A stretch of DNA of 64,000 nucleotides from Hyphomicrobium zavarzinii ATCC 27496 (GTDB lineage Bacteria > Pseudomonadota > Alphaproteobacteria > Rhizobiales > Hyphomicrobiaceae): positions 108,987 through 172,986 of the forward strand of contig NZ_KB911263.1 in the NCBI RefSeq assembly GCF_000383415.1, given 5' to 3'. This document shows positions 1 to 64,000 of this stretch, piece after piece (position 1 is the first letter of the stretch; each line of letters begins with the position of its first letter). The notes below the pieces were generated by a model. That model had not been told where the DNA came from. It did no database searches and saw only the letters and a program-made list of their open reading frames with translations. Made by a program: the position numbers and the translations under genes.

Positions 1-561
1 TCCGGCGAACTCGGGATAGACCTTCCTCAGAATTTCGATCTGCTGCACTTCGCTGACCCGGAGCAGATACCAGGCTCCCCCGTCCATCAGCGCCAGCGTG
101 TGGGAGTTCACCGAGATATTGCCGTTTCCGGCATCCATCACGGTGATAGTCGGGATCAACGCAAACGGCGTTCCGTCGGCAAGCTGCTTCTCCTCCAGCT
201 TGGACGTATCCATGCCGAACGAGACGAGCTTCACGGTCTCGAGCGCCTGCTTCGTCATCCCGATAACGAGCGTGCGAAGCTTGTCTCTCTCGAGGCCCGC
301 CTGCTCCGCGATGTGCGAGAGAACGCGGGGCGGAATGGTGTCCACCACCACGCCATAGTCGCTCCCGCGCATGGCAGCATCGAACCGTTGAACCGTCGCC
401 TTCAGCGAGCCGACTTCGTCGCCGCTGAGGCTGCGGGCGGCGGCGATGCCGTACGATCCGGCGAGCAGGAGAAACGCAAGTGTCAACGCTCCCGGACGGC
501 GCAAGAAGCGCCGAGCCGGCACGGCCGGAAGCCGAAGCGTTTCTCCCAGGCGACGGAGCAT
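1..561 (-). CDS. Unrecognised membrane-anchored protein, 3' end beyond the left edge
   Basis: The minus strand reads open from an ATG at 561 to the window edge, giving at least 187 codons without a stop. The ATG overlaps the TGA of pntAB (ATGA), which suggests translational coupling. Residues 1-27 are basic ([11 protein letters not shown]), followed by one hydrophobic segment at about residues 26-40, so the product looks like a signal-anchored or exported protein. The rest is soluble, with a short stretch about having no side preference (TLVIGMTKQALETVKLVSFG) and a C-terminal part ending near WYLLRVSEVQQIEI. I do not recognise the family. In most alphaproteobacteria pntB would be expected soon after pntAB, so this gene either separates pntAB from pntB or replaces it here. 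The reading frame is certain; the function is unknown. Confidence 0.75.
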   Translation of the reverse strand, partial: MLRRLGETLRLPAVPARRFLRRPGALTLAFLLLAGSYGIAAARSLSGDEVGSLKATVQRFDAAMRGSDYGVVVDTIPPRVLSHIAEQAGLERDKLRTLVIGMTKQALETVKLVSFGMDTSKLEEKQLADGTPFALIPTITVMDAGNGNISVNSHTLALMDGGAWYLLRVSEVQQIEILRKVYPEFAG

Positions 562-995
562 CAGTGACGTCCACCCTTGCCGCCGGCGCTGTCCTTCTTC
601 TTGTACATCGCGAGCATGCGGCTGGTGACAAGGAAGCCGCCGAAGATGTTGATCGAGGCCATCACCAGGGCGAGGAACCCGAAGATGCGAGCGAGCGTCG
701 TGCCTTCAGCGACGAGCTCGACGCCGACCGCGAGCAGTGCGCCGACCACGATTACGGAGCTGATCGCATTGGTGACGCTCATCAGCGGCGTGTGCAGCGC
801 GGGCGTGACGCTCCACACCACGTAATAGCCGACGAAGATCGCCATCACGAACACCATGAGGCGATAGATCGAGGGATCGACCGCGCCGCCGATGCCGTCA
901 CCGGACGCGAAAGCCGCCTGGCCGGAGAGAGCGAGCGCGAGAGCCGCGCCCAATCCCGCGGCGAGCGGAGAAAGGAAAAGCGATGCCTTTTTCAT
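561..995 (-). CDS. pntAB: NAD(P) transhydrogenase subunit alpha part 2 (membrane part)
   Basis: This 144-residue protein is the small membrane piece of proton-translocating transhydrogenase as found in bacteria with a split alpha subunit. It couples hydride transfer between NADH and NADP+ to proton flow across the inner membrane and supplies NADPH. A signal-like start ([20 protein letters not shown]) is followed by three hydrophobic segments and the family-typical end [16 protein letters not shown]. It lies 11 bp downstream of pntAA in the same direction, as expected. pntB, the third subunit, is not in the window and should lie to the left if the operon is complete. The start at 995 is the only good ATG. 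Confidence 0.93.
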
Positions 996-1006
996 GAGCA
1001 GGACCC

Positions 1007-2146
1007 TCAGGCGGCCGGTTGCGGAGCGAGGCTGGGATGCACGATCTTGCCGTCCTTGGCGACCAGCGTCCCCTTCAGGATCTCGTCGTCCCAGTTGACC
1101 TTGAGCACCTTCTCCTTCTTGTCGAAGAAGAGCTCGAGGAACGTATAGAGGTTCTTCGCGTAGAGGTTCGACGCGTTGACCGGCACCGTGCCCGCAAGAT
1201 TGATGGGTCCGACGATCTTCACGCCCGAGACTTCCACCGTCTGCCCCGGCACCGTCGCCTCGCAGTTGCCGCCGCGCTCGGCGGCGAGATCCACGATCAC
1301 CGAGCCGGGCTTCATGCTCTCGACCATGGCGCGCGTGATGAGACGCGGCGCCGGACGGCCGGGAATGAGCGCGGTCGTGATGACGATGTCCTGGGTCTTG
1401 ATGTGGCTGGCCACCAGCTCGGCCTGCTTGGCTTGATACTCCGGCGACATCGGCTTGGCGTAACCGGCAGCCGTCTGCGCCTGCTTGAACTCGTCATCCT
1501 CGACCGCGATGAACTTCGCGCCGAGCGACTGCACCTGCTCCTTCGTGGCTGGGCGCACGTCCGTCGCCGACACCACCGCGCCGAGACGTCGCGCCGTCGC
1601 GATTGCCTGCAGACCCGCGACGCCGACGCCCATGATGAAGGCCTTGGCCGCCGGAACGGTGCCGGCAGCGGTCATCATCATCGGCAGTGCCTGTCCGAAC
1701 TGCGAAGCGGCATCCACCACCGCCTTGTAGCCGGCAAGGTTGGCCTGGCTCGACAGCACGTCCATCGACTGGGCACGGCTGATGCGCGGCATGAACTCCA
1801 TGGAGAAGAGGCTCGCGCCCGTCCCCGCCAGCGGCTCGATACCGGCCTTGTCGTAGGGGTCCAGGATCGCCGCCACGATGGCACCCGGCTTGAGCTGCTT
1901 GACCTCGTCCACCGAGGGACGGCGCACCTTGAGCAGGATGTCGGCCCCGGCCAGCGTCTCCGCAGCCGTGCCGGCGATCTCCGCGCCTTGCGCCTTGAGC
2001 ACCTCGTCGGAGAAACGGGAGCGAAGCCCCGCGCCGCTCTGGACGCGAACCTTTGCGCCAAGCGCCGCGAGCTTTTTCACCGTCTCGGGCGAGACCGCGA
2101 CGCGCGGCTCATCCGGCCCTTCGGCCGTCACAGCAATCGTAACCAT
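1007..2146 (-). CDS. pntAA: NAD(P) transhydrogenase subunit alpha part 1 (NAD-binding)
   Basis: This is the 379-residue cytosolic NAD(H)-binding subunit of transhydrogenase, related to alanine dehydrogenase. The N-terminal half has the start [21 protein letters not shown] and the family stretch [20 protein letters not shown]. The Rossmann region carries [18 protein letters not shown], followed by the [20 protein letters not shown] strand-loop that binds NAD. The ATG at 2146 gives the usual length; an upstream in-frame ATG at 2230 would add 28 residues without family character. It forms an operon with pntAB downstream and is preceded by the oxidase subunit IV gene, a frequent neighbour in Rhizobiales. 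Confidence 0.93.
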
Positions 2147-2302
2147 CGGACCATCCGTAGACACGTCGATGAGACCGGCCATGCCGGCCCCGGGGCCATC
2201 CCCGGCAAGCACAGCGTGCCAGGCGTCCACAACAGCGAGCCGTGCGAAAAATCGCCAGTCAGCGCGCCATCCGACACCCGGACACGCTCGTGAAGTCTTG
2301 GA

Positions 2303-2446
2303 TTAGACGAGGAAGAACGCCATGCCGGCAAGCAGCAGGACAAGGAACACGATCGCGAACTTGGTCCAGCCGATGAAGTTTGCATACGTGCGGTTGTGCT
2401 CAGCGTAGTCCATTGCCGGATGACCGCCCGCTGTATTGACCCCCAT
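2303..2446 (-). CDS. aa3-type cytochrome c oxidase subunit IV (small)
   Basis: This gene encodes only 47 residues. The protein has a short polar N-terminus with the family signature DYAEHNRTYANFIGWTKF, then one transmembrane helix (AIVFLVLLLAGMAFFLV) that runs to the C-terminus. This matches the bacterial aa3-type oxidase subunit IV family, a single-helix accessory subunit of the terminal oxidase. A strong ribosome site (GGGAGG) sits 6-10 bases before the ATG at 2446. It is encoded upstream of pntAA in the same direction, an arrangement common in alphaproteobacteria although the two products belong to different complexes. Confidence 0.88.
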   Translation of the reverse strand: MGVNTAGGHPAMDYAEHNRTYANFIGWTKFAIVFLVLLLAGMAFFLV

Positions 2447-2651
2447 AAAAACCTCCCGGGATGTGCATTGGTTATATTCGCTTGGTAACCCAAGCCACCC
2501 CGCGCATCAAGCCCGCCGCGCGTTCTACGTGCGGAAGATCAAACCCCGGAACTGCCGCGGGAAGGGCCTAAATCTGGGCCAAATCAGGTGTCAGTACCGG
2601 CAAGCCCCTCCAAACGTCGACCAAAGACGGAGTGGGCTGCAGGAGCCTCTG

Positions 2652-3545
2652 ATGCCCAAACGTCTGACCGCCGGACCGTTTCTCGACGGAACATACACCC
2701 GATTTGGTCGACTCGCTGCCGCCCTGGCCGCGCTCGCGGCACTGGCTCTGCCGGCCTTCGCGCTCGAAGAGCCACCCGGCGAGATGCCCGCGCTCAAGGC
2801 CTGCGAAAAGCGTCTCTGCACGATGATTCTCGACAAGAGCGCCAAGGGCGACGACCTCAAGTGTGACGTTCAGAAGACCTGGGCGAAATCCTCCCTAGAG
2901 GGCGGCGAAAGCAAGGGTGTGTCCTGGGGATTCGGCGATGCGCGCTGCTCGGTGAACCTGAAGCTCGGCCGCGCCGACATCGTCGCGGCGCTCACCAAGC
3001 CGAAGCACACCGTTTTCATCCCCGCCCACGAGGTCAACTGCGTCATCGAGCGTGAAGGCCAGGTCAAGCCGCTGACCGCCAAGGTCGCGCCGAAGCTGGT
3101 GTTCAAGGGTGGAAAGGCCGACAAGGTCTGGATCAACCTCGAAAGCATCGACGGCCCGGCCGACGTCAAGTCGACCATCTGGACCGCCGCCAAGCTCGAG
3201 GATTCGATCGGCATCTTCCACCGCCCGATGATCAAGTCGATCAACAAGTTCATGCACTCCCAGTGCGCCAAGCGCTATGGGCCCGACGCGAAACCGGAAA
3301 CGGCGGACAAGAAGGATGGGAAGGACAGCAAGACCAAGGTCGCGGCGCCCGCGGTGAAAACCCCGGCCGCCAAAACGGAGGCTGCGAAGGCCGCCACGAA
3401 GGCGGAGAAGCCCGCGCCGGTGAAAGCCGATGCTGCGTCCACGCCCGCTTCCGCCAAGGCCGAAGCCAAAAAGGACGCGCCGAACGAGGCCAGCCCGGCC
3501 ACCGCGCCGCCGCCGAAGGAGCGGGCCACGGCCTCCGCCCCCTAG
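2652..3545 (+). CDS. Secreted hypothetical protein with Ala/Lys/Pro-rich tail
   Basis: This 297-residue protein has no function I recognise. The ATG at 2652 follows a GCAGGAG ribosome site; the open frame continues further upstream without other support. Residues about 16-38 form a signal peptide (AAALAALAALALPAFALEE). The mature part up to about residue 215 contains four cysteines (KACEKRLC, DLKC, ARCS, VNC and later SQCAKR) and looks like a compact periplasmic domain. From about residue 218 to the end the sequence is low-complexity, rich in Ala, Lys and Pro, like a histone H1 tail or a flexible wall-spanning linker. It converges with the DUF1285 gene, with only 5 bp between the stops. Confidence 0.75.
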   Translation: MPKRLTAGPFLDGTYTRFGRLAAALAALAALALPAFALEEPPGEMPALKACEKRLCTMILDKSAKGDDLKCDVQKTWAKSSLEGGESKGVSWGFGDARCSVNLKLGRADIVAALTKPKHTVFIPAHEVNCVIEREGQVKPLTAKVAPKLVFKGGKADKVWINLESIDGPADVKSTIWTAAKLEDSIGIFHRPMIKSINKFMHSQCAKRYGPDAKPETADKKDGKDSKTKVAAPAVKTPAAKTEAAKAATKAEKPAPVKADAASTPASAKAEAKKDAPNEASPATAPPPKERATASAP

Positions 3546-3550
3546 CAGGC

Positions 3551-4093
3551 TCACACGTCCGGCAACGGAAAGAAGACCCCCTCGCTCCAGATCCCGAGGC
3601 CGGATCCATCGGGACCTTCGCACGCGAGATCGACGAGATCGTACACCAGCGCCCGCGTCACCAGCGCGTCCAGGCGGCCTCGCACGTGGACATAGGGCTT
3701 GAGCCCTCCGTCCCGCCCCTCCGCCACGAACCGGAGCGGATGGTCAGCTCCGCATCTGACGACGTCATCCACATTGGTGCGGAACAGCAGAGACTGCCCG
3801 CGCCCCGCCCCGCTGGCCTCCATCTCGACGGCGATGAACGGGACGTCTGCCACCGCCACGTCGACCTTCTCGACCGGGGTCACCAGGAAGTAGCGCCCAT
3901 CCTCGTCGCGCCGCAGGACGCGTGCAAAGAGCTTCACCAGCGCCGGGCGGGGAATGCGGCTGCCCTGGTAGTGCCAGCTCCCGTCACGGGCGATGGCAAG
4001 ACCGATGTCGCCGCAATAGGGCGGGTTCCAGCGCTCGACCGGCGCGGCGCCGCTCTGGTCAGCGTTCTTGAGAAGATCCTGGAGCCTGTCCAT
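3551..4093 (-). CDS. DUF1285 domain-containing protein
   Basis: The 180-residue protein matches the DUF1285 family along its length. Visible family features are the CGDIGLAIARDGSWHYQGSR strand-turn near residues 27-46, the segment IPRPALVKLFARVLRRDEDGRY, and VTPVEKVDVAVADVPF in the middle. The family folds as a small beta-rich cytosolic protein whose role is not established. In many alphaproteobacteria this gene lies directly beside, and divergent from, a moxR-DUF58 operon, exactly as here, so a functional link with that operon is plausible but unproven. The start at 4093 gives the normal family length. Confidence 0.85.
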   Translation of the reverse strand: MDRLQDLLKNADQSGAAPVERWNPPYCGDIGLAIARDGSWHYQGSRIPRPALVKLFARVLRRDEDGRYFLVTPVEKVDVAVADVPFIAVEMEASGAGRGQSLLFRTNVDDVVRCGADHPLRFVAEGRDGGLKPYVHVRGRLDALVTRALVYDLVDLACEGPDGSGLGIWSEGVFFPLPDV

Positions 4094-4385
4094 CGTGTCC
4101 GCGTCTCGCGCTCAACTCGTGAAAATCATGGCTCGGTCAGACCATTAGTCAAATGCTCGCCTGCCGCAAAACAGGAGGATGGGGGAAGCCGCGATCGCAC
4201 CCCGCCTCAGCCCTTCGTTTGCCATCCGCTTCACGCGCATTTCAATGGGTAAGGTAGTATCCCGAGGCGTCTTACCGAGTATTAACTTGACCTGGAGCCC
4301 CGCGAGCCGGTCACATCCCTAAGATGCGCGTCAGGCTTGTCCCGGCGGCGCCCCTTTAAACACGAGAGCTGGGCCCTTTCCATCC

Positions 4386-5384
4386 ATGAGCACCGTCATC
4401 CAGACTGAAGAAGCGATTGTGCCAAAGCTCGAAGCGGCGGCCGAGCGCATCAAGCGCGCCCACAAAGCGGCCGGCTCGGTGATTTTCGGCCAGGACGTGG
4501 TGATCGAGCGGACGCTGATCACCATCCTCTCTGGTGGACACGCGCTTCTCATCGGCGTTCCCGGTCTCGCCAAGACCCTTCTCGTCGAGACGCTCGGCCG
4601 CGTGCTCGGCCTCGACGCGAAGCGCATCCAGTTCACGCCTGACCTCATGCCGTCCGACATCATCGGCTCAGAGGTGCTGGAGGAGAGCCCTGGCCAGCGC
4701 CGCTCGTTCCGCTTCATCAAGGGACCGATCTTCACCCAGCTTCTGATGGCGGACGAGATCAACCGAGCCTCGCCCAAGACACAGTCGGCCCTTCTACAGG
4801 CCATGCAGGAGCATCACGTAACGGTGGCGGGCACCCGCCATGACGTGCCCCAGCCGTTCCACGTGCTCGCGACCCAGAACCCGCTGGAGCAGGAAGGCAC
4901 CTACCCGCTGCCGGAAGCCCAGCTCGACCGCTTCCTGCTCGAGATCGACGTCACCTACCCGGATCTCGCAGCCGAGCGGCGTATGTTGTATGCGACCACA
5001 GGTACTGACGAGCGCGTCGTCGAAAGCGTGCTGAACGCCGGCGAGCTGATGAGCATTCAACGCCTCGTGCGGCAGATCCCCGTGCCCGACAAGGTCGTGG
5101 AGGCGATCCTCAAACTCGTGCGCTCTGCGCGCCCGGGCACCGGCGCCAATGCCGACACGGATCGCTTCGTGGCATGGGGACCCGGCCCCCGCGCCAGCCA
5201 GGCCTTGATGCTCGCCGTGCGCGCCAAGGCGCTCATCGACGGACGCTTGGCCCCCTCGATCGACGACGTGATCGAGCTGGCCGAGCCGGTTCTCAAGCAT
5301 CGCATGGCGCTCTCGTTCGCGGCGCGAGCCGAGGGCGAGGAGCTTGGTCCTCTCATCGCACGCCTGGCCCAGGCGGTGGAGTAA
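4386..5384 (+). CDS. MoxR family AAA+ ATPase
   Basis: The 332-residue protein is a MoxR-type AAA+ ATPase, a class that acts as a chaperone in assembly or activation of metal- or cofactor-containing complexes, usually together with von Willebrand A or DUF58 partners. It shows the variant Walker A loop LLIGVPGLAKT (about residues 55-65), Walker B LLMADEINRA (about 118-127), sensor 1 ATQNPLEQEGTYPLPEAQLDR (about 160-180), and a C-terminal lid domain. It is the first gene of a four-gene operon: the DUF58 gene starts 5 bp later. The divergent DUF1285 gene leaves 292 bp for promoters. Confidence 0.93.
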   Translation: MSTVIQTEEAIVPKLEAAAERIKRAHKAAGSVIFGQDVVIERTLITILSGGHALLIGVPGLAKTLLVETLGRVLGLDAKRIQFTPDLMPSDIIGSEVLEESPGQRRSFRFIKGPIFTQLLMADEINRASPKTQSALLQAMQEHHVTVAGTRHDVPQPFHVLATQNPLEQEGTYPLPEAQLDRFLLEIDVTYPDLAAERRMLYATTGTDERVVESVLNAGELMSIQRLVRQIPVPDKVVEAILKLVRSARPGTGANADTDRFVAWGPGPRASQALMLAVRAKALIDGRLAPSIDDVIELAEPVLKHRMALSFAARAEGEELGPLIARLAQAVE

Positions 5385-5389
5385 AGCTG

Positions 5390-6388
5390 ATGGCGGCGCC
5401 CCATGGGGGCATCCCCGGAAAGTCATCCGAACAGCACGACGCGCAGGTTTTCAGCCTGGAGCGCGACGCCCATGGCGTGGCCGACCGGCTGCCCGACCTG
5501 CTGCTTGAAGCCGACCGCATCGCGCAGACCGTGGCCCATGGCGTCCACGGCCGCCGCCGCGCCGGTCCCGGCGAGACCTTCTGGCAGTTCCGCACCTACG
5601 AGCCTCAGGACGCCGCGCAACTGATCGACTGGCGCCGCTCCGCCAGCTCCGATCATCTCTATGTCCGCGAGCGGGAATGGGAGGCCGCGCACACGCTGTG
5701 GCTCTGGCCGGACCTGTCTCCGTCCATGAATTTCCGTAGCCATCTCGCATCCGTCACGAAGCGCGATCGCGCCCTCGTGCTCACACTCGCAGCCGCCGAG
5801 CTGCTGGTCAGAAGTGGCGAGCGCGTGGGCCTTCTGGGCCTCACACAGCCGACTTCGAGCCGGCGCGCCGCGACCCGCATCGCGGAAGCCATCGCCTCGA
5901 ATTCGGACGTACCGCAACTCGCCTCCGGCAAACCGTCGAACGCGCGCGTGAGCCGCTTCTCGGGGCTCATTCTCGCGAGCGATTTCCTTGATCCAATCGA
6001 GACCATCCGCGAAAGCGTCGAGGTACTGGCCGCGAACGGCGCGACGGGTCACATGATCCAGGTGCTCGATCCCGCCGAGGAGACCCTGCCTTACGAAGGA
6101 CGCACCGAGTTCCTCGGCCTCGAAGGCGGAGAGAGCTGGATTGCGGACCGCGCCGAAAGCCTTCGCACCCGCTACCAGGCCCGCCTCAAGGCGCACCGCG
6201 ACGAGTTGCAGGCGCTTGCCGTGCGTCTCGGCTGGTCGTTCCTCGTCCATCATACCGACCGCCCGGCAACCGAGCCGTTGCTCACCCTGATCATGCGCCT
6301 CGAAGGGCGCGATTCCGGATACCGCTGGCAGATACCGACGCCGGGGGCCGCCGAGCACGGCGCGCCCGGCACTGAAGGAGCCCCATGA
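5390..6388 (+). CDS. DUF58 domain-containing protein
   Basis: The 332-residue soluble protein belongs to the DUF58 family, the usual partner of MoxR ATPases. It carries the family core GPGETFWQFRTYEPQDAAQLIDWRRSA and YVREREWE (about residues 60-100), followed by a von Willebrand A-like fold in which the metal site is degenerate (LWPDLSPSMNF). The ATG at 5390 lies 5 bp after the moxR stop. The longer reading frame that begins inside moxR has no homology in its extra part. The stop overlaps the next start (ATGA at 6385-6388). Its likely role is as a MoxR substrate adaptor. Confidence 0.9.
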   Translation: MAAPHGGIPGKSSEQHDAQVFSLERDAHGVADRLPDLLLEADRIAQTVAHGVHGRRRAGPGETFWQFRTYEPQDAAQLIDWRRSASSDHLYVREREWEAAHTLWLWPDLSPSMNFRSHLASVTKRDRALVLTLAAAELLVRSGERVGLLGLTQPTSSRRAATRIAEAIASNSDVPQLASGKPSNARVSRFSGLILASDFLDPIETIRESVEVLAANGATGHMIQVLDPAEETLPYEGRTEFLGLEGGESWIADRAESLRTRYQARLKAHRDELQALAVRLGWSFLVHHTDRPATEPLLTLIMRLEGRDSGYRWQIPTPGAAEHGAPGTEGAP

Positions 6389-9300
6389 GCTTCGGCGCCC
6401 TGGCATTCCTCAATCCGTGGCTGCTGGCGGGCCTCGCCACGCTGCCGCTGATCTATTGGCTGCTGAAGACCGTTCCGCCCCGCCCGAAGCAGGTGGAGTT
6501 TCCGGCGACGCGCATTCTCGTCGGCCTCGAAAACGAGGAGAAGACGCCCGCCAAGACGCCCTGGTGGCTGCTGCTGATCCGCCTCCTCGCAGCCGCCCTT
6601 GTCATTCTCGCCCTCGCCGAGCCCGTGCTGAACCCCACGCGCGACCGCGCCCTGACCGGCACCGGCCCCGTCGTGCTCGTCATCGACAACGGCTGGGCCG
6701 CGGCCTCGGGCTGGACGCGCCGCACGGGGCTCGCCGAGCAGGTCATCGCCGACGCCCAGCGCCAGAACCGGCCCGTCATCGTGGCCGAGACAGCACCCGA
6801 GACGAAGTCGAGAACGCTGAAGCTCGAAGCGCCGAGCGACGCGCGCGCCACCCTCGCGGCGCTCCAGCCGCGCCCCTACGCGCCAGACCGCAAGGCAACG
6901 CTTGCCGCTCTCACCGAGACGCTCGCCACCACGAAAGCCGCTGGCCCGAGCATTCTCTGGCTGACCGACGGCATCGATCACAAGGAAGAGGCCGCGGCCT
7001 TCGCGAGCGGCCTCGAAACTGCGGCCTCCGGCGGAACGTTTGCCGTGGTCGAGGAATCGAGCGGCGAGGAGCCCTTGGGGCTGACGGCAGGCGTCGGACC
7101 GGATGGCAAGCTGATCGCGACCGTTTTGAGGACCGGCGGATCTTCGCGCGCTGGCCGCATCGATGCGTTCTCGGCCCGTGGCCAGCGCCTTGGCGAGACG
7201 CCTTTCACGCTCTCTGCAGGGGCAACGGCCGCCGAAGTGACGTTCGATCTGCCCCTTGAATTGCGCAACCAGGTGACGCGCCTCGAAATCGCCTCCGAGC
7301 ATTCGGCAGGCGCCGTGAGCCTGCTCGACGGACGCTCGCAATGGCAGCGCGTCGGCATGATCTCGGGCGAAAGCCAGGAGCAGTCGCAGCCCCTCCTCGC
7401 GCCCCTCTACTATCTCGAAAAGGCCGTGCAGCCCTACGCCGAGATCATCCGGCCAAAGGATCACAACCTCGCCCAGGGCATCGATACGGTGCTGAAACAG
7501 AAGGCGAGCGTGCTGATGCTCGCCGACATCGGAACGCTGTCGGGCGATGTGAAGGAGCGCGTGAAATCCTGGGTCGAGAAAGGCGGCGTGCTCGTGCGCT
7601 TTGCAGGCCCCCGCCTCGAAAGCGGCGGCGACGATCTCTTGCCGGTCGCGCTTCGCGTCGGAGGCCGCACGCTCGGCGGCGCGCTCTCCTGGTCGAGCCC
7701 GCAGCCCCTCGCCGACTTCGACAACACGAGCCTGTTCACCGGCATCCCGGTTCCGAAGGACGTCACCGTCAGCCGGCAGGTGCTCGCCGACCCGGCTCAG
7801 TTGACGCCATCCGTCAAGGTCTGGGCCCGCCTGGCGGACGGCACGCCGCTCGTCACCGCGACGACCCTCGGCGCAGGCCAGGTCGTGCTCTTCCACGTGA
7901 CTGCCAATTCCGACTGGTCGAACCTGCCGATCTCGGGCCTCTTCGTCGACATGTTGCGGCGGATCACAGCCCTCGGCAGCCTGGCTCCGGTCGGCGCCAA
8001 CGAGGACACCGCCGCCGACAAGGCCGCCACCAGCGAAACGGCCGCGGCCTCTCCCGACGCCTTTGCTCCCGTGCAGACCCTGGACGGCTTCGGCATCCTG
8101 CGCCCGCCGCCGCCCACCGCCGAAGGCATTCCGGCTGAAAAACTGGCAACCGTCGAGGCTAGTCTTGTTCACCCGCCCGGTTACTATGGGGCACAAGGAA
8201 GTCCGCGCGCGCTCAACGTTCTGGGTCCCAAGGCGACGCTCGCTCCGCTTCCTGCCCGCCCGACCGGAGCCTCGCGCATGCTCTACGAAAGCCAGCCGTC
8301 GACGCCGCTCGCCCCCGCGCTGCTCACGGGCTCGCTGGCGCTGATTTTCGCGGACATCATCGCAGTGCTCGCCCTTCTCGGCGCGCTCGGCTGGATCGCG
8401 AGCTGGCTGAAGCCGCGAGCGCGGACGGCCGCAGGCGCCCTGCTCGTCGCCCTCGTTTCGGGCGCGCTCCTCACGCCTAACATTGCGAAGGCTCAAACGC
8501 CCGCGGGCTCGCCATCCACGCGCCCCGAGAACATCGCCGATATGCCGGGCGGCACGACGGCCCAGAAGGCAACGGAGAACGTCACCCTCGGCTACGTGCT
8601 GACCGGAGACCCCGGCGCGGACGCGACGAGCAAGGCCGGTCTCTCCGGTCTCTCACGCATCCTGGCAGTCCGCACCGCCGTTGAGCCCGGCGAGCCGATC
8701 GCCGTCGACATCGTGAAGGACGAGATCGCGTTTTTCCCCGTGCTCTATTGGCCCGTCATCGAAGGCGCCAAACCCCTTCCCCAGCCGACGCTCGCCAAGA
8801 TCGACGCCTACATGAAGCAAGGCGGCATGATCATTTTCGACACGCGCGATTTCGGCACCGGCATGCCCTCGGGATCGACGATGGAGAGCCGCAACGGAAT
8901 GGCGCTGAAGCGCCTCGTTGGCGCCCTCGACGTCCCGCGCCTCGAACCCGTTCCCGAGGATCACGTGCTGACCAAGTCGTTCTACCTGCTGCGCTCGTTC
9001 CCCGGACGCTGGGAAGGCGGCCAGCTCTGGGTCGAAGCGAGCGATGAGGGCGACGGTGAAAGCCGCAAGGCGCGCCGCGCCGACGGCGTCACCTCCATCA
9101 TGATCACCTCGAACGATTTCGCCTCTGCCTGGGCGCTCGACAGCTCCGGGCGTCCGCTCTACCCGGTCGTTCCCGGCGGCGAGAGCCAGCGCGAGATGTC
9201 GCTGCGCACCGGCATCAACATCGTCATGCATGCGCTGACCGGCAACTACAAGGCCGACCAGGTCCACGTCCCCGCTCTGCTCGAGCGTCTGGGGCAGTGA
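6385..9300 (+). CDS. BatA-like membrane protein with C-terminal DUF4159
   Basis: This 971-residue protein begins with the BatA N-terminal region: two transmembrane helices around LNPWLLAGLATLPLIYWLL and WWLLLIRLLAAALVILALA. A degenerate von Willebrand A-like domain follows (VVLVIDNGWAAASGWTRR). A long periplasmic stretch leads to two more membrane segments near residues 645-705. The C-terminal 240 residues are DUF4159 (PVLYWPVIEGAKPL, GGMIIFDTRDFGTG), a class-I glutamine-amidotransferase-like fold. It overlaps the DUF58 gene by 4 bp and belongs to the same operon. This fused form is the standard alphaproteobacterial third member. The substrate of the complex is unknown. Confidence 0.88.
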   Translation: MSFGALAFLNPWLLAGLATLPLIYWLLKTVPPRPKQVEFPATRILVGLENEEKTPAKTPWWLLLIRLLAAALVILALAEPVLNPTRDRALTGTGPVVLVIDNGWAAASGWTRRTGLAEQVIADAQRQNRPVIVAETAPETKSRTLKLEAPSDARATLAALQPRPYAPDRKATLAALTETLATTKAAGPSILWLTDGIDHKEEAAAFASGLETAASGGTFAVVEESSGEEPLGLTAGVGPDGKLIATVLRTGGSSRAGRIDAFSARGQRLGETPFTLSAGATAAEVTFDLPLELRNQVTRLEIASEHSAGAVSLLDGRSQWQRVGMISGESQEQSQPLLAPLYYLEKAVQPYAEIIRPKDHNLAQGIDTVLKQKASVLMLADIGTLSGDVKERVKSWVEKGGVLVRFAGPRLESGGDDLLPVALRVGGRTLGGALSWSSPQPLADFDNTSLFTGIPVPKDVTVSRQVLADPAQLTPSVKVWARLADGTPLVTATTLGAGQVVLFHVTANSDWSNLPISGLFVDMLRRITALGSLAPVGANEDTAADKAATSETAAASPDAFAPVQTLDGFGILRPPPPTAEGIPAEKLATVEASLVHPPGYYGAQGSPRALNVLGPKATLAPLPARPTGASRMLYESQPSTPLAPALLTGSLALIFADIIAVLALLGALGWIASWLKPRARTAAGALLVALVSGALLTPNIAKAQTPAGSPSTRPENIADMPGGTTAQKATENVTLGYVLTGDPGADATSKAGLSGLSRILAVRTAVEPGEPIAVDIVKDEIAFFPVLYWPVIEGAKPLPQPTLAKIDAYMKQGGMIIFDTRDFGTGMPSGSTMESRNGMALKRLVGALDVPRLEPVPEDHVLTKSFYLLRSFPGRWEGGQLWVEASDEGDGESRKARRADGVTSIMITSNDFASAWALDSSGRPLYPVVPGGESQREMSLRTGINIVMHALTGNYKADQVHVPALLERLGQ

Positions 9301-9360
9301 GTTCGCAACGCACACAGTCGAGAGCAAAGAGAAAGGCAAGCCGCACGTGAGGAGCACGTC

Positions 9361-11481
9361 ATGAGTTGGTCGATCGAGTTTGCGCCGCTGGTGCCGGTTC
9401 CGCTCATCTGGGCGGCCGCCGTCGCAGCCGTGCTGCTGGTCGCCATCCTGCTCTTCCGCAAGAGCCGCGGCGCCCTCTGGCGCGGCCTCGCGCTCGCGGC
9501 CCTGATCGCAGCCCTTCTCAACCCGACGCTGCGCGAGGAGGAGCGGGAGAGCCTCGCCAACATCGCCCTCGTCGTCGTCGACGAAAGCACCAGTCAGGCT
9601 CTCGACAAACGCCCCGAGCAGCGCGCCGCCATCCGGACCGACCTGGAGCAGCGCCTCGGCAAGATCAAGAACCTCGAGGTGAAATGGGTGTCCGCCGCCA
9701 AGGAGGACACAACCACCGGCCAGGGCACGCAGCTTTTCGCGGCCCTGAACCAGGCCCTCACGAGCACCCCGCCGGATCGCATCGCGGGCGTGATCTTCAT
9801 CACCGATGGACAGGTGCACGACGTCCCGAAGCAGACGACGGCGCTCGGCTTTGATGCGCCGGTTCACGCCCTGCTGACAGGAACGCCGAACGAGTTCGAC
9901 CGGCGTATCGAGACGCTGAAGGCGCCGCGCTATGGCCTCGTCGGCCAGTCACGTGACATCGAGATCGCAGTGCGGGAATCCGGAAAATCACCGCAGGCGG
10001 GCGGCCCCGTCACGCTGAAGGTGCGCCGCGAAGGACGCCCCGACGAGGTGCGCACCGCCGCCATCAACCAGCCCGTCACCATCGACATGCCGTTCCCGCA
10101 CGCGGGCACCAACATTCTCGAGGTTGAGCTCGAAACCGCGCCCGGCGAGCTGACCCCCGCCAACAATCGCGTCGTGATTGTCGCCGAAGGCGTGCGCGAG
10201 AACCTGCGCGTGCTCCTCGTATCGGGAGAGCCGCACGCGGGCGAGCGCACGTGGCGCAACCTTCTCAAGTCGGATGCTGCCGTCGATCTCGTCCACTTCA
10301 CCATTCTGCGTCCGCCGGAGAAGCAGGACGGCACGCCGATCAACCAGCTCTCGCTCATCGCCTTCCCGACGAAGGAGCTGTTCTCGGACAAGATCAAGGA
10401 TTTCGATCTGATCATCTTCGATCGCTACGAGCATCGCGGCATCCTGCAGCTCATCTACTACGACAACATCGCCCGCTACGTGGAAGGCCACGGCGGCGCC
10501 GTGCTCGTGGCCGCAGGCGACGACTATGCCGGCATGACGAGCCTCTACCGCACGCCGCTGTCGCCCATCCTGCCGGCTGCCCCCACGGGGCGCGTGCTGG
10601 AGGAGCCGTTCCGCGCCAAGATTACCGAGGAGGGATTCCGTCACCCGGTCACCCAGGGCCTTCTCGGCGCGAACTCCATCGGACCGGACCGCCCCGCCAC
10701 TTGGGGCCACTGGTTCCGCCAGGCCGAGGTTCGCCCCGATCGCGGGCGCGTCGTCATGGAGGGCGCTGAAGACCGCCCGCTGCTCGTGCTCGACCGCAAG
10801 GGCAAGGGCCGCGTCGCGCTCCTCACGTCCGATCACGCCTGGCTCTGGGCGCGCGGCTATGAAGGCGGCGGTCCCCACACCGATCTCTTGCGCCGCCTCT
10901 CGCACTGGCTGATGAAGGAGCCGGACCTTGAGGAGGAGCGCCTGATCGCCTCCGCGCGCGGCCTCAAGCTCACCATCGAGCGGCGCACGCTGGAGGACAA
11001 GGTCGCCCCGGTTACCCTCTCTGCACCCGGCGGCGAGCGCACCGAGGTCACGCTCGAGCGCGAGCGTCCCGGCGTATGGAAATCGACGCTCGATGTGAAG
11101 CTGCCCGGCCTCTACAAAGCCGAGAGCGAAGGCCCGTCGGGCACGCTGACGGCCGTCGCGCACGCCGGCGTCGAGGACCCGCGCGAGATGAGCGAGGTGG
11201 TCGCCACCGACCACAAGCTGAAGCCGCTGATCGAAGGCACCGGCGGCGGCATCTACTGGACGCGGACCGACAGCACGACGGCGGGCTCAGACGTCACCGT
11301 CCCCCGCGTCGCCATGATGTCGGGTGCACGCGTACTCGCGGGCTCTGGTTGGATGGGTCTGCGCGACCGCGAAGCCTACGTGACCAAAGGCGTGAAGCTG
11401 ACGCCGATGTTCACCGGCTTCCTCGCACTCGCTGCCCTGCTCGCCCTGATGGCTATGGCCTGGTGGCGCGAGGGCCGCTAG
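9361..11481 (+). CDS. Large membrane protein of the MoxR operon, VWA/amidotransferase-like
   Basis: The 706-residue protein has two N-terminal transmembrane helices (about residues 10-30 and 37-55) and one at the extreme C-terminus ([19 protein letters not shown]), so most of it faces the periplasm. Near residues 60-160 there is a von Willebrand A-like strand pattern (NIALVVVDESTSQALDKR, GVIFITDGQVHD). Residues 275-420 resemble the glutamine-amidotransferase-like domain seen in related BatA proteins (LRVLLVSGEPHAGERTWRN, DLIIFDRYEHRGIL). It follows the DUF4159 gene by 60 bp with its own ribosome site (GTGAGGAG). It is the fourth conserved member of this operon type; its function is unknown. 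Confidence 0.83.
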   Translation: MSWSIEFAPLVPVPLIWAAAVAAVLLVAILLFRKSRGALWRGLALAALIAALLNPTLREEERESLANIALVVVDESTSQALDKRPEQRAAIRTDLEQRLGKIKNLEVKWVSAAKEDTTTGQGTQLFAALNQALTSTPPDRIAGVIFITDGQVHDVPKQTTALGFDAPVHALLTGTPNEFDRRIETLKAPRYGLVGQSRDIEIAVRESGKSPQAGGPVTLKVRREGRPDEVRTAAINQPVTIDMPFPHAGTNILEVELETAPGELTPANNRVVIVAEGVRENLRVLLVSGEPHAGERTWRNLLKSDAAVDLVHFTILRPPEKQDGTPINQLSLIAFPTKELFSDKIKDFDLIIFDRYEHRGILQLIYYDNIARYVEGHGGAVLVAAGDDYAGMTSLYRTPLSPILPAAPTGRVLEEPFRAKITEEGFRHPVTQGLLGANSIGPDRPATWGHWFRQAEVRPDRGRVVMEGAEDRPLLVLDRKGKGRVALLTSDHAWLWARGYEGGGPHTDLLRRLSHWLMKEPDLEEERLIASARGLKLTIERRTLEDKVAPVTLSAPGGERTEVTLERERPGVWKSTLDVKLPGLYKAESEGPSGTLTAVAHAGVEDPREMSEVVATDHKLKPLIEGTGGGIYWTRTDSTTAGSDVTVPRVAMMSGARVLAGSGWMGLRDREAYVTKGVKLTPMFTGFLALAALLALMAMAWWREGR

Positions 11482-11632
11482 CCCGCGCTGCGCGATCGCA
11501 CGAGGCATCGTCGAGCGGAGCGAGTGTAGACTTGCGTGCTGGCGCAACGTTGAAACCGCAAGCCCGCCCGCTCTCGGAAGCCTTGGCCCTGCTGGAGAGG
11601 ACCCTTGCCTCCGCGCCGGAGAAAGGTGACCC

Positions 11633-12877
11633 CTAAGACGTCGCCTGGCTGCTCTTCACCACCACGCGATAGCCCGATGCTTCGAGCCGCGCGAGCACGC
11701 CTTCGAGGTTCGAACGGTCCCGCGTCTCGATGACGAGGTTCAATTCCGTTCCCCGCGCGGGCAGATCCGTGAACACGCGCTGGTGATAGACCTCGACGAT
11801 GTTGGCGCCTGCCTGCCCGACGACTCCCGCAACGCGTGACAGCTCGCCGGGCCGGTCCGGAATATCGATCGTCAGCCGCGAAAGCCGCCCCTCGCGCGCA
11901 AGCTCACGCGTCAGCACGCTTGCGAGCAGACGCGGGTCGATGTTGCCCCCTGTCAGCACCAGCCCGACCTTGCGGCCTTTCCAGCGCTGCTTGTCGGCCA
12001 TCATGGCGGCGAGCCCGGCGGCACCCGCTCCTTCGACAACAGTTTTCTCGATCATCAACAGCGCGAAGGTCGCGCGCTCGAGATCGGTCTCGCTGACGAG
12101 CACGATATCGTCCACCAGCTTGCTGATGATGCTCGCAGGAATGAGACCGGGGTCCGCCACGGCAATGCCCTCGGCCAGCGTATCGCCCCGCGTCGGAAGG
12201 TGCGTGCCCTTGATCTTGTTGTACATCGACGGGTAGAGCGCGGCCTCGACACCGATCACCTCGATGCTGGGCTTGATCGCCTTCGCGGCGACCGCCATGC
12301 CGGAGATGAGCCCGCCGCCACCGACCGGCACGATCAGGACTTCGAGATCGGGCACCGCGTCGAGCATTTCCAGCGCGACCGTCCCCTGCCCCGAGATGAC
12401 GAGGCGATCGTTGTAGGGATGCACGAACACGAGCCCGTGCTCCTCGCCGTAGGCGCGGGCGAAACGCGCGGCCTCTTCCAGCGTCTTGCCTTCGAGGATG
12501 ACATGGGCGCCCCAGCGCTTGGTGTTCTCCGCCTTCACCGCGGGCGTGCCTTCCGGCATCACGATCGTCGCGGGAATGCCGAGCCGCCCCGCATGATAGG
12601 AAACGCCCTGCGCGTGGTTTCCGGCCGACATGGCGATGACGCCCCGCTTGCGCTCCTCGGGCGAGAGAGCCGAGAGACGGACGAGCGCGCCACGCTCCTT
12701 GTAGGATGCGGTGAACTGCAGGTTCTCGAACTTGAGCCATAGATCCGCGCCGAGATCGTGACCCAGCGTCCGGCTTCTGTCGCAAGGCGTGCGCACGACG
12801 GCGCCATCGATAATCTTGGCCGCCCGCCGTACGTCCTCGAGGGTGACGGGAAGTTCAGTATCCGGGGTATCGGCCAT
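11633..12877 (-). CDS. ilvA: Threonine ammonia-lyase with C-terminal ACT domain
   Basis: The 414-residue enzyme deaminates L-threonine to 2-oxobutanoate, feeding isoleucine synthesis or threonine breakdown. It is a fold-type II PLP enzyme: the PLP lysine lies in FTASYKERGAL (Lys60), SAGNHAQGVSYHA is the substrate loop, and PVGGGGLISGMA binds the PLP phosphate. Residues from about 330 form a single ACT domain (LTIDIPDRPGELSRVAGVVGQ), as in the short one-ACT form. The ATG at 12877 has an AAGGA ribosome site. The open frame upstream to 14020 runs antisense to the next gene and is a shadow. Catabolic and biosynthetic roles cannot be told apart here. Confidence 0.92.
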   Translation of the reverse strand: MADTPDTELPVTLEDVRRAAKIIDGAVVRTPCDRSRTLGHDLGADLWLKFENLQFTASYKERGALVRLSALSPEERKRGVIAMSAGNHAQGVSYHAGRLGIPATIVMPEGTPAVKAENTKRWGAHVILEGKTLEEAARFARAYGEEHGLVFVHPYNDRLVISGQGTVALEMLDAVPDLEVLIVPVGGGGLISGMAVAAKAIKPSIEVIGVEAALYPSMYNKIKGTHLPTRGDTLAEGIAVADPGLIPASIISKLVDDIVLVSETDLERATFALLMIEKTVVEGAGAAGLAAMMADKQRWKGRKVGLVLTGGNIDPRLLASVLTRELAREGRLSRLTIDIPDRPGELSRVAGVVGQAGANIVEVYHQRVFTDLPARGTELNLVIETRDRSNLEGVLARLEASGYRVVVKSSQATS

Positions 12878-12976
12878 GAGGTCCTTGCCTTGAGAAAAGC
12901 GGCCGCCCGATAGGGTTTGAGGCCGGTGCGGAATTCGATACAACGGCTGCCTGGAACGAGACAAGGATCGAAGCGA

Positions 12977-13864
12977 ATGGCCAAAGTGGCATGGATCGGC
13001 TTGGGCGTCATGGGCTACCCCATGGCAGGGCATCTCCTCACGAAGGGCGGCCACGAGCTTCGGGTCTACAACAGGAACGGAGCCCGCTCGGAAGCCTGGG
13101 TCGCGGCCTATGGCGCCGGAACCCGCCATGCCACGCCCGCCGCCGCCGCGGAAGGCGCAGACTTCGTCTTCTCCTGCGTGGGCAATGACGACGACCTGCG
13201 CGCGGTCACAACTGGCCCCGATGGCGCGTTCGGGGCCATGCGCCCCGGCAGCATCTTCGTCGATCACACCACGGCGTCCGCTGACGTCGCCCGCGAGCTC
13301 CACGAGGCGGCCCAGAAGCAGGGCATTTCCTTCATCGACGCGCCGGTGTCTGGAGGACAGGCCGGTGCGGAGAACGGGCAGCTCACCGTGATGTGCGGGG
13401 GCGACGCGACGGCATTCCGGGCAGCCGATCCCGTCATCCGCGCGTTCGCGAAGGCGGTTCGTCTGATGGGACCGGCAGGCTCCGGCCAGCTCGCCAAGAT
13501 GGTGAACCAGATCGCCATCGCCGGACTGCTGCAGGGCCTCTCGGAGGCGATCGCATTCGCCGAGAACGCCGGCCTCGACGTGGGGTCGGTGATCGACACC
13601 ATCTCGAAAGGCGCAGCCCAGTCCTGGCAGATGGAAAACCGCTCGAAAACCATGCACGAGCGCCGCTTCGATTTCGGCTTCGCCGTGGATTGGATGCGCA
13701 AGGATCTCGGCATCTGCCTCGCCGAAGCGAAGCGGAACGGCTCGACGCTCGCAGTCACGGAGCTGGTGGACCGCTACTACGCCGAAGTCCAGGACAAAGG
13801 GGGCGGCCGCTGGGACACGTCGAGCCTTATCGCGCGCCTGCCCTCCACGCGGCCCGGCACCTGA
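12977..13864 (+). CDS. NAD(P)-dependent beta-hydroxyacid dehydrogenase (HIBADH family)
   Basis: The 295-residue protein is a member of the 3-hydroxyisobutyrate / tartronate semialdehyde reductase family. It has the N-terminal dinucleotide site AWIGLGVMGYPMAGHL, the substrate-binding motif FIDAPVSGGQAGAENGQL, and the catalytic lysine region GSGQLAKMVNQIA. An all-helical C-terminal domain ends with DKGGGRWDTSSLIARL, a form common in the glyoxylate/succinic semialdehyde reductase branch. In a serine-cycle methylotroph such an enzyme could act on hydroxypyruvate or tartronate semialdehyde, but the substrate cannot be read from sequence. The gene is divergent from ilvA with about 100 bp between starts. 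Confidence 0.88.
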   Translation: MAKVAWIGLGVMGYPMAGHLLTKGGHELRVYNRNGARSEAWVAAYGAGTRHATPAAAAEGADFVFSCVGNDDDLRAVTTGPDGAFGAMRPGSIFVDHTTASADVARELHEAAQKQGISFIDAPVSGGQAGAENGQLTVMCGGDATAFRAADPVIRAFAKAVRLMGPAGSGQLAKMVNQIAIAGLLQGLSEAIAFAENAGLDVGSVIDTISKGAAQSWQMENRSKTMHERRFDFGFAVDWMRKDLGICLAEAKRNGSTLAVTELVDRYYAEVQDKGGGRWDTSSLIARLPSTRPGT

Positions 13865-14009
13865 AAAACGACACCACTCAAAAAACTGGAGCGTGTGATC
13901 CGAGGGAACCCGGCCGCACGCTCCTGGGGCCTCAAATCGCCTTAGTTCCGGATTGGTGTGAGCGGGCCGTTCGCAACGGCTCCCGGGCAACCTCCGATAG
14001 GGTGACGCG

Positions 14010-14405
14010 ATGCCGATCACGGCCTTCTACGCTTCGCTACTGGCGTTTCTGTTCCTTCTCCTCACCGCGCGGGTGATCGCCCAGCGCCGGGAGGCCCGCG
14101 TCGAGATCGGCCACGGAGAAAGCCCGGAGCTGCTGCGCCGCGCGCGCGTTCATGCGAACTTCGCCGAGTATGTGCCCATCGGGCTCTTGCTGCTCGCCTT
14201 CGCGGAAAGCCTCAAAGCGCCGTCCATCGCGCTCCATGCGCTCGGCGCCGCGTTCGTGGCGGGGCGCTACATTCACGCCTACGCGCTCTCGCAGACGCCT
14301 CACGTGCTGAAGCTTCGCGTCATGGGCATGTGGCTGACGCTGATAACCATCGGCCTCGCGGCGCTCACCTGCTTCGTGCTGGCCGGCATCAATCTGGTTG
14401 TGTAG
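14010..14405 (+). CDS. MAPEG family membrane protein
   Basis: The 131-residue protein has four predicted membrane helices and the MAPEG features: VIAQRREARVEIGHGESPELLRRARVHANFAEYVPIGLLL, where the R-x-H-x-N-x-x-E stretch is the family signature for glutathione binding, and a GRYIHAYALS motif in the third helix. Members catalyse glutathione-dependent conjugation or peroxide reduction in membranes. Bacterial copies of this length are common and mostly uncharacterised. It stands alone, with the convergent Lrp gene 13 bp downstream. Confidence 0.9.
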   Translation: MPITAFYASLLAFLFLLLTARVIAQRREARVEIGHGESPELLRRARVHANFAEYVPIGLLLLAFAESLKAPSIALHALGAAFVAGRYIHAYALSQTPHVLKLRVMGMWLTLITIGLAALTCFVLAGINLVV

Positions 14406-14417
14406 GAGCGCCGCGCC

Positions 14418-14909
14418 TCAACCGCTGCGCTTCTTCTCCATCGGCGGCCGGGCAAAGGTCAGCGGCAGCGCGGTCGTGTGCTTGATCTCCTCCATCGCGA
14501 ACGCGGAGGACACCTTGGCGATCTCTACGTGCGAGATGAGCTTCTTGTAAAACACGTCGTAGGCCGCGATATCTGGCACCGCCACCCGCAGCAGGTAATC
14601 CACCTCGCCGGACATGCGATAGAACTCGACGACCTCCGGAAAGTCCGCAACCGCCGCGTGAAACCGCTCGAGCCAAGCCAAGCTGTGCTTGTCCGTCTTG
14701 ATCGAGATGAACACCGTCACGCCAGCATTGACCTTGACGGGATCGAGCACCGCAACCCGCCGCTTGATGACACCCAGCTCCTCGAGCTTCTGGATGCGCC
14801 GCCAGCAGGGTGTCGTCGAAAGCCCGACCTCTTTTCCGATCTCCGCAACCGGCCTCGTGCAGTCTTCCTGCAGGATCGAAAGAATTTTGACGTCCATGTC
14901 GTCGAGCAT
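14418..14909 (-). CDS. Lrp/AsnC family transcriptional regulator
   Basis: The 163-residue protein has the N-terminal winged helix of Lrp/AsnC regulators (MDVKILSILQEDCTRPVAEI then GLSTTPCWRRIQKLEELGVI). This is followed by the RAM ligand-binding domain, with the family strands TVFISIKTDKHSLAWLERF and VEFYRMSGEVDYLLRVAVPD. Such proteins form octamers and sense amino acids. I chose the ATG at 14909, which gives the normal length. In-frame ATGs at 14981 and 15020 would add a polar leader and run into the uracil-DNA glycosylase gene. No clear ribosome site decides between them. Confidence 0.88.
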   Translation of the reverse strand: MLDDMDVKILSILQEDCTRPVAEIGKEVGLSTTPCWRRIQKLEELGVIKRRVAVLDPVKVNAGVTVFISIKTDKHSLAWLERFHAAVADFPEVVEFYRMSGEVDYLLRVAVPDIAAYDVFYKKLISHVEIAKVSSAFAMEEIKHTTALPLTFARPPMEKKRSG

Positions 14910-14961
14910 GCGGAGACCAATCGGCTGGAATGGATTTTCCGAATAAAGACTTTCCGCAAGA

Positions 14962-15633
14962 TCAGTTTGTTCCCTCGCCATGGTCAAGCGAATTAATCCG
15001 AGTAATTTTACTACTCCCATGGATCAAGGCATCGACCTCCCGCCTGAGCTCCGGCACCAGGTCCTGCTCGAACCACGGATTGCGCTTGAGCCAGGCGTTG
15101 TTGCGCCAGGACGGATGGGGAAGCGGGAGGAAGCGGGGCAAGCCTGACCGCCCGAGATGACGGCGGTAATCCCGCACCGTCTCGCCGAGGCTGGGCCCGG
15201 CCTCCGGACCCAGATGCCAGCGTTGGGCATAGATCCCGATCAGCAGCACCAGCTCGAGTTGTGGCAACAGCTTGAAAAGCCGGGGCCTCCAGAGCGGCGC
15301 GCACTCACGCCGGGGCGGCAGGTCTCCGCCCGCCGCGTCCTGTCCCGGAAAGCAAAAGCCCATGGGGATGATGGCGATGCGCGCCTCGTCATAGAACTCG
15401 GCATCGGTGACACCCATCCAGTCGCGGAGACGCCGGCCGGAGGGATCACTGAAAGGAACGCCAGAAGCGTGCACGCGAGTCCCCGGCGCCTGCCCCACCA
15501 CCGCCAAGCGCGCCGTCTGGCTGACACGCAGCACCGGGCGCGGCGCGTGCGGAAGCGGCGCGCCGAGCGGAGCTTCGATACACTGGCGGCAGCGACGGAT
15601 TTCACCCACCAGCCGGCCGAGCGCTGGCTTCAA
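14962..15633 (-). CDS. Uracil-DNA glycosylase family protein
   Basis: The 223-residue protein matches the single-domain uracil-DNA glycosylase superfamily related to families 4/5. Motif 1 is VVGQAPGTRVHASGVPFSD (about residues 45-63) and motif 3 is LPHPSWRNNAW (about 174-184), with a central LLIGIYAQRW strand. An RRCRQC pair of cysteines lies near residue 15, and further cysteines (GFCF, RREC) might hold an iron-sulfur cluster as in family 4, but the spacing is not classical. It lies 35 bp downstream of the metallo-beta-lactamase gene in the same direction, probably one transcript. Confidence 0.85.
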   Translation of the reverse strand: MKPALGRLVGEIRRCRQCIEAPLGAPLPHAPRPVLRVSQTARLAVVGQAPGTRVHASGVPFSDPSGRRLRDWMGVTDAEFYDEARIAIIPMGFCFPGQDAAGGDLPPRRECAPLWRPRLFKLLPQLELVLLIGIYAQRWHLGPEAGPSLGETVRDYRRHLGRSGLPRFLPLPHPSWRNNAWLKRNPWFEQDLVPELRREVDALIHGSSKITRINSLDHGEGTN

Positions 15634-15668
15634 GCGATTGCCTTCCTGCTTGAGACTGTTGTGCCGGA

Positions 15669-16412
15669 TCAGATCTCGCGCTGGAGACCATCCTCCGCGA
15701 TGCTGACCTTGGGATGGCGGATAGCCTCTCTGTTGGCCAGCGCCTCAGGCCCGAGATGAGTGAGCATCACGGACTTGGCACCCAGCCGGTCCAGATTGGC
15801 TTCGATGATCCGCCAGTTGAGATGATAGCGGGCGGGAGCCTCGAAAGCGAAGCATTCGCAGATGAAGAGATCGGCCCCGTTCGCCGCCGGAATGAGCGTC
15901 TCCACCCATTCCGTATCGCCGGAGAACGTCAGCACCTTGCCGTCGACCTCGAACCTCAGCGCATAGGGGGTGGCCCCCGAGGGATGGCTGACGACGAACG
16001 GCGTGACCCGCACCCCGCCGACCGTAAGGGGCGTAAAATCCTCATAGCTGACAAAAGTAAGCTCGAACCGCCGGGGGGTGGCCGTACACCCAGGAAACAG
16101 CGCCTCCGCCGCAACCTTGAAGCGCTCCTCGAGCCCCTTGGGCCCAGCCACGGTCAAAGGACGCGTTCGCCCCGCAACATGCAGCGCATGGATCAGCCAC
16201 CAGACCAGACCACCGAAATGATCGCCGTGCAGATGCGTGATAAATATCGTAGAAATATTATTCGTATCAATATCTTGCCTAAAAATTCCGGTCAGCGAGG
16301 TGGCCCCGCAGTCGATCAGGAACTCCCCGGCGCCAGACGACACGTGAAAGCAGGTTTGCAGACGCCCTCCCGATCCGAAGGCGTCGCTCGATCCGATGAT
16401 TGTAAGCTTCAT
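15669..16412 (-). CDS. Metallo-beta-lactamase fold hydrolase (RNase Z-like)
   Basis: The 247-residue protein carries the zinc motif THLHGDHFGGL at about residues 59-69 and the later ligands in VVSHPSGATPY, FSGDTEWVETLI and MLTHLGPE. The start MKLTIIGSSDAFGSGGR is typical of the ElaC/RNase Z-like and phosphodiesterase branch rather than of true beta-lactamases. No flexible tRNA-binding arm is visible, so tRNA 3' processing is unlikely and a small-molecule phosphodiester or ester substrate is more plausible. The gene is divergent from the histidine kinase gene at 16664. Confidence 0.87.
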   Translation of the reverse strand: MKLTIIGSSDAFGSGGRLQTCFHVSSGAGEFLIDCGATSLTGIFRQDIDTNNISTIFITHLHGDHFGGLVWWLIHALHVAGRTRPLTVAGPKGLEERFKVAAEALFPGCTATPRRFELTFVSYEDFTPLTVGGVRVTPFVVSHPSGATPYALRFEVDGKVLTFSGDTEWVETLIPAANGADLFICECFAFEAPARYHLNWRIIEANLDRLGAKSVMLTHLGPEALANREAIRHPKVSIAEDGLQREI

Positions 16413-16476
16413 GCCCGCTCCAGCACGCGCATTGGCAGTTCAATCTCCCATCTAACCGCGCCGCGCCCTGCTCGCC

Positions 16477-16492
16477 TGTTCCCTTGGGAACA
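16477..16492. promoter_or_regulatory. 16-bp inverted repeat upstream of the histidine kinase
   Basis: TGTTCCC and GGGAACA form a perfect 7-bp inverted repeat with a 2-base spacer in the divergent gap between the hydrolase gene (start 16412) and the histidine kinase gene (start 16664). The position and dyad symmetry would suit a repressor or activator operator. There is no second copy of this sequence nearby and no regulator gene next to it, so this is only a candidate. Confidence 0.25.
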
Positions 16493-16602
16493 GACGGAGC
16501 GGCCTAGAATGCCGCGGGGATAAACCCATCGTTAGCGAATTCTGGGGACAGTAGCGGTGGGCAGACCCACGACCTATACCCTCGGCAGTCTCGCGACAAG
16601 GT

Positions 16603-16616
16603 CCCGAAAATTCGGG
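16603..16616. promoter_or_regulatory. 14-bp inverted repeat 48 bp before the histidine kinase start
   Basis: CCCGAA and TTCGGG flank two A residues, giving a 6-bp dyad 48 bases before the histidine kinase ATG. It would fall near a transcription start or early leader. Short GC-rich dyads occur by chance in DNA of this composition, so support is weak. Confidence 0.2.
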
Positions 16617-16663
16617 CGGCATTGCGGGCATTTGGCCGTCGTGAAACCCTGCACGGCGGAAGC

Positions 16664-18292
16664 ATGGACAAAGAGACAAGAACAGAAATTCTTGCTGAGC
16701 TGAGACAGCGCCACGCCGCCCGTAAGCGCACGGACGAGGACGTGAAGGCCGCGCGCGACCGCCTGACCCGCGGCACCGACATCAAGCCCGAGTTCGAGTT
16801 CGAGCTGATGAGCATGTTCGCGCGCAACGAGCTGAGCGCGGCCGTCACCATCTGGGCGCTCGCCGCCATCTTCTCCCTCGCCTCCATGTTCTGGGCGCCC
16901 TGGAAGCAAGGCTGCCTGTGGCTGATCCTGGTCATCACCTCGAAGGTGGCCCTGCTCGAGCTCTGCCGCCGCTTCGTCGCTCAGGCCCGCCCCGACAGCG
17001 ACCTGCGCGTCTGGCGGCGCCGTTTCATCCTCGCGGAGCTGTTCTGCGGCCTCGTGTGGGCCGGCTTCGCGCTCGTCGGCATGGAGGGACAGGGCGCAGC
17101 GCCCGCCGCGCAATCCGCCGTCTTCTCCTCTCACGTCTTCATTTTCGCATCGCTGATCGTGCTGCTCGCGGTGCGCATGACCTTCACCTCGACGATGATG
17201 AGCCTGCTCTACGTGGGCACCATCCCGATGACGCTCGCCGTCTCCGCCCGCCTCCTCATGCTGGACGAGCCGTTCTACTACGCGCTCGCCACCATGGCCG
17301 TCGGCGTGCACATCTACTTCGTGTTCCTCGCCAAGGGTCTCCAGCAGACCACCCTTCAGATGCTCGCCTTCCGCGCCCAGAAGGACATCCTCATCGCGGA
17401 GCTCGACGAGGAGAAGCTCGTAAGCGACGAGGCACGCAAGCGCGCTGAGGCGGGAAGCAAGGCGAAGTCCCGCTTCCTCGCCACCATGAGCCATGAGCTG
17501 AGAACGCCCCTCAACGCCATCATGGGATTCTCCGAGGTGATGAAGGACGAGCTGTTCGGCGAGCATACGACGCCCGTCTACCGCGACTACTCGCGCGACA
17601 TCTACGACAGCGGACGCCACCTCCTGCAGCTCATCAATGAGATCCTGGATCTTTCGCGCATCGAGGCCGGGCGTTACGAGCTGGCCGAGGAGCGCGCCCA
17701 CCTCGGCGACATCGCCGAGGATTGCCAGCGCCTCCTCGCGCTCCGGGCGAGCGGCAAGGGCCTGCAGGTGAACCTCAACATCGCACCGGACCTCTCCCAG
17801 GTCTGGGTCGACGTTCGCGCCATGCGCCAGATCTGCCTCAACCTCTTGTCCAACGCGATCAAGTTCACACCGAAGGGCGGAACGGTCACGATCACCGTCG
17901 CGCCGACACCAGAAGGCGGCCAGTTCCTTTCCGTGCGCGACACCGGCCCCGGCATCCCGGAGGACGAGATCCCGAAAGTGCTCCAGGCATTCGGCCAGGG
18001 CTCGCTGGCTCACGAGACCGCGGAAGGCGGCACGGGATTGGGCCTGCCGATCGTCAAGAGCCTGATCGAGCTGCACGACGGCACGTTCGATCTGCGCTCG
18101 GAGCTGCGCAAGGGAACCGACGTCTGCGTGGCGCTGCCGCCGAAGCGCGTGCTTGCGACCGTGGCCCCCCTTCAGCCTCTCGGCGCCGAGCGCCACCGCC
18201 AGGTGGCCCCGCCGCCGTCGAGCCGCCAGCCACGCCTTCGCATGCCGCCCAAAACCACGACACCGACCCCGCGCCCGCCCCGCGTCGCCTGA
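16664..18292 (+). CDS. Membrane sensor histidine kinase
   Basis: The 542-residue kinase has a polar N-terminus with a charged helix, six transmembrane helices between residues 58 and 225, a coiled-coil linker (LIAELDEEKLVSDEARKRAE), and a HisKA domain with SHELRTPLNAIMGFSEVM (His277). The HATPase_c domain follows, with NLLSNAIKF, DTGPGIPEDE and GGTGLGLPIVKSL. The last 45 residues are Pro/Arg-rich and unusual. No extracellular loop is long enough for a periplasmic sensor, so the signal is likely within the membrane or cytosol. The organisation resembles PdhS/DivJ-like cell-cycle kinases of prosthecate alphaproteobacteria. No response regulator is adjacent. The ATG at 16664 follows a GCGGAAG site. 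Confidence 0.9.
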   Translation: MDKETRTEILAELRQRHAARKRTDEDVKAARDRLTRGTDIKPEFEFELMSMFARNELSAAVTIWALAAIFSLASMFWAPWKQGCLWLILVITSKVALLELCRRFVAQARPDSDLRVWRRRFILAELFCGLVWAGFALVGMEGQGAAPAAQSAVFSSHVFIFASLIVLLAVRMTFTSTMMSLLYVGTIPMTLAVSARLLMLDEPFYYALATMAVGVHIYFVFLAKGLQQTTLQMLAFRAQKDILIAELDEEKLVSDEARKRAEAGSKAKSRFLATMSHELRTPLNAIMGFSEVMKDELFGEHTTPVYRDYSRDIYDSGRHLLQLINEILDLSRIEAGRYELAEERAHLGDIAEDCQRLLALRASGKGLQVNLNIAPDLSQVWVDVRAMRQICLNLLSNAIKFTPKGGTVTITVAPTPEGGQFLSVRDTGPGIPEDEIPKVLQAFGQGSLAHETAEGGTGLGLPIVKSLIELHDGTFDLRSELRKGTDVCVALPPKRVLATVAPLQPLGAERHRQVAPPPSSRQPRLRMPPKTTTPTPRPPRVA

Positions 18293-18415
18293 AATCCGGC
18301 ACACGGCCGCAAAAAGGCGCGTTTGCCGCGCCCGCCTGCCATTGAGGCCGCCGCCGGGACTGCTTAAATTGCTGACCGGAAGCCGAAAAATTACGGAGCC
18401 GCCGACGAGGCGTTC

Positions 18416-18583
18416 ATGGATTCTCCCTGCATCAAGGTCTGCGTCATCAACCCGAAGGACGGCCTCTGCGACGGCTGCTTGAGGTCGCGCCACGAGATCG
18501 CCCGCTGGTCGTCCTATTCGGACGCGGAGCGCCGTACGATCATGCAGGCGCTGAAGCAGCGCCGCGCGAACGTCAACGGTTAG
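18416..18583 (+). CDS. DUF1289 domain-containing small protein
   Basis: A 55-residue protein. It contains the full DUF1289 pattern: PCIKVCVINPKDGLCDGCLR with four cysteines (positions 5, 9, 18 and 21), then RHEIARWSSYSDAERR. The cysteines suggest a small metal or iron-sulfur site; the family function is unknown. The protein sits between the histidine kinase gene and the tandem aspartic protease genes, all on the plus strand. Confidence 0.87.
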   Translation: MDSPCIKVCVINPKDGLCDGCLRSRHEIARWSSYSDAERRTIMQALKQRRANVNG

Positions 18584-18637
18584 CACACCGGATGAGGCGC
18601 AGGATCAGGCACCGCCAAGCCAGGGAAACAACCTGAC

Positions 18638-19345
18638 ATGCTCGCCATTCTCATCGCCATCCTTGCGGGCCTCGTCGCGCTCTACTGGGCTTTGAGCGGC
18701 GACACCGATTCCTTTGCCGCCGCGGCCAGCGACAATGCTGCCTACATCGTCGCCGGGCTGGCGCTCGCCGCGCTCTATCTCTCGACGATGAGCGGCGACT
18801 ACCAGGGCAAGCGGCGCGAGGCCGTCCGCCACGCCGCGACCTGGATCGTAATCGCGCTTGGCCTCATCGTGGCCTACACCTACCGCGAGGAGCTGAAGAC
18901 GGTCGCCTACCGCGTGGCGGGCGAGGTTCTGCCCCCCGGCCACTCGCTGCTCGTGGAAAACGCGCCGACCGGCGAGCAGGCCGTGCGCCTGCGCCGTCAC
19001 GACAACGGCCACTTCGTCGCCCGCGGCGCTGTCAACGGCGTGAGCCTCTCGCTTCTGGTCGACACCGGCGCCTCCACGGTGGTGTTGAGACCGGCCGACG
19101 CCGAGCGGGCAGGCGTGGACACCAAGTCCCTGTCCTTCACCGCGCCTGTCTCCACAGCGAACGGGACCACCTACGCCGCCCCCGTGCGCCTCAAGGCCGT
19201 CTCCGTCGGCCCCCTCGAGATCCGTGACGTCGAGGCCCTCGTCGCCCAGCCCGGCGCGCTGTCCGAGAACCTGCTCGGTATGAGTTTCTTAAAGCGTTTG
19301 CGATCCTATGAGTTTTCCGGCGATTTCCTCACCCTCCGGGGCTGA
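18638..19345 (+). CDS. Membrane-bound retropepsin-like aspartic protease (TIGR02281 family), copy 1
   Basis: The 235-residue protein has three N-terminal hydrophobic segments (about residues 3-20, 35-50 and 68-85), then a clan AA aspartic protease domain with the single active-site motif LLVDTGASTVVL at about residues 142-153. The later conserved part is NLLGMSFLKRLRSYEFSGDFLTL. As in retroviral enzymes, one chain supplies half of the active site, so it should act as a dimer. It is followed 52 bp later by a paralogue. The substrate is unknown. Confidence 0.87.
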   Translation: MLAILIAILAGLVALYWALSGDTDSFAAAASDNAAYIVAGLALAALYLSTMSGDYQGKRREAVRHAATWIVIALGLIVAYTYREELKTVAYRVAGEVLPPGHSLLVENAPTGEQAVRLRRHDNGHFVARGAVNGVSLSLLVDTGASTVVLRPADAERAGVDTKSLSFTAPVSTANGTTYAAPVRLKAVSVGPLEIRDVEALVAQPGALSENLLGMSFLKRLRSYEFSGDFLTLRG

Positions 19346-19397
19346 CGTGGCCGGTCCTTGAGGCGCCGGATTGGCGCTTCGCACCGGAGCGCAATCC

Positions 19398-19961
19398 ATG
19401 GCCCTGTCGTCCGGCACACGGTCCCTACTCGGCGAACTGGCAAGCTGGGGCGCTGCGGCTTTCATCCTGATCGCCGGCGTCACCCACTACGATACCTTGC
19501 GCACCGTGATGAACGGCGCTCTCGGCATCCCGGCCTCCGACGGGAGCACCCCGGAAACGGAGGCGTCCGCAGAGCCCCTCCCCGCCCGCAACGGAACGGA
19601 GGAGCTGAAAGCAGGCCCCGACGGCCACTACTACGCTACCGCCGAGATCAACGGACGCGCCCTGGACGTCATGGTCGACACCGGCGCCTCCATGGTTGCA
19701 TTGACATACGAGGACGCCGAACGCGCCGGCATCCGCCTCAAGCCCTCCGATTTCACCAACCGCGTCAGCACCGCCAACGGGGTCGCCGCCGTGGCACCCG
19801 TGACGCTCGATCGCGTCAGCATCGGCCGGGTGACCGTACGCAACGTGCGCGCCGCCGTCTGCGAGCGCGGACGCCTGAATAAGACCCTGCTCGGCATGAG
19901 CTTTCTGTCTGAGCTTGAGCGCGTGGACATCCGCCAGGGCCGTCTCGTCCTGGTCGAATAG
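19398..19961 (+). CDS. Membrane-bound retropepsin-like aspartic protease (TIGR02281 family), copy 2
   Basis: This 187-residue paralogue of the preceding gene has a single N-terminal membrane segment (SWGAAAFILIAGVTHY), a Pro/Glu-rich linker, and the protease domain with VMVDTGASMVALTYEDAERAGI and KTLLGMSFLSELERVDIRQG. The two copies share the DTGAS site, the VSTANG loop and the LLGMSFL motif but differ in their membrane parts. The ATG at 19398 is preferred; a TTG nine codons upstream is possible. Confidence 0.86.
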   Translation: MALSSGTRSLLGELASWGAAAFILIAGVTHYDTLRTVMNGALGIPASDGSTPETEASAEPLPARNGTEELKAGPDGHYYATAEINGRALDVMVDTGASMVALTYEDAERAGIRLKPSDFTNRVSTANGVAAVAPVTLDRVSIGRVTVRNVRAAVCERGRLNKTLLGMSFLSELERVDIRQGRLVLVE

Positions 19962-20218
19962 CCGCGCCTCGTCAGGAAACGATTTTAAGCTTCACGCATT
20001 GAAGCCGCGCCGTGCGCTGGCAATGCCCTGGGCTTGTGGTGCATAAACGGCGCCGTATACGGACGCCTGTCAGACTGCACGCGTTTTCGCCGTATTCCGG
20101 TCCCAAGACCCTCGCCGGCCAGACACGCACTGGAAGACACACGCCGGCAATGCCCCCGATAGACACTGTACCTGCCTCACCGCCGCGAAGCTCCGCCGAT
20201 CCCAACAAAGGTCCCTCG

Positions 20219-21718
20219 ATGTTTCCGAAACCCCGCGCCGATCTCGTCCCCAACACAGCCGATTTCGAACGCCTGCCGCTGGTGAAGCCAACCGGCTTCC
20301 GCGAGTACGACGCGCGCTGGCTGTTCCCGCAAGAGATCAACCTGATGGGCCTCAACGCGGTGGGCCTCGGCATGGCGAAGCTCTTCGAGGAGCGCGGTGT
20401 GAAAAAGCGCATCGTCGTCGGCCATGATTTCCGCTGGTACTCCGCCTCCGTCAAGCAGGCGCTGATCACCGGGCTTCTCGCTGGCGGCTTCGAGGTGCAC
20501 GACATCGGCCTCGCGTTGTCCCCCATGGCCTACTACGCCCAGTTCGCGCTCGATGTGGAAGGCGTCGCCATGGTGACGGCCTCCCACAACGACAACGGCT
20601 GGACGGGCGTGAAGATGGGGCTCTCCCGCCCCCTCACCTTCGGCCCCGACGAGATGGGCCGCCTGAAGGAGATCGTTCTCTCCGGCAACCTCGAGCCGCA
20701 GGATGGCGGCCGCTATATTTTCGTGCCCGATCTCGCAGAGCGCTACATGGCCGCCCTCGCCGATCGTCCGCGTCTTAAGAACCGCCTCAAGGTGGTGGCA
20801 GCCTGCGGCAATGGCACGGCCGGCGCGTTCGCGCCCAAGGTGCTGGAAGCCATCGGCTGCGAGGTGATCCCGCTCGACGCCGAGCTGGACCACAGCTTCC
20901 CGCGCTACAATCCGAACCCCGAAGACATGAAGATGCTGCACGCCATCGCCGAGGCAGTGGTGAAGCACAAGGCCGACGTCGGCCTCGGCTTCGACGGTGA
21001 CGGCGACCGCTGCGGCGTGGTGGACAACGAAGGCCACGAGATCTTCGCCGACACGGTGGGCGTGATGCTGGCGCGCGACATCTCCGCCCGTCATCCGAAC
21101 GCGGTGTTCGTGGCCGACGTGAAATCCACGGGTCTCTTCATGACCGATCCCGTGCTCCAGGCCGCCGGTGCGAAAACGCTCTACTGGAAGACTGGCCACT
21201 CCTACATGAAGCGCTACACCTTCGAGCAGAAGGCTCTCGTCGGCTTCGAGAAGAGCGGTCACTTCTTCTTCCAGCCCCCGCTCGGCCGCGGCTATGACGA
21301 CGGCCTCGTCGCCGCCCTCGCCGTCTGCGACATGCTCGATCGCGCCCAGGGCCAGACCATCGCCGATCTCCGCCGCGCGCTGCCGAAGACCTACCAGTCC
21401 CCCACCATGTCGCCCCACTGCGACGACGAGAAGAAGTACGGCATCGTCGAGCGCGTCGTGGCCGACTACGAGGCCCTCGCCAAGGCGGGCGGCACCGTGG
21501 CAGGCCAGAAGATCCGCGACCTCGTCACCGTCAACGGCGTGCGCGTCACGCTGGAGGACGGCACCTGGGGCCTCGTCCGCGCCTCCTCCAACAAGCCGGA
21601 GCTCGTGATCGTCGTCGAGAGCCCAGTGTCCGAGGAAAACAAGATCGCCATCTTCCGCGATATCGAAGCGCGCCTCGCGAAGTTTCCCGAGGTGGGCGAG
21701 TACAATCAAAAAATCTGA
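20219..21718 (+). CDS. Phosphomannomutase/phosphoglucomutase
   Basis: The 499-residue enzyme belongs to the alpha-D-phosphohexomutase superfamily, which interconverts hexose 1- and 6-phosphates for polysaccharide and nucleotide-sugar synthesis. The catalytic phosphoserine loop is MVTASHNDNGWTGVKM, the magnesium loop is GFDGDGDRCGVVD, the sugar loop FEKSGHFFF is present, and the phosphate loop is RASSNKPELVIV near the end. The ATG at 20219 gives the N-terminus MFPKPRADLV and normal length. The open frame from 20012 upstream has no homology. The gene appears monocistronic, with about 257 bp of upstream DNA that shows no other feature. Confidence 0.92.
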   Translation: MFPKPRADLVPNTADFERLPLVKPTGFREYDARWLFPQEINLMGLNAVGLGMAKLFEERGVKKRIVVGHDFRWYSASVKQALITGLLAGGFEVHDIGLALSPMAYYAQFALDVEGVAMVTASHNDNGWTGVKMGLSRPLTFGPDEMGRLKEIVLSGNLEPQDGGRYIFVPDLAERYMAALADRPRLKNRLKVVAACGNGTAGAFAPKVLEAIGCEVIPLDAELDHSFPRYNPNPEDMKMLHAIAEAVVKHKADVGLGFDGDGDRCGVVDNEGHEIFADTVGVMLARDISARHPNAVFVADVKSTGLFMTDPVLQAAGAKTLYWKTGHSYMKRYTFEQKALVGFEKSGHFFFQPPLGRGYDDGLVAALAVCDMLDRAQGQTIADLRRALPKTYQSPTMSPHCDDEKKYGIVERVVADYEALAKAGGTVAGQKIRDLVTVNGVRVTLEDGTWGLVRASSNKPELVIVVESPVSEENKIAIFRDIEARLAKFPEVGEYNQKI

Positions 21719-21779
21719 GCCCTTGCACGGCCCCGTTCGTGAGGCGACATTACTCGCCCAACCGCGGAGCTTTGCAACG

Positions 21780-22091
21780 ATGCTGATCGCTAATATTACG
21801 GCTGCGGCGTGCGCCTTCGCCATTGCTGGCGGCGGTCTTTGGGCGTACGGCGCGACACCGGCCGAAGGTTCATGGCCCATGCAGTGGGGGATCACCGGAG
21901 ACGTGAACTGGCGCGCGCCGCGGATTGCCGCGCTCGCCTTCACCTATGTCATCGGCGCCTTTGTCCTCGGCGTAACCGCTCTGGCTGCGAACGGACGCGA
22001 CCAGCCTTTCCTGCTCATCGCCACCTCGCTCGTCTCAGCGCTCGTCTTCGTCCTCTACTACGCCGCGGTCGTACGCGATCAGAGCGCCTGA
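21780..22091 (+). CDS. Small three-helix membrane protein, DUF1648-like
   Basis: The 103-residue protein has three hydrophobic segments (about residues 3-22, 47-65 and 75-97). The first loop, PMQWGITGDVNWRAPR, resembles the DUF1648 motif in which a P-x-H/Q-W-x-x-x-G-x-x-d pattern follows the first helix, so a distant relationship is likely. No function is known. It follows the phosphomannomutase gene by 61 bp and might share its transcript. The ATG at 21780 is preferred; a TTG start 19 codons earlier is possible. Confidence 0.65.
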   Translation: MLIANITAAACAFAIAGGGLWAYGATPAEGSWPMQWGITGDVNWRAPRIAALAFTYVIGAFVLGVTALAANGRDQPFLLIATSLVSALVFVLYYAAVVRDQSA

Positions 22092-22142
22092 CATATCTGT
22101 CGAGCCAATCCGGTCAGGCACTTCGAGCGCACGGGTTGCGCG

Positions 22143-22970
22143 TCAAACCACCGAGATCAGAAGCCGCATCGCGACCGTGAAGAGAAACGCCGCGAACGCG
22201 AGTTCGAGCTTGCGCCGCGAGATGCCGTGCGCCACGCGCACGCCGAGCGGTGCGGTGAGCACGCTCATCGGGATGATGATCGCCGCACCGAGCACGCTCA
22301 CGAAGCCGAGCGAGACCGGCGGCAGCTCCGGATTGCCCCAGCCCGCCCACACATAGCCGAGCAGTCCCGGGATGGCGATCAGCGGCCCAAATCCGCTGGA
22401 CGTGGCGACTGCCTTCAGGATCGACCAGCCGCAGAGCGTGAACATCGTCACAAGGAACATACCCCCGCCGATGCTCATCAGCGTCGAGACGAGTCCGATC
22501 GCGAACGCGGCGAACCGCACGAGCCAATTGTCCGGCACATCGTTGGCGAGCCGCCAGTCCTCGCGCCCCAGCGCCATCTTGAGGGAGAGGAACCCCGCGC
22601 AGACGATCCAGACCCACTTGAGCGCCACACCGCTCACGCTGGAAACAAGGGCGATCCCGGCGAGCACACCGCCGATCACATAAGGCGCGAGCCGCTTGAG
22701 AACGCCCTCGTCCACGGCCCCCTTGGCGCGATGGGCGCGGAAGGACTGGATCGCCGTCGGCACGATCACCGCGAAGGAGGTGCCAAGCACCATGTGCATC
22801 CGGATGTCGTCCGGCACATGCAGGAACGTGAACGTCTCGTAGAGGATCGGCACCAGCACGCCGCCCCCGCCTATCCCGAGCAGGCCCGCGAGAAAGCCCG
22901 TGATCAATCCGGCCGCGAGCAGCGCGACCACGAGCCAGGCGAGTTCGCCGTGCGCCAACGCAAGATCCAT
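22143..22970 (-). CDS. TauE/SafE family sulfite/anion exporter
   Basis: The 275-residue integral membrane protein has about eight helices and the duplicated family signature: GFLAGLLGIGGGGVLVPILYE near the N-terminus and GLVSTLMSIGGGMFLVTMFTL in the second half. TauE/SafE proteins export sulfite, sulfoacetate or similar organosulfur anions. It lies 14 bp after dusA on the same strand, but the two functions are unrelated. A sulfatase gene lies about 3 kb away, which gives only weak metabolic context. Confidence 0.9.
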   Translation of the reverse strand: MDLALAHGELAWLVVALLAAGLITGFLAGLLGIGGGGVLVPILYETFTFLHVPDDIRMHMVLGTSFAVIVPTAIQSFRAHRAKGAVDEGVLKRLAPYVIGGVLAGIALVSSVSGVALKWVWIVCAGFLSLKMALGREDWRLANDVPDNWLVRFAAFAIGLVSTLMSIGGGMFLVTMFTLCGWSILKAVATSSGFGPLIAIPGLLGYVWAGWGNPELPPVSLGFVSVLGAAIIIPMSVLTAPLGVRVAHGISRRKLELAFAAFLFTVAMRLLISVV

Positions 22971-22984
22971 GAGGGAGAGCGCCC

Positions 22985-23995
22985 CTATTCTGCCGCGACG
23001 GCATCGCGTTTGCGCGCGGAAGACGTCCCTTCCGCCAGCGCGATCGCCTCGACAAGCACGTCGAGCCCCGGCCCCTCGCCGACGCCGTGCTCGGAGAGAT
23101 GGCGGCGGAACAGCCGCGCGCGCGGCTGGCCGTGATAGAGCCCGAGAATGTGCCGCGTGACGGAATTGAGCCGCCCGCCGTCCACAAGATGCGCCTGCAC
23201 ATAAGGCAGGAGACGCTCAAGCGCCGCGCCGCGAGACACGGCGGGCTCCGGCGAGCCGAACAGAGCGCGATCCACCTCCGCCAGCAGATAGGGCGTCTGA
23301 TAAGCCGCGCGCCCGAGCATCACGCCATCCACGTGCTGGAGATGCCCGGCCGATGCGTCGAGCGTTTCAATTCCGCCATTGACGACGATGGTGAGATCCG
23401 GCCGCGCCGCTTTGAGCCGATAGACGCGCCCATAGTCGAGCGGCGGAATTTCCCGGTTCTCTTTCGGAGAGAGCCCTTGCAGCCACGCCTTCCGCGCGTG
23501 CACGATGAAGATGCGAACGCCCGCGGCGGACACGGTCTCGACGAAGCGCGTGAAATCCGCTTCCCCATCCTGCTCGTCGATCCCGATCCGGCACTTGACC
23601 GTGACGGGGATCGAGACACGCGCCTGCATCGCGGCAGCGCACGCGGCAACGAGCGCCGGCTCCGCCATCAGACACGCCCCGAAACGCCCGTCCTGCACGC
23701 GGCTTGAAGGACACCCGACGTTGAGATTGATTTCGTCGTAGCCGAACGCTTCCCCGATGGCCGCGGCCTCGGCGAGCTTTGCCGGATCGGAGCCCCCGAG
23801 CTGCAGCGCGATCGGATGCTCTTCCGCCCCGAACCCGAGCAGCCGCTCCCGGTCGCCATGGATCACGGCATCCGCCGTAACCATCTCCGTATAGAGCCGC
23901 GCCTCCCGCGACAGGATGCGATGGAAAAACCGGCAATGCCGGTCCGTCCAATCCATCATAGGGGCGATGCAGAACCTGTGAGATCGGTCGTTCAA
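22985..23995 (-). CDS. dusA: tRNA-dihydrouridine(20/20a) synthase DusA
   Basis: The 336-residue flavoenzyme reduces uridine 20 and 20a in the tRNA D-loop using NADPH. It shows the FMN barrel start FCIAPMMDWTDRHCRFFHRI, ALQLGGSDP, the catalytic cysteine motif EINLNVGCPSSRVQDGRFGA, and VKCRIGIDEQD. The HARKAWLQGLSPKENREIPPL loop is typical of the DusA subfamily. The DNA directly upstream (to 24443) holds no other convincing gene. Confidence 0.94.
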   Translation of the reverse strand: MNDRSHRFCIAPMMDWTDRHCRFFHRILSREARLYTEMVTADAVIHGDRERLLGFGAEEHPIALQLGGSDPAKLAEAAAIGEAFGYDEINLNVGCPSSRVQDGRFGACLMAEPALVAACAAAMQARVSIPVTVKCRIGIDEQDGEADFTRFVETVSAAGVRIFIVHARKAWLQGLSPKENREIPPLDYGRVYRLKAARPDLTIVVNGGIETLDASAGHLQHVDGVMLGRAAYQTPYLLAEVDRALFGSPEPAVSRGAALERLLPYVQAHLVDGGRLNSVTRHILGLYHGQPRARLFRRHLSEHGVGEGPGLDVLVEAIALAEGTSSARKRDAVAAE

Positions 23996-24443
23996 AAGAG
24001 CCTCGGGCCAAGTCTCTGGCAGAGCCTCATTTACCCTGCAAAACGTTGTGTGGCCAAGCCCAAGAAATTGGACCCGATGCCGCGCCGACGATTGCGGAAC
24101 TGGAAGCGCAGAGGGTGGTTACGCGCGGGATGCCGGATAAACCAAAAAAACGCAGCGGTGGTCGCGGCGAGTGATGCAGGAGGGCGAAGCTGCACCCGCG
24201 CACGCACTAAGCGCACGCCCTCCGGCACGGTACGCCAGCCGGGCTGCCGCGCGCCGAGCCCCGCTGGCCTCCTTCGCTGCGCTCAGTCCATTCAATCACA
24301 TAGTCAGTCAACAAACAAATTGTGGTGATCTCGTAACTCTGAACAGAAAATCACCGAACAGAGTATTATCACGCCTTCGCACCACACTCCGAATCGTAGC
24401 CCTCTCGCAGCCGTTAATATTTACTTGCTCAAGGGATACTGGG
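23996..24443. other. Gene-poor stretch between dusA and the beta-barrel gene
   Basis: No convincing gene is visible in these 448 bp. A short open frame at 24046-24174 on the plus strand (TTG start, 42 codons) ends in a basic tail but lacks a ribosome site. From about 24290 the DNA is noticeably richer in A+T (for example CAACAAACAAATTGTGG and GTTAATATTTACTTGC), which suits a promoter and untranslated leader for the beta-barrel gene at 24444. Confidence 0.5.
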
Positions 24444-25556
24444 ATGACGTCAGATTGCGAGATTGGAGTGTTGAACTCCGCAGGGGGCCGGCCGAAGCGG
24501 AAAATTGCGTCCTCATTTCTGGGTGCGGCGTGCGCGCTCTCCTTGATGGCTACGCCCTCGGCGGCATTTTTGCCGTCTTTCTTCAGAATGCCCGGCGTGG
24601 CCGATCCCTTCGAGTCGCTGCTGCTGATGTTCCTGCTGCTCGATCCGCAGGTCACCTACCATTCCTCGTCGCATGATCCCTGGCGCTCCAATATCAACGC
24701 CGGCTTCGCTCCAGCGGCCCAGGAGACGGATACGATTACAGCCATGACCTGGGCTGCTCAGGACGTGAGCAAGTATTTCGGCCTCAGCGCCAATGAGCAA
24801 CTCGTAGTTGGCGTGCAGTATACGCGCTCGTGGTCCGACACCGACCACATCCTCCACTTCCCCGGCGCCGCGCCGTTCGTCGTCGCGCGCCAGGATACCG
24901 ACGAGAATAGCCTGGGCGTGAACTTCGGCTACGTGAACGGCGCCTGGCACGCCACTGGCGTCGTCGGCTATAAGTGGGGCGAGGCCCGCCTGACCGACAT
25001 CGTCGGCGACAGCGGCAGCTTCGATACTGACGGCTTCTTTGCCGCCACCGAGATCGGCCGTGTGTTCACGCTGAGCGGAGAAGGCTACACATCCAAGACT
25101 CCGCAGACAGTCACCACCAGCTCTGTCTACCTCGACCCGGCAGTGCGCATCGCGCGAATCGACAGCAGCGCAGACGCCTACGTCGACAGCGGCGGCTTTG
25201 CATACGGAGAGGAAGAGCAGAGCTACTGGAGCCTCGGCGCAAGCCTCCGCCTCTTTGCACTGCTGCCGCGCGATGGCGTGGTCTACAACCCCTTTGTGAA
25301 GGTCTCCATCGACCAACTCGTGGATTACAAGGGCACGATCGACTCGGTCGCCGCAGGCCAGACATTCAACGTCTTCCAGGATGAGACATTCGGAAAGGTC
25401 GAAGCGGGCCTCAACGTGCTCATCGGCGACAGCGCCATGCTTGGCGTAAGCGGCTTCTACAGTGGAAGCGGTGATTCAGAAGACGCCGGTGCACGCGCGA
25501 TCCTCCAGTTCGATCTCTTCGGCCACCACCGGGCGGAAGCCGCACCCCTTAAATAG
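24444..25556 (+). CDS. Predicted outer-membrane beta-barrel protein
   Basis: The 370-residue protein has a long signal sequence (SSFLGAACALSLMATPSAAF, about residues 23-42) and a short Pro/Phe segment. A run of alternating polar and hydrophobic strands follows, with acidic loops (LVVGVQYTRSWSDTD, LGVNFGYVNGAWHATGVVGY, YWSLGASLRLFALL). It ends in strands such as GARAILQFDLFGHH, followed by EAAPLK. This is the pattern of an autotransporter-type or porin-like barrel, but no passenger domain is present. I do not recognise the exact family. The ATG at 24444 is chosen; the reading frame continues upstream without signal-peptide character. A strong terminator follows at 25588. Confidence 0.72.
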   Translation: MTSDCEIGVLNSAGGRPKRKIASSFLGAACALSLMATPSAAFLPSFFRMPGVADPFESLLLMFLLLDPQVTYHSSSHDPWRSNINAGFAPAAQETDTITAMTWAAQDVSKYFGLSANEQLVVGVQYTRSWSDTDHILHFPGAAPFVVARQDTDENSLGVNFGYVNGAWHATGVVGYKWGEARLTDIVGDSGSFDTDGFFAATEIGRVFTLSGEGYTSKTPQTVTTSSVYLDPAVRIARIDSSADAYVDSGGFAYGEEEQSYWSLGASLRLFALLPRDGVVYNPFVKVSIDQLVDYKGTIDSVAAGQTFNVFQDETFGKVEAGLNVLIGDSAMLGVSGFYSGSGDSEDAGARAILQFDLFGHHRAEAAPLK

Positions 25557-25587
25557 GCAGCCACGCATCGCCTGCGTCGCAAATTCG

Positions 25588-25620
25588 AGCCAGCCTCCTG
25601 TCCGGGAGGCTGGCTTTTTT
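25588..25620 (+). terminator. Rho-independent terminator after the beta-barrel gene
   Basis: A perfect 11-bp stem (AGCCAGCCTCC paired with GGAGGCTGGCT) with a 6-base loop is followed by a run of six T residues ending at 25620. It lies 32 bp after the stop codon of the beta-barrel gene and is a strong intrinsic terminator on the plus strand. Confidence 0.92.
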
Positions 25621-25857
25621 GCGGACACAGCGACGACACACTTCGGACGGCGAGAAAGCAGCGGCAGATCAGGGGTAAAAGGACGTGGCGGAAAAGCGGA
25701 GGCGTGAATCCGTGCAAGTGGATAAGGCGGTGACTTCAGTTGGTCACTCCATTTTCACGTCCTCAATTTTTCGGTGTGCCTGTGACCAAATCGACCTTGG
25801 ATGAAGCGCACCGCTATGCCAGCCTATAGGAAACACTGGAATATCGGGGAAAATCTT

Positions 25858-26076
25858 ATGCCTCTTGACGGAGCCTTTGGCGGCGAGGAGCCGCACGGGC
25901 CTTGGTGCGCGCACTGCAAGGCGCCGATCTTGAAGGATGAGCGCAGCGTTCGCCTCCACTTTGACACCGATCCGTATGGCTTCGACGGGCTTAGCGGCGA
26001 GTATCACGAGCGGTGCAGCAAACCGTTCGCGTCGATCGCACACGCCCTCGACATGCTGTCGTTGCGCAGGTTCTAG
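25858..26076 (+). CDS. Small CxxC protein, function unknown
   Basis: The ATG at 25858 follows a CGGGGAAAAT site and opens a 72-residue protein. It begins MPLDGAFGGEEPHGPWCAHC and contains CAHC near residue 17, then DERSVRLHFDTDP, GLSGEYHERCSKPF with a third cysteine, and a C-terminal helix ending in LSLRRF. The CxxC plus the H-x-x-C pattern (CAHC ... YHERC) suggests one zinc site. Similar small proteins occur in Rhizobiales without an assigned function. An in-frame ATG at 25801 is less likely. Confidence 0.6.
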   Translation: MPLDGAFGGEEPHGPWCAHCKAPILKDERSVRLHFDTDPYGFDGLSGEYHERCSKPFASIAHALDMLSLRRF

Positions 26077-26107
26077 ATCGCACGTCATTGCGTGCCTCAG
26101 GAATAAA

Positions 26108-26135
26108 CGGGCGGCGGGGGCGCTCCAGCCGCCCG
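26108..26135 (-). terminator. Hairpin at the end of the sulfatase operon
   Basis: CGGGCGGC and GCCGCCCG form an 8-bp stem with a 12-base loop, 15 bp beyond the sulfatase stop. On the minus strand it is followed by TTTATTC, a poor T tract. It may be a weak intrinsic terminator that also serves the convergent small gene. Confidence 0.4.
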
Positions 26136-26149
26136 TCCGTGCGTGGCGG

Positions 26150-27682
26150 CTAGTGCATCCCACCCCCGACGGCTTCCTTCATCTTGTCCATCACTTGGTC
26201 AATGCTGAAGCTCGCCGCTTTCTGTAGAGGCGGAAATTCTTTGAAGCTCTTCAGGAATTCCGCCACGCCCGCCTGCGCGGGGACCAAGATGAATGCGCGG
26301 CTCAGCAGCCAGTCATAATAGGAATTGGACGTGATATCCGCGCGTTCGTAGGGATCCATCCGCAGATTGAAAAGTTTGGGGACACGGAGCGGCACGAAAG
26401 GTTCCGCCCAAATTCGCAGCGTGCCCGGCGCACGCTGCTCGGCGAACACCACTTTCCAATTGTCAAAGCGAAGACCGGCGAGATCGCCGTCATCGGTAAA
26501 ATACAGGAAACCCTCGCGTTCTGGCTTCTTCGCCTTGCCGGTGAAGAATGGCATCAGGCTGAAGCCGTCCAGATGAGACTTGAACTTCTTGCCGTTGGCT
26601 TCAACACCACCCTTCAGCAGCTTCTGTTTGATGTCCGGATCTCCGGCCGCATCGACAATGGTGGGCAGCCAGTCGAGGTGAGCGACGATGTCGTTGACCA
26701 CCGTGCCGGGCTTTATGACGCCGGGCCAGCGCACGAGGCACGGCACACGGTAGGCACCTTCCCAGTTTGAGTTCTTTTCGCTCCGGAACGGCGTCATGCC
26801 GGCATCTGGCCACGAGTTCATGTGCGGACCGTTGTCGGTCGAGTACATGACCATGGTGTTGTCTGTGACACCGAGTTCGTCGAGCAGATCAAGCATCTGT
26901 CCGATATGCTTGTCATGTTCGATCATACAGTCGTGATACTCCGACTGCCAGCGCCCGGACTGCCCGCGGATTCGGTCCTCGATATGTGTGCGAAAGTGCA
27001 TGTGCGTGGTGTTGAACCAGACGAAGAACGGCTTGTCGTCCTTGACGGCCTTCTTGATGAAATCCTTCGCGGCTGCGAGGAATTCTGTGTCGACCGACTC
27101 CATCCGCTTTATAGTGAGCGGGCCGGTGTTCTCGATCTTCTGTCCGCCCTTGCCGTCGGCCCATGAATGCAGCACTCCGCGCGGGCCGAACTTCTTCTTG
27201 AAGTTGGGGAAGTCTTTTTCGTTAGGATAGTCCGGGTTCTCTGGCTCTTCCTCGGCGTTCAGGTGATAAAGATTGCCGAAAAACTCGTCGAAACCGTGCA
27301 CGGTTGGCAGATGCTCGTCTTTGTCGCCGAAATGATTTTTGCCGAACTGCCCCGTGACATATCCCAGCGGCTTCAGCAGTTCCGGAATGTTCGGATCCTC
27401 GGCGCGCATACCTAGTTCAGCGCCCGGCATGCCCACCTTGGTGAGTCCGGTTCGCAAGCCGCACTGACCGGTGATGAAGGAGGCGCGGCCAGCCGTGCAA
27501 CTCTGCTCGCCGTAGTAGTCGGTGAAGAGTGCGCCCTCTTCGCCAATGCGGTCGATATTCGGGGTCCGATAGCCCATCAAGCCTCTGGTATAAATGCTGA
27601 GGTTCGACTGGCCGATGTCGTCGCCCCACAAGATCAAGAAATTTGGCTTCTTGCCGCTTGCGCCTTTCGGATCCTTAGCCAT
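26150..27682 (-). CDS. Sulfatase (arylsulfatase family) without a signal peptide
   Basis: The 510-residue protein is a type I sulfatase. The N-terminal metal site NFLILWGDDIGQSN is followed by the formylglycine motif CTAGRASFITGQ (Cys62). The second position after the cysteine is Ala instead of the usual Pro, a C-x-A-x-R variant. MVMYSTDNGPHMNSWPDAG supplies the second metal ligands. No signal peptide is present at the start MAKDPKGASGKKPNFL, so the enzyme is predicted to stay in the cytosol. Two membrane-protein genes lie upstream on the same strand and probably share a transcript. The natural substrate is unknown and no maturase gene is in the window. Confidence 0.9.
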   Translation of the reverse strand: MAKDPKGASGKKPNFLILWGDDIGQSNLSIYTRGLMGYRTPNIDRIGEEGALFTDYYGEQSCTAGRASFITGQCGLRTGLTKVGMPGAELGMRAEDPNIPELLKPLGYVTGQFGKNHFGDKDEHLPTVHGFDEFFGNLYHLNAEEEPENPDYPNEKDFPNFKKKFGPRGVLHSWADGKGGQKIENTGPLTIKRMESVDTEFLAAAKDFIKKAVKDDKPFFVWFNTTHMHFRTHIEDRIRGQSGRWQSEYHDCMIEHDKHIGQMLDLLDELGVTDNTMVMYSTDNGPHMNSWPDAGMTPFRSEKNSNWEGAYRVPCLVRWPGVIKPGTVVNDIVAHLDWLPTIVDAAGDPDIKQKLLKGGVEANGKKFKSHLDGFSLMPFFTGKAKKPEREGFLYFTDDGDLAGLRFDNWKVVFAEQRAPGTLRIWAEPFVPLRVPKLFNLRMDPYERADITSNSYYDWLLSRAFILVPAQAGVAEFLKSFKEFPPLQKAASFSIDQVMDKMKEAVGGGMH

Positions 27683-27788
27683 TACGCGTTACTCCCGGCT
27701 GTTTGCTTCTCCTCCCCCGTTGACGTTGGTTACCCCGTGACCGTGAAAGTCAAAGTGTCACCTCGTCTACATGCCTGCCTCCTCTCCC

Positions 27789-28256
27789 TCACCCAAATGG
27801 GCCCGCGTGGAACACCATGCTGATGATGGCGAAGATGCCGATCAACAGCAGGATGCAAGCCGTAACGAGCGTCAGCGAAACAGGGAACTGGCTTTCGCCG
27901 TGCACGAGCCCGTCGCCCATCATGGCCGTGCGCTGCTCGCGCAGATGCACCATGAATTGGACGTGATAGATGATGCCGCCAATCAGCATCAAGATGCCGA
28001 GCAAGACCAGGGCCACGCCGAAGTTGCGCGCCGAACCCGCATGCGTGACCGTTCCAGCCTCGCGCAGCTTCTCAAAAAACTGGAAGATCGTGAATCCGAA
28101 TCCGATCAGCGATAGCGATGTGCGGATGACGGACATCAATGTACGGTCCGCGCTCATGCGCGTGCGCTGGAAACTCATTCCGGTGCGCCGCGACGATAGC
28201 TCGACCGAAATGTCATCCGAAGGTGACGTACGTGAGACGTGTGGGCTGTCGCTCAT
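27789..28256 (-). CDS. DUF202 family (YidH-like) membrane protein
   Basis: The 155-residue protein contains the DUF202 signature LSSRRTGMSFQRTRMSADRTLMSVIRTSLSLIGFGFTIFQF (about residues 18-58), read here in two parts, and three membrane helices. The family is of unknown function, common as YidH-type inner membrane proteins. The ATG at 28256 has an AAGGAG site and overlaps the stop of the upstream gene by 3 bases, so the two are translationally coupled. It lies about 106 bp before the sulfatase gene on the same strand. Confidence 0.85.
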   Translation of the reverse strand: MSDSPHVSRTSPSDDISVELSSRRTGMSFQRTRMSADRTLMSVIRTSLSLIGFGFTIFQFFEKLREAGTVTHAGSARNFGVALVLLGILMLIGGIIYHVQFMVHLREQRTAMMGDGLVHGESQFPVSLTLVTACILLLIGIFAIISMVFHAGPFG

Positions 28257-28762
28257 CCGGTCTCTCCTTGCGGCGGCCGATTGAGCCACCAATGGGCGAT
28301 GCGTTGGACGGGCCCCCGAAGCAGCAGATAGGGCAAAAAGGCAAGGGCGAGCGCGATGATGACCGCCTCGCCCGGAAAAAGTGTGCCGAGCTGTTTGAGC
28401 TGATAGATCACGTCCATGCCGATGCCGAGCAACATGATGCGGGCGGTCGAGACGAGCCCTTCGCGCAGGCGACCTGCGCGCTTCGCAGGATCGCTGACGA
28501 TGGTCCAGAAGTAGGGCGACCGGCCGAGCTGAGCGTCCCTGACGCCGTCATGAACAGCGGCGATCACCGCCATTGCCGGCTGGAGGATGAATCGAAAAGA
28601 CATCGAACCGCCCGGCCGGCCGGTCAGATCCTGCCATTGGCGCTGTAGAACCTCACTCGACACGCCGTACCAGACGATGCCTAGCAGAACCAACCCCAAC
28701 ACAATGAGAGCCACGATCAAGGCGAGTGTACTGTGCTCGCGATCTTCGCCGGCTCTCGCCAT
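28253..28762 (-). CDS. Membrane protein of the sulfatase operon, function unknown
   Basis: The 169-residue protein has an N-terminal membrane helix (LALIVALIVLGLVLLGIVWY), a middle polar region, and two further helices (about residues 110-125 and 130-150) before the C-terminus RIAHWWLNRPPQGETG. I do not recognise a named domain. The ATG at 28762 has a GGGAGGG site 9 bases upstream. It is the first gene of an apparent three-gene unit with DUF202 and the sulfatase; co-occurrence with a sulfatase is the only functional clue. Confidence 0.7.
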   Translation of the reverse strand: MARAGEDREHSTLALIVALIVLGLVLLGIVWYGVSSEVLQRQWQDLTGRPGGSMSFRFILQPAMAVIAAVHDGVRDAQLGRSPYFWTIVSDPAKRAGRLREGLVSTARIMLLGIGMDVIYQLKQLGTLFPGEAVIIALALAFLPYLLLRGPVQRIAHWWLNRPPQGETG

Positions 28763-29383
28763 CAAGCATCCCTCCCCGCACGAACGATGCATCTGAACCC
28801 CACGTGGCCGGTGGACCTGTCGACAGGCTCACGGTGGCACACCGCAGGGCGATAACGCCGGCAATGGTTGGGCACGCGCAGGTGTGAGACACCCTTCAGT
28901 ACCTCACGCGGAATCCTGATGTGGGACTGGCAGGGGTCGAAGCTCGCCTCGCGTTTGGGACCGCGCGGGTTCTCGGGAGTGCGGCAGGCATTTTGTGCAT
29001 ACCTGTTTGCACACAGCCCCACCTCGGCTGAGCGTGCTTTCGTCCGAAGCTTGCTCAATTGGATAATCCGGCCGCCGCCTCGGCTTGCGGATCGCCATTC
29101 TACGGAATGAGCGTGTCGCTCAGAGCAGTCGATGGTCGCGCGGACGGATGTTTTTCGCATGTGGGCTCCAAAATTGAGCCCCCCGTACATGCACTACGTA
29201 ATAAACGACTATCATTGGCTATTACCACGAGAGGTCAAAAAAGAAAACTATAGGTTTGTTTGACCGGTAAAATTTTCGCGTCGGTCGTGCTAGAAACTCT
29301 CGTTGGCCTGAATATCTGCAATGGTTGGAATGCTGCGAGTCGATAGTCCGTTTATGCGGGTAACTTACTCGTCACGTCACGTG
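28763..29383. other. Gene-free stretch upstream of the sulfatase operon
   Basis: No reading frame here has supportable coding character. The part next to 28762 should hold the promoter of the sulfatase operon, including a 12-bp palindrome (CCTGTCGACAGG) at 28816-28827. From about 29180 to 29280 the base composition turns clearly A+T-rich. The segment leads directly into the IS110 remnant, so it is probably decayed accessory DNA. Confidence 0.5.
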
Positions 29384-29610
29384 GTCGTCGGCATCGAGCC
29401 CTGCGTAACAGCGCAGCATTGGGCTCGAACGATAGCGACACTTGGCAATCAGGCTCGGCTCATGCCGCCGGCATACTTGCGCAGATGCGGAAGCGATCTG
29501 CGAAGCAGGGCGATCCCGAACATGCGGTTCGCCGTGATCAAGACGATCAAGCAATAAGGCGTGCCGGTACTGCATCGAACACCAGCAATGCAGGGAACGC
29601 GGACGGGTAA
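29384..29610 (+). pseudogene. IS110 family transposase remnant, multiply disrupted
   Basis: Three frame-shifted pieces together match the N-terminal half of an IS110-type transposase. The first frame reads VVGIEPCVTAQHWARTIATLG then ARLMPPAYL, corresponding to the usual GMEAC-x-x-AHHWAR-x-x-x-x-LGH and V-x-LMPP-x-YVKPYV. At 29481 a second frame continues with ADAEAICEA, the DAADAEAICEA motif. The first frame resumes with NMRFAVIKTIKQ, a TAA at 29555-29557, and then VPVLHRTPAM, matching MLHRTRDLL. About 25 residues around PYVKRGKND are missing. The element cannot be functional, and I saw no terminal sequences or C-terminal catalytic half. Confidence 0.8.
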
Positions 29611-29812
29611 CACGCCTGGTGCACCTCGCGGAGCGCGGGATGCCAAGAGCATCGGAAGAATTTGGCTTTCTCGACTGCTAGACATCATCTGCCTCCCTGC
29701 GCGCGATCAAAACCCGCATCCCCCAAAAGCCTCTAACGTCGCAGTCCCTTCGCCACGCGCGGAGCATCTGCGCTATGGATTGATGTGGCTATGGTTCGAA
29801 CGGAGACGATCA

Positions 29813-30028
29813 ATGGAATGCGGCGCTCTTGCTCTGCGCCCGATATCGGAGTTGCAGCCCGGCCCGGACGATCAAGGGCTCGCTCTCGTCTACGTCGTAG
29901 ACCGGGAGTGGGACCTCTGGCTGCTCGATGCATCAGTCGCACTGGAGACGCCGGACGACTTCATCGGCTGGATCGAACGGCGAAACGTCGCCATCCTTCT
30001 GGCCAGGGTCAACGGCCAGGCGCCGTGA
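29813..30028 (+). CDS. Possible small hypothetical protein
   Basis: A 71-codon frame starts with ATG at 29813, preceded by GGAG nine bases earlier, and encodes MECGALALRPISELQPGPDD, then an aromatic patch (REWDLWLLDASVALETPDDF) and ends VAILLARVNGQAP. The frame continues open upstream into the IS110 remnant. I do not recognise it. It could be a real orphan gene or the tail of a decayed gene; it lies tail to tail with pit, 20 bp apart. Confidence 0.35.
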   Translation: MECGALALRPISELQPGPDDQGLALVYVVDREWDLWLLDASVALETPDDFIGWIERRNVAILLARVNGQAP

Positions 30029-30048
30029 TCGCGCGCCTGGACTAGACC

Positions 30049-31044
30049 TCACGCCCAGAGGCGGTTCGCGATCAGTGCCGCGACGTAGGCGATGAGGGCA
30101 CAAGATGGGAACGTCAGCACCCAAGCCATGACGACCCTGCGCAGCACGCCCCAGCGTACGTCCGAAACACGCTTACCCGCGCCGACGCCGACAATCGCGC
30201 TCGTGATCGTGTGGGTCGTCGAGAGAGGAACACCGTAGAGCGAGGCCACGAAGATGGTGCTCGACGCGGAGGCCGTTGCCGCGAAGCCCTGCCAGGACGT
30301 GAGACGCGCCATCTTGTTGCCGATGGTCTCGATGATGCGCCAGCCGCCCGCGCTCGTGCCGATGCCCATGGTCACGGCGCAGATCAGTATCACCCACCAG
30401 GGGATCGAGAACTCGTCCGTCACCCCGCCCGCGAGCAGCGTGAGGGCAAAAACGCCCATGAACTTCTGCCCGTCGTTGAGGCCGTGATTGAAGGCCATGA
30501 AGGCCGCCGATCCCATCTGCAGGTAATCGAACGTGCGCTTGGCCCTGTGCGGAGACGCGTTCGCTGCGATCCGGATGATGATGCGAACGAGCAAGACCGC
30601 AATGATGAACCCGATGAGGATCGAGCAAACGAGGCCGATGCCGACCTTCTGCCACCCGTGCCATTGCAGCGCGTCGAACCCGCCGCCTGCGAAGCCCGCT
30701 CCGGCGAGCCCCGCCAGAAGGGCGTGCGACTTGCTGACGGGAATGCCGAGCTTGGCCGCCAGGGTCCCCCACGCGATGATCGCGACCATGGTCGAGGTGA
30801 TGGCCGGGATCGTCATGGCGGACGGCGTGACGATGCCCTGCCCCACCGTCGTGGCGACGGCCGTACCGGACATGGCGCCGAGCGTGTTGAGCACGACCGC
30901 CATCAGAATAGCGGAGCGCGGCGTCATCACGCCGGTGGAGACCACCGTTGCGATGGCGTTCGGCGCATCCGTCCATCCATTGACGAATTCTGCGACGAGA
31001 ACCGCAAGGAGAGCGATGACGACGCCCGTCGTCAACGCATCCAT
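30049..31044 (-). CDS. pit: Low-affinity inorganic phosphate transporter (Pit family)
   Basis: The 331-residue inner-membrane protein is a PiT family phosphate:proton symporter. It contains the duplicated family signature: FVNGWTDAPNAIATVVSTGVMTPRSA near the N-terminus and FMAFNHGLNDGQKFMGVFAL in the middle (each read here as a stretch with key residues GxxDxxNA and NHGxNDxxK), and SKSHALLAGLAGAG and LSTTHTITSAIVGVGAG near the end. It begins immediately after the DUF47 stop with no gap, a classic DUF47-pit operon. Confidence 0.94.
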   Translation of the reverse strand: MDALTTGVVIALLAVLVAEFVNGWTDAPNAIATVVSTGVMTPRSAILMAVVLNTLGAMSGTAVATTVGQGIVTPSAMTIPAITSTMVAIIAWGTLAAKLGIPVSKSHALLAGLAGAGFAGGGFDALQWHGWQKVGIGLVCSILIGFIIAVLLVRIIIRIAANASPHRAKRTFDYLQMGSAAFMAFNHGLNDGQKFMGVFALTLLAGGVTDEFSIPWWVILICAVTMGIGTSAGGWRIIETIGNKMARLTSWQGFAATASASSTIFVASLYGVPLSTTHTITSAIVGVGAGKRVSDVRWGVLRRVVMAWVLTFPSCALIAYVAALIANRLWA

Positions 31045-31698
31045 TCAAGCCTCCTTGCGGGCAAGGGAGAGGATCTGTCGGGCGACATGATTGGCGTCGT
31101 CGGTCATTTCTTCGAGAAGGTGAAAGAGCTGGTGCCAAGCGATGAAGCCGATGGCATTGGCGCCCGGTTGGCTGTACTCCGCCACGAGCATGTGCTCGAC
31201 CCGCGAGACCAGCCGGTCTGCCTGCGCTTCGGCTTCATCGATGGTGCGCGCGATCTCGCGGACTTTCGCGAGCTTCAACCTCGGCTCTCCCAGCATGGCG
31301 ACGAGCGCATGCAGACGCGAGACCATGTGATCGCTGAGCTGCATGAGCTCGATGGCTTCCGGCCGCAATTCGAGGACATGCATCCTGTAGATGTCGAGAT
31401 GAATCGCGACCTTGCGCATTCCGTCGATGACGTTGTCAAGGTCGTCGGTCAGCCTCATCGAATCCGGAATGTCGAACCGCAGGATGAACGAGTTATCGAG
31501 GAGCTCGTGAATCTCTTCGACGAGCGCATCCGCCTTGTGCTCGAAGTCCACGATGCCGGGCAGATCGCGCGCCTGCGTCTCCAGGAAATGCTGCGAGCAT
31601 TTGACGACGGTATCGGACAGATCTTGGAGAAGTGCTGCAAACCTCTCGTTGTTCGAAGGGCCGAACAGGTTCGCCAATGCGCCTTGTTTGATCGCCAT
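31045..31698 (-). CDS. DUF47 family PhoU-like regulator of phosphate transport
   Basis: The 217-residue all-helical protein is a DUF47 (TIGR00153) member, related to PhoU, and usually regulates the adjacent Pit transporter. Features include MAIKQGALANLFGPSNNERF, IVDFEHKADALVEEIHELLD with the family E-x-x-A-D helix, RLTDDLDNVIDGMRKVAIHL, and EEMTDDANHVARQIL near the end, the two acidic clusters that bind metal in PhoU-like folds. The ATG at 31698 fits the family start. The open frame upstream is not homologous. The stop codon directly abuts the pit start, implying translational coupling. Confidence 0.92.
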   Translation of the reverse strand: MAIKQGALANLFGPSNNERFAALLQDLSDTVVKCSQHFLETQARDLPGIVDFEHKADALVEEIHELLDNSFILRFDIPDSMRLTDDLDNVIDGMRKVAIHLDIYRMHVLELRPEAIELMQLSDHMVSRLHALVAMLGEPRLKLAKVREIARTIDEAEAQADRLVSRVEHMLVAEYSQPGANAIGFIAWHQLFHLLEEMTDDANHVARQILSLARKEA

Positions 31699-31907
31699 TT
31701 GGCGTCCTTGGGTCAAGCAGCCGAAAAGTTGGTCGCTGCTGTTAACCCATGGCACTCTTGAGTGCAAGAATAGCACGGGGATTGAGTGAAATGTTGACGC
31801 AAAAGTAACACAAACGGAACGGCTGAGCCCTCGCCTGATCTGGATCTGCCGTTTGGGCATGTCAGCCATAAGCGGAGCCCAAACTGCGGAAAAACCCCAG
31901 TTCGCAG

Positions 31908-32218
31908 ATGCACAATGATCTTCCGGATCGTGGGATGCGGGCGGTGGGTAAACCCGGAGGCGCCTGGGACGCTCTCAAGAGCTGTGGAAAGAGACTCCTA
32001 GCGGGCGGCCCCCCTCTCTCAGGCGCAGCCGCCACGCTCAAGGCCAATCAACCCGACGGTTTCCATTGCCCGGGCTGCGCCTGGGGGGCGATCCCGAGCA
32101 CGGATCCTCGTTCGCATTCTGCGAGGACCGCGTCAAAGCAGTGGCCTGGGAGGCGACCGACAAGCGCGTGTCGCCGTCCTTTTTCCGGAGCCACACCGTC
32201 ACCGCGCTGCGGACCTGA
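31908..32218 (+). pseudogene. YdeP/FdhF-like molybdopterin oxidoreductase fragment, frameshifted
   Basis: The plus strand encodes the N-terminal region of a YdeP-type (FdhF/YdeP family) molybdopterin oxidoreductase. The first frame reads GKPGGAWDALKSCGKRLL, then LKANQPDGFHCPGCAWG, with the two cluster cysteines in CPGC. At a run of six G residues near 32083 the frame shifts, and the match continues as DPEHGSSFAFCEDRVKAVAW, EATDKRVSPSFF and SHTVTALRT before a stop at 32216. A normal family member is over 700 residues, so this is a truncated remnant of about 100 residues. No FdhD or molybdenum cofactor gene is nearby. Confidence 0.82.
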
Positions 32219-32297
32219 ACCGATTGTGACCGCACCCAGCGCACGCGCCTCTCCCTGACAGACGAAGGAGCGCGGAGGGTCTTCCCGGCTGCCGTTT

Positions 32298-32341
32298 AAA
32301 AAAAAGCCCCCGGCCACCCCTCGGCTAGGATGGCCGGGCGC
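32298..32341 (-). terminator. Rho-independent terminator of the cadherin-like autotransporter
   Basis: Reading the minus strand, a 14-position stem (GCGCCCGGCCATCC against GGGTGGCCGGGGGC, with one mismatch and one G-T pair) has an 8-9 base loop and is followed by eight T residues. It lies just beyond the autotransporter stop at 32359. Confidence 0.88.
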
Positions 32342-32358
32342 TGGCTTGACGCTCCGGT

Positions 32359-35300
32359 TCAGAACCGGAGGCTGCCGCCAAGCTTTCCGCCGATCCCGAG
32401 TTCTCCGTCGTTCTCGAAACCGAAGAGAATAGACGCGTCGAGATCCCAGTTGAAACCGTCGGACAGGGCAAGCCCCGCCGTGACCGAGCCGAACACGCCA
32501 CTGTTGTCCAGCGAGGCAATACCCGCCGTGGCACCGATCCTCGGCGTAAGCAGCAGCCCGTCCTCGAGCAGATAGCGCCGCTCGAAATCCGCGCCTACGC
32601 TGACGCGGAACTGCTCCATGGTGAAACCAGGCAGCAGCAGCCTGTCGCCGGTCGCGTTGCCCACTCCGTAGTCCTCGACCTCCTCACTGAGATAGACGGT
32701 GCGAAGACGTGGCGTGAGCGTCGTCACCTCGTCGAGGCTCCACTCTCCTGAGATCTTCGCCGACCACATCCACCGCGTTGTATCGAACGAGCCGTCGAAG
32801 AACGTCGTGTCGATGTCGTTCGAGGAGCCGCCATAGAGAAGGCTGGTGTCGAAGAACACACCTGAGCCGATCTCGAGCGACGCATAAGGACCCGCAAGCC
32901 AGCCCGTACCCTTGAGCTCGGCATCCTCGTCGGTCGGATCCGTCATCCGGTCGACGTGCAGCGACACACCAACGAGCGCACGCGGCGACAGCAGATAGTC
33001 CGCGCCCACCGAAAGCATACCGAACGTGCCCCAATCGCCATCGGTCTCGTCACGCTTGTGGGCCATCAGCGTGCCATCCACCCAGACGTTGAACGCTTGC
33101 TGAGCGGACAGGCCACCACTCTGGGCTGCGCGCATCTCGGCAAGGCTCGTGGACATGCCGAGCATCATGCCGTTGCCATTCGGCGAGGCGAGCGTCGTCA
33201 CCGCATCGCGCGCCTTGCCCATGCGGCGCCGCTCGATGAGTCCGGGAACCTTTACGTTGGACGCAACCAGGTTCTGCCGCGCCTGAACGAAACTGTGCAC
33301 GTGACCGTCGATCTCCGCTGCAACGGCCGTGGGATCGAAGGAAACGTTGTAGGTCACGACGCCCATGTTGGACGTGCCCAGCGCGCTGATCAGCTTGAAG
33401 CCGACTTTCGCCGCGCCCGAATACCCATGGTTGGGTGTGAACTTCAGGTAGAACCCGAACGGGCCGGTTGGTCCCGCCTGCGCCAGCTCGCCCTGAATGA
33501 TCCGGGCCGTGCCCGCGTTCGCCGGCTCCACCGTCACCACCTCGCCCGAGGTGAACGGCCCGCCAGTCGCACCGTTGTTGAGATAGACGTTTGGCGGCGT
33601 GCTGCCCGGCTGCACATCCACGCTCTTGTCGGAGACCGTGATCGATCTCTCGACGGCCTTCAGCGTGTACGAGGCCGAGCCCTGGAAGTACGCGTTGTCC
33701 TCGGCCGAGATGGTGAAGCTGTAGTCGCCCAGGGCGTTTTCAGCGAGGGTGCCGCTGACCTCGCCCGTCGAAACGTTGAGGATCAGGCCCGGAGGCAGCG
33801 CGCCCGCGGAGATCGAGAATATCGGCGTATTCGCTGCGTTGGCGTTTGTGGTGATGCCCGCCGCGTAGGTTTCACCCGCCATGCCGTCCGGCAGCGCGCC
33901 ACTCGCGGGCGCGAAGGCGATGACGCCCGGCGCCGCGCGCATCAGCGTGATCGTGTAGTTTTGCGTCGTTGCACCGTCCTCCGCCGTGACCGCGACGGTG
34001 ATCGTATTGGCACCCACGGAGAGCGCGACCGGCGTCGAGGGCGTGCCGTGCGTGACCATCGAGCCGTTGACCGTCGCCGAGGCGGCATAGTGGCCGATCC
34101 CCGCCGTGACCGTCACCGACGAGACCGGATTCGGAACCGTGGCGGAATAGCTGTACGTACTGCCGGAGAATGAAGGAGAGAGCGTCCCCTGGCTGAGACT
34201 GAGTGCGCTGAGCACAGCGGTGCTCGAAGGTGCGCGCACGACGTCGACGGTATAGGTCTTCGTCGTCGTGCCGTCTTGCGCCCGGACCAGGACGGCCACC
34301 GGATTGGATCCCACCGACATCGAGAGCATCGGCGAAGCCGTGCCGGAGGCAACCGCGTTCCCCCCGACCTCGACGGTTGAGTTCGCATCGGCAACGGTCG
34401 GCGTGATCGCGACCAGGGCGGCGGAGTTGGGAACCTCGACCGTATAGCTCGTTGTCCCGCTCGCGAACGCCGGATCGAGCGTTCCGCTGCTGATGCTCAG
34501 GGCGGAAAGATTTGCATCGGTGGAAGCCTCCCGGGTGACCTCGACCGTATACGTGTTGCTGGTCGTCCCATCCTCGGCTGTGACGCGCACCGCGATCGTG
34601 TTGGAGCCAAAGTTGAGCGCGATGGGCGCCGTGGCCACGCCGGACGTTACCGCCACATTGTCCACCGTCACCGTCGCATTGGCGTCATCGGTTGTGGGCG
34701 TCAGCGCGATGCTCGAAACGCTCGAAGCGACCGTCGCGACGTAAGAGGCCTGGCCGCTGGAAAACGCGGGCGACAGTGATCCCGCGCTCAGTGAAAGGTT
34801 CGCGAGATCGGCATTGTTCGAGCCCTCACGGGTCACGGTGACCGAGTAGGTCTTCTTCGTCGTGCCGTTCGCGGCCGTCACCTCGATGCTGATCACGTTC
34901 GAACCCACATCGAGCGCGATCGCGCTTGATGTGTCTCCGGAGGAAACCACCGTACCCTGCACCTTGATGGTCGCAGCCGCTGCACTGCTGGTTGGCGAGA
35001 CCTGGAGGGACGAGACTGAATTGGAAACGGTCGCCGTATAGCTCGTCGTCCCGCTTGAAAATACGGGATCGAGTGTCCCGGACGTCAGCGCAAGCGCCGA
35101 GAGATTGGCGTTGGTCGGATCAGGAGCCCGCGTCACCACGACGGAATAGGTCTTGGTCGTCGTGCCATCTGCGGCCGTCACGACTGTATTGATCGTATTG
35201 GGACCGACATCCAGTGGAATCGCACCAGAAAGGGTTCCGGAGGTGACGGAAACTCCGTTCACTGTCACCGTCGAGTTAGGCAGAAAAACCGTCGGCCTCA

Positions 35301-35790
35301 CCTTTGTCGTCGACGCCGAGTAAGGAAGCGACAGCGTGTAGCTCGTGATTGCCGACGAAAAGGCCGGGCTCATTCCGCTGGAGATGACGAGGTTCGATAG
35401 ATCGGCATTCGGAGGCCCCGTCTCGCAAGTGATACTGAATGAAATGCTGCCGGAGGTGCCCACGGTTTGCACACGAAAGTTGCCCGAAGTGACGAGTAAG
35501 TCGCCACTTGTCACCGCGGCAATGCTTTCGGTGAGAGCGCTCAGCGACAGCTTCATCGTGCCAGAAACGCTTGTCACGCTGTAGCGGATGACTTCTCCGG
35601 GGGTGAAAGAGCTTCTGGAGTCGAAAACATTGCTGCCGGCGGGCTTCGCGATCGTCATGCCGCCGCCGTAGGTGGTGTTGATCGCATCACAATCGGCCGA
35701 TGGCGCTGCAAAGGCCTGCCGCGGAGCGTGCGCCACGGCCATCGCCGCCAGCATCATCGCCAATGCGATCTTCAATCCCCGCGCGATCAT
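32359..35790 (-). CDS. Autotransporter with five cadherin-like beta-sandwich repeats
   Basis: The 1143-residue surface protein starts with a signal peptide (MIARGLKIALAMMLAAMAVA, ATG at 35790 after a GGGGGG tract). A short Cys-containing domain precedes five tandem repeats of about 96 residues, each opening with the pattern A-x-L-S-x-L-x-x-S-x-G-T-L-x-P-x-F-x-S and ending in G-T-T-x-K-T-Y-x-V-x-V-T-R. These are cadherin-like beta-sandwich domains. A putative Ig-like (He_PIG) domain and a linker follow. The last 280 residues form an autotransporter beta-barrel ending in KLGGSLRF with a terminal Phe, the usual outer-membrane insertion signal. It is probably an adhesin. The shared TetR/autotransporter upstream region spans 362 bp. 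Confidence 0.9.
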   Translation of the reverse strand: MIARGLKIALAMMLAAMAVAHAPRQAFAAPSADCDAINTTYGGGMTIAKPAGSNVFDSRSSFTPGEVIRYSVTSVSGTMKLSLSALTESIAAVTSGDLLVTSGNFRVQTVGTSGSISFSITCETGPPNADLSNLVISSGMSPAFSSAITSYTLSLPYSASTTKVRPTVFLPNSTVTVNGVSVTSGTLSGAIPLDVGPNTINTVVTAADGTTTKTYSVVVTRAPDPTNANLSALALTSGTLDPVFSSGTTSYTATVSNSVSSLQVSPTSSAAAATIKVQGTVVSSGDTSSAIALDVGSNVISIEVTAANGTTKKTYSVTVTREGSNNADLANLSLSAGSLSPAFSSGQASYVATVASSVSSIALTPTTDDANATVTVDNVAVTSGVATAPIALNFGSNTIAVRVTAEDGTTSNTYTVEVTREASTDANLSALSISSGTLDPAFASGTTSYTVEVPNSAALVAITPTVADANSTVEVGGNAVASGTASPMLSMSVGSNPVAVLVRAQDGTTTKTYTVDVVRAPSSTAVLSALSLSQGTLSPSFSGSTYSYSATVPNPVSSVTVTAGIGHYAASATVNGSMVTHGTPSTPVALSVGANTITVAVTAEDGATTQNYTITLMRAAPGVIAFAPASGALPDGMAGETYAAGITTNANAANTPIFSISAGALPPGLILNVSTGEVSGTLAENALGDYSFTISAEDNAYFQGSASYTLKAVERSITVSDKSVDVQPGSTPPNVYLNNGATGGPFTSGEVVTVEPANAGTARIIQGELAQAGPTGPFGFYLKFTPNHGYSGAAKVGFKLISALGTSNMGVVTYNVSFDPTAVAAEIDGHVHSFVQARQNLVASNVKVPGLIERRRMGKARDAVTTLASPNGNGMMLGMSTSLAEMRAAQSGGLSAQQAFNVWVDGTLMAHKRDETDGDWGTFGMLSVGADYLLSPRALVGVSLHVDRMTDPTDEDAELKGTGWLAGPYASLEIGSGVFFDTSLLYGGSSNDIDTTFFDGSFDTTRWMWSAKISGEWSLDEVTTLTPRLRTVYLSEEVEDYGVGNATGDRLLLPGFTMEQFRVSVGADFERRYLLEDGLLLTPRIGATAGIASLDNSGVFGSVTAGLALSDGFNWDLDASILFGFENDGELGIGGKLGGSLRF

Positions 35791-36152
35791 GTGCCCCCCG
35801 GCATCGCTTGCGACTGCGCGAGCTGCACAGACCGCAGACAAACCACACCCGCTTCCGCGAACGCTGGTTCGCGGATCTGCGTCGACTGAATGTTGGAGTT
35901 CGCTTCCCTTCTACGCTCGGGATAGCCGGTCATGCCCCCGCACAAGTCGGGCCGATAAAGGCCCCAAAAAGACCGACTCACGCATAGACTGCTAAACACA
36001 CCTAAGATTGGTCCTGACACCAGTCAATCGAAGTTTGGTAGTTGCACCAAACTTCGTAGTCACGCGTGCGAACAGGCTACGGCGCCCCTCAAGCTCCCTT
36101 AAGTGCCTGCAATCGCTTGCCGCCCAAGGCAATCTCGTGAATACATCGCGTC
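35791..36152. other. Divergent control region between the autotransporter and TetR genes
   Basis: This 362-bp gap carries no gene and should contain the promoters of both flanking genes. Its one clear element is the long inverted repeat at 36029-36056. The reading frames across 35800-35990 are antisense or shadow frames without any recognisable protein. Confidence 0.5.
36029..36056. promoter_or_regulatory. 11-bp perfect inverted repeat, likely TetR operator
   Basis: CGAAGTTTGGT and ACCAAACTTCG form a perfect 11-bp inverted repeat around the 6-base spacer AGTTGC. The element is 97 bp before the TetR start and 239 bp before the divergent autotransporter start. TetR regulators commonly bind such dyads next to their own gene. 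There is no T tract, so it does not look like a terminator. Which genes it controls is inference. Confidence 0.6.
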
Positions 36153-36794
36153 ATGACTGCGACCTCCCAACCGCCGGGCAAGCCGAACCGCATGGGGGCG
36201 GCCACCCGCACGAAGATCATCGATGCGGCCATCGCCGTGCTGGCTGAGAAGGGCTTCTCCGGCTTCACGCTGCAGGCCGTCGCCGATCGCGCGGGCGTGT
36301 TCTACGGGAATGTCACCCACCACTACGCCACCCGTGACAAACTCGTCGAGGCCATGCTCGACGGCATCCTCGAGCGCTATCGGGCCCGCTTCGACGAGCT
36401 TGTGGCCTCCATTGAAGCCCAGCAGGAAAGCCCGATCCGCGCGCTCGTCACCTGGCTCGTCGACGATGCGGTATCACCGGAAACGGCCCCTGTCTTTCTC
36501 GAGCTCTGGGCCATGGCCACGCACAATCCGCAGGTAGCGGCAGGCTTGGCCCAGCTTTACGACAACGCCGTCGAGGTCTGCATGAAGTCGCTCGGCGTCT
36601 CGGTGCAGGCGGAAAAAGCGCGGCGCCTGCGCGATTCCCTCTACGTGCTCGGAACCGTGCTGGAAGGAAGCTCCTCGATCTTCTTCAATCGCGATCGGGA
36701 AAACGGGCTCTACACGGGCGTCCGCCGCGAAGCCATCGAGATGCTCGTTCCCTATCTCGAGCAGCGGCTCGCGGAAGCGAGAGACGGCGCCTAG
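36153..36794 (+). CDS. TetR/AcrR family transcriptional regulator
   Basis: The 213-residue regulator has an N-terminal helix-turn-helix: RTKIIDAAIAVLAEKGFSGF then LQAVADRAGVFYGNVTHHYATRDKLVEAML (residues about 18-70), where the recognition helix reads GVFYGNVTHHYATR. The C-terminal domain is of the BetI-like/TetR_C type, with an aromatic stretch (VFLELWAMATHNPQVAAGL). The ligand is unknown. It lies tail to tail with the chemoreceptor gene, and a long inverted repeat lies upstream. The first ATG at 36153 is used; a second in-frame ATG 13 codons later is possible. Confidence 0.9.
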   Translation: MTATSQPPGKPNRMGAATRTKIIDAAIAVLAEKGFSGFTLQAVADRAGVFYGNVTHHYATRDKLVEAMLDGILERYRARFDELVASIEAQQESPIRALVTWLVDDAVSPETAPVFLELWAMATHNPQVAAGLAQLYDNAVEVCMKSLGVSVQAEKARRLRDSLYVLGTVLEGSSSIFFNRDRENGLYTGVRREAIEMLVPYLEQRLAEARDGA

Positions 36795-36814
36795 CCTCAT
36801 CGCACCTGCGCAAC

Positions 36815-36845
36815 AAAAAAGACGGCGCGGGATGACCGCGCCGTC
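36815..36845 (-). terminator. Rho-independent terminator of the chemoreceptor gene
   Basis: GACGGCGCGG and CCGCGCCGTC form a perfect 10-bp stem with a 5-base loop. On the minus strand six T residues follow directly. It lies 46 bp beyond the chemoreceptor stop at 36892. Confidence 0.88.
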
Positions 36846-36891
36846 CGTGATGTGTCCTGTGTGACGCGCCGCTTTCGAAGCGGCCCGTGCG

Positions 36892-38973
36892 TTAGGCCGC
36901 ACGCACCGTGGAAAGGAAGTTTTCCACCTGCGAGTGAAGGTTGCCGCTCTCGCTTGCAAGCTGCCGCGCGGAGGCGAGCACCTGCGAGGAGGCCGAGCCG
37001 GTGTGGGAAGCGCCGTTGGTCACGTCGGTGATGCTGCTTGCAACTTCCGACGTACCGCGCGCGGCTTCCATCACGTTGCGGCTGATCTCCTTCGTCGTGG
37101 CATCCTGCTCCTCGACGGCGGCAGCGATGGCAACCGAGATCTCGGAGATCATGTTGATCGTGTTCGTGATCTCCTTGATGGCATCGACGGCTTCACGCGT
37201 CGCGGACTGCATGCCCGAAACCTGCGAAGCGATCTCGTTGGTGGCCTTGGACGTCTGAGCGGCAAGCGCCTTGACCTCCTGGGCAACCACCGCGAAGCCC
37301 TTGCCCGCATCGCCGGCACGTGCAGCCTCGATGGTGGCATTGAGCGCCAGCAGGTTCGTCTGACCTGCGATGGTGTTGATCAGGCTCACGATGTCACCGA
37401 TACGGTCAGCGGACTGCGACAGCGCATTCACCTGCTCGTTGGTCTTTGCCGCCTGGCTCACGGCCTGGCCGGCGATAGTGCTGCTCTCCTGAACCTGACG
37501 GCTGATCTCGGTCACCGTCGAAGCGAGCTGCTCGGAAGCCGCAGCAACCCCTTCCACGTTCGCCGAGGTCTGCTCGGAGGCCGCAGCCGCGCTGGTCGAG
37601 AGCGTCTGCGTGGTTTCGGCAGTCTTGGTGAGAGACAGCGCAGCGCCTTCGAGCTGGGTCGCAGTCGACGACACGGTCTGTACGATGCCGCCAACGGCAC
37701 GCTGGAACTCCTCGGCGAGACGGTTCATCTCCGACTTGCGCTGAGCCGCGAGGGCTGCATCACGAGCCACCTTCTCTTCGGCCTCGATACGGGCCTTCTC
37801 CTGCAGGCTGTCGCGGACACGCATCACAGCCTTGCCGATCTGCCCGACCTCGTCCAGACGCTCGGCGCCCGGGATGGGCGTATCGAGATCGCCGGCCGCC
37901 ATGCGGTCGAACGACGTGGAGAGCGCAGCCAGAGGCTTGCCGACGAAGCTGCGGAGCACGAAGAACATGAGACCGGCGATCAGCACGATGCAGGCCGCCG
38001 ACAGCGCGAACATCGAACGCTGCGTGGTGGTAACCGTCGCCTGGAGCGTAGCAACCGGCACGCCGACCACGACCGCCCACATATCGCTCGTGCCGCCAGC
38101 CGAAACCGGAACGGCAAGGAAATGCCAGCCTTCGCCATCGGGACCGATGCCATCCATCGAGACCGACGTCTTGCTCTCGATCGCCTGCTTCGCGGCGTTC
38201 GCCGAGGGGGCGTCGAATTCGGAGAGCGCCTTGCCGACGGCAGCCGTGTTCGGATGCGTCACGGCGCGGCCGGCCGACGAGACCACGGTCACGAAGCCCG
38301 TGCCGAACGGCTTGATCTTCTGCATCTCGACGTTGAGGCTCTCGAGATTGATATCGACGCCGCCGACGCCCACAGTCTTGCCGTCGACCACGATCGGCAC
38401 GCCGAACGAAGCGATCAGCACGTCACGGCCGTTGATCGGATAAAGGTAGGGCTCGATGGCCACCGCACGGTTCTGCTTGTAGGGCTGCTGGTAGTAATCG
38501 CCAGGGCCTTCCTTGGTGTAATCGACCAGAACGTCACGCGCGATCTTGCCGTCGGCACGGTTCCAGTAGGGGACGAAACGGCCGGTCGCATCATGGGCGG
38601 TGGCGCCCGCGAACTCCTTGTCCTTCCCGTCGAGAGCGTCAGGCTCCCAACCCGTCCAGGTACCGAGCAACTCAGGGTTCGTCTCGAGAAGCTGCTTGAG
38701 CGTCTGGTCGAGACCATCACGATCCACAATGCCCTTTGTTTTCATGGCAACGGAAACGGACGCGATATTCTGGGCCACCCGGGCGGCGACATCCAGTTTG
38801 CGGCTGGTATTCAAAGCCTCCACTTGACCGATTCCGGTCTGAATTTCGGCGTTCTGCTGATCCAGAACGTGCCCCGCATTCGAAGCGAGAAAATACGTTC
38901 CGATACCAAAAACAGTTGCGATCGTTGCAGCAGCGACGAGCGCGATTTTCACGGGAAGCGAATGCATATGCAT
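36892..38973 (-). CDS. Methyl-accepting chemotaxis protein with periplasmic Cache-type sensor
   Basis: The 693-residue chemoreceptor has an N-terminal membrane helix ([20 protein letters not shown]) and a periplasmic double-Cache-like domain of about 280 residues, with [20 protein letters not shown] and [21 protein letters not shown] second helix, a HAMP domain ([20 protein letters not shown]) and a cytoplasmic signalling domain with the hairpin [20 protein letters not shown] follow. No C-terminal pentapeptide tether is present. Cache sensors bind amino acids, organic acids or amines; the ligand is unknown. The ATG at 38973 is chosen before the first helix, but ATGs at 39009 and 38967 also exist. 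Confidence 0.92.
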
Positions 38974-39258
38974 GACAGTGACCCAAGAAGAAGCTGATAA
39001 AACATACATTTGCAGACATTTGATGGAAAAACGCTTAAACTTATAGCAGTCGGAAATTTTCTTTCATCGGACCGCGCGGGGCGGAACGGGCTAGGGCAAC
39101 GCCCCGCCCTCACATCGCCCACGGGGGAATACGAAAAAAAAGAGAGAAACACGGATCTCCGGGAGAAAAAGGCCAAACAATGCGAGCCCGACGCGCACGC
39201 ATATATAGAGTGTGAAAAAGGATGGATCGAAATGAAGGCCGAGCGAGACTGAAAAAGA

Positions 39259-39864
39259 TTAGCCGCGATCGAGCGCGGCTCCGGCCACGGGTACCGGAGT
39301 TGCAGGCACCAGCGGCCCTTCCCAGTCGCGCCAGCCGTCCGTCCCCTCGGGGAACCAATAGAGAGTTGTATACCCGTACTCCGAAGCGCGCTTGGTCGCG
39401 TTCCAGCTCATCCAGCAATCCGCCTGGCAATAGAACACGAGCGCGCGCGCCCGGTCTCCCTGCGTCAGCCGGGCGAGTTCGTCCCTGAAGTAGGACTCCA
39501 TCAGCGGCGTAAGCGCGCCAGCCCCGACGTCCGGAAGCCACGTGGAGCCCGGAATGTGCTCATGCTGCCGGAGCATGCGCCACCGCCCCGACGCCGTGTC
39601 GAGCCCGGCTCCGTTGGACGGCATGACATCGATCAGAAGAGCACTCTTCTCCGAGACGAGACGCTTCACCGCTTCGGAGTCGACGCGCGCGCCGCCCGGA
39701 ACGCTCTCCGGCACAGGCGCGCGATAGCGCGAAATCCGATAGCCGGTCGCTGGATCGAAATTGTCCGCCGCATGCGCAAGCCCCGGCGCCGCGAGCATGG
39801 CGGCAACCAGCAGCCAGCACCGGCTCGATAACCGCGTCCCGCGCTCAGCGTGTCTCGGTCTCAT
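39259..39864 (-). CDS. PQQ-associated CxxxCW rhodanese-like protein
   Basis: The 201-residue protein has a signal peptide (CWLLVAAMLAAPGLAHAADN) and a rhodanese-like domain with LIDVMPSNGAG and the hallmark FYCQADCWMSWNATKRA (Cys-x3-Cys-Trp, about residues 144-149). This is the TIGR03865 family, which is found only beside PQQ-dependent alcohol dehydrogenase genes. It should act in the periplasm, probably on a thiol or sulfur carrier together with the SoxYZ-like protein at 42439. The gene overlaps the beta-propeller gene by 20 bp. Confidence 0.9.
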   Translation of the reverse strand: MRPRHAERGTRLSSRCWLLVAAMLAAPGLAHAADNFDPATGYRISRYRAPVPESVPGGARVDSEAVKRLVSEKSALLIDVMPSNGAGLDTASGRWRMLRQHEHIPGSTWLPDVGAGALTPLMESYFRDELARLTQGDRARALVFYCQADCWMSWNATKRASEYGYTTLYWFPEGTDGWRDWEGPLVPATPVPVAGAALDRG

Positions 39865-40852
39865 GGGTTCCGGACGTGTGCGTCGGCATGGGGCGGACCG
39901 CCGCGCCCCAAGGATAGCGGCCGACCTTGATGGATTTGATGGGCTTGCGCGTGCCGGTATCGATCACCGTCACGTCGTTCGACACCCCGTTGGTGGTGAA
40001 GAGCATGTTCTCCTCGGGCGTCAAAGCGAGATGCCAGACGCGCTGCCCCACCAGCACGTAGTCGATCACCTTGAGCGTGCGCGTATCCACGATCGCCACG
40101 CGGTTCGCCGGCCCGAGCGCAATGAACGCGGTGCCGCCGTCACTCGTGATCCGGATGCCGACCGGCTGCACGGAATCGCGGGCAACACCCGGAATTTCGA
40201 AGGTGAGCCGCGTTTCCACTTCCCTCTTCGCCATATCGATGATGCTCACCGTGCCGCCGATTTCGGAAGACACCCAGAGCTTCGAGCCATCCGGCGAGAA
40301 CTCGGCATGACGGGGACGCTGGTCCACGAGCACGTTCGCGACAACCTCGTTGGTCCGGGTGTCGATCATGTGCGCCATGTTGGTGGTCTCGGAGGTCGTG
40401 ACCGCGATGCTATCGTCCGGCGACACTGCCATACCCTCGGGCTCCACGCCCACATCCACCTGCGCCACCACCTTCCGCGATGGAATGTCGACGATGGTGG
40501 TCACCGCATCGTCCTCGTTGGCGATGTAGAGACGGCGCCCGTCGTGCGAGACCGCGAACTGTTCCGGGTCAGCGCCCGACGGAAGATTGTGAAGCAGCGT
40601 CTCGCCCGCCGCATCATAGACCTGCACCGCGTTGTCGTCGCTCGCGCACACGTAGAATGTCTTGAAGTCACGCGCGAACGTGACCCCGCGCGGACGCTTG
40701 CCCACCTTGAATGTTCGCACGACCTGAAGCGACTTCGTCTCGATGACGGAGACGGTGTTGTCCTTCTCGTTCGAGATGTAGACCTCGTGCGCCGCCGCGT
40801 AGGGACAAGCGAGCAGCGAGGCAACGGCGCAGGCAAGGCTGATGTGGCGCAT
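39845..40852 (-). CDS. PQQ-associated YVTN beta-propeller protein
   Basis: The 335-residue protein has a signal peptide (MRHISLACAVASLLACPYAA) and seven YVTN-type blades, each with a pattern like VYISNEKDNTVSVIETKSLQ, LYIANEDDAVTTIVDI and LFTTNGVSNDVTVIDTGTR. It matches TIGR03866, the propeller family co-inherited with PQQ alcohol dehydrogenase clusters. A periplasmic scaffold or cofactor-handling role is likely; the activity is not established. The ATG at 40852 gives the signal peptide; the longer open frame up to 41284 lies antisense to the divergent cytochrome gene and is rejected. Confidence 0.9.
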   Translation of the reverse strand: MRHISLACAVASLLACPYAAAHEVYISNEKDNTVSVIETKSLQVVRTFKVGKRPRGVTFARDFKTFYVCASDDNAVQVYDAAGETLLHNLPSGADPEQFAVSHDGRRLYIANEDDAVTTIVDIPSRKVVAQVDVGVEPEGMAVSPDDSIAVTTSETTNMAHMIDTRTNEVVANVLVDQRPRHAEFSPDGSKLWVSSEIGGTVSIIDMAKREVETRLTFEIPGVARDSVQPVGIRITSDGGTAFIALGPANRVAIVDTRTLKVIDYVLVGQRVWHLALTPEENMLFTTNGVSNDVTVIDTGTRKPIKSIKVGRYPWGAAVRPMPTHTSGTHETETR

Positions 40853-41112
40853 ATCGGAACCCTTGGCAAACACGGGAATGCAGGGCGCGGCGCACACGAG
40901 TTTTGGCAGCCCGCTTAAGAAACGAGCATGACAAACGCAAAATCCCAGAGATATTCGACCATGGTACAATGCCCGACAAAGAAGGGACTTTTCTGATCCA
41001 ATCGGGAAATTTGCACCAATGGGCAATATCGGTTCGCTCCGCGACCGACATAAGTTGCGCCTCCGCGAACCAACAAAGAAACGATGCGGGCAGGAAACCG
41101 GAGCGCTTTTGA

Positions 41113-41547
41113 ATGTTTGTACGTCCTTTCGTGGCGGCCCTCGCCGCGGCAATTCTATTGATTGCGACTGACAACACGCGCGTGCTCGCCCACGGCGACG
41201 TGACGCCCCAGCCGATCGATACGGCCGGCCTCGAGCCGCTCGGCGAGGAATGGCGCAAAGAAAATCCCTACCGGGACAACGCAAAGGCCATCGAGATCGG
41301 CGAGTCCGGCTACACGCAGAATTGTGCGCGTTGCCACGGCCTCGAAGTGATTTCGGGCGGCCTCGCGCCTGACCTTCGTCATCTCGACAAGGGTCCGGTC
41401 GGCGACGAATGGTTCATGGAGCGCATCCGCCACGGCGCGAAGAAGACCGACGGCACCACCATCATGCCGGCCTTCGAGGGCACCTTCAGCCAGGAGGCCA
41501 TGTGGGCCATCCGTGCCTACGTCGAGTCGAAATTCAGCGAGCAGTAA
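41113..41547 (+). CDS. pedF: Cytochrome c-550 PedF-type, electron acceptor of the quinoprotein
   Basis: The 144-residue protein has a signal peptide (about residues 1-27), then HGDVTPQPIDTAGLEPLGEE, one haem site NCARCHGLEVISGG (Cys71, Cys74, His75) and a likely axial Met in GTTIMPAFEGT. The sequence follows the PedF family, the cytochrome c550 beside Pseudomonas PQQ ethanol dehydrogenases. It should take electrons from the quinoprotein at 44387 and pass them to the terminal oxidase. It is the first gene of the plus-strand operon and is divergent from the propeller gene across 260 bp. Confidence 0.92.
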   Translation: MFVRPFVAALAAAILLIATDNTRVLAHGDVTPQPIDTAGLEPLGEEWRKENPYRDNAKAIEIGESGYTQNCARCHGLEVISGGLAPDLRHLDKGPVGDEWFMERIRHGAKKTDGTTIMPAFEGTFSQEAMWAIRAYVESKFSEQ

Positions 41548-41574
41548 GCGCCGAACCCAAGGAGGGCCGTGAGT

Positions 41575-42429
41575 GTGACCCACTCGCTCCTTCATCGCTT
41601 CTCTACGGTGCTGCTGGGGGCTGTCCTGATCTCGAGCAGCGTAACGGCGCGCCCTCTCGACGAGGTCATCGCCGAGGGTACCTTGCGCGTCATCGCCTAC
41701 CTCGACAACGCTCCGTTCTCCGAGGAGGAGAACGGCGTGCCGCGCGGAATAGATGTCGATCTCGCGCACGCCATCGCCCGCGAGCTCGGCGTCAAAGCCG
41801 AGGTTATCCTCAGGATGCAGGGCGAGAAAGCCGATGACGACTTGCGCGCCAACGTCTGGCGCGGCCCGCTGACCGGCGGCGGAACCGGCGACGTGATGAT
41901 GCACGTGCCCATCGATCGCGAGTTCGCGCTCCGCAATCGCGAAGCGGTTCTCGGCAACGCGTATTTTCAGGAACGCGTCGCCGTGGCCATTCATCCCGAG
42001 CTGACCGGAACAAATCCCAACTTCGATGTTTTCAAGACGAAGAAGATCGGCGTGCAGCTCGCGACGGTTGCCGACTACTTTCTAATGACCTACGAAGATG
42101 GAGCGCTCATCTCCAACGTTTCGCATCATGTGAAACCGGAGTTGGGAGCACGCGAGTTCATTTCGAAGGATACGGCCGCATTGATGGGGGTTCGTTCGAA
42201 AATCGAATCCCTCCTTCATCGCGACGGCATGAAGCCCACGCTGGTGGAACCGCCGATGCCCGGCATCGTTCGAACCGACTGGCTCGTCGGCATGGCGTGG
42301 AAGGAGAACAGCCGCGATCTCGGATACGCGATCGAGGCCGCCTTGAAGCGCTTGCGCGAAACCGGCGAACTATCCCGCATGTTCGAAGCCCACGGCGTCA
42401 CCTACGTGCCGCCACCTCCACCGCCCTAG
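41575..42429 (+). CDS. XoxJ/MoxJ-like periplasmic solute-binding protein
   Basis: The 284-residue protein has a signal peptide (STVLLGAVLISSSVTARP) and a type-2 periplasmic binding fold: GTLRVIAYLDNAPFSEEENG, GIDVDLAHAIARELGV and MMHVPIDREFAL. This resembles the MoxJ/XoxJ proteins that accompany quinoprotein alcohol dehydrogenases and are thought to activate them. A Pro tail (PPPPPP) ends the protein. The GTG at 41575 is favoured because it lies 8 bases after a GGAGGG site; the GTG at 41569 is too close to that site. Confidence 0.85.
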   Translation: MTHSLLHRFSTVLLGAVLISSSVTARPLDEVIAEGTLRVIAYLDNAPFSEEENGVPRGIDVDLAHAIARELGVKAEVILRMQGEKADDDLRANVWRGPLTGGGTGDVMMHVPIDREFALRNREAVLGNAYFQERVAVAIHPELTGTNPNFDVFKTKKIGVQLATVADYFLMTYEDGALISNVSHHVKPELGAREFISKDTAALMGVRSKIESLLHRDGMKPTLVEPPMPGIVRTDWLVGMAWKENSRDLGYAIEAALKRLRETGELSRMFEAHGVTYVPPPPPP

Positions 42430-42438
42430 GACACGCAC

Positions 42439-43269
42439 ATGATGCGCACGGCTTTCTTCCTGCTCTTTCTCGCAACCAGCTTCGGCATTGCATCGGCGGC
42501 ACCGCCGCAGGATCCTCTGCAATCTCCGAACTGGCAGGATATGGCCGAGCGGCTTCTCTCGGGACACGCCATCGAGTTCGACGAGCGCGTGAAGATCAGC
42601 GTGCCGTCGACCGTTGAAAATCAGGCTCAGGTACCTGTCACCGCCGACGCGCGCGCACTTCCGAACGTCGTGAAGATGATCGTGTTCGCCGATCTCAACC
42701 CGATCCAGCACGCGCTCACGCTAACGCCCGGCCAAGCCGCTCCCTTCATCTCGTTCCGCATGAAGATCGAGCAGGCAACGCCGATCCGCGCGGCCGCGCT
42801 GACGAGTGACGGGGTCTGGCACGTGGGCGGCATCTTCCTCAACGCAGCGGGCGGCGGATGCTCGGCTCCCGCGGTCGGGCGCGGCGAAGCCTCCTGGTCG
42901 GAAACGCTCGGCCAGGCAAGCGGACGCCTCTGGCGCGAAGCGGACGGCTTCTCGCGCCTGCGCTTCCGCATTCGCCATCCGATGGACACCGGCCTCGCGA
43001 AGGACAACACGCCCGCCTATTACATCGAGCGCATGGAGTTCAAGGGAAACAAGGGCGAGCCGCTTGCCTTGCTCGAGATGTATGAGCCCGTGAGCCAGGA
43101 TCCCACGCTCACGCTGCTGGTTCGCCTGCCCGCGGGCGACACCGCGCTCGACGTGCAGGGACGCGACAACAACGGCGCCATCTATCGCTCCTCCGTTCCG
43201 GCTCCCTGGCGGCAGAGCATCCTCGCACCTACGAAGCAGCTTCTCGAGCAGGGACCCGCACGATGCTGA
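42439..43269 (+). CDS. Quinoprotein-associated SoxYZ-like carrier
   Basis: The 276-residue protein has a signal peptide (FFLLFLATSFGIASAAPPQ), a SoxY-like domain ending in NAAGGGCSAPAVG (the GGC carrier cysteine near residue 141) and a SoxZ-like domain, with LRFRIRHPMDTGLAKDN followed by the YIERMEF strand. It matches the fused SoxYZ-related family (TIGR04557) that occurs only next to PQQ dehydrogenases. It is presumed to carry a sulfur-bound group in the periplasm. It starts 10 bp after the XoxJ-like gene and overlaps the next gene by 7 bp. Confidence 0.9.
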   Translation: MMRTAFFLLFLATSFGIASAAPPQDPLQSPNWQDMAERLLSGHAIEFDERVKISVPSTVENQAQVPVTADARALPNVVKMIVFADLNPIQHALTLTPGQAAPFISFRMKIEQATPIRAAALTSDGVWHVGGIFLNAAGGGCSAPAVGRGEASWSETLGQASGRLWREADGFSRLRFRIRHPMDTGLAKDNTPAYYIERMEFKGNKGEPLALLEMYEPVSQDPTLTLLVRLPAGDTALDVQGRDNNGAIYRSSVPAPWRQSILAPTKQLLEQGPARC

Positions 43270-44222
43270 CCCGCCGCAACGCGCTGAAACTCGTTGCCGG
43301 AGCAGCGAGCCTTCCCCTGCTTCCGAGCAAAGCGCACGCCGCGCCCCTCACCTACGAGCTGCGTCCCGAAAAGCTAGAGCAGGGCATCTGGATGGTGCCC
43401 GGTGCACAGCAGGCCATCACGCAGGAGAACGGCGGGGCCATCGCCAACATCACCATTCTCGACTCGTCCGCCGGCGCCATCGTCGTCGATACCGGTCCGT
43501 CGCTCCGCTACGGCGAGGCGCTCCTCAAGCTCGCCCAGGAGCTGACCGGCAAAAGCGTGGCGCGTGTGTACCTCACGCATTTCCATCCCGATCATTGCTT
43601 CGGAAACCAAGCCTTCGATCCGGCCCTCATCGCCACCACGCAGGGTGTTGTCGACGGCATGAAAGCCCTCGGCGAAGGATTTTCCGATTCCATGTATCAA
43701 ACCGTCGGCGACTGGATGCGCGGTACCGAGGTCGTTCTGCCTAAGGTCATCCTCTCCGCTCCGGTCGAGGATTTCGGTGATCGCCGCATCCGGGCTCTGC
43801 CGATGCGCGGTCACACCGCATCCGATCTCGTCCTGTTCGACGAGGTCTCGGGCGTCTTGATCTCAGGCGACCTCGTGTTCCTGGACCGCGCGCCGACCAC
43901 GCCGCACGCCGATTTTGAGCGCTGGCGCATCAGCCTCGCGAACCTGGGAGGAATTCCACACAATCGTCTCATCCCCGGCCACGGACCAGCCGAGCCCGGC
44001 GATCGCGGAATCCGCCAGACGCGCGAATGGCTCGAAGGCATCGAAGCCATGATCAGGGATGCCTTCGACCGCGGCCTCGACATGAACGAGGCCATGGCGC
44101 TGCCACTGCCGAAATGGGCCGAGAATATTGCGGTTTCTCGTTACGAGTACGAGCGCAGCGTGATGCATCTTTATCCGAAGCTCGAAGCCGAAAAACTTCC
44201 GCGCGTGGATCAGAAATCCTGA
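43263..44222 (+). CDS. Quinoprotein relay system zinc metallohydrolase
   Basis: The 319-residue protein begins with a Tat-type signal (TRRNALKLVAGAASLPLLPS), so it is probably exported folded. It has the metallo-beta-lactamase motif YLTHFHPDHCFGNQAF and later ligands in MRGHTASDLVLF, GDLVFLDRAPTTPH and PGHGPAEPGD. This is the SoxH-related family (TIGR04558/TIGR04559 type) seen with the SoxYZ-like carrier in quinoprotein clusters. It overlaps the carrier gene by 7 bp. It probably works on the product bound to the carrier cysteine, but the chemistry is unknown. Confidence 0.9.
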   Translation: MLTRRNALKLVAGAASLPLLPSKAHAAPLTYELRPEKLEQGIWMVPGAQQAITQENGGAIANITILDSSAGAIVVDTGPSLRYGEALLKLAQELTGKSVARVYLTHFHPDHCFGNQAFDPALIATTQGVVDGMKALGEGFSDSMYQTVGDWMRGTEVVLPKVILSAPVEDFGDRRIRALPMRGHTASDLVLFDEVSGVLISGDLVFLDRAPTTPHADFERWRISLANLGGIPHNRLIPGHGPAEPGDRGIRQTREWLEGIEAMIRDAFDRGLDMNEAMALPLPKWAENIAVSRYEYERSVMHLYPKLEAEKLPRVDQKS

Positions 44223-44227
44223 CGCAA

Positions 44228-44256
44228 TTGACATTTCACAAAGCTGCGACTTTAGG
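44228..44256 (+). promoter_or_regulatory. Candidate promoter of the PQQ dehydrogenase gene
   Basis: A perfect TTGACA lies at 44228-44233, with TTTAGG at 44251-44256 after a 17-base spacer. The -10 element is poor. The position, 131 bp before the dehydrogenase ATG and in a 164-bp gap, would allow separate transcription of this gene. Confidence 0.35.
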
Positions 44257-44386
44257 CGAATAGACCAATTGCCAATTATTCCCGACTTCAAGCTCGAATA
44301 ACGTCCTCTTCGACCTGCATTCTTCCCATTTCGTAGCGGGAAATAATCCGGAAGCAGGTGGGAAACGCAACAAGAAGGGGATCCCA

Positions 44387-46153
44387 ATGAAGTCCTGGAA
44401 AGTTTTGATCGCGCCAAGTGTGTGCGCGATGCTCGCAGGCTTGGCTGCACCTGCACTCGCCGACGTTTCAATCGAAGACATTGTGAACGACGCGACCACG
44501 ACGAACGACGTGGTCACCTCTGGCCTTGGAACGCAGGGCCAGCGTTACAGCCCGTTGAAGACCATCAACGCCGACAACGTCGCGCAGCTCGTGCCCGCCT
44601 GGGCCATGTCGCTCGGCGGCGAGAAGATGCGCGGCCAGCAGGCGCAGGCTCTCGTCAAGGACGGCGTGCTCTACGTTACCGGCTCCTACAGCCGCATGTG
44701 GGCCGTGGACGTGAAGACCGGCCGCGAGCTCTGGCAGTACGATCATCGCCTGCCCGAAGGCATTCTGCCGTGCTGCGACGTCGTCAATCGCGGTGCAGCC
44801 CTCATCAACGACAAGGTGATCTTCGGCACGCTCGATGCCAAGCTCGTCGCCCTCAACCAGAAGACCGGCAAGGTCGTCTGGACCAAGGAGATCGACGACT
44901 ACAAGGGCGGCTACTCCTACACCGCAGCCCCCCTCATCGTTCCTTCCAAGGCACACGGACCCATCGTGGTGACCGGCGTCTCGGGCGGCGAGTTCGGCAT
45001 CGTCGGCCGCGTCGAAGCGCGAAAGGTCGATGACGGCGAGCTGGTCTGGTCGCGCCCGACCATCGAAGGCCACGTCGGCACGCTCAACGGCAAGCCCTCG
45101 ACGATGACCGGCAAGCAGGGCGAGACCTGGCCGGGCGATCTTTGGAAGACGGGCGGCGGCGCCACCTGGCTCGGCGGCACCTACGATCCCGAGACCAACC
45201 TGATCTTCGTGGGCGCGGGCAACCCGGCTCCCTGGAACAGCCACATGCGCCCGGGCGACAACAAGTGGTCGTGCTCGCGCATCGCGATCGATCCCGAGAC
45301 CGGCAACATCAAGTGGGGCTATCAGACCACGCCGAACGACGGCTGGGACTATGACGGCGTGAACGAGGTGGTCTCTTTCGACCTCAACGGCACCAAGGCC
45401 GTGGCCACGGCCGACCGCAACGGCTTCTTCTACGTGCTCGGCCGCGAGGACGGAAAATTCATCTCCGCGACGCCGTTCGTCGAGCAGATTTCCTGGGCCA
45501 AGGAGATCGGCAAGGACGGCCGTCCGGTGTTCGATCCCGCGAACCGCCCGGGCGATCCGAAGAAGGCCGCTGATGGCAAGAAGGGCTCGTCGATCTTCGC
45601 CGTGCCGAGCTTCCTCGGCGGCAAGAACCAGCAGCCGATGGCCTACAGCCCCGACACCAAGCTCTTCTATGTGCCCGCCAACGAGTGGGGCATGGATCTC
45701 CACAACGAGCCCGTCACCTACAAGAAGGGCGCGGCCTACCTCGGCGCTGGCTTCACCATCAAGCCGATCTTCGAGGACCACATCGGCGCGCTGAAGGCCG
45801 TCGATCCGGCCACGGGCAAGATCGTGTGGACTTACAAGAACAGGGCGCCGCTGTGGGGCGGCGTGCTGACGACCGGCTCGAACCTTGTGTTCTTCGGCAC
45901 GCCCGAAGGCGAGCTCAAGGCCCTCGATGCCACGGACGGCAAGCAGCTTTGGAGCTTCAACACCGGCTCGGGGATCGTCGCTCCTCCGATCACCTGGGAG
46001 CAGGACGGCGAGCAGTACGTCTCCGTTCTGTCGGGCTGGGGTGGTGCAGTGCCTCTTTGGGGTGGCGAGGTCGCCAAGACCGTCGCCAACCTGAATCAGG
46101 GCGGCATGCTCTGGACGTTCAAGCTTCCTAAGAAGCTGGCCGAAGCCAAATAA
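44387..46153 (+). CDS. PQQ-dependent alcohol dehydrogenase, lanthanide type
   Basis: The 588-residue periplasmic quinoprotein has a signal peptide (residues 1-25), the vicinal disulfide pair in [11 protein letters not shown] (Cys129-Cys130), propeller W-motifs and the active site [15 protein letters not shown]. Asp321 is the catalytic base. The residue two positions on is also Asp (323), the feature that separates lanthanide-using XoxF/ExaF/PedH enzymes from calcium enzymes (Ala in MxaF). Other metal ligands are Glu202 in SGGEFG and Asn279 in GAGNPAPW. It lacks a fused cytochrome, so PedF should accept its electrons. The short form and the neighbours favour an ethanol/alcohol dehydrogenase of the ExaF/PedH branch. 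Confidence 0.93.
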
Positions 46154-46176
46154 CGACGTCTCTTCCTCCTCTCCTC

Positions 46177-46216
46177 CGGGGCGGGCCGCTTCTGGCGTCC
46201 TGCCCCCTTTTCTTTT
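46177..46216 (+). terminator. Intrinsic terminator after the PQQ dehydrogenase gene
   Basis: GGGGCGG pairs with CTGCCCC (one G-T pair) across a loop of about 15 bases, followed by CTTTTCTTTT. It begins 24 bp after the dehydrogenase stop and closes the quinoprotein operon. Confidence 0.6.
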
Positions 46217-46267
46217 CGAGGAGCTTCACGCCATCATGGCGCATCCCATCCGTCGCCCGCAGCCGTC

Positions 46268-47266
46268 ATGAGCATGCCACCGCCCGCCGCTCTCTCCGCG
46301 AGATCACGCATCTCGGTGCGCTACGCACTGGCGTTCGCCGCCCCGGCCTTGATTGCACTATGGGCCGTCTCGTCGGCAACGGCCCAGGCACCGGCCGAGA
46401 TCGATACGGCTCTGGTCCTTGCCGTCGACGTTTCAGACTCTGTGGACGAGGCCCGTTACAGGCTTCAGATGGAAGGCATCGCCCGCGCCATCGAGGACCC
46501 CGCCGTGCTCGACGCCATCACCGGCGGAGCGAAAGGCGCCATCATGCTCTCGCTCGTCGCCTGGGCGGACGACGCGAAGCTCGCGATGCCCTGGCAGTTG
46601 ATCCGAAATCAGTCCGACGCATTCGAGGTGGCACGGCGCGTTCGCAGCCTCCCCCATCACTCCGGCCAATACACCTGCCTCGCCCGCATGCTGCGGAGCG
46701 TCGAATCCGAAACGATGCCGGCTCTTCCCGCCCGCGCGGACCGCGTTGTCATCGACGTCTCCGGCGACGGCATCGACAATTGCGAGGTCTCCGCCGCTTC
46801 CAACACGGCACGCGACACGCTCGTGAAAGGCGGCGCAACGCTCAACGGATTGCCGATCATCGTGGCGGGCGAGAACGACGTCGTGGGCGCGGGAACCTTC
46901 CGCAGGCCTGGCTTCGCATTCGAAGACCTGGGGCTCGACCGCGATAGCACCACGCTTGACGCATGGTACAACGCCCACGTCGTCGGCGGGCCGGGAAGCT
47001 TCATCTCGCCCGCTGACGGATACGAGGACTTCGGCCGCTCCTTCCGGCGCAAGTTCATCACCGAGATCAGCGCGCCGGCTTCAACGCCCCTTCATCTCAC
47101 GCCCTCCGCCAGACGCGCCTTGAGCGCCGCGTCGAACCGCGACGACATGAAGAGCCACAGCCCCGCAACCGGGATCGAAGCGAGCGCGACGGCCGCGAGC
47201 GGCAGCCCCATCGCCTTCGTGAGCCCGTTGAACACCGCCCCCGACAGCGCATCTCCTCCGCGATAG
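46268..47266 (+). CDS. DUF1194 (von Willebrand A-like) secreted protein
   Basis: The 332-residue protein has a signal peptide (about residues 18-42) and a DUF1194 domain: IDTALVLAVDVSDSVDEARY, a MIDAS-like metal motif D-x-S-x-S, and DRVVIDVSGDGIDN later, and it ends at GYEDFGRSFRRKFITEIS. The family is periplasmic with unknown ligand. Homology ends near residue 275. The last 58 codons run into the convergent exchanger gene (175-bp overlap) and read as a low-complexity tail. It follows the quinoprotein operon behind a terminator. Confidence 0.87.
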   Translation: MSMPPPAALSARSRISVRYALAFAAPALIALWAVSSATAQAPAEIDTALVLAVDVSDSVDEARYRLQMEGIARAIEDPAVLDAITGGAKGAIMLSLVAWADDAKLAMPWQLIRNQSDAFEVARRVRSLPHHSGQYTCLARMLRSVESETMPALPARADRVVIDVSGDGIDNCEVSAASNTARDTLVKGGATLNGLPIIVAGENDVVGAGTFRRPGFAFEDLGLDRDSTTLDAWYNAHVVGGPGSFISPADGYEDFGRSFRRKFITEISAPASTPLHLTPSARRALSAASNRDDMKSHSPATGIEASATAASGSPIAFVSPLNTAPDSASPPR

Positions 47267-48399
47267 ATCACGGTGTCGATGAAGTTCTGCGCCTTGTAGC
47301 GCTCATCCGCGTCGACGGCCGTGTAGAGAACCTTGGTTGCAGGATTGGAGAGCGCGAATGCGGCCACCCGCTCCGCCACCATGATCGCCGCTACCACATG
47401 AAGCTCGGGCCATGCGGCGTAGATCGCGAGCCCGAGCACGGTCAGCGCGGGCAGCACCGAGGCCGCCGCGCTGACGCCAAGCCAAGACATCACCCGCCCG
47501 GCGAGAAACACCTGCACCAGCACCGTGAGGATGCTTGTGATCAGGTCCCGCTCGGCAAAGAACTGGACACGGGCCGTCGCATCCGCAATCGTCTCGCCCG
47601 CGAGCCGTGACTGCTCGAGATAGAAGAAGGTCGAAAGCAGGTTGGCGATCAGCACATACCCCGCAATACGCAGAAGGTAGCTGTCGCGCACGACGCGCTC
47701 CGCGCCCGAGAGAAGCGTGCGCAGCGTGGGCGGCTCGTCGAGCGCAGCACTCTCCGGCGCAGAGCGAATCGCCACCCCGCGCAGCCAAACCGAAAGCGCA
47801 GCCGCCACAACGAAAATCAGAGCCGCAATCAGCAGAAGGTTCTCCTGCCCGACGATCCGGACCAAGCCGTTCGCGGCGAACGGGCCGAGAACCGCCCCCG
47901 TCGTGCCACCCGCCGCGATGAAGCCATAGAGGCGCTTTGCCTGCGCGCTGTCGTAGATGTCCGACATCAGGATCCAGAACAGCGAGACGACGAACAGGTT
48001 GAAGACGCTGCCGAACACGAAGAAGGCGCCACCGAGCGCGCCGGTCCCGTCCGCGCGTAGCGCCGCCCAGAAGAACAGCATGAGCCCGACGAAGAAGGCA
48101 TACACGCCGGGCAGCACCGCCTTGCGCGGCACCCGCGCCACAACCCAGCCAAACACGGGAACGGCGGCGAGCATCGCGAGAAACACCAGCAGGAACCAGA
48201 GCTGGCGCTGATCCGCGGTCGCTTCCGCGCTGATGTTCTCGCGCACCGGGCGGATGAGGTAGTATCCGCCGAGCACCAGCGCGAACGTCACGAACGATCC
48301 CAGCGCCGCGACCACCTCGGACCGTTCGACATCCACGGCACGCCGCAGGAGTTTGTGCACGAGCGAGCGCTCCGGCACCGGCGCCTCGTCTAGATCCAT
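47092..48399 (-). CDS. NTP/NDP exchange transporter-like MFS protein
   Basis: The 435-residue protein has about twelve membrane helices. The segment GGYYLIRPVRENISAEATA is typical of bacterial proteins annotated as NTP/NDP exchange or ATP:ADP antiporter-like MFS members (a Y-x-I-R-P-V-R-E/D core). Other features are LFWILMSDIYDSAQAKRLYGFIAAG and ALSNPATKVLYTAVDADERYKAQNFIDT. Such copies in free-living bacteria are not proven nucleotide carriers. The 3' end overlaps the DUF1194 gene on the other strand. It lies 90 bp downstream of the DUF2218 gene. Confidence 0.83.
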   Translation of the reverse strand: MDLDEAPVPERSLVHKLLRRAVDVERSEVVAALGSFVTFALVLGGYYLIRPVRENISAEATADQRQLWFLLVFLAMLAAVPVFGWVVARVPRKAVLPGVYAFFVGLMLFFWAALRADGTGALGGAFFVFGSVFNLFVVSLFWILMSDIYDSAQAKRLYGFIAAGGTTGAVLGPFAANGLVRIVGQENLLLIAALIFVVAAALSVWLRGVAIRSAPESAALDEPPTLRTLLSGAERVVRDSYLLRIAGYVLIANLLSTFFYLEQSRLAGETIADATARVQFFAERDLITSILTVLVQVFLAGRVMSWLGVSAAASVLPALTVLGLAIYAAWPELHVVAAIMVAERVAAFALSNPATKVLYTAVDADERYKAQNFIDTVIYRGGDALSGAVFNGLTKAMGLPLAAVALASIPVAGLWLFMSSRFDAALKARLAEGVR

Positions 48400-48489
48400 C
48401 TGATTTGCCCCCTCTGCGCGGCCCCTTCGCGGAACCTCGCATGTCTCGCGCGAGAGAGCTAGCGGGCTCGGCGAGCGGCCGCCCGAGCC

Positions 48490-48795
48490 TCAGCCAGTAC
48501 CGTTGGCGGCATCTGGCTCGGCCCAGCTCACGCCAATCTTCTCCCGCCATCCGAACCGCACCAGATGGTCCTCTACGATCAGCTTCACGCGGGTAAGCTC
48601 AGGCTCCGTGCCTGCCTCGCAGCGCACCACCAGCTCGTCGCCCGCCGCTGTCATCAGGCACAGACCCGGGCGGAAATCGACGCGGCCTTGCTTGTCGTCG
48701 TATTCGGCCGGCGTCTTGTGCGCGAAATGCTTGCAGAGCTGAATAAGATAGCGGCTCGCCTTTTCGGACGTCACCCGCGCTTCTGCAATGTACAT
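48490..48795 (-). CDS. DUF2218 domain-containing protein
   Basis: The 101-residue protein matches DUF2218: ARVTSEKASRYLIQLCKHFAHKTPAEY, a basic helix with H-F-x-H-K, then FRPGLCLMTAAGDELVVRCE and LIVEDHLVRFGWREKI. The family is widely found beside TonB receptors and iron-siderophore uptake genes; its function is unknown. The ATG at 48795 follows GGGGAGG by 8 bases and is preferred over the ATG seven codons earlier. It lies downstream of the TonB receptor on the same strand, separated by a hairpin. Confidence 0.88.
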   Translation of the reverse strand: MYIAEARVTSEKASRYLIQLCKHFAHKTPAEYDDKQGRVDFRPGLCLMTAAGDELVVRCEAGTEPELTRVKLIVEDHLVRFGWREKIGVSWAEPDAANGTG

Positions 48796-48839
48796 GTCCC
48801 GAGCCTCCCCGCTCATGGCAGTGCTAGCTGAATAGGTGA

Positions 48840-48866
48840 AACGGCCAGCCGGTCGAGCTGGCCGTT
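48840..48866 (-). terminator. Hairpin between the TonB receptor and DUF2218 genes
   Basis: AACGGCCAGC and GCTGGCCGTT form a perfect 10-bp stem with a 7-base loop. On the minus strand only TTTC follows, so it may be a leaky terminator that lowers expression of the downstream genes. Confidence 0.5.
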
Positions 48867-48925
48867 CCCTTAAGTGCAGCGGCTGGGCAGCTCGTTGATC
48901 TCGCCCGGCAGCAGCCCTATGCCGG

Positions 48926-51082
48926 TCAGAACTCGACCTTGCCCGAGAGCAGGAACGTCCGGCCCTGGTTGGCGATCGGCACCAGCGTTCCGCCGAACGC
49001 GTTCGCCCGGTCGATGTAGTAGGTGTCGAACAGGTTCAGCACATCGGCACGAAGCGTCAGGCTCTGAGCGAAGTTCGGGACCCACTGGGCGTAGATGTTG
49101 TGAACGTCATAGCCCTCGAGAACCCCATACGGGCCTCCGGGACCCGGCACGAACTCCAGGTCGTCGTAGTCGAACACGATCTGCGACAGGAAGCCGACCG
49201 CCAGCCCCGTGTTCGCGAACTCGTAATGGCCGTATATCTTGAGCTGGTCGCCGATGGGCGTGCCATAGTACCAGCTCGTGGTCGTCAACGGCCCGTCTCC
49301 GTACTCGGTGACCGCATGGATGTAGTTGGCGCCGATCGTGCCGGAGCGCCACGAATAGCGCGCCGAGACGTCCACGCCGCGGGTTTCGATGTCGTCGTCG
49401 TTCACGACCACCGCGCAGCTGGGGCAGACCGGATCCTGGATGCGCGTGTTGAAGTAGCTGGCCTCGATCAGGAGGCCGCTCTCCGAGAACTGCAGACCGG
49501 CCTTGTAGCTTTCCGAGTTCTGCGGATCTAGTCCCGGGGCGTACGCCGAGGGATTGTTAGGCCGCAGCAGCATCGCCTCGTAGAGCGGAATGCCGCCGAA
49601 GCTGTAGCCGTAGGATGCCTTCGCCGTGATCTGACGCGTGAGGTCGTACTCGAGCGCGATGTTGGGGCTCACCCCGCTCGTGTCGAGATCGCTCCCATCC
49701 GCGGCTTCGAGCCTGTTGGCGTCCGCACGCAGACCGGTCGAGACGCGCAGATGCTCGATCGGCTCGAAGCGGTACTGCACATAAGCGCCGAAGTTGGTGA
49801 GCGTCTCGCCGAAGCGGCCCGCAAAATTCACGTGCATGTTGGAGGGATGCACGGTCGTCGTCTCGTCACGATAGAAGTCCACGCCCGCCGTGAGCTTTCC
49901 GGGGCCGACCACGAAGGTGTTCTGCACCTTTCCGCCGATGCTCTCGATATCGACAGTGCCGTAAGCGGTGCATCCGAAGCTGGCCGCCGCCACGCCGCAC
50001 ACCCCGGCCGGCCGGCGCCGCTCGAGCTGGCTGTCGTTGTAATAGAAAGAAACCTCGGGATCGTACCAGGCCGTCGGCCGGGTCGTGCTGTACTGGAACG
50101 TGTAGGTATCGCGCTCGGAGATCGCGAACGCGGGACCAAAGCCCGGATGCAGCACGCTGAGGTTGGTGCGGAATGGGCGAAGGCCCTCGTCGCTGATGTG
50201 TTCCGCTGACGCCGAGAAGCGATGCCCATCGGCCGACTCATAGGCCAGCTTGCCAAGGTAGTTCACGAGATCGACATCCGTCGCGGCCACGATGTTGCCG
50301 CGGCCGTCCTCGTAAGCATCCCCGTCCGATCCCGACGCATAGCCGAGGATCTCGAAGCCATTGCTCTTTCCGTAGGCGGCGCCACTCTTCTTGAACACGT
50401 TCGCATTGGTATCGTAGCTGAGCTCGGCAAAGCCGCCGAGCTTTTGGCCCTCTTTCAGAAGGTCGGAGACGTCTTTCGTCGTGTAACGGATGGCGCCGCC
50501 CAGCGCGTTGGGGCCAGCGTCTGCGCTCGAGACACCCGCATCGACGGCAACGCCCTTCAGCATTGAGGGATCGATGACGTTGTTCCCGTTGTGGTGGAAG
50601 CCGTTGCGCTGCGCCTGCCGCGCGCCGTCGATCTGCACATTGAGCATCGTCTCCTCAATGCCATGCACGTAGACCTTGGTGCTCGATTGCGTGGTACCGC
50701 CCGCCGTGACCGCCGTCTCGCGGGAATAGAGATCCTGGATGTTCTGCGGCTGCGTCCGCGCCAGCTCCCCTTGCGTGATCGTGACATCAGCCCCCTTGCC
50801 CAGCGGACCTTTGACGGTCACCTGATCGACTGGTAGCTCGGCGGACGATTCCGGCTCGGCCACAGCTTCGAGAGGCGCGGGAGCGGGCGCTTTCTTCTTT
50901 GCCTTGCTCTTGGCAGGCTTGGCAGCTTCGACCGTGATCGGCGGCAGCGGCTGACTTTTGTCAGCCGCGCTCTGAGCCTGTGCGGCGCCGGGCGCAGCCA
51001 ACATCAAGGCAACCAGCGATAATCCGTACCCGCCAGCGGCCCCCCGGCCGGCTGAGCGCACTCCGCATCCAACTTTAGTCAT
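48926..51082 (-). CDS. TonB-dependent outer-membrane receptor
   Basis: The 718-residue receptor has a signal peptide (SLVALMLAAPGAAQAQ), an unusually Ala/Lys/Pro-rich linker (AAKPAKSKAKKKAPAPAPLE), and a plug domain with TQPQNIQDLYSRETAVTAGG, IDGARQAQRNGF and GALGGAIRY-like residues. The large beta-barrel ends RTFLLSGKVEF with a terminal Phe. One surface loop has DPVCPSCAVV. The ATG at 51082 follows GGGGGACTGG; upstream ATGs would extend it without benefit. It is divergent from the AraC gene and likely imports a ferric siderophore through the ABC system at 52357-56016, though the ligand is not identified. Confidence 0.9.
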   Translation of the reverse strand: MTKVGCGVRSAGRGAAGGYGLSLVALMLAAPGAAQAQSAADKSQPLPPITVEAAKPAKSKAKKKAPAPAPLEAVAEPESSAELPVDQVTVKGPLGKGADVTITQGELARTQPQNIQDLYSRETAVTAGGTTQSSTKVYVHGIEETMLNVQIDGARQAQRNGFHHNGNNVIDPSMLKGVAVDAGVSSADAGPNALGGAIRYTTKDVSDLLKEGQKLGGFAELSYDTNANVFKKSGAAYGKSNGFEILGYASGSDGDAYEDGRGNIVAATDVDLVNYLGKLAYESADGHRFSASAEHISDEGLRPFRTNLSVLHPGFGPAFAISERDTYTFQYSTTRPTAWYDPEVSFYYNDSQLERRRPAGVCGVAAASFGCTAYGTVDIESIGGKVQNTFVVGPGKLTAGVDFYRDETTTVHPSNMHVNFAGRFGETLTNFGAYVQYRFEPIEHLRVSTGLRADANRLEAADGSDLDTSGVSPNIALEYDLTRQITAKASYGYSFGGIPLYEAMLLRPNNPSAYAPGLDPQNSESYKAGLQFSESGLLIEASYFNTRIQDPVCPSCAVVVNDDDIETRGVDVSARYSWRSGTIGANYIHAVTEYGDGPLTTTSWYYGTPIGDQLKIYGHYEFANTGLAVGFLSQIVFDYDDLEFVPGPGGPYGVLEGYDVHNIYAQWVPNFAQSLTLRADVLNLFDTYYIDRANAFGGTLVPIANQGRTFLLSGKVEF

Positions 51083-51130
51083 TCCAGTCCCCCAAATACC
51101 CCAGTCACTCTGCATAACCTTGACTGTTAC

Positions 51131-51147
51131 TTTCAAGTTTATAAGTT
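51131..51147. promoter_or_regulatory. Tandem AAGTT direct repeat in the TonB/AraC gap
   Basis: AAGTT occurs at 51135 and again at 51143 (period 8) in an A+T-rich patch between the divergent TonB receptor and AraC genes. AraC regulators usually bind direct repeats, so this is a candidate site. The repeat is too short to be certain. Confidence 0.25.
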
Positions 51148-51309
51148 GGGGCCTAGCATGCCCAGCGGCGATGCCTTTGCGCGATCGCCAAAGGTTTTTG
51201 ACGAAACAGCGGTTTTCCGGTCGTCCGTTAGAAACGAACACGGATGCCGGTATCAAAGCCGGGGGGCGGAACGGACGAGCGCCGGACCGACACGTTCGGG
51301 GGAAAGTAG

Positions 51310-52314
51310 ATGGCCATCACCACAGACGTATCGAGGGGATGCGAGCGCCCGCAGGTGAGCTGTGCGGAGATCTCGCGCCAGATGCACCACGCCGGCACCG
51401 ACCACACGTTCATCCGGCCGGATCTCGAACCCAGCGACAACGCGATCGAGGGCCGCTTCCTGCTCTGCCGCCTCAAGTCCGGCATCGTGCTCCACGCGAC
51501 CGAGATCAGGGATCTGCACGAGATGACGACGCAGCTCGTCGCCGGGCCGGACCTCACCTTCTTCGTCGTGCTGGATGGCCTCGTCGACTTCTCCATCGAC
51601 AACCGCCAGTTTCTCGCTGCGGACCGCCGCAACGCCCTGCGGAATGCCGACTGCAGCGCGCTGATGCTGACGGAACACGCCGTCATGACACGCCGCGCTC
51701 ATAAGGGCGACCGCACCCGCAAGGTCACCGTCTCCGTCGATGGAGACTGGCTCGCGGAGATGGCCGACGGCAGCAACGGACAGCGTCTGCGCCAGTTCAC
51801 GACGTCGCATCTCTCGCACGCCACCTGGCGGGCCTCCCCGCGCCTGCTCGCGCTGGCCGAGCAGATCCTCAATCCACCCGACCACTGCACCGTTCTCAGG
51901 GACATGTACATCGAAAGTCGCAGCATCGAGATGATCGCCGAAGCCGTCTCGACCCTCGGCGGCGAGGACGCGCCCGCAATCACCACCGGGCTCGCGACAC
52001 GCGATGCCCGCAAGGCGCGGGCGGCGCGCGACTACATCGAGGCCAATCTCGACAAGGTGCTGAGCCTCCCGGAGATCGCGCGCGAGATCGGCGTGAGCCC
52101 CACCTCGCTGCAGCGCCGCTTCAAGGCGGCATACGGAACCACGGTTGTCGATTTCCTGCGTGCACGAAAGCTCGACAAGGCGCGCGACGCACTCGAACGC
52201 GACGGCCTCAGCATCGGAGAAGCCGCCTTCCTCGCCGGTTATTCGAACCCGGCCAACTTCACCACTGCATTTCGCCGCGCCTTCGGCATCCTGCCCAAGG
52301 CGATCAAGCGCTAG
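51310..52314 (+). CDS. AraC family regulator, PchR-like
   Basis: The 334-residue protein has an N-terminal ligand domain (FIRPDLEPSDNAIEGRFLL, VVLDGLVDFSIDNRQFL) and a segment LRDMYIESRSIEMIAEAVST typical of PchR-type siderophore-sensing activators. Two AraC helix-turn-helix motifs follow (LPEIAREIGVSPTSLQRRFK and IGEAAFLAGYSNPANFTTAF). Its place between the divergent TonB receptor and the siderophore ABC operon fits an activator of both in response to the loaded siderophore. This role is inferred from family and context. Confidence 0.9.
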   Translation: MAITTDVSRGCERPQVSCAEISRQMHHAGTDHTFIRPDLEPSDNAIEGRFLLCRLKSGIVLHATEIRDLHEMTTQLVAGPDLTFFVVLDGLVDFSIDNRQFLAADRRNALRNADCSALMLTEHAVMTRRAHKGDRTRKVTVSVDGDWLAEMADGSNGQRLRQFTTSHLSHATWRASPRLLALAEQILNPPDHCTVLRDMYIESRSIEMIAEAVSTLGGEDAPAITTGLATRDARKARAARDYIEANLDKVLSLPEIAREIGVSPTSLQRRFKAAYGTTVVDFLRARKLDKARDALERDGLSIGEAAFLAGYSNPANFTTAFRRAFGILPKAIKR

Positions 52315-52356
52315 CAGAGCGCGGCCCTGCCTCTCATCCAACCGAAAGGAAACCTC

Positions 52357-53298
52357 GTGATCGGTCTCATCTGCGTGCGCTGGCACAAGATCCGCGTGAG
52401 TGCCCTCGCGGCAGCCTGCCTCGCCCTGATCGGTCTCGCTGCGCCCGCCCGGGCCGAGCCAGTCGTCGTCAAACACGTGCAAGGCGAGATCACGCTGCCG
52501 GCAAGGCCCCAGCGCGTCGTCACGCTCGACTTCACCTCACTGGAGACGCTCGACGCGCTCGGCGTGCCCGTCACCGGAGTGATCGGAACGCTGCTGCCCG
52601 ATCACCTCGCGAAGTACAAGGACGCAGCCTACGTCAAGGCCGGGACCCTGTTCGAGCCAGACTACGAGGCCATTAACGCCATCAAGCCGGACCTGATCAT
52701 CGTCGCCGCCCGCTCCGGGCCGAAGCTTCCCGAGCTCGCCAGGATCGCGCCGACCATCGATCTCACGGTCGACGAAGCCAACTATGTGGCGAGCGCGCTT
52801 GCCAACGCGCGCACCCTCGGACGCATCTTCGGCAAGGAAACCGAGGTCGAGGCCCTGATCGGCAAGCTCGAAGCCTCGATTGCGGCCTTGCGCACGAAAT
52901 CTGCAACCGCCGGCAAAGGCCTCATCGTTCTGACCACCGGCGGAAAGATGAGCGCCTACGGCCCCGTCTCGCGCTTCGGCGCCGTGCATCGCGATTTCGG
53001 CTTCGCGCCGGCTGTCGAGAGCCTCGATAAGGCGGTGCACGGACAAGGCATCTCTTTCGAGCTGATCCTCAAAGCGAACCCCGACTGGCTGTTCGTGATC
53101 GACAGAGACCTCGCCGTGGGACGCACCGGACAACCCGCAGCCCAGTTGCTCGAAAATCCCCTCATCGCCCGCACCACGGCCTGGCAGAAGAAGCAGGTCG
53201 TCTATCTCGATCCCGTGCGCTGGTATCTCGTGGGCGGCGGCTTGCCGTCGCTTCAGAACTGCGTCGAGCAGATCGCCCAGGCGATCGAACGGAAATAG
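52357..53298 (+). CDS. Siderophore ABC transporter substrate-binding protein (FatB/YclQ-like)
   Basis: The 313-residue protein has a signal peptide (AACLALIGLAAPARAEPVV) and the class III binding fold: GEITLPARPQRVVTLDFTSL, LGVPVTGVIG, AINAIKPDLIIVAARSG, VVYLDPVRWYLVGGGLPSL. The W-Y-L-x-G-G-G end is typical of the catecholate/petrobactin/anguibactin-type FatB/CeuE/YclQ group. The start is GTG at 52357 with AAGGA 7 bases upstream. It begins the operon that continues with two permeases and an ATPase. Confidence 0.9.
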   Translation: MIGLICVRWHKIRVSALAAACLALIGLAAPARAEPVVVKHVQGEITLPARPQRVVTLDFTSLETLDALGVPVTGVIGTLLPDHLAKYKDAAYVKAGTLFEPDYEAINAIKPDLIIVAARSGPKLPELARIAPTIDLTVDEANYVASALANARTLGRIFGKETEVEALIGKLEASIAALRTKSATAGKGLIVLTTGGKMSAYGPVSRFGAVHRDFGFAPAVESLDKAVHGQGISFELILKANPDWLFVIDRDLAVGRTGQPAAQLLENPLIARTTAWQKKQVVYLDPVRWYLVGGGLPSLQNCVEQIAQAIERK

Positions 53299-53340
53299 CA
53301 CCCGCCGCCCCGTCCGCCAAACTATCGAGCGAACACCGCC

Positions 53341-54303
53341 ATGCTCCCCATCGCCCTGGGCATCGCCATCGTCGTGAGCCTCGCGCTCACGAGCCTGTTC
53401 ATCGGCGCAAGCGACGTGACCCTTTCCACGTTGCTCGAATCCGGATGGCAGGACGGCCCCATGCAGGTCCTTCTCATCAGCCGGCTTCCGCGAACGCTTG
53501 CGCTTATTCTCGCAGGTACCGCGATGGCGGTTTCAGGCACCCTCATGCAGATGCTAGCCCGCAATCGCTTTGCCGAGCCGTCAACCGTGGGAACGGTCGA
53601 AGCCGCGAAGCTCGGCTTTCTTACCGTGCTCATCGCAGCTCCCGGCGCGCCCATCTTCGTAAAGCTGATCGTGGCATCCATCTTCGCCCTCGCCGGAACC
53701 GCGATCTTTCTTCGCATCCTCCAGCGGCTCCCCCTGCACTCGACCCTCATCGTGCCGCTCATCGGCATCCTTCTCGGCGGCGTCATCAACGCGGTCGCAA
53801 CCTTCATCGCCTACCGGTTCGAGCTGATCCAGTCGCTCGAATCCTGGAGCACGGGCGACTTCTCGATGATCCTGAGCGGCCGCTACGAGTTGCTCTGGCT
53901 CGCGTTCGCCTTGACCGTGATCGCCTATCTCATGGCCGATCGTTTCACCGTCGCCGGCATGGGGCGGGATTTCACCGTCAATCTCGGGCTCGACTATCGC
54001 TCGGTCGTCTCTATGGGCTTGATCATCGTCTCGGTGGTGACGGCCGTCGTCGTCGTAACCGTCGGCATGATCCCCTTCCTCGGGCTCGTGGTGCCGAACC
54101 TCGTAAGCCTCACCCTGGGCGACAACGTCCGGCGCACCGTGCCATGGGTGGCGCTCCTCGGCGCGGGGCTCGTGCTCGCCTGCGACATCGCCGGACGCCT
54201 GATCAACGCGCCTTACGAGATCCCCATCGGGACCATGCTCGGCGTCGTGGGCAGCGCCCTCTTCCTCCATCTCCTGTTGCGCAAACATGCTCGCCTGGCT
54301 TGA
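53341..54303 (+). CDS. Siderophore ABC transporter permease 1 (FatD/YclN-like)
   Basis: The 320-residue membrane protein has about nine helices and FecCD family features: RLPRTLALILAGTAMAVSGTLMQ at the N-terminal side, LARNRFAEPSTVGTVEAAKLG, and the EAA-like GMIPFLGLVVPNLVSL loop that contacts the ATPase. It overlaps the next permease gene by 17 bp. The YclN/FatD branch is distinct from the FepD/FhuB permeases. With the second permease it forms the inner-membrane channel. Confidence 0.92.
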   Translation: MLPIALGIAIVVSLALTSLFIGASDVTLSTLLESGWQDGPMQVLLISRLPRTLALILAGTAMAVSGTLMQMLARNRFAEPSTVGTVEAAKLGFLTVLIAAPGAPIFVKLIVASIFALAGTAIFLRILQRLPLHSTLIVPLIGILLGGVINAVATFIAYRFELIQSLESWSTGDFSMILSGRYELLWLAFALTVIAYLMADRFTVAGMGRDFTVNLGLDYRSVVSMGLIIVSVVTAVVVVTVGMIPFLGLVVPNLVSLTLGDNVRRTVPWVALLGAGLVLACDIAGRLINAPYEIPIGTMLGVVGSALFLHLLLRKHARLA

Positions 54304-55261
54304 TCCCGCCCACCGCCGCCCGCTGCAGGTCATCGCGGCGCTCGCCGTCGCCACCCTGCTCGCCGCCGTCGCGTTCATGACGGTCGGCGCCAAAGGTCAA
54401 TGGGATTTCGTGCTTCCCTTCCGCGGCACCAAGCTCGCGGCCATGGCGCTCGTGGCCTACGCCATCGCCGTCTCAACCGTCCTGTTCCAGACGGTGACCG
54501 CCAACCGCATCCTCACCCCATCGATCATGGGATTGGACTCCCTCTACATCCTGATCCAAACGAGCCTCGTCTTCGCGGTCGGCAGCTCCCGCGTCACGAC
54601 ACTCGGCCCGCAGGCGCTGTTTCTCACCCAATGCGCCGCCATGATCGCCTTCTCCTGGATGCTATACCGCGCGCTGTTCTCGGGCCGCATGCAGAGCCTG
54701 CATCTGGTTCTTCTGGTGGGGCTCGTGCTCGGCGTTCTCTTTCGCAGCCTCTCGAACCTTATGCAGCGCATCATGGCGCCGAACGAGTTCGTGGTGCTGC
54801 AGGACCGCCTCTTCGCCAACTTCAACACCGTGCACAGCGACGTGCTGCTCATCTCAGCCGTCGCTCTCGTCGCCGCCACGTTGCTCGGCTGGCGCCACCT
54901 TCGCACCTTCGACGTGCTGGCGCTCGGACGCGACGCCGCCATCAGCCTCGGCGTGGACTACAAGGCGACCGTGACACTGATCCTCGTGATCGTGTCCGTC
55001 CTCGTCTCGGTCTCGACCGCCCTCGTCGGCCCGGTTACCTTCTTTGGCTTGCTCATCGCGAGCCTCGCTTATCAGATCACCGGCTCATCCAAACATATCC
55101 ATGTTCTGCCGGTGGCCATCCTGCTCGCCATCCTCACCCTCGTCGGAGGCCAGATCGTCCTCGAGCGGGTGTTCGCCTTCGAAACCGCCCTCAGCATCAT
55201 TATCGAGTTCGCTGGCGGCATCGCCTTCATCATTCTCACCCTTAGAAGTGCACAACGATGA
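54287..55261 (+). CDS. Siderophore ABC transporter permease 2 (FatC/YclO-like)
   Basis: The 324-residue membrane protein is the second FecCD-type permease, with FRGTKLAAMALVAYAIAVST, ILTPSIMGLDSLYILIQT and the cytoplasmic coupling loop GPVTFFGLLIASLAY. It overlaps the first permease by 17 bp and the ATPase gene by 4 bp (ATGA), so the three are translated together. The order of substrate-binding protein, two permeases and ATPase is that of FatBDC-type systems. Confidence 0.92.
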   Translation: MLAWLDPAHRRPLQVIAALAVATLLAAVAFMTVGAKGQWDFVLPFRGTKLAAMALVAYAIAVSTVLFQTVTANRILTPSIMGLDSLYILIQTSLVFAVGSSRVTTLGPQALFLTQCAAMIAFSWMLYRALFSGRMQSLHLVLLVGLVLGVLFRSLSNLMQRIMAPNEFVVLQDRLFANFNTVHSDVLLISAVALVAATLLGWRHLRTFDVLALGRDAAISLGVDYKATVTLILVIVSVLVSVSTALVGPVTFFGLLIASLAYQITGSSKHIHVLPVAILLAILTLVGGQIVLERVFAFETALSIIIEFAGGIAFIILTLRSAQR

Positions 55262-56016
55262 TCGAGACAAAGGCCCTGACGAAGAGCTACGGCAGCGCCG
55301 TTGTCGTCGACAACGTCTCGCTCAGCCTCCCGCGCGGCGGCATCACGTCCATCATCGGCGCGAACGGAGCGGGCAAGTCAACGCTGCTCGCGCTCATCAG
55401 CCGCCTGCTGACGCCGACAGCCGGTTCGGTCACGGTCGATGGCCTCGATGTTGCAACCACCGCCGGGGACGTGCTCGCGCGCCGCCTCTCGATCCTGCGG
55501 CAGGACAACCACATCGCCGCCCGCCTCACCATTCGCGATCTCGTGGCCTTCGGGCGTTACCCTCATTCCAAAGGCCGCATGACCGCCGAGGACCAGAGGA
55601 TGGTCTCGGAAGCCATCAGCTATTTGGCGCTCGACGACATCGCGGACCGCTTTCTGGACGAGATCTCCGGCGGCCAGCGCCAGCGGGCCTTCGTGGCCAT
55701 GGTTCTGTGCCAGAACACCGACTACGTGCTGCTCGACGAACCCTTGAACAATCTCGACATGAAGCACGCGGTCGGCATGATGAAGCTGTTGCGGCGCATC
55801 GCCGATGACCTGAAAAAGACCTTCGTCATCGTCATCCACGACATAAATTTCGCATCCATCTATTCGGACCGCATCGTGGCCATGCGAGATGGCATCGTCG
55901 TGCGCCAGGGCTCGCCTGCGGAGATCGTGAGAACCGACGTTCTGCGTGAGATCTTCGGCATAGACATCGCCATCCACGAGGTCGATGGCCACCGCGTGGG
56001 GCTGTACTACCTCTAG
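55258..56016 (+). CDS. Siderophore ABC transporter ATP-binding protein (YclP-like)
   Basis: The 252-residue ATPase has Walker A IIGANGAGKSTLL (about residues 30-42), Q-loop SILRQDNHIAARLT, ABC signature LDEISGGQRQRAFVAM (about 135-150), Walker B YVLLDEPLNNLDM and the switch His in IVIHDINFA. It closes the siderophore operon. The convergent DHPS-like gene follows after 27 bp. Confidence 0.93.
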   Translation: MIETKALTKSYGSAVVVDNVSLSLPRGGITSIIGANGAGKSTLLALISRLLTPTAGSVTVDGLDVATTAGDVLARRLSILRQDNHIAARLTIRDLVAFGRYPHSKGRMTAEDQRMVSEAISYLALDDIADRFLDEISGGQRQRAFVAMVLCQNTDYVLLDEPLNNLDMKHAVGMMKLLRRIADDLKKTFVIVIHDINFASIYSDRIVAMRDGIVVRQGSPAEIVRTDVLREIFGIDIAIHEVDGHRVGLYYL

Positions 56017-56043
56017 CCCAAACAGCCACCGGCGCGCAGAGCC

Positions 56044-57459
56044 TCAGCCTTTCCCGGACTTCTCGTCCTTCTTGAAGGTCGAGCCCGCTTCCTTGAACTT
56101 CATCAGGTGCGCATCCTCCGCAGAGCCGCGCGTCTCGCCGACGACGCCGAACGGCAACGGCTCGTCCTGCGCATAGCGTTTGCCGAGACGGTAGGCGATC
56201 TCCGCGCGCGCGGTCTCGACTCCGAGATAGAAGGCGTGGCCCGCGTCCGATCGCGTCTCGAGATGCGGGTAGAGCTGGAACGGATCGTCGGACACGTGAT
56301 GTCCGTTCTTGTTGTAGATGTGGATGCCGTCCTCCGCGACCTCGATGCGATAGTTCACGTCGCGGATCTGGGTCGCAAGCGTGCGGATCTCCTCCGGCGT
56401 GGAGGCAAAGCCGCGCCGATCCCGAAGCGCCATCAGCCCCATGCCGAAACCCTGCGGCAGCGAGTTGGCCTTCTTGGCCGCGAAATATTCGCGCCGCGCG
56501 CGATCGAACTCGCGGATCGCCGTGCGGCAATGCGGGCTCACCTGCACGGCCAGCACCGCCGTGATGTCGAGCTCCGAGCACAGTCCCATCAGCAGCGCAT
56601 TGATGCCGGTCGTGTCCGCGTCTGTGAGCTCGGTGACGTTACCGATGCCCATCAGGATCGGCACGTCCGGCCGCCGCTTGCGCAGGTCCACATAGCGCGC
56701 CACCGAAGCCGCGAACCCGTAGTGGATAGGATCGAGAATGGGATCCGCATAAAAAGGCTTCCCCTTCGCAATCATCATGTCGATGGCGCGATCGAGCGAA
56801 GCGGCATCCGCCGCGCCCGCCGAGACCAGGATCGGTACGGCGGGTCCTTCGTCCGCGATGCCGATCGTCTTCTCGGAAAGGCTGAGCAGGAAGTCCGCTC
56901 CAGCCTTGGTGGCGCGCGACAGCTCCTCGGCATTGAAGGAATCGACGCTCACCCGCACGCCATCCGCCTGCAGCGCCGCAATCGCCTCCTCGAGATGAGG
57001 AAACGGGCTATCCGGCAGGCAGCCGAGATCGATCACGTCCGCGCCGTCCGCCCGCAGCTTCCTTGAACGCTCGACGATCTCCGCCGGGGTCATCAAAGTT
57101 GCATCCACGATCTCCGCAAAGATCGTGACGTTCTGCTGGGAGAGATCGACCTTCTCGCGCGCATGCCCGAGATATTCCGGCAGATCGGCCACCTCGTCCG
57201 GCCCGCGCTCGAAACGCGTGCCGAAGTGATCCGAGAGGCGGTCCAGATCGCCACGGAAGCGGCCGGGCATCACCACCCGGTCGGCCCCTTCCGGCAATGT
57301 CAGGCGCCGCTCCACGATGTCCGTGGTCATCAACGCGGCGACTTTGACGCCGACGTTGGCGACGACGGGATCGAGCTTATCGCTCGCCACCTGCTCAGCC
57401 ACGCGCTTCACGCGCGGCTCCGCCAGCGACCCGGTTACAAGCACCACACGCTCGGCCAT
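56044..57459 (-). CDS. Dihydropteroate synthase-like protein of C1 metabolism (DUF6513)
   Basis: The 471-residue protein belongs to the dihydropteroate-synthase-related family found in methanogens and in bacteria that use tetrahydromethanopterin (TIGR00284, DUF6513). Residues 1-140 are a specific N-terminal domain (VVLVTGSLAEPRVKRVAEQV). Then comes a TIM-barrel DHPS-like part with DGADVIDLGCLPDSPF, RVSVDSFNAEELSRATKAGA, PFYADPILDPIHYG and MGIGNVTELTDADTTGINAL, and a C-terminal domain of about 120 residues. True folate DHPS is about 270 residues, so this is not FolP. It is a marker for the H4MPT-linked formaldehyde pathway; its exact reaction is not settled. Confidence 0.9.
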   Translation of the reverse strand: MAERVVLVTGSLAEPRVKRVAEQVASDKLDPVVANVGVKVAALMTTDIVERRLTLPEGADRVVMPGRFRGDLDRLSDHFGTRFERGPDEVADLPEYLGHAREKVDLSQQNVTIFAEIVDATLMTPAEIVERSRKLRADGADVIDLGCLPDSPFPHLEEAIAALQADGVRVSVDSFNAEELSRATKAGADFLLSLSEKTIGIADEGPAVPILVSAGAADAASLDRAIDMMIAKGKPFYADPILDPIHYGFAASVARYVDLRKRRPDVPILMGIGNVTELTDADTTGINALLMGLCSELDITAVLAVQVSPHCRTAIREFDRARREYFAAKKANSLPQGFGMGLMALRDRRGFASTPEEIRTLATQIRDVNYRIEVAEDGIHIYNKNGHHVSDDPFQLYPHLETRSDAGHAFYLGVETARAEIAYRLGKRYAQDEPLPFGVVGETRGSAEDAHLMKFKEAGSTFKKDEKSGKG

Positions 57460-57591
57460 CGCCTGCCTCTCAATCGTCCTCTGCTTTTCTGCTCATGGCA
57501 CGCCGGCCGCCCCCAGCGCAACGCCACCCGTCATGAGTGGCAGTGTCAGAAGCAGCCGTCGTTAAGGCAAGGCCACCCGCAATGCCCGGAA

Positions 57592-58479
57592 TCAGGCGTC
57601 CGGACGGCCTGCCCCATCCGCCAGGCGGGCTGCGGCCGAATCTCCCACCAGCGCCGTGAAATCGCGCCGCCACGTCTCTGCACCTTCGGCGACGGCCCGA
57701 TAGACCGCCTTTCCGACGGCCTCTCCGATCGCCGTGTGAAGCCCGGCGAACCGCGCGCCGTGCGCCCCCCTGGGCGCCGCCACGACAATGCAATCCGTAC
57801 CGGTCCCCGTGATGGCCGCGCCCGCCCGGCGCACGTCCGTATCGAGGATGGCGGCCGTCCGCGCCTGAGCCACGATCGAGACCGTCTCGACCAACGCGCC
57901 CGGCGTCAGCGGCGAGGAGACATGGACGAGCGTATTGACCGTCCCCGGCAGCCACACCGGCTCGGCACACCGCTCCCCCACACGCTCCCCGTTCGAGAGC
58001 CCGACGGTCGCGAGGCACGTCGCCGTCTCCCCCTCCACAGTCGCCTGAAAGAGATGATGGCGCGCGACGTTGCGCGAGGTGATCAGCGTGACGGCGTCCT
58101 CGATATGATGATCCCGCATCAGCCGCTCGATGCTCACGAGGGGATCCTCCGAGGCGGGGAGATCCACGTTCCGGACTTCGAGCCACGCCACGCGCTGCGC
58201 GTCTTGAAACCCGGGCTTCGTGAGCGACCAGCTCAGCATCGCCTGAGGCGCGTCAAAGGTCGCGACCAGAAGCGGCGCTCGAAATGAGATCGAAAAGGGC
58301 AGGTTCAAGCGGGGAGCACTTTCAGCGTGGGAAGTCTCGATCGTAACGGCGGAGACCGTCTCGAAAAAACGCTGGCCGGTCAAGCGAAGGCCGGAACCAT
58401 GGGGAGAAAACCTGTCCCGCGCCCGCAATTCCGGCGCGCAAGCGCCGCGCCGTGCGAGGCTCCGCCGAAGGGCGCCCAT
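57592..58479 (-). CDS. Adenosylcobinamide amidohydrolase-like protein (CbiZ family)
   Basis: The 295-residue protein carries CbiZ family features: LLVATFDAPQAMLSWSLTKP, TLITSRNVARHHLF, TVGLSNGERVG, LVETVSIVAQARTAAILD and the hallmark ITGTGTDCIVVAAP (about residues 222-235). CbiZ removes the aminopropanol arm of adenosylcobinamide or pseudo-B12 so that the corrinoid can be rebuilt with a chosen lower ligand. The start is uncertain: the ATG at 58479 lies inside the -35 of the divergent sitA promoter and has no ribosome site. The next gene on the strand is the DHPS-like C1 gene, 132 bp away. Confidence 0.82.
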   Translation of the reverse strand: MGALRRSLARRGACAPELRARDRFSPHGSGLRLTGQRFFETVSAVTIETSHAESAPRLNLPFSISFRAPLLVATFDAPQAMLSWSLTKPGFQDAQRVAWLEVRNVDLPASEDPLVSIERLMRDHHIEDAVTLITSRNVARHHLFQATVEGETATCLATVGLSNGERVGERCAEPVWLPGTVNTLVHVSSPLTPGALVETVSIVAQARTAAILDTDVRRAGAAITGTGTDCIVVAAPRGAHGARFAGLHTAIGEAVGKAVYRAVAEGAETWRRDFTALVGDSAAARLADGAGRPDA

Positions 58480-58507
58480 TGACAGTTGCAAATCATTCGC
58501 ATATGCA
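58479..58507 (+). promoter_or_regulatory. sitA promoter with Mur/Fur-like inverted repeat
   Basis: A perfect TTGACA at 58479-58484 is followed after 17 bases by TATGCA at 58502-58507. Between and over the -10 element lies TGCAAAT-N7-ATATGCA (58487-58507), a 21-bp dyad with 6 of 7 matching positions. It resembles the manganese-responsive Mur box of Rhizobiales (TGCAAAT...ATTTGCA). Bound repressor would block the promoter of the sit operon. Confidence 0.65.
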
Positions 58508-58537
58508 TAAAGGAGCGATGCAATCCAGGAGTCCTGC

Positions 58538-59479
58538 ATGCAGCCTGCCGCAACGGGAGAAATCCGCCGCTCCATTCTGATGGGAGCGATCGCGGGCTTC
58601 ATTTTGCTCGCCCTGGCGGCCCTGCTGGCCCCTTCCCGCGCCGCAGACGAAAAGAAGGCCAAGCCCTTCCGCGTCGTCACGACCTTCACCGTGATCCAGG
58701 ACATCGCCCAGAACGTCGCCGGAACGTCGGCCGTCGTCGAATCCATCACCAAGCCCGGCGCCGAAATCCACGACTACCAGCCGACCCCGCTCGACATCGT
58801 CAAAGCCCAGTCCGCCGACCTCGTGCTGTGGAACGGCATGAACCTCGAACGCTGGTTCGAGAAGTTCTTCGAGAACGTGAAGGACGTGCCCAGCGCCGTC
58901 GTGAGTGACGGCATCGAGCCCATGGGCATCACCGACGGCCCCTATACGGGCAAGCCCAATCCGCACGCCTGGATGTCGCCCTCCAACGCGCTCGTCTACA
59001 TCGAGAACATTCGCAAGGCCCTGGTGCAGCATGATCCGGATCATGCCGAAGCCTACAATGCCAACGCGGCCGCCTACGCAGCAAAGATCAAGGAGCTGGA
59101 CGCCCCGCTCCGCGCCCGCATCGGTGCCATCCCGGAAGCCCAGCGCTGGCTGGTCTCGAGCGAAGGCGCCTTCAGCTATCTGGCCCGCGACTACGACATG
59201 CGCGAAGCGTTTCTCTGGCCCATCAACGCCGACGAGCAGGGCACGCCCAAGCAGGTCCGCAAGGTGATCGACCTCGTCCGTGCCAACAAGATCCCTGTCG
59301 TATTCAGCGAAAGCACAATCTCCGACAAGGCCGCGAAGCAAGTGGCCAAGGAGACAGGCGCCCGCTACGGTGGCGTGCTCTACGTGGACAGCCTGAGCGC
59401 CGCGAACGGCCCCGTTCCGACCTACATCGACCTCCTGAAAGTCACCGTGGAAACGATCGTCGAAGGTTTCACATCTTGA
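58538..59479 (+). CDS. sitA: Mn/Fe ABC transporter substrate-binding protein SitA
   Basis: The 313-residue lipoprotein-less binding protein has a membrane-spanning leader ([20 protein letters not shown]) and cluster A-I folds: [32 protein letters not shown] (His78), [14 protein letters not shown] (His143), [14 protein letters not shown] (Glu) and [10 protein letters not shown] (Asp). These His-His-Glu-Asp ligands and the absence of a His-rich loop point to manganese or ferrous iron rather than zinc. AGGAG lies 6 bases before the ATG at 58538. It starts a four-gene operon. Confidence 0.92.
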
Positions 59480-60411
59480 CCGAAAGCCTCGAAACGGCCG
59501 GCGCGCATCGAAAAAGCCCTGCAACAGGAGTTCCGCCGGGCCGAGCCCCCTCCATCGGCGTCCGCAACGTCACCGTCGTCTACAGCAATGGACACGTCGC
59601 CCTCGACGACGTGTCCTTTTCGCTGTCTGCGGGCACCATTTGCGGCCTCGTCGGCGTGAACGGCAGCGGCAAATCCACCCTCTTCAAGTCCATCATGGGC
59701 TTCGTGCGCCCGACCCGCGGAGAGATCCGCATTGCGGGCCTTCCCGTCGACGCGGCCTTGAAGGCCAACCTCGTCGCCTATGTCCCCCAAAGCGAGGACG
59801 TGGACTGGAACTTCCCCGTGCTCGTCGAGGACGTGGTGATGATGGGCCGCTACGGCCACATGGGCTTTCTGCGCATTGCCTCCAAGGAAGACCGCCGCCG
59901 CGTGGACGAAGCCCTCGAACGCGTCTCCATGACGAGCTTCCGCAAGCGCCAGATCGGCGAGCTGTCCGGCGGCCAGAAGAAGCGCGTCTTTCTCGCCCGC
60001 GCGCTCGCCCAGCAGAGCCCCATCATCCTGCTCGACGAGCCTTTCACCGGCGTGGACGTCAAGACCGAAAGCGCCATCATCGAGCTCCTGCGGGATCTGC
60101 GCGCACGCAACCATCTTATGCTGGTCTCGACGCACAACCTCGGCAGCGTGCCGGACTTCTGCGATCAGGTGGTGCTGATCAACCGCAAGCTGCTCGCGGC
60201 CGGGCCCACTGCCACCACCTTCACCCAATCCAACCTGGAGAAGGCGTTCGGCGGCGTGCTGCGTCATTTCAAGCTCGGCGGCTCCGATCTCCATGCGGAC
60301 GACGACCGCCGTGCCGTCACCGTGCTCACCGACGACGAACGTCCAGTGGTCTTCTACGGCGACCGCAACGATCCGCGCCGCGGCACGGAAGAGTCCAAGA
60401 AAGGCCCCTGA
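59476..60411 (+). CDS. sitB: Mn/Fe ABC transporter ATP-binding protein SitB
   Basis: The 311-residue ATPase has Walker [15 protein letters not shown]-loop [19 protein letters not shown] signature [15 protein letters not shown], Walker [14 protein letters not shown] and the His switch [10 protein letters not shown]. The N-terminal 25 residues are low-complexity, and the C-terminal tail of about 55 residues is longer than usual. The start is TTG at 59476, overlapping the sitA stop (TTGA), which implies coupled translation. Confidence 0.92.
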
Positions 60412-60413
60412 CC

Positions 60414-61283
60414 ATGGGTGAGCTCCTGGTCCCCTTCGAATACAACTACATGGTCAAGGCCATGTGGGTGAGCGGTCTCGTCGGCGCCACCTGCGCCTTC
60501 CTCTCCGCTTACCTGATGCTCAAAGGCTGGTCGTTGATGGGCGACGCGCTCGCTCACTCCATCGTGCCGGGCGTCGCCGGGGCCTATCTCCTCCAGATTC
60601 CCTTCGCCGCCGGCGCCTTCTTCGCCGGCCTGCTCGCCGCAGTCGGCATGTGGTTCGTGCGCCAGCAGAGCAAACTGCGGGAGGATGCTGTCATCGGCAT
60701 CGTGTTCACCGCTTTCTTCGCAGCGGGTCTCCTGCTGGTCTCCATAAATCCAACTGCCGTCAACGTGCAGTCGATCGTGCTCGGGAACATCCTCGGCATC
60801 TCTGACGAAGACGCCTTCCAGGTCGTCGCCATCTCCGCGATCTCGCTTTCCGTCCTTCTGCTCAAGTGGAAGGACCTGATGGTCGCCTTTTTCGACGAGG
60901 CCCATGCGCGCTCGGTCGGTCTCAACCCGGCGCTGCTCAAGATCCTGTTCTTCACGCTGCTCAGCGCCTGCACGGTGGCCGCGCTGCAAACCGTCGGCGC
61001 GTGTCTGGTCATCGCCATGGTGGTAACACCGGGCGCCACCGCCTATCTGTTGACCGACCGCTTCGGCAAGCTCCTCGCCCTCAGCGTGGCGATCGGCGCG
61101 GGCACGAGCATCCTCGGCGCCTATCTCAGCTTCTTCATCGACGGCGCGACAGGCGGCGTGATCGTCACCTTGCAGACCCTGCTCTTCCTTGCCGCGTTCT
61201 TCCTCGCCCCCAAGCACGGGATGCTGGCCGCCCGCAGGCAGGCCGCGACGTCCGGCGACGCCACGGGAAAAGCCGCGCAATGA
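60414..61283 (+). CDS. sitC: Mn/Fe ABC transporter permease SitC
   Basis: The 289-residue membrane protein has eight to nine helices and ABC-3 family motifs: AFLSAYLMLKGWSLMGDALA, HSIVPGVAGAYLL, and the coupling loop region AHARSVGLNPALL. The ATG at 60414 is 2 bp after the sitB stop. The longer open frame upstream lies within sitB in another frame and is not used. SitC and SitD together form the inner-membrane channel. Confidence 0.93.
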   Translation: MGELLVPFEYNYMVKAMWVSGLVGATCAFLSAYLMLKGWSLMGDALAHSIVPGVAGAYLLQIPFAAGAFFAGLLAAVGMWFVRQQSKLREDAVIGIVFTAFFAAGLLLVSINPTAVNVQSIVLGNILGISDEDAFQVVAISAISLSVLLLKWKDLMVAFFDEAHARSVGLNPALLKILFFTLLSACTVAALQTVGACLVIAMVVTPGATAYLLTDRFGKLLALSVAIGAGTSILGAYLSFFIDGATGGVIVTLQTLLFLAAFFLAPKHGMLAARRQAATSGDATGKAAQ

Positions 61284-62143
61284 CCGCCATCCTCGACTTC
61301 TTCACCGCGCCCCTCGCCTATGAGTTCATGCAGCGCGCGCTCATTGCGGCCGTTCTCATCGGTGCGGTGTGCTCGGTTCTCTCGTGCTATCTCGTCCTGC
61401 GCGGATGGTCGCTGATGGGCGACGCCATTTCCCATGCCGTTCTTCCGGGCATCGTGCTCGCCTTCGTCACCGGCCTTCCCCTGGCTGTCGGCGCCTTCGC
61501 CGCCGGCCTCTCCTGCGCGCTGCTCACGGGCTATCTCAAGGAAAACAGCCGCGTGAAAGAAGATACTGTCATGGGCATCGTCTTCTCCGGCATGTTCGGC
61601 TTTGGGCTCGTGCTCATGACCAAGGTCGAGACAGACCAGCACCTGAACCACATCCTGTTCGGCAACATGCTGGGCGTCACCTGGCGCGACGTCATGGAAA
61701 CCGGACTGATCGCCGGCGTGACCCTGCTCATCGTGCTGGCGAAGCGGCGCGACCTCCTCCTCTATTGCTTCGATCCCCAGCACGCCCGCGCCATCGGCCT
61801 TCCTGTCCGGCTCATCCACTACGGCCTGCTCGTGCTGCTGTCGCTCACCATCGTCGCAGCGCTGAAGGCGGTCGGCGTCATTCTCGTCGTCGCCATGCTC
61901 ATAACGCCGGGCGCCACGGCCTACCTGCTCACCGACCGCTTCGAGCGCATGCTCGCCATATCCGCCGCCGTCGCCGTCGGATCGAGCGTGATCGGCACGC
62001 TCGTGAGCTTCCACATCGACGGCGCCACCGGTCCCTGCATCGTGCTGATCCAGGCAGCCGCCTTCGTCGCCGCTTTCCTGCTAGCCCCCCGAACCGGCCT
62101 CCTGCGCCGAAGGCTCCCGGCGAAGAGCAGCAGCACGCCCTGA
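61280..62143 (+). CDS. sitD: Mn/Fe ABC transporter permease SitD
   Basis: The 287-residue permease is a paralogue of SitC with the same motifs (SCYLVLRGWSLMGDAISHAV, FDPQHARAIGLPVRLI, GVILVVAMLITPGATAYLL). It overlaps sitC by 4 bp (ATGA). A second permease of this kind is typical of SitABCD systems and absent from ZnuABC, which supports a manganese/iron function. The operon ends here, 69 bp before the convergent adhesin gene. Confidence 0.93.
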   Translation: MTAILDFFTAPLAYEFMQRALIAAVLIGAVCSVLSCYLVLRGWSLMGDAISHAVLPGIVLAFVTGLPLAVGAFAAGLSCALLTGYLKENSRVKEDTVMGIVFSGMFGFGLVLMTKVETDQHLNHILFGNMLGVTWRDVMETGLIAGVTLLIVLAKRRDLLLYCFDPQHARAIGLPVRLIHYGLLVLLSLTIVAALKAVGVILVVAMLITPGATAYLLTDRFERMLAISAAVAVGSSVIGTLVSFHIDGATGPCIVLIQAAAFVAAFLLAPRTGLLRRRLPAKSSSTP

Positions 62144-62212
62144 CGAGACGGGGCCTGCAACCGGCCCTCGCCGATTACAAGCCCCGCACACACGTCTGCC
62201 TCGAACGGGCGC

Positions 62213-64000
62213 TTACCGCCAGGTGATCTGGCCGCCCACACGCCCGCCGACCACGTCGCTGCCCCGTCCGTTTTCCAGCCCCACACCGATGCCGCCCGAG
62301 AACGTCACGCGGTCGCCATCGGTGAACACGTTGTAGCCCATCACGCCTTGTGCGCTGAAGCTGAGCGCCTGCGCACCTTCATAGAAGCCCGCGTTGAAGG
62401 CGATGCCGAACTTCTCCCCCGCGATCAGATCCGGATTCTCCATGGAGATTGCGAGCGCGATGCCGGATTCGGATTCGTCGAGGCGCTCGAAGATGGAGCC
62501 GCCGTCCGTCGCGAGATGCCCGGCCTTGTCCGACGTCACCACTTCGAGCGGACCCGTCTGGCGCGACTTGCTGAGCGCCGACGTGATGCCCGGCGTCGTG
62601 TAAGTCTCCGTGCCGCGGCCGATGACGATCTCGTTGAAGGTCGTCGTCTGCGCGCCCGTTCCAAAGGCGGACGAGTTGGAATGCGTCGCCGTCGCGCCCG
62701 GACCGACCGCCGTGGCATTCGCGCCGGTGGCCGTGCTGTTGTCGCCGAACGCCGCGCCACCGTTCGAGGCACGCGCGACCCGGCCGATCGCGACGGACCC
62801 GGTCGCAACAGCACCCTGGCCGATGGCGATCGCCGCCACGCCGGACGCTGCCGCGTCCGTACCGACAGCAATCGCGTCGTCTTCCGATGCCAGCGTGTTG
62901 TTGCCGACCGAGATCGTGCGAGAGGCAACATGTCCGTTCCCAGCGCCTGTGCCGACCGAAACGTTGTCGCTGCCGCTCAATCCATTGCCGGAGCCCACAC
63001 CGGACGCGACGTTGCGGCTGCCGCTGACGGCGTTGCCTGTGCCGGTGCCCGAAGCCTGGTTGTCGTCGCCCGTCACCACGTTGCCCGTTGCAACGCCGGA
63101 AGCGCTGTTCCGATTTCCTCCGACGAGGTTGCCCGACGCGAAGCCGCTGGCCTGATTGTTGTTGCCGCCGACGCCGTTGCCGGAAAGCGCGCCGCTGGCC
63201 TGGTTATTGAAACCGGCCACGCCGTTGCCCACGCCGAGACCGCTGGCCTGATTGCCTACGCCGACGACGAGGTTGCCGGAGCCGATGCCGCTCGCCTGGT
63301 TGCCGATGCCCGCGACGAAATTACCGGAGAATGCGCCTTGCGCGTAGTTGCTGAAGCCTCCGACGAAGTTGCCAACGCCGAGGCCTTCCGCGCCGTTGTT
63401 GTCGCCGCTCACCACGTTGCCCGAGCCCACGCCGCTCGCTTGGTTGCCGTCACCGGTCACGACGTTGCCGGATGCTGTGCCTTCGGCGTTGTTGTCATCG
63501 CCCAGCACGACGTTACCGGTGCCCACGCCCTTCGCCGAGTTCCGGCTGCCGCCGACAGCGTTACCCGTCCCGGTCCCCGTCGTGTTGTTGTCAGAGCCCG
63601 TGACCACATTGCCCGACCCGACACCCGCTGCCACGTTCCGCGAGCCGGTGACGATATTGCCAGTCCCCGTGCCGGAACCCTGGTTGTCGTCACCCGTCAC
63701 CACGTTGCCCGACAGCACGCCGTTCGCAGCATTGCGCGAGCCAGTCACGATATTGCCCGTGCCCGTGCCGGTCGTATTGTTGTCGTCGCCGCTCACCGCA
63801 TTGCCCGACCCGACACCAGCAGCCACGTTCCGCGAGCCGGTCACGATGTTACCTGTGCCCGTGCCGGAACCCTGGTTGTCGTCACCCGTCACCACGTTGC
63901 CCGACAGCACGCCGTTCGCAGCATTGCGCGAACCGGTCACGACGTTACCCGTCCCGGTCCCAGTCGTGTTGTTGTCAGAGCCGGTGACCACATTGCCGGA
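62213..64000 (-). CDS. Trimeric autotransporter adhesin (YadA-like), 5' part beyond the right edge
   Basis: The minus strand is open from the right edge to a TAA at 62213, at least 595 codons. The visible N-terminal part is a head of 22 units of 16 residues, with the pattern G-N-x-V-x-G-x-x-N-x-A-x-G. Next come YadA-type head repeats (AIAVGTDAAASGVAAIAIGQ), a neck or stalk around FNEIVIGRGTETYTT, and a C-terminal anchor: SESGIALAISMENPDLIAG, then four strands, ending GGRVGGQITWR. Such trimers are secreted by their own barrel and mediate adhesion. The signal peptide and true start lie outside the window; the ATG-like codon at 63991 is only an internal GTG. Confidence 0.88.
   Translation of the reverse strand, partial: SGNVVTGSDNNTTGTGTGNVVTGSRNAANGVLSGNVVTGDDNQGSGTGTGNIVTGSRNVAAGVGSGNAVSGDDNNTTGTGTGNIVTGSRNAANGVLSGNVVTGDDNQGSGTGTGNIVTGSRNVAAGVGSGNVVTGSDNNTTGTGTGNAVGGSRNSAKGVGTGNVVLGDDNNAEGTASGNVVTGDGNQASGVGSGNVVSGDNNGAEGLGVGNFVGGFSNYAQGAFSGNFVAGIGNQASGIGSGNLVVGVGNQASGLGVGNGVAGFNNQASGALSGNGVGGNNNQASGFASGNLVGGNRNSASGVATGNVVTGDDNQASGTGTGNAVSGSRNVASGVGSGNGLSGSDNVSVGTGAGNGHVASRTISVGNNTLASEDDAIAVGTDAAASGVAAIAIGQGAVATGSVAIGRVARASNGGAAFGDNSTATGANATAVGPGATATHSNSSAFGTGAQTTTFNEIVIGRGTETYTTPGITSALSKSRQTGPLEVVTSDKAGHLATDGGSIFERLDESESGIALAISMENPDLIAGEKFGIAFNAGFYEGAQALSFSAQGVMGYNVFTDGDRVTFSGGIGVGLENGRGSDVVGGRVGGQITWR
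62942..64000 (-). repeat. Tandem 48-bp units with a 192-bp higher-order repeat
   Basis: The adhesin head is made of 48-bp units (16 codons). From about 63566 to the right edge four-unit blocks recur: the sequence around 63711 (gacagcacgccgttcgcagc) returns at 63903, exactly 192 bp later, with almost no differences over the block. The units nearer the anchor are more divergent. The array continues beyond the window. Confidence 0.88.

Follow-up and report, generated by a model that had tools for sequence, protein, structure and literature searches.

A fused SoxYZ-like carrier, a metallohydrolase and a CxxxCW rhodanese-like protein as an optional module of PQQ alcohol dehydrogenase clusters, with a possible aldehyde thiol cycle

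The window analysed here is a 64,000-nucleotide stretch of the genome of Hyphomicrobium zavarzinii ATCC 27496, and its positions 39259-46153 hold seven genes in two divergent arms, two on the minus and five on the plus strand. An earlier note had read this arrangement and the gene families from the letters, and gene coordinates and profile scores confirmed them (Table 1), with one exception discussed below. Clusters of this sort have been published as ped and xox clusters, the one here being of PedH type, and the link of these families to PQQ dehydrogenases is already in print. It is followed by a gene for a DUF1194 protein, a conserved neighbour seen also at loci L061, L062, L023 and L085.

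Table 1. Genes of the cluster and its downstream neighbour, with profile matches
Feature	Position	Strand	Profile evidence
CxxxCW rhodanese-like protein, 201 aa (module gene X)	39259..39864	-	TIGR03865 203.6 bits (cut-off 128.05); PF00581 32.8 bits
YVTN beta-propeller, PedA2-like, 335 aa	39845..40852	-	TIGR03866 499.5 bits (cut-off 287.3)
Cytochrome c-550, PedF-type	41113..41547	+	TIGR04494 195.2 bits (cut-off 122)
Family-3 solute-binding protein, PedG position	41569..42429	+	PF00497 36.9 bits (weak)
Fused SoxYZ-like carrier, 276 aa (module gene C)	42439..43269	+	TIGR04557 213.1 bits (cut-off 140); PF13501 and PF08770
Metallo-beta-lactamase-fold hydrolase, 319 aa (module gene M)	43263..44222	+	TIGR04558 363.2 bits (cut-off 300)
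PQQ alcohol dehydrogenase, PedH class, 588 aa	44387..46153	+	TIGR03075 752.8 bits (cut-off 480.05)
DUF1194 protein, after the cluster	46268..47266	+	PF06707 168.6 bits

The ped cluster of Pseudomonas putida KT2440, which according to PMC12997753 comprises PP_2666, pedA2 (PP_2669), pedF, pedG, PP_2677, PP_2678 and pedH, likewise combines PedF, a binding protein, a SoxYZ-like carrier, a SoxH-like hydrolase, a PedH-type dehydrogenase, a rhodanese-like protein and a propeller. In contrast, the window cluster has no PedE, PedI or PedS/PedR inside it, its divergent arm directly carries the genes for the CxxxCW protein and the propeller, and its binding protein matches no specific family model. This protein is the exception mentioned above: it had been described as XoxJ-like, which its weak PF00497 match does not bear out, and the XoxJ/MoxJ-type model TIGR03871 was not reported for it at E 0.001. 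A paralogue elsewhere in the genome (L023) scores 280.5 with TIGR03871, and comparison of the two revealed no convincing similarity. The gene pqqC is located on two other contigs of the genome. The cytochrome c-550 is the predicted electron acceptor, as judged from its family, and the propeller is a cluster partner outside the three-gene module described below.

The dehydrogenase contains the adjacent cysteine pair CC 129-130 and a WDYDG motif, in keeping with the lanthanide-type assignment made earlier, and has its catalytic aspartate at D321 with D323 two residues on. An aspartate two residues past the catalytic one is the mark of lanthanide enzymes, and we predict from these residues that the window enzyme uses a rare earth. 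Its closest solved structures are 6zcv and 6zcw (827 bits), which we take to be PedH.

The carrier combines SoxY and SoxZ in one frame, with the arm NAAGGGC(141)SAPA between the two domains. Its arm cysteine, C141, is present in 79/79 carriers, and the alignment contains no second cysteine column. SoxY structures are the top fold matches of the carrier model (pLDDT 88.6), in which residues 141-150 are less certain (block mean 66). We considered whether this is the SoxY of the canonical Sox system and rejected it, as the protein scores 49.2 bits with TIGR04488 against a cut-off of 125, and its arm, GGGCSAP, lies in the interior of a fused protein, whereas Sox has a C-terminal GGCGG. A search of genome contigs with the window protein returned only three Hyphomicrobium loci, and one scan of viral contigs with one methanol-class carrier as query found no phage-borne carrier. 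What the window carrier shares with the Sox thiosulfate pathway is the fold and the arm-cysteine logic, by which a thiol is loaded oxidatively, the product is hydrolysed off and the thiol is kept reduced. It differs in that a lactamase-fold hydrolase takes the place of SoxB; a profile scan of the seven genes found neither SoxAX nor SoxB. The genome does have true split soxYZ genes at other places (L027, L028), and its SoxB (C2:849013) sits next to a split soxYZ.

The hydrolase gene starts 7 bases before the carrier gene ends, and the twin-arginine signal TRRNALK at the N-terminal start of its product agrees with the Tat export claimed in the earlier note. By alignment, its metal ligands are H106, H108, D110, H111, H184, D203 and H240, including an HxHxDH motif, and the full two-metal set is found in the window hydrolase and 52/65 homologues. 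The model (pLDDT 94.6) has 8d2z as its top fold match; because its fold neighbours are a mixture of lactamases, a dehalogenase, alkylsulfatases and the PqsE protein, they do not choose a substrate. The family matched, TIGR04558, is that of quinoprotein relay zinc metallohydrolase 1; the GloB model, of glyoxalase II type, gave 19.9 bits against a cut-off of 200.8. Eight aligned hydrolases (L102, L104-L106, L109, L110, L112 and L113) read NHDYHGH instead of HHDHHDH, and since the carriers beside them keep their cysteine, hydrolysis at this metal site cannot be universal. The CxxxCW gene is missing in seven of the eight genomes concerned (7/11 vs 1/46, p 9e-6); both features may stem from a single event, given that all but one of the eight fall into one clade. 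The CxxxCW protein itself is a rhodanese fold with two cysteines and a tryptophan in the active loop (TIGR03865, PF00581), and its residues C146, C150, W151, N155 and R159 are invariant in 45/45 sequences.

We surveyed 397 Pseudomonadota genomes, 116 of which encode a methanol/ethanol-type PQQ dehydrogenase (TIGR03075 over cut-off). The fused carrier was found in 57 genomes, 10 of them sharing one genus code (g6), and all 57 belong to these 116; the CxxxCW protein was found in 46 genomes, each of which has the fused carrier (46/46). Another eleven genomes pass the carrier cut-off but were left out of the count, as a stop codon separates their soxY-like and soxZ-like parts, and none of the eleven is on the dehydrogenase list. 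Among 160 sampled genomes that lack a TIGR03075-type dehydrogenase, a membrane PQQ dehydrogenase alone passes the cut-off in 34, none of which has the carrier (0/34 vs 57/116; Fisher 7e-9); this points to a dependence on the alcohol dehydrogenases, not on PQQ as such. The earlier statement that the carrier, hydrolase and rhodanese families occur almost only in such clusters stands for the carrier and the CxxxCW protein at genome level and less so for the hydrolase, for which a single model at E 1e-38 gave matches in 86 genomes, 30 of them without the fused carrier. Carrier, hydrolase and CxxxCW protein form an optional three-gene add-on, a definition that is new here.

The carrier tree splits with full support into groups of 28 and 51. 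Ethanol-type dehydrogenases accompany carriers of the group of 28 only, whereas methanol-type ones (XoxF and two small adjoining groups) accompany carriers of the group of 51 only. The GGGC arm follows the same division (28/28 ethanol-type and 0/51 methanol-type carriers), and the hydrolase tree splits by dehydrogenase class like that of the carrier; both are quick trees without bootstrap. Counted per genome over the dehydrogenases sampled in each, carrier and dehydrogenase class match in 54/57 with three undetermined and no mismatch, the class of G000 having been set separately from the scripted assignment. This class matching may reflect inheritance of the operon as a unit. In lucinid symbionts, a fused carrier and soxH have been described beside a PQQ alcohol dehydrogenase (soxYZ-S2) or xoxF (soxYZ-S4) (PMC11237559), with two arm signatures as seen here. 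S2 and S4 seem to be the counterparts of our carrier clades A and B, the symbiont sequences standing outside the present tree. The link was named there for symbionts; the present survey covers 397 genomes and includes the CxxxCW partner, the hydrolase tree, the dehydrogenase class and losses of the module.

Losses bear on the possibility that the module serves maturation or redox control of the dehydrogenase, acting on the adjacent-cysteine disulfide, on PQQ or metal loading, or on redox state. Maturation or redox control, and also PQQ protection, are suggested in the 2026 ped review, which in addition places a thioredoxin-like gene beside the M. extorquens homologues (PMC12997753). Strict co-occurrence with these dehydrogenases and the class matching of carrier and hydrolase would fit such a helper. 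However, of the 59 genomes without the carrier, 23 encode a lanthanide-type dehydrogenase, at 24 of 40 control loci (drawn from 37 of the 59), which argues against a general maturation role, and the CC pair is present in 90/90 dehydrogenases, with or without the module. A general lanthanide chaperone or required maturation factor is rejected on these grounds. Moreover, the ethanol-class carrier label switches 11 times along the dehydrogenase tree (FastTree), and a carrier with a single cysteine cannot form a disulfide of its own. Genome G058 gives an example of loss: its flanks are about 93% identical to those of a congener, but the carrier and hydrolase genes between them are gone, while the dehydrogenase is kept as an open frame of about 94% DNA identity. 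At its transporter locus, the CxxxCW gene is down to two fragments, whereas the permease PedC is intact and 97% identical. Taken with these losses, a maturation or redox helper seems to us quite improbable.

Remnants of the module were also sought at the 40 control loci. Weak matches to the CxxxCW query (L138, L144, L146, L153 and L162) and matches to the carrier query (L134 and L142) are taken to come from over-long query reading frames. The match in L172 is the decayed CxxxCW gene of G058 just described. In L169 there is a diverged homologue of the hydrolase whose ligand set is broken.

A role in metal or cofactor handling, such as delivery of lanthanide or zinc or handling of PQQ in the periplasm, would agree with the count of lanthanide-type enzymes: where a dehydrogenase lies within reach of the carrier, such an enzyme is present at 40 of 44 loci. 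Yet within reach of the remaining four (L114, L124, L125 and L129) there are calcium-type dehydrogenases only, and the 23 genomes just mentioned have lanthanide-type enzymes and no module. Transport genes are not enriched with the carrier either: PedC occurs at 23/76 carrier and 16/40 control loci, and the YVTN propeller is equally common at both (36/76 vs 18/40). We regard such a role as very unlikely.

Rare-earth alcohol dehydrogenases are widespread in Pseudomonadota, and for the three accompanying families the earlier remark that no reaction is assigned to them holds for the literature we found. Our preferred reading, held tentatively and at less than even confidence, is that the module runs a Sox-like thiol cycle on carbon and disposes of the toxic aldehyde made by the dehydrogenase. 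The single arm cysteine of the carrier would capture the aldehyde as a hemithioacetal, and a second oxidation, conceivably by the dehydrogenase passing electrons to PedF, would turn the adduct into a thioester. The hydrolase would then release the acid and free the thiol, which the CxxxCW protein might keep clear of disulfide and sulfane sulfur, as is thought of SoxS or SoxW for SoxYZ. Glutathione-dependent formaldehyde oxidation by FrmA and FrmB proceeds from a thiol-bound aldehyde through a thioester to the acid. This is the chemistry of the proposed cycle, but it uses a small cytoplasmic thiol and NAD, whereas a protein thiol and a quinoprotein, probably both periplasmic, would act here. 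As a disposal side-path for aldehyde remaining in the periplasm, the module would be dispensable to the dehydrogenase, so that many lineages could lose it.

The earlier note had suggested a closely similar relay, in which the aldehyde or acyl product sits on the GGC cysteine of the carrier until the hydrolase frees it. The single carrier cysteine, the intact hydrolase ligands, the dependence on the dehydrogenase, the class match and the coupled loss seen in G058 speak for it, as do the nested occurrence of the genes, the two cysteines of the CxxxCW protein and the SoxYZ fold; the covalent acyl or aldehyde adduct itself stays putative. We know of no adduct, activity or phenotype for the module. 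Against a carbon cycle stand the ligand-depleted hydrolases, the enrichment of SoxB described below, and the finding that an aldehyde dehydrogenase gene is not rarer at ethanol-class carrier loci (9/23 vs 8/24 loci), which also leaves a replacement of that gene by the module unsupported. In addition, XoxF1 of M. extorquens, a species in which all three genes have homologues (PMC12997753), reportedly yields formaldehyde and no formate (PMC6414531), and P. putida transposon data obtained without rare earths are described as showing minimal effects (PMC12997753). The broader idea of a Sox-type cycle turned from sulfur to carbon, with two forms adapted separately to C1 and to longer alcohols and with a periplasmic carrier protein instead of glutathione or another small thiol as the thiol cofactor in aldehyde oxidation by quinoproteins, is one we would call doubtful. 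If real, the cycle would let cells handle aldehydes outside the cytoplasm by way of a protein thiol; should it prove wrong, the arm signature still predicts the class of the partner dehydrogenase, and G058 offers a genome that sheds the module and keeps its enzyme.

A serious rival, though in itself unlikely, is that the carrier traps periplasmic thiosulfate, sulfite or sulfane sulfur and so spares the PQQ dehydrogenase from poisoning, with the hydrolase releasing oxidised sulfur and the CxxxCW protein moving sulfane sulfur. Each of the three folds has known examples in sulfur metabolism, and SoxB is found in 28/57 carrier genomes vs 8/59 without the carrier (p 4e-5; by genus 16/33 vs 8/46, p 0.006). 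Protection from thiosulfate or sulfur nucleophiles has been proposed in PMC11237559, for methanol dehydrogenase and thiosulfate, and in PMC12997753; both cite inhibition of methanol growth of Hyphomicrobium denitrificans by thiosulfate, and the former also cites a Sulfurimonas strain in which SoxH replaces SoxB. However, the SoxB link weakens within families (p 0.095), and 29/57 carrier genomes have no SoxB match, on which count we rejected the module as part of Sox although SoxB is enriched. The absence of the carrier from the 34 genomes with only a membrane PQQ dehydrogenase likewise counts against protection, and a generic guard need not vary by dehydrogenase class. Furthermore, pmpA and pmpB of H. 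denitrificans, which lie near such a carrier and SoxH, are reported as unresponsive to thiosulfate (PMC11582611). The carbon cycle and sulfur protection predict different adducts, which one mass measurement would separate.

All seven genes that the earlier note had described as one cluster were found in place in the Hyphomicrobium zavarzinii window, and six fell into named families with scores above the curated cut-offs; the binding protein had no such match. With 4.65 Mb in 15 contigs, the host genome is well stocked with such systems, encoding five fused SoxYZ-like carriers (the window copy and loci L023 to L026), two true split soxYZ pairs (L027, L028), eight PQQ dehydrogenases that score above cut-off for TIGR03075 and, on contigs other than the window's, two pqqC genes. 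The closest named relatives of the window carrier are Hyphomicrobium metagenome assemblies. For the transport genes close to the cluster (Table), the best models were those of iron/catechol uptake, every score lying below cut-off.

The window cluster is an ordinary member of an already published cluster type. In the portions of the sources available to us, a 2026 ped review (PMC12997753) tabulates the same genes in P. putida as PP_2666, PP_2677 and PP_2678, reports that transposon insertions had minimal effects in the absence of rare earths, and puts forward maturation, redox control or PQQ protection as roles. Likewise, soxYZ-S2 and soxYZ-S4 fusions occur with soxH in symbionts, adjoining PQQ alcohol dehydrogenase and xoxF genes, with thiosulfate protection or a role in carbon metabolism as speculation (PMC11237559). 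Hyphomicrobium denitrificans has a SoxYZ fusion, SoxH and YeeE-like pmpAB adjoining a PQQ enzyme, and thiosulfate elicits no pmpAB response there (PMC11582611); soxH also neighbours xoxF5 (PMC5934484), while PMC12016510 concerns PP_2675/2676. The accessible parts of PMC12423496 contained no mention of SoxH, XoxF or lanthanide, those of PMC13088180 none of the carrier and hydrolase locus tags, and those of PMC7391723 and PMC8969499 no match to the terms looked for. In the open-licence PubMed Central literature, we found no reaction assigned to the module families.

Across 397 Pseudomonadota genomes, we counted carriers (TIGR04557) above cut-off with the fusion in one open frame, dehydrogenases above cut-off and hydrolases (TIGR04558) at E 1e-38. 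The carrier was present in 57 genomes, a methanol/ethanol-type PQQ dehydrogenase in 116, the hydrolase in 86 and the CxxxCW rhodanese-like protein (TIGR03865) in 46. Nesting was exception-free, CxxxCW lying within the carrier set (46/46) and the carrier within the dehydrogenase set (57/57); the hydrolase accompanied the carrier in 56/57 genomes, and in the last, G384, our own profile detects it in locus L109. CxxxCW was found at 45/76 carrier loci vs 0/40 control loci (drawn from 37 of the 59 genomes having a dehydrogenase without carrier), and the hydrolase at 61/76 vs 1/40. Neither the propeller (36/76 vs 18/40) nor PedC (23/76 vs 16/40) was enriched with the carrier. The module is now defined as a unit.

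This unit is an add-on to alcohol dehydrogenases. In a random sample of 160 of the 281 genomes without a methanol/ethanol-type enzyme, 34 had a membrane PQQ glucose/quinate dehydrogenase above cut-off, and none of these 34 had a carrier. Conversely, 23 genomes with a lanthanide-type, CC-bearing enzyme have no carrier. The CC pair was present in 90/90 dehydrogenases read. A dehydrogenase was within reach at 44 carrier loci; at 4 of these every such enzyme was calcium-type, so the module's tie to lanthanides is not strict.

Module and dehydrogenase are also matched in class. A single deep, fully supported split divides the carrier tree: 28 rows from loci with ethanol-type dehydrogenases only (PedH or its calcium relatives; two quinohaemoprotein bystanders lie in L121 and L125) and 51 from loci with methanol-type enzymes only (XoxF plus small Acc and Vcc groups). 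In the hydrolase tree, 28 ethanol-class rows form one clade with full support and 32/33 methanol-class rows another; L088 is an exception, as are three additional divergent copies (loci L105, L109 and L110). Genomes with only the first carrier had an ethanol-type dehydrogenase in 19/19 cases, those with only the second a methanol-type one in 29/32 (G185, G306 and G396 had no class call), and those with both carriers both types in 6/6; among the dehydrogenases sampled, no mismatch occurred. Inheritance of whole operons could also produce this pattern. A GGGC arm around the single cysteine marks 28/28 ethanol-class and 0/51 methanol-class carriers, so that the partner class can be read from this motif. 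In genus g6, methanol-class carriers (L066, L068, L069, L072, L074) adjoin an odd group of dehydrogenases in which NPFDYD and VCCG replace the usual WD.DG and CCD. A small exported-looking protein with several conserved cysteines (C...CxC...CF; no Pfam match for the one member searched) was seen at 16/48 methanol-class carrier loci, 0/28 ethanol-class loci and 1/4 XoxF controls.

A natural deletion came from G058, which by genus code is a congener of G062 and G139. L142, the dehydrogenase locus of G058, is about 93-94% identical to L121 on both flanks; in the interval from the stop codon of the binding protein (8621) to the dehydrogenase (8763), carrier and hydrolase are missing. At its separate transporter locus, L172, compared with L171 and L173, PedC is 97% identical at the protein level and the response regulator frame is open, while CxxxCW has decayed into two fragments (residues 1-52 and 113-202, ∼51% identity) in a broken frame. 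This one case of coupled loss indicates that CxxxCW decays once carrier and hydrolase are gone, and that the dehydrogenase and PedC do not.

In the Sox system, the carrier thiol is loaded oxidatively and the product then removed by hydrolysis. In a corresponding carbon cycle, each step of which we infer, an aldehyde-making quinoprotein would take the place of SoxAX, the lactamase-fold hydrolase that of SoxB and CxxxCW that of SoxS. Three findings are consistent with carbon cargo that originates from the dehydrogenase: dependence on the alcohol dehydrogenase rather than on PQQ, the match between classes and the coupled loss. A thiol-care role fits the nesting of CxxxCW, never found without carrier although carriers sometimes lack it. 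M. extorquens XoxF1 is reported, in the part of PMC6414531 available, to release formaldehyde; such a cycle, if real, would therefore be a side-path rather than the main flux. Shielding of the PQQ dehydrogenase from sulfur species keeps real weight as the module's role because SoxB is commoner in carrier genomes (28/57 vs 8/59 without carrier), although this enrichment is weak within families (p 0.095). The question left by the survey is well bounded, with a defined module, a partner class legible from the arm motif and two leading mechanisms.

Eight hydrolases adjoining ethanol-class carriers have the metal ligands NHDYHGH, not HHDHHDH; CxxxCW is missing from 7/8 of their genomes. Two lone carriers (L026, L120) are sister rows in the carrier tree. 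A gene resembling S-formylglutathione hydrolase, named from sequence reading, occurs at 11 carrier loci and no controls. The module can also be plasmid-borne, since 104 plasmid records (H1-H15 among them) contain carrier relatives, chiefly from Sinorhizobium (57) and Azospirillum (14).

Table. Positions of individual features in the window and in surveyed loci
Location	Feature	Remark
Window 46268-47266	DUF1194 protein gene	Recurs near these clusters in L061, L062, L023, L085 (host and relatives)
Window 48926-56016	TonB-dependent receptor, AraC-type regulator, siderophore-type ABC transporter (SBP, two permeases, ATPase)	Close to cluster
L025:16499-18319	XoxJ-family binding protein (TIGR03871), ankyrin-repeat-like C-terminal part	Host genome; adjoins lone-carrier locus with own two-component pair
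L026:9958-10776; L120:9535-10365	Fused carriers	No dehydrogenase, hydrolase or CxxxCW in reach
L068:586-1446	S-formylglutathione hydrolase-like gene	10 other carrier loci
L023:9080-9466; L081:12353-12694	C...CxC...CF protein	15 others
L172:1065-1431	Decayed CxxxCW adjoining an intact pedC (G058)	
L171:2389-3000; L173:817-1428	CxxxCW	Counterparts of decayed L172 copy
L102:8585-10237; L104:8743-10014; L105:10311-11312; L106:8585-9601; L109:8588-9541; L110:9383-11278; L112:10310-11275; L113:8624-9565	NHDYHGH hydrolases	Ligand alignment
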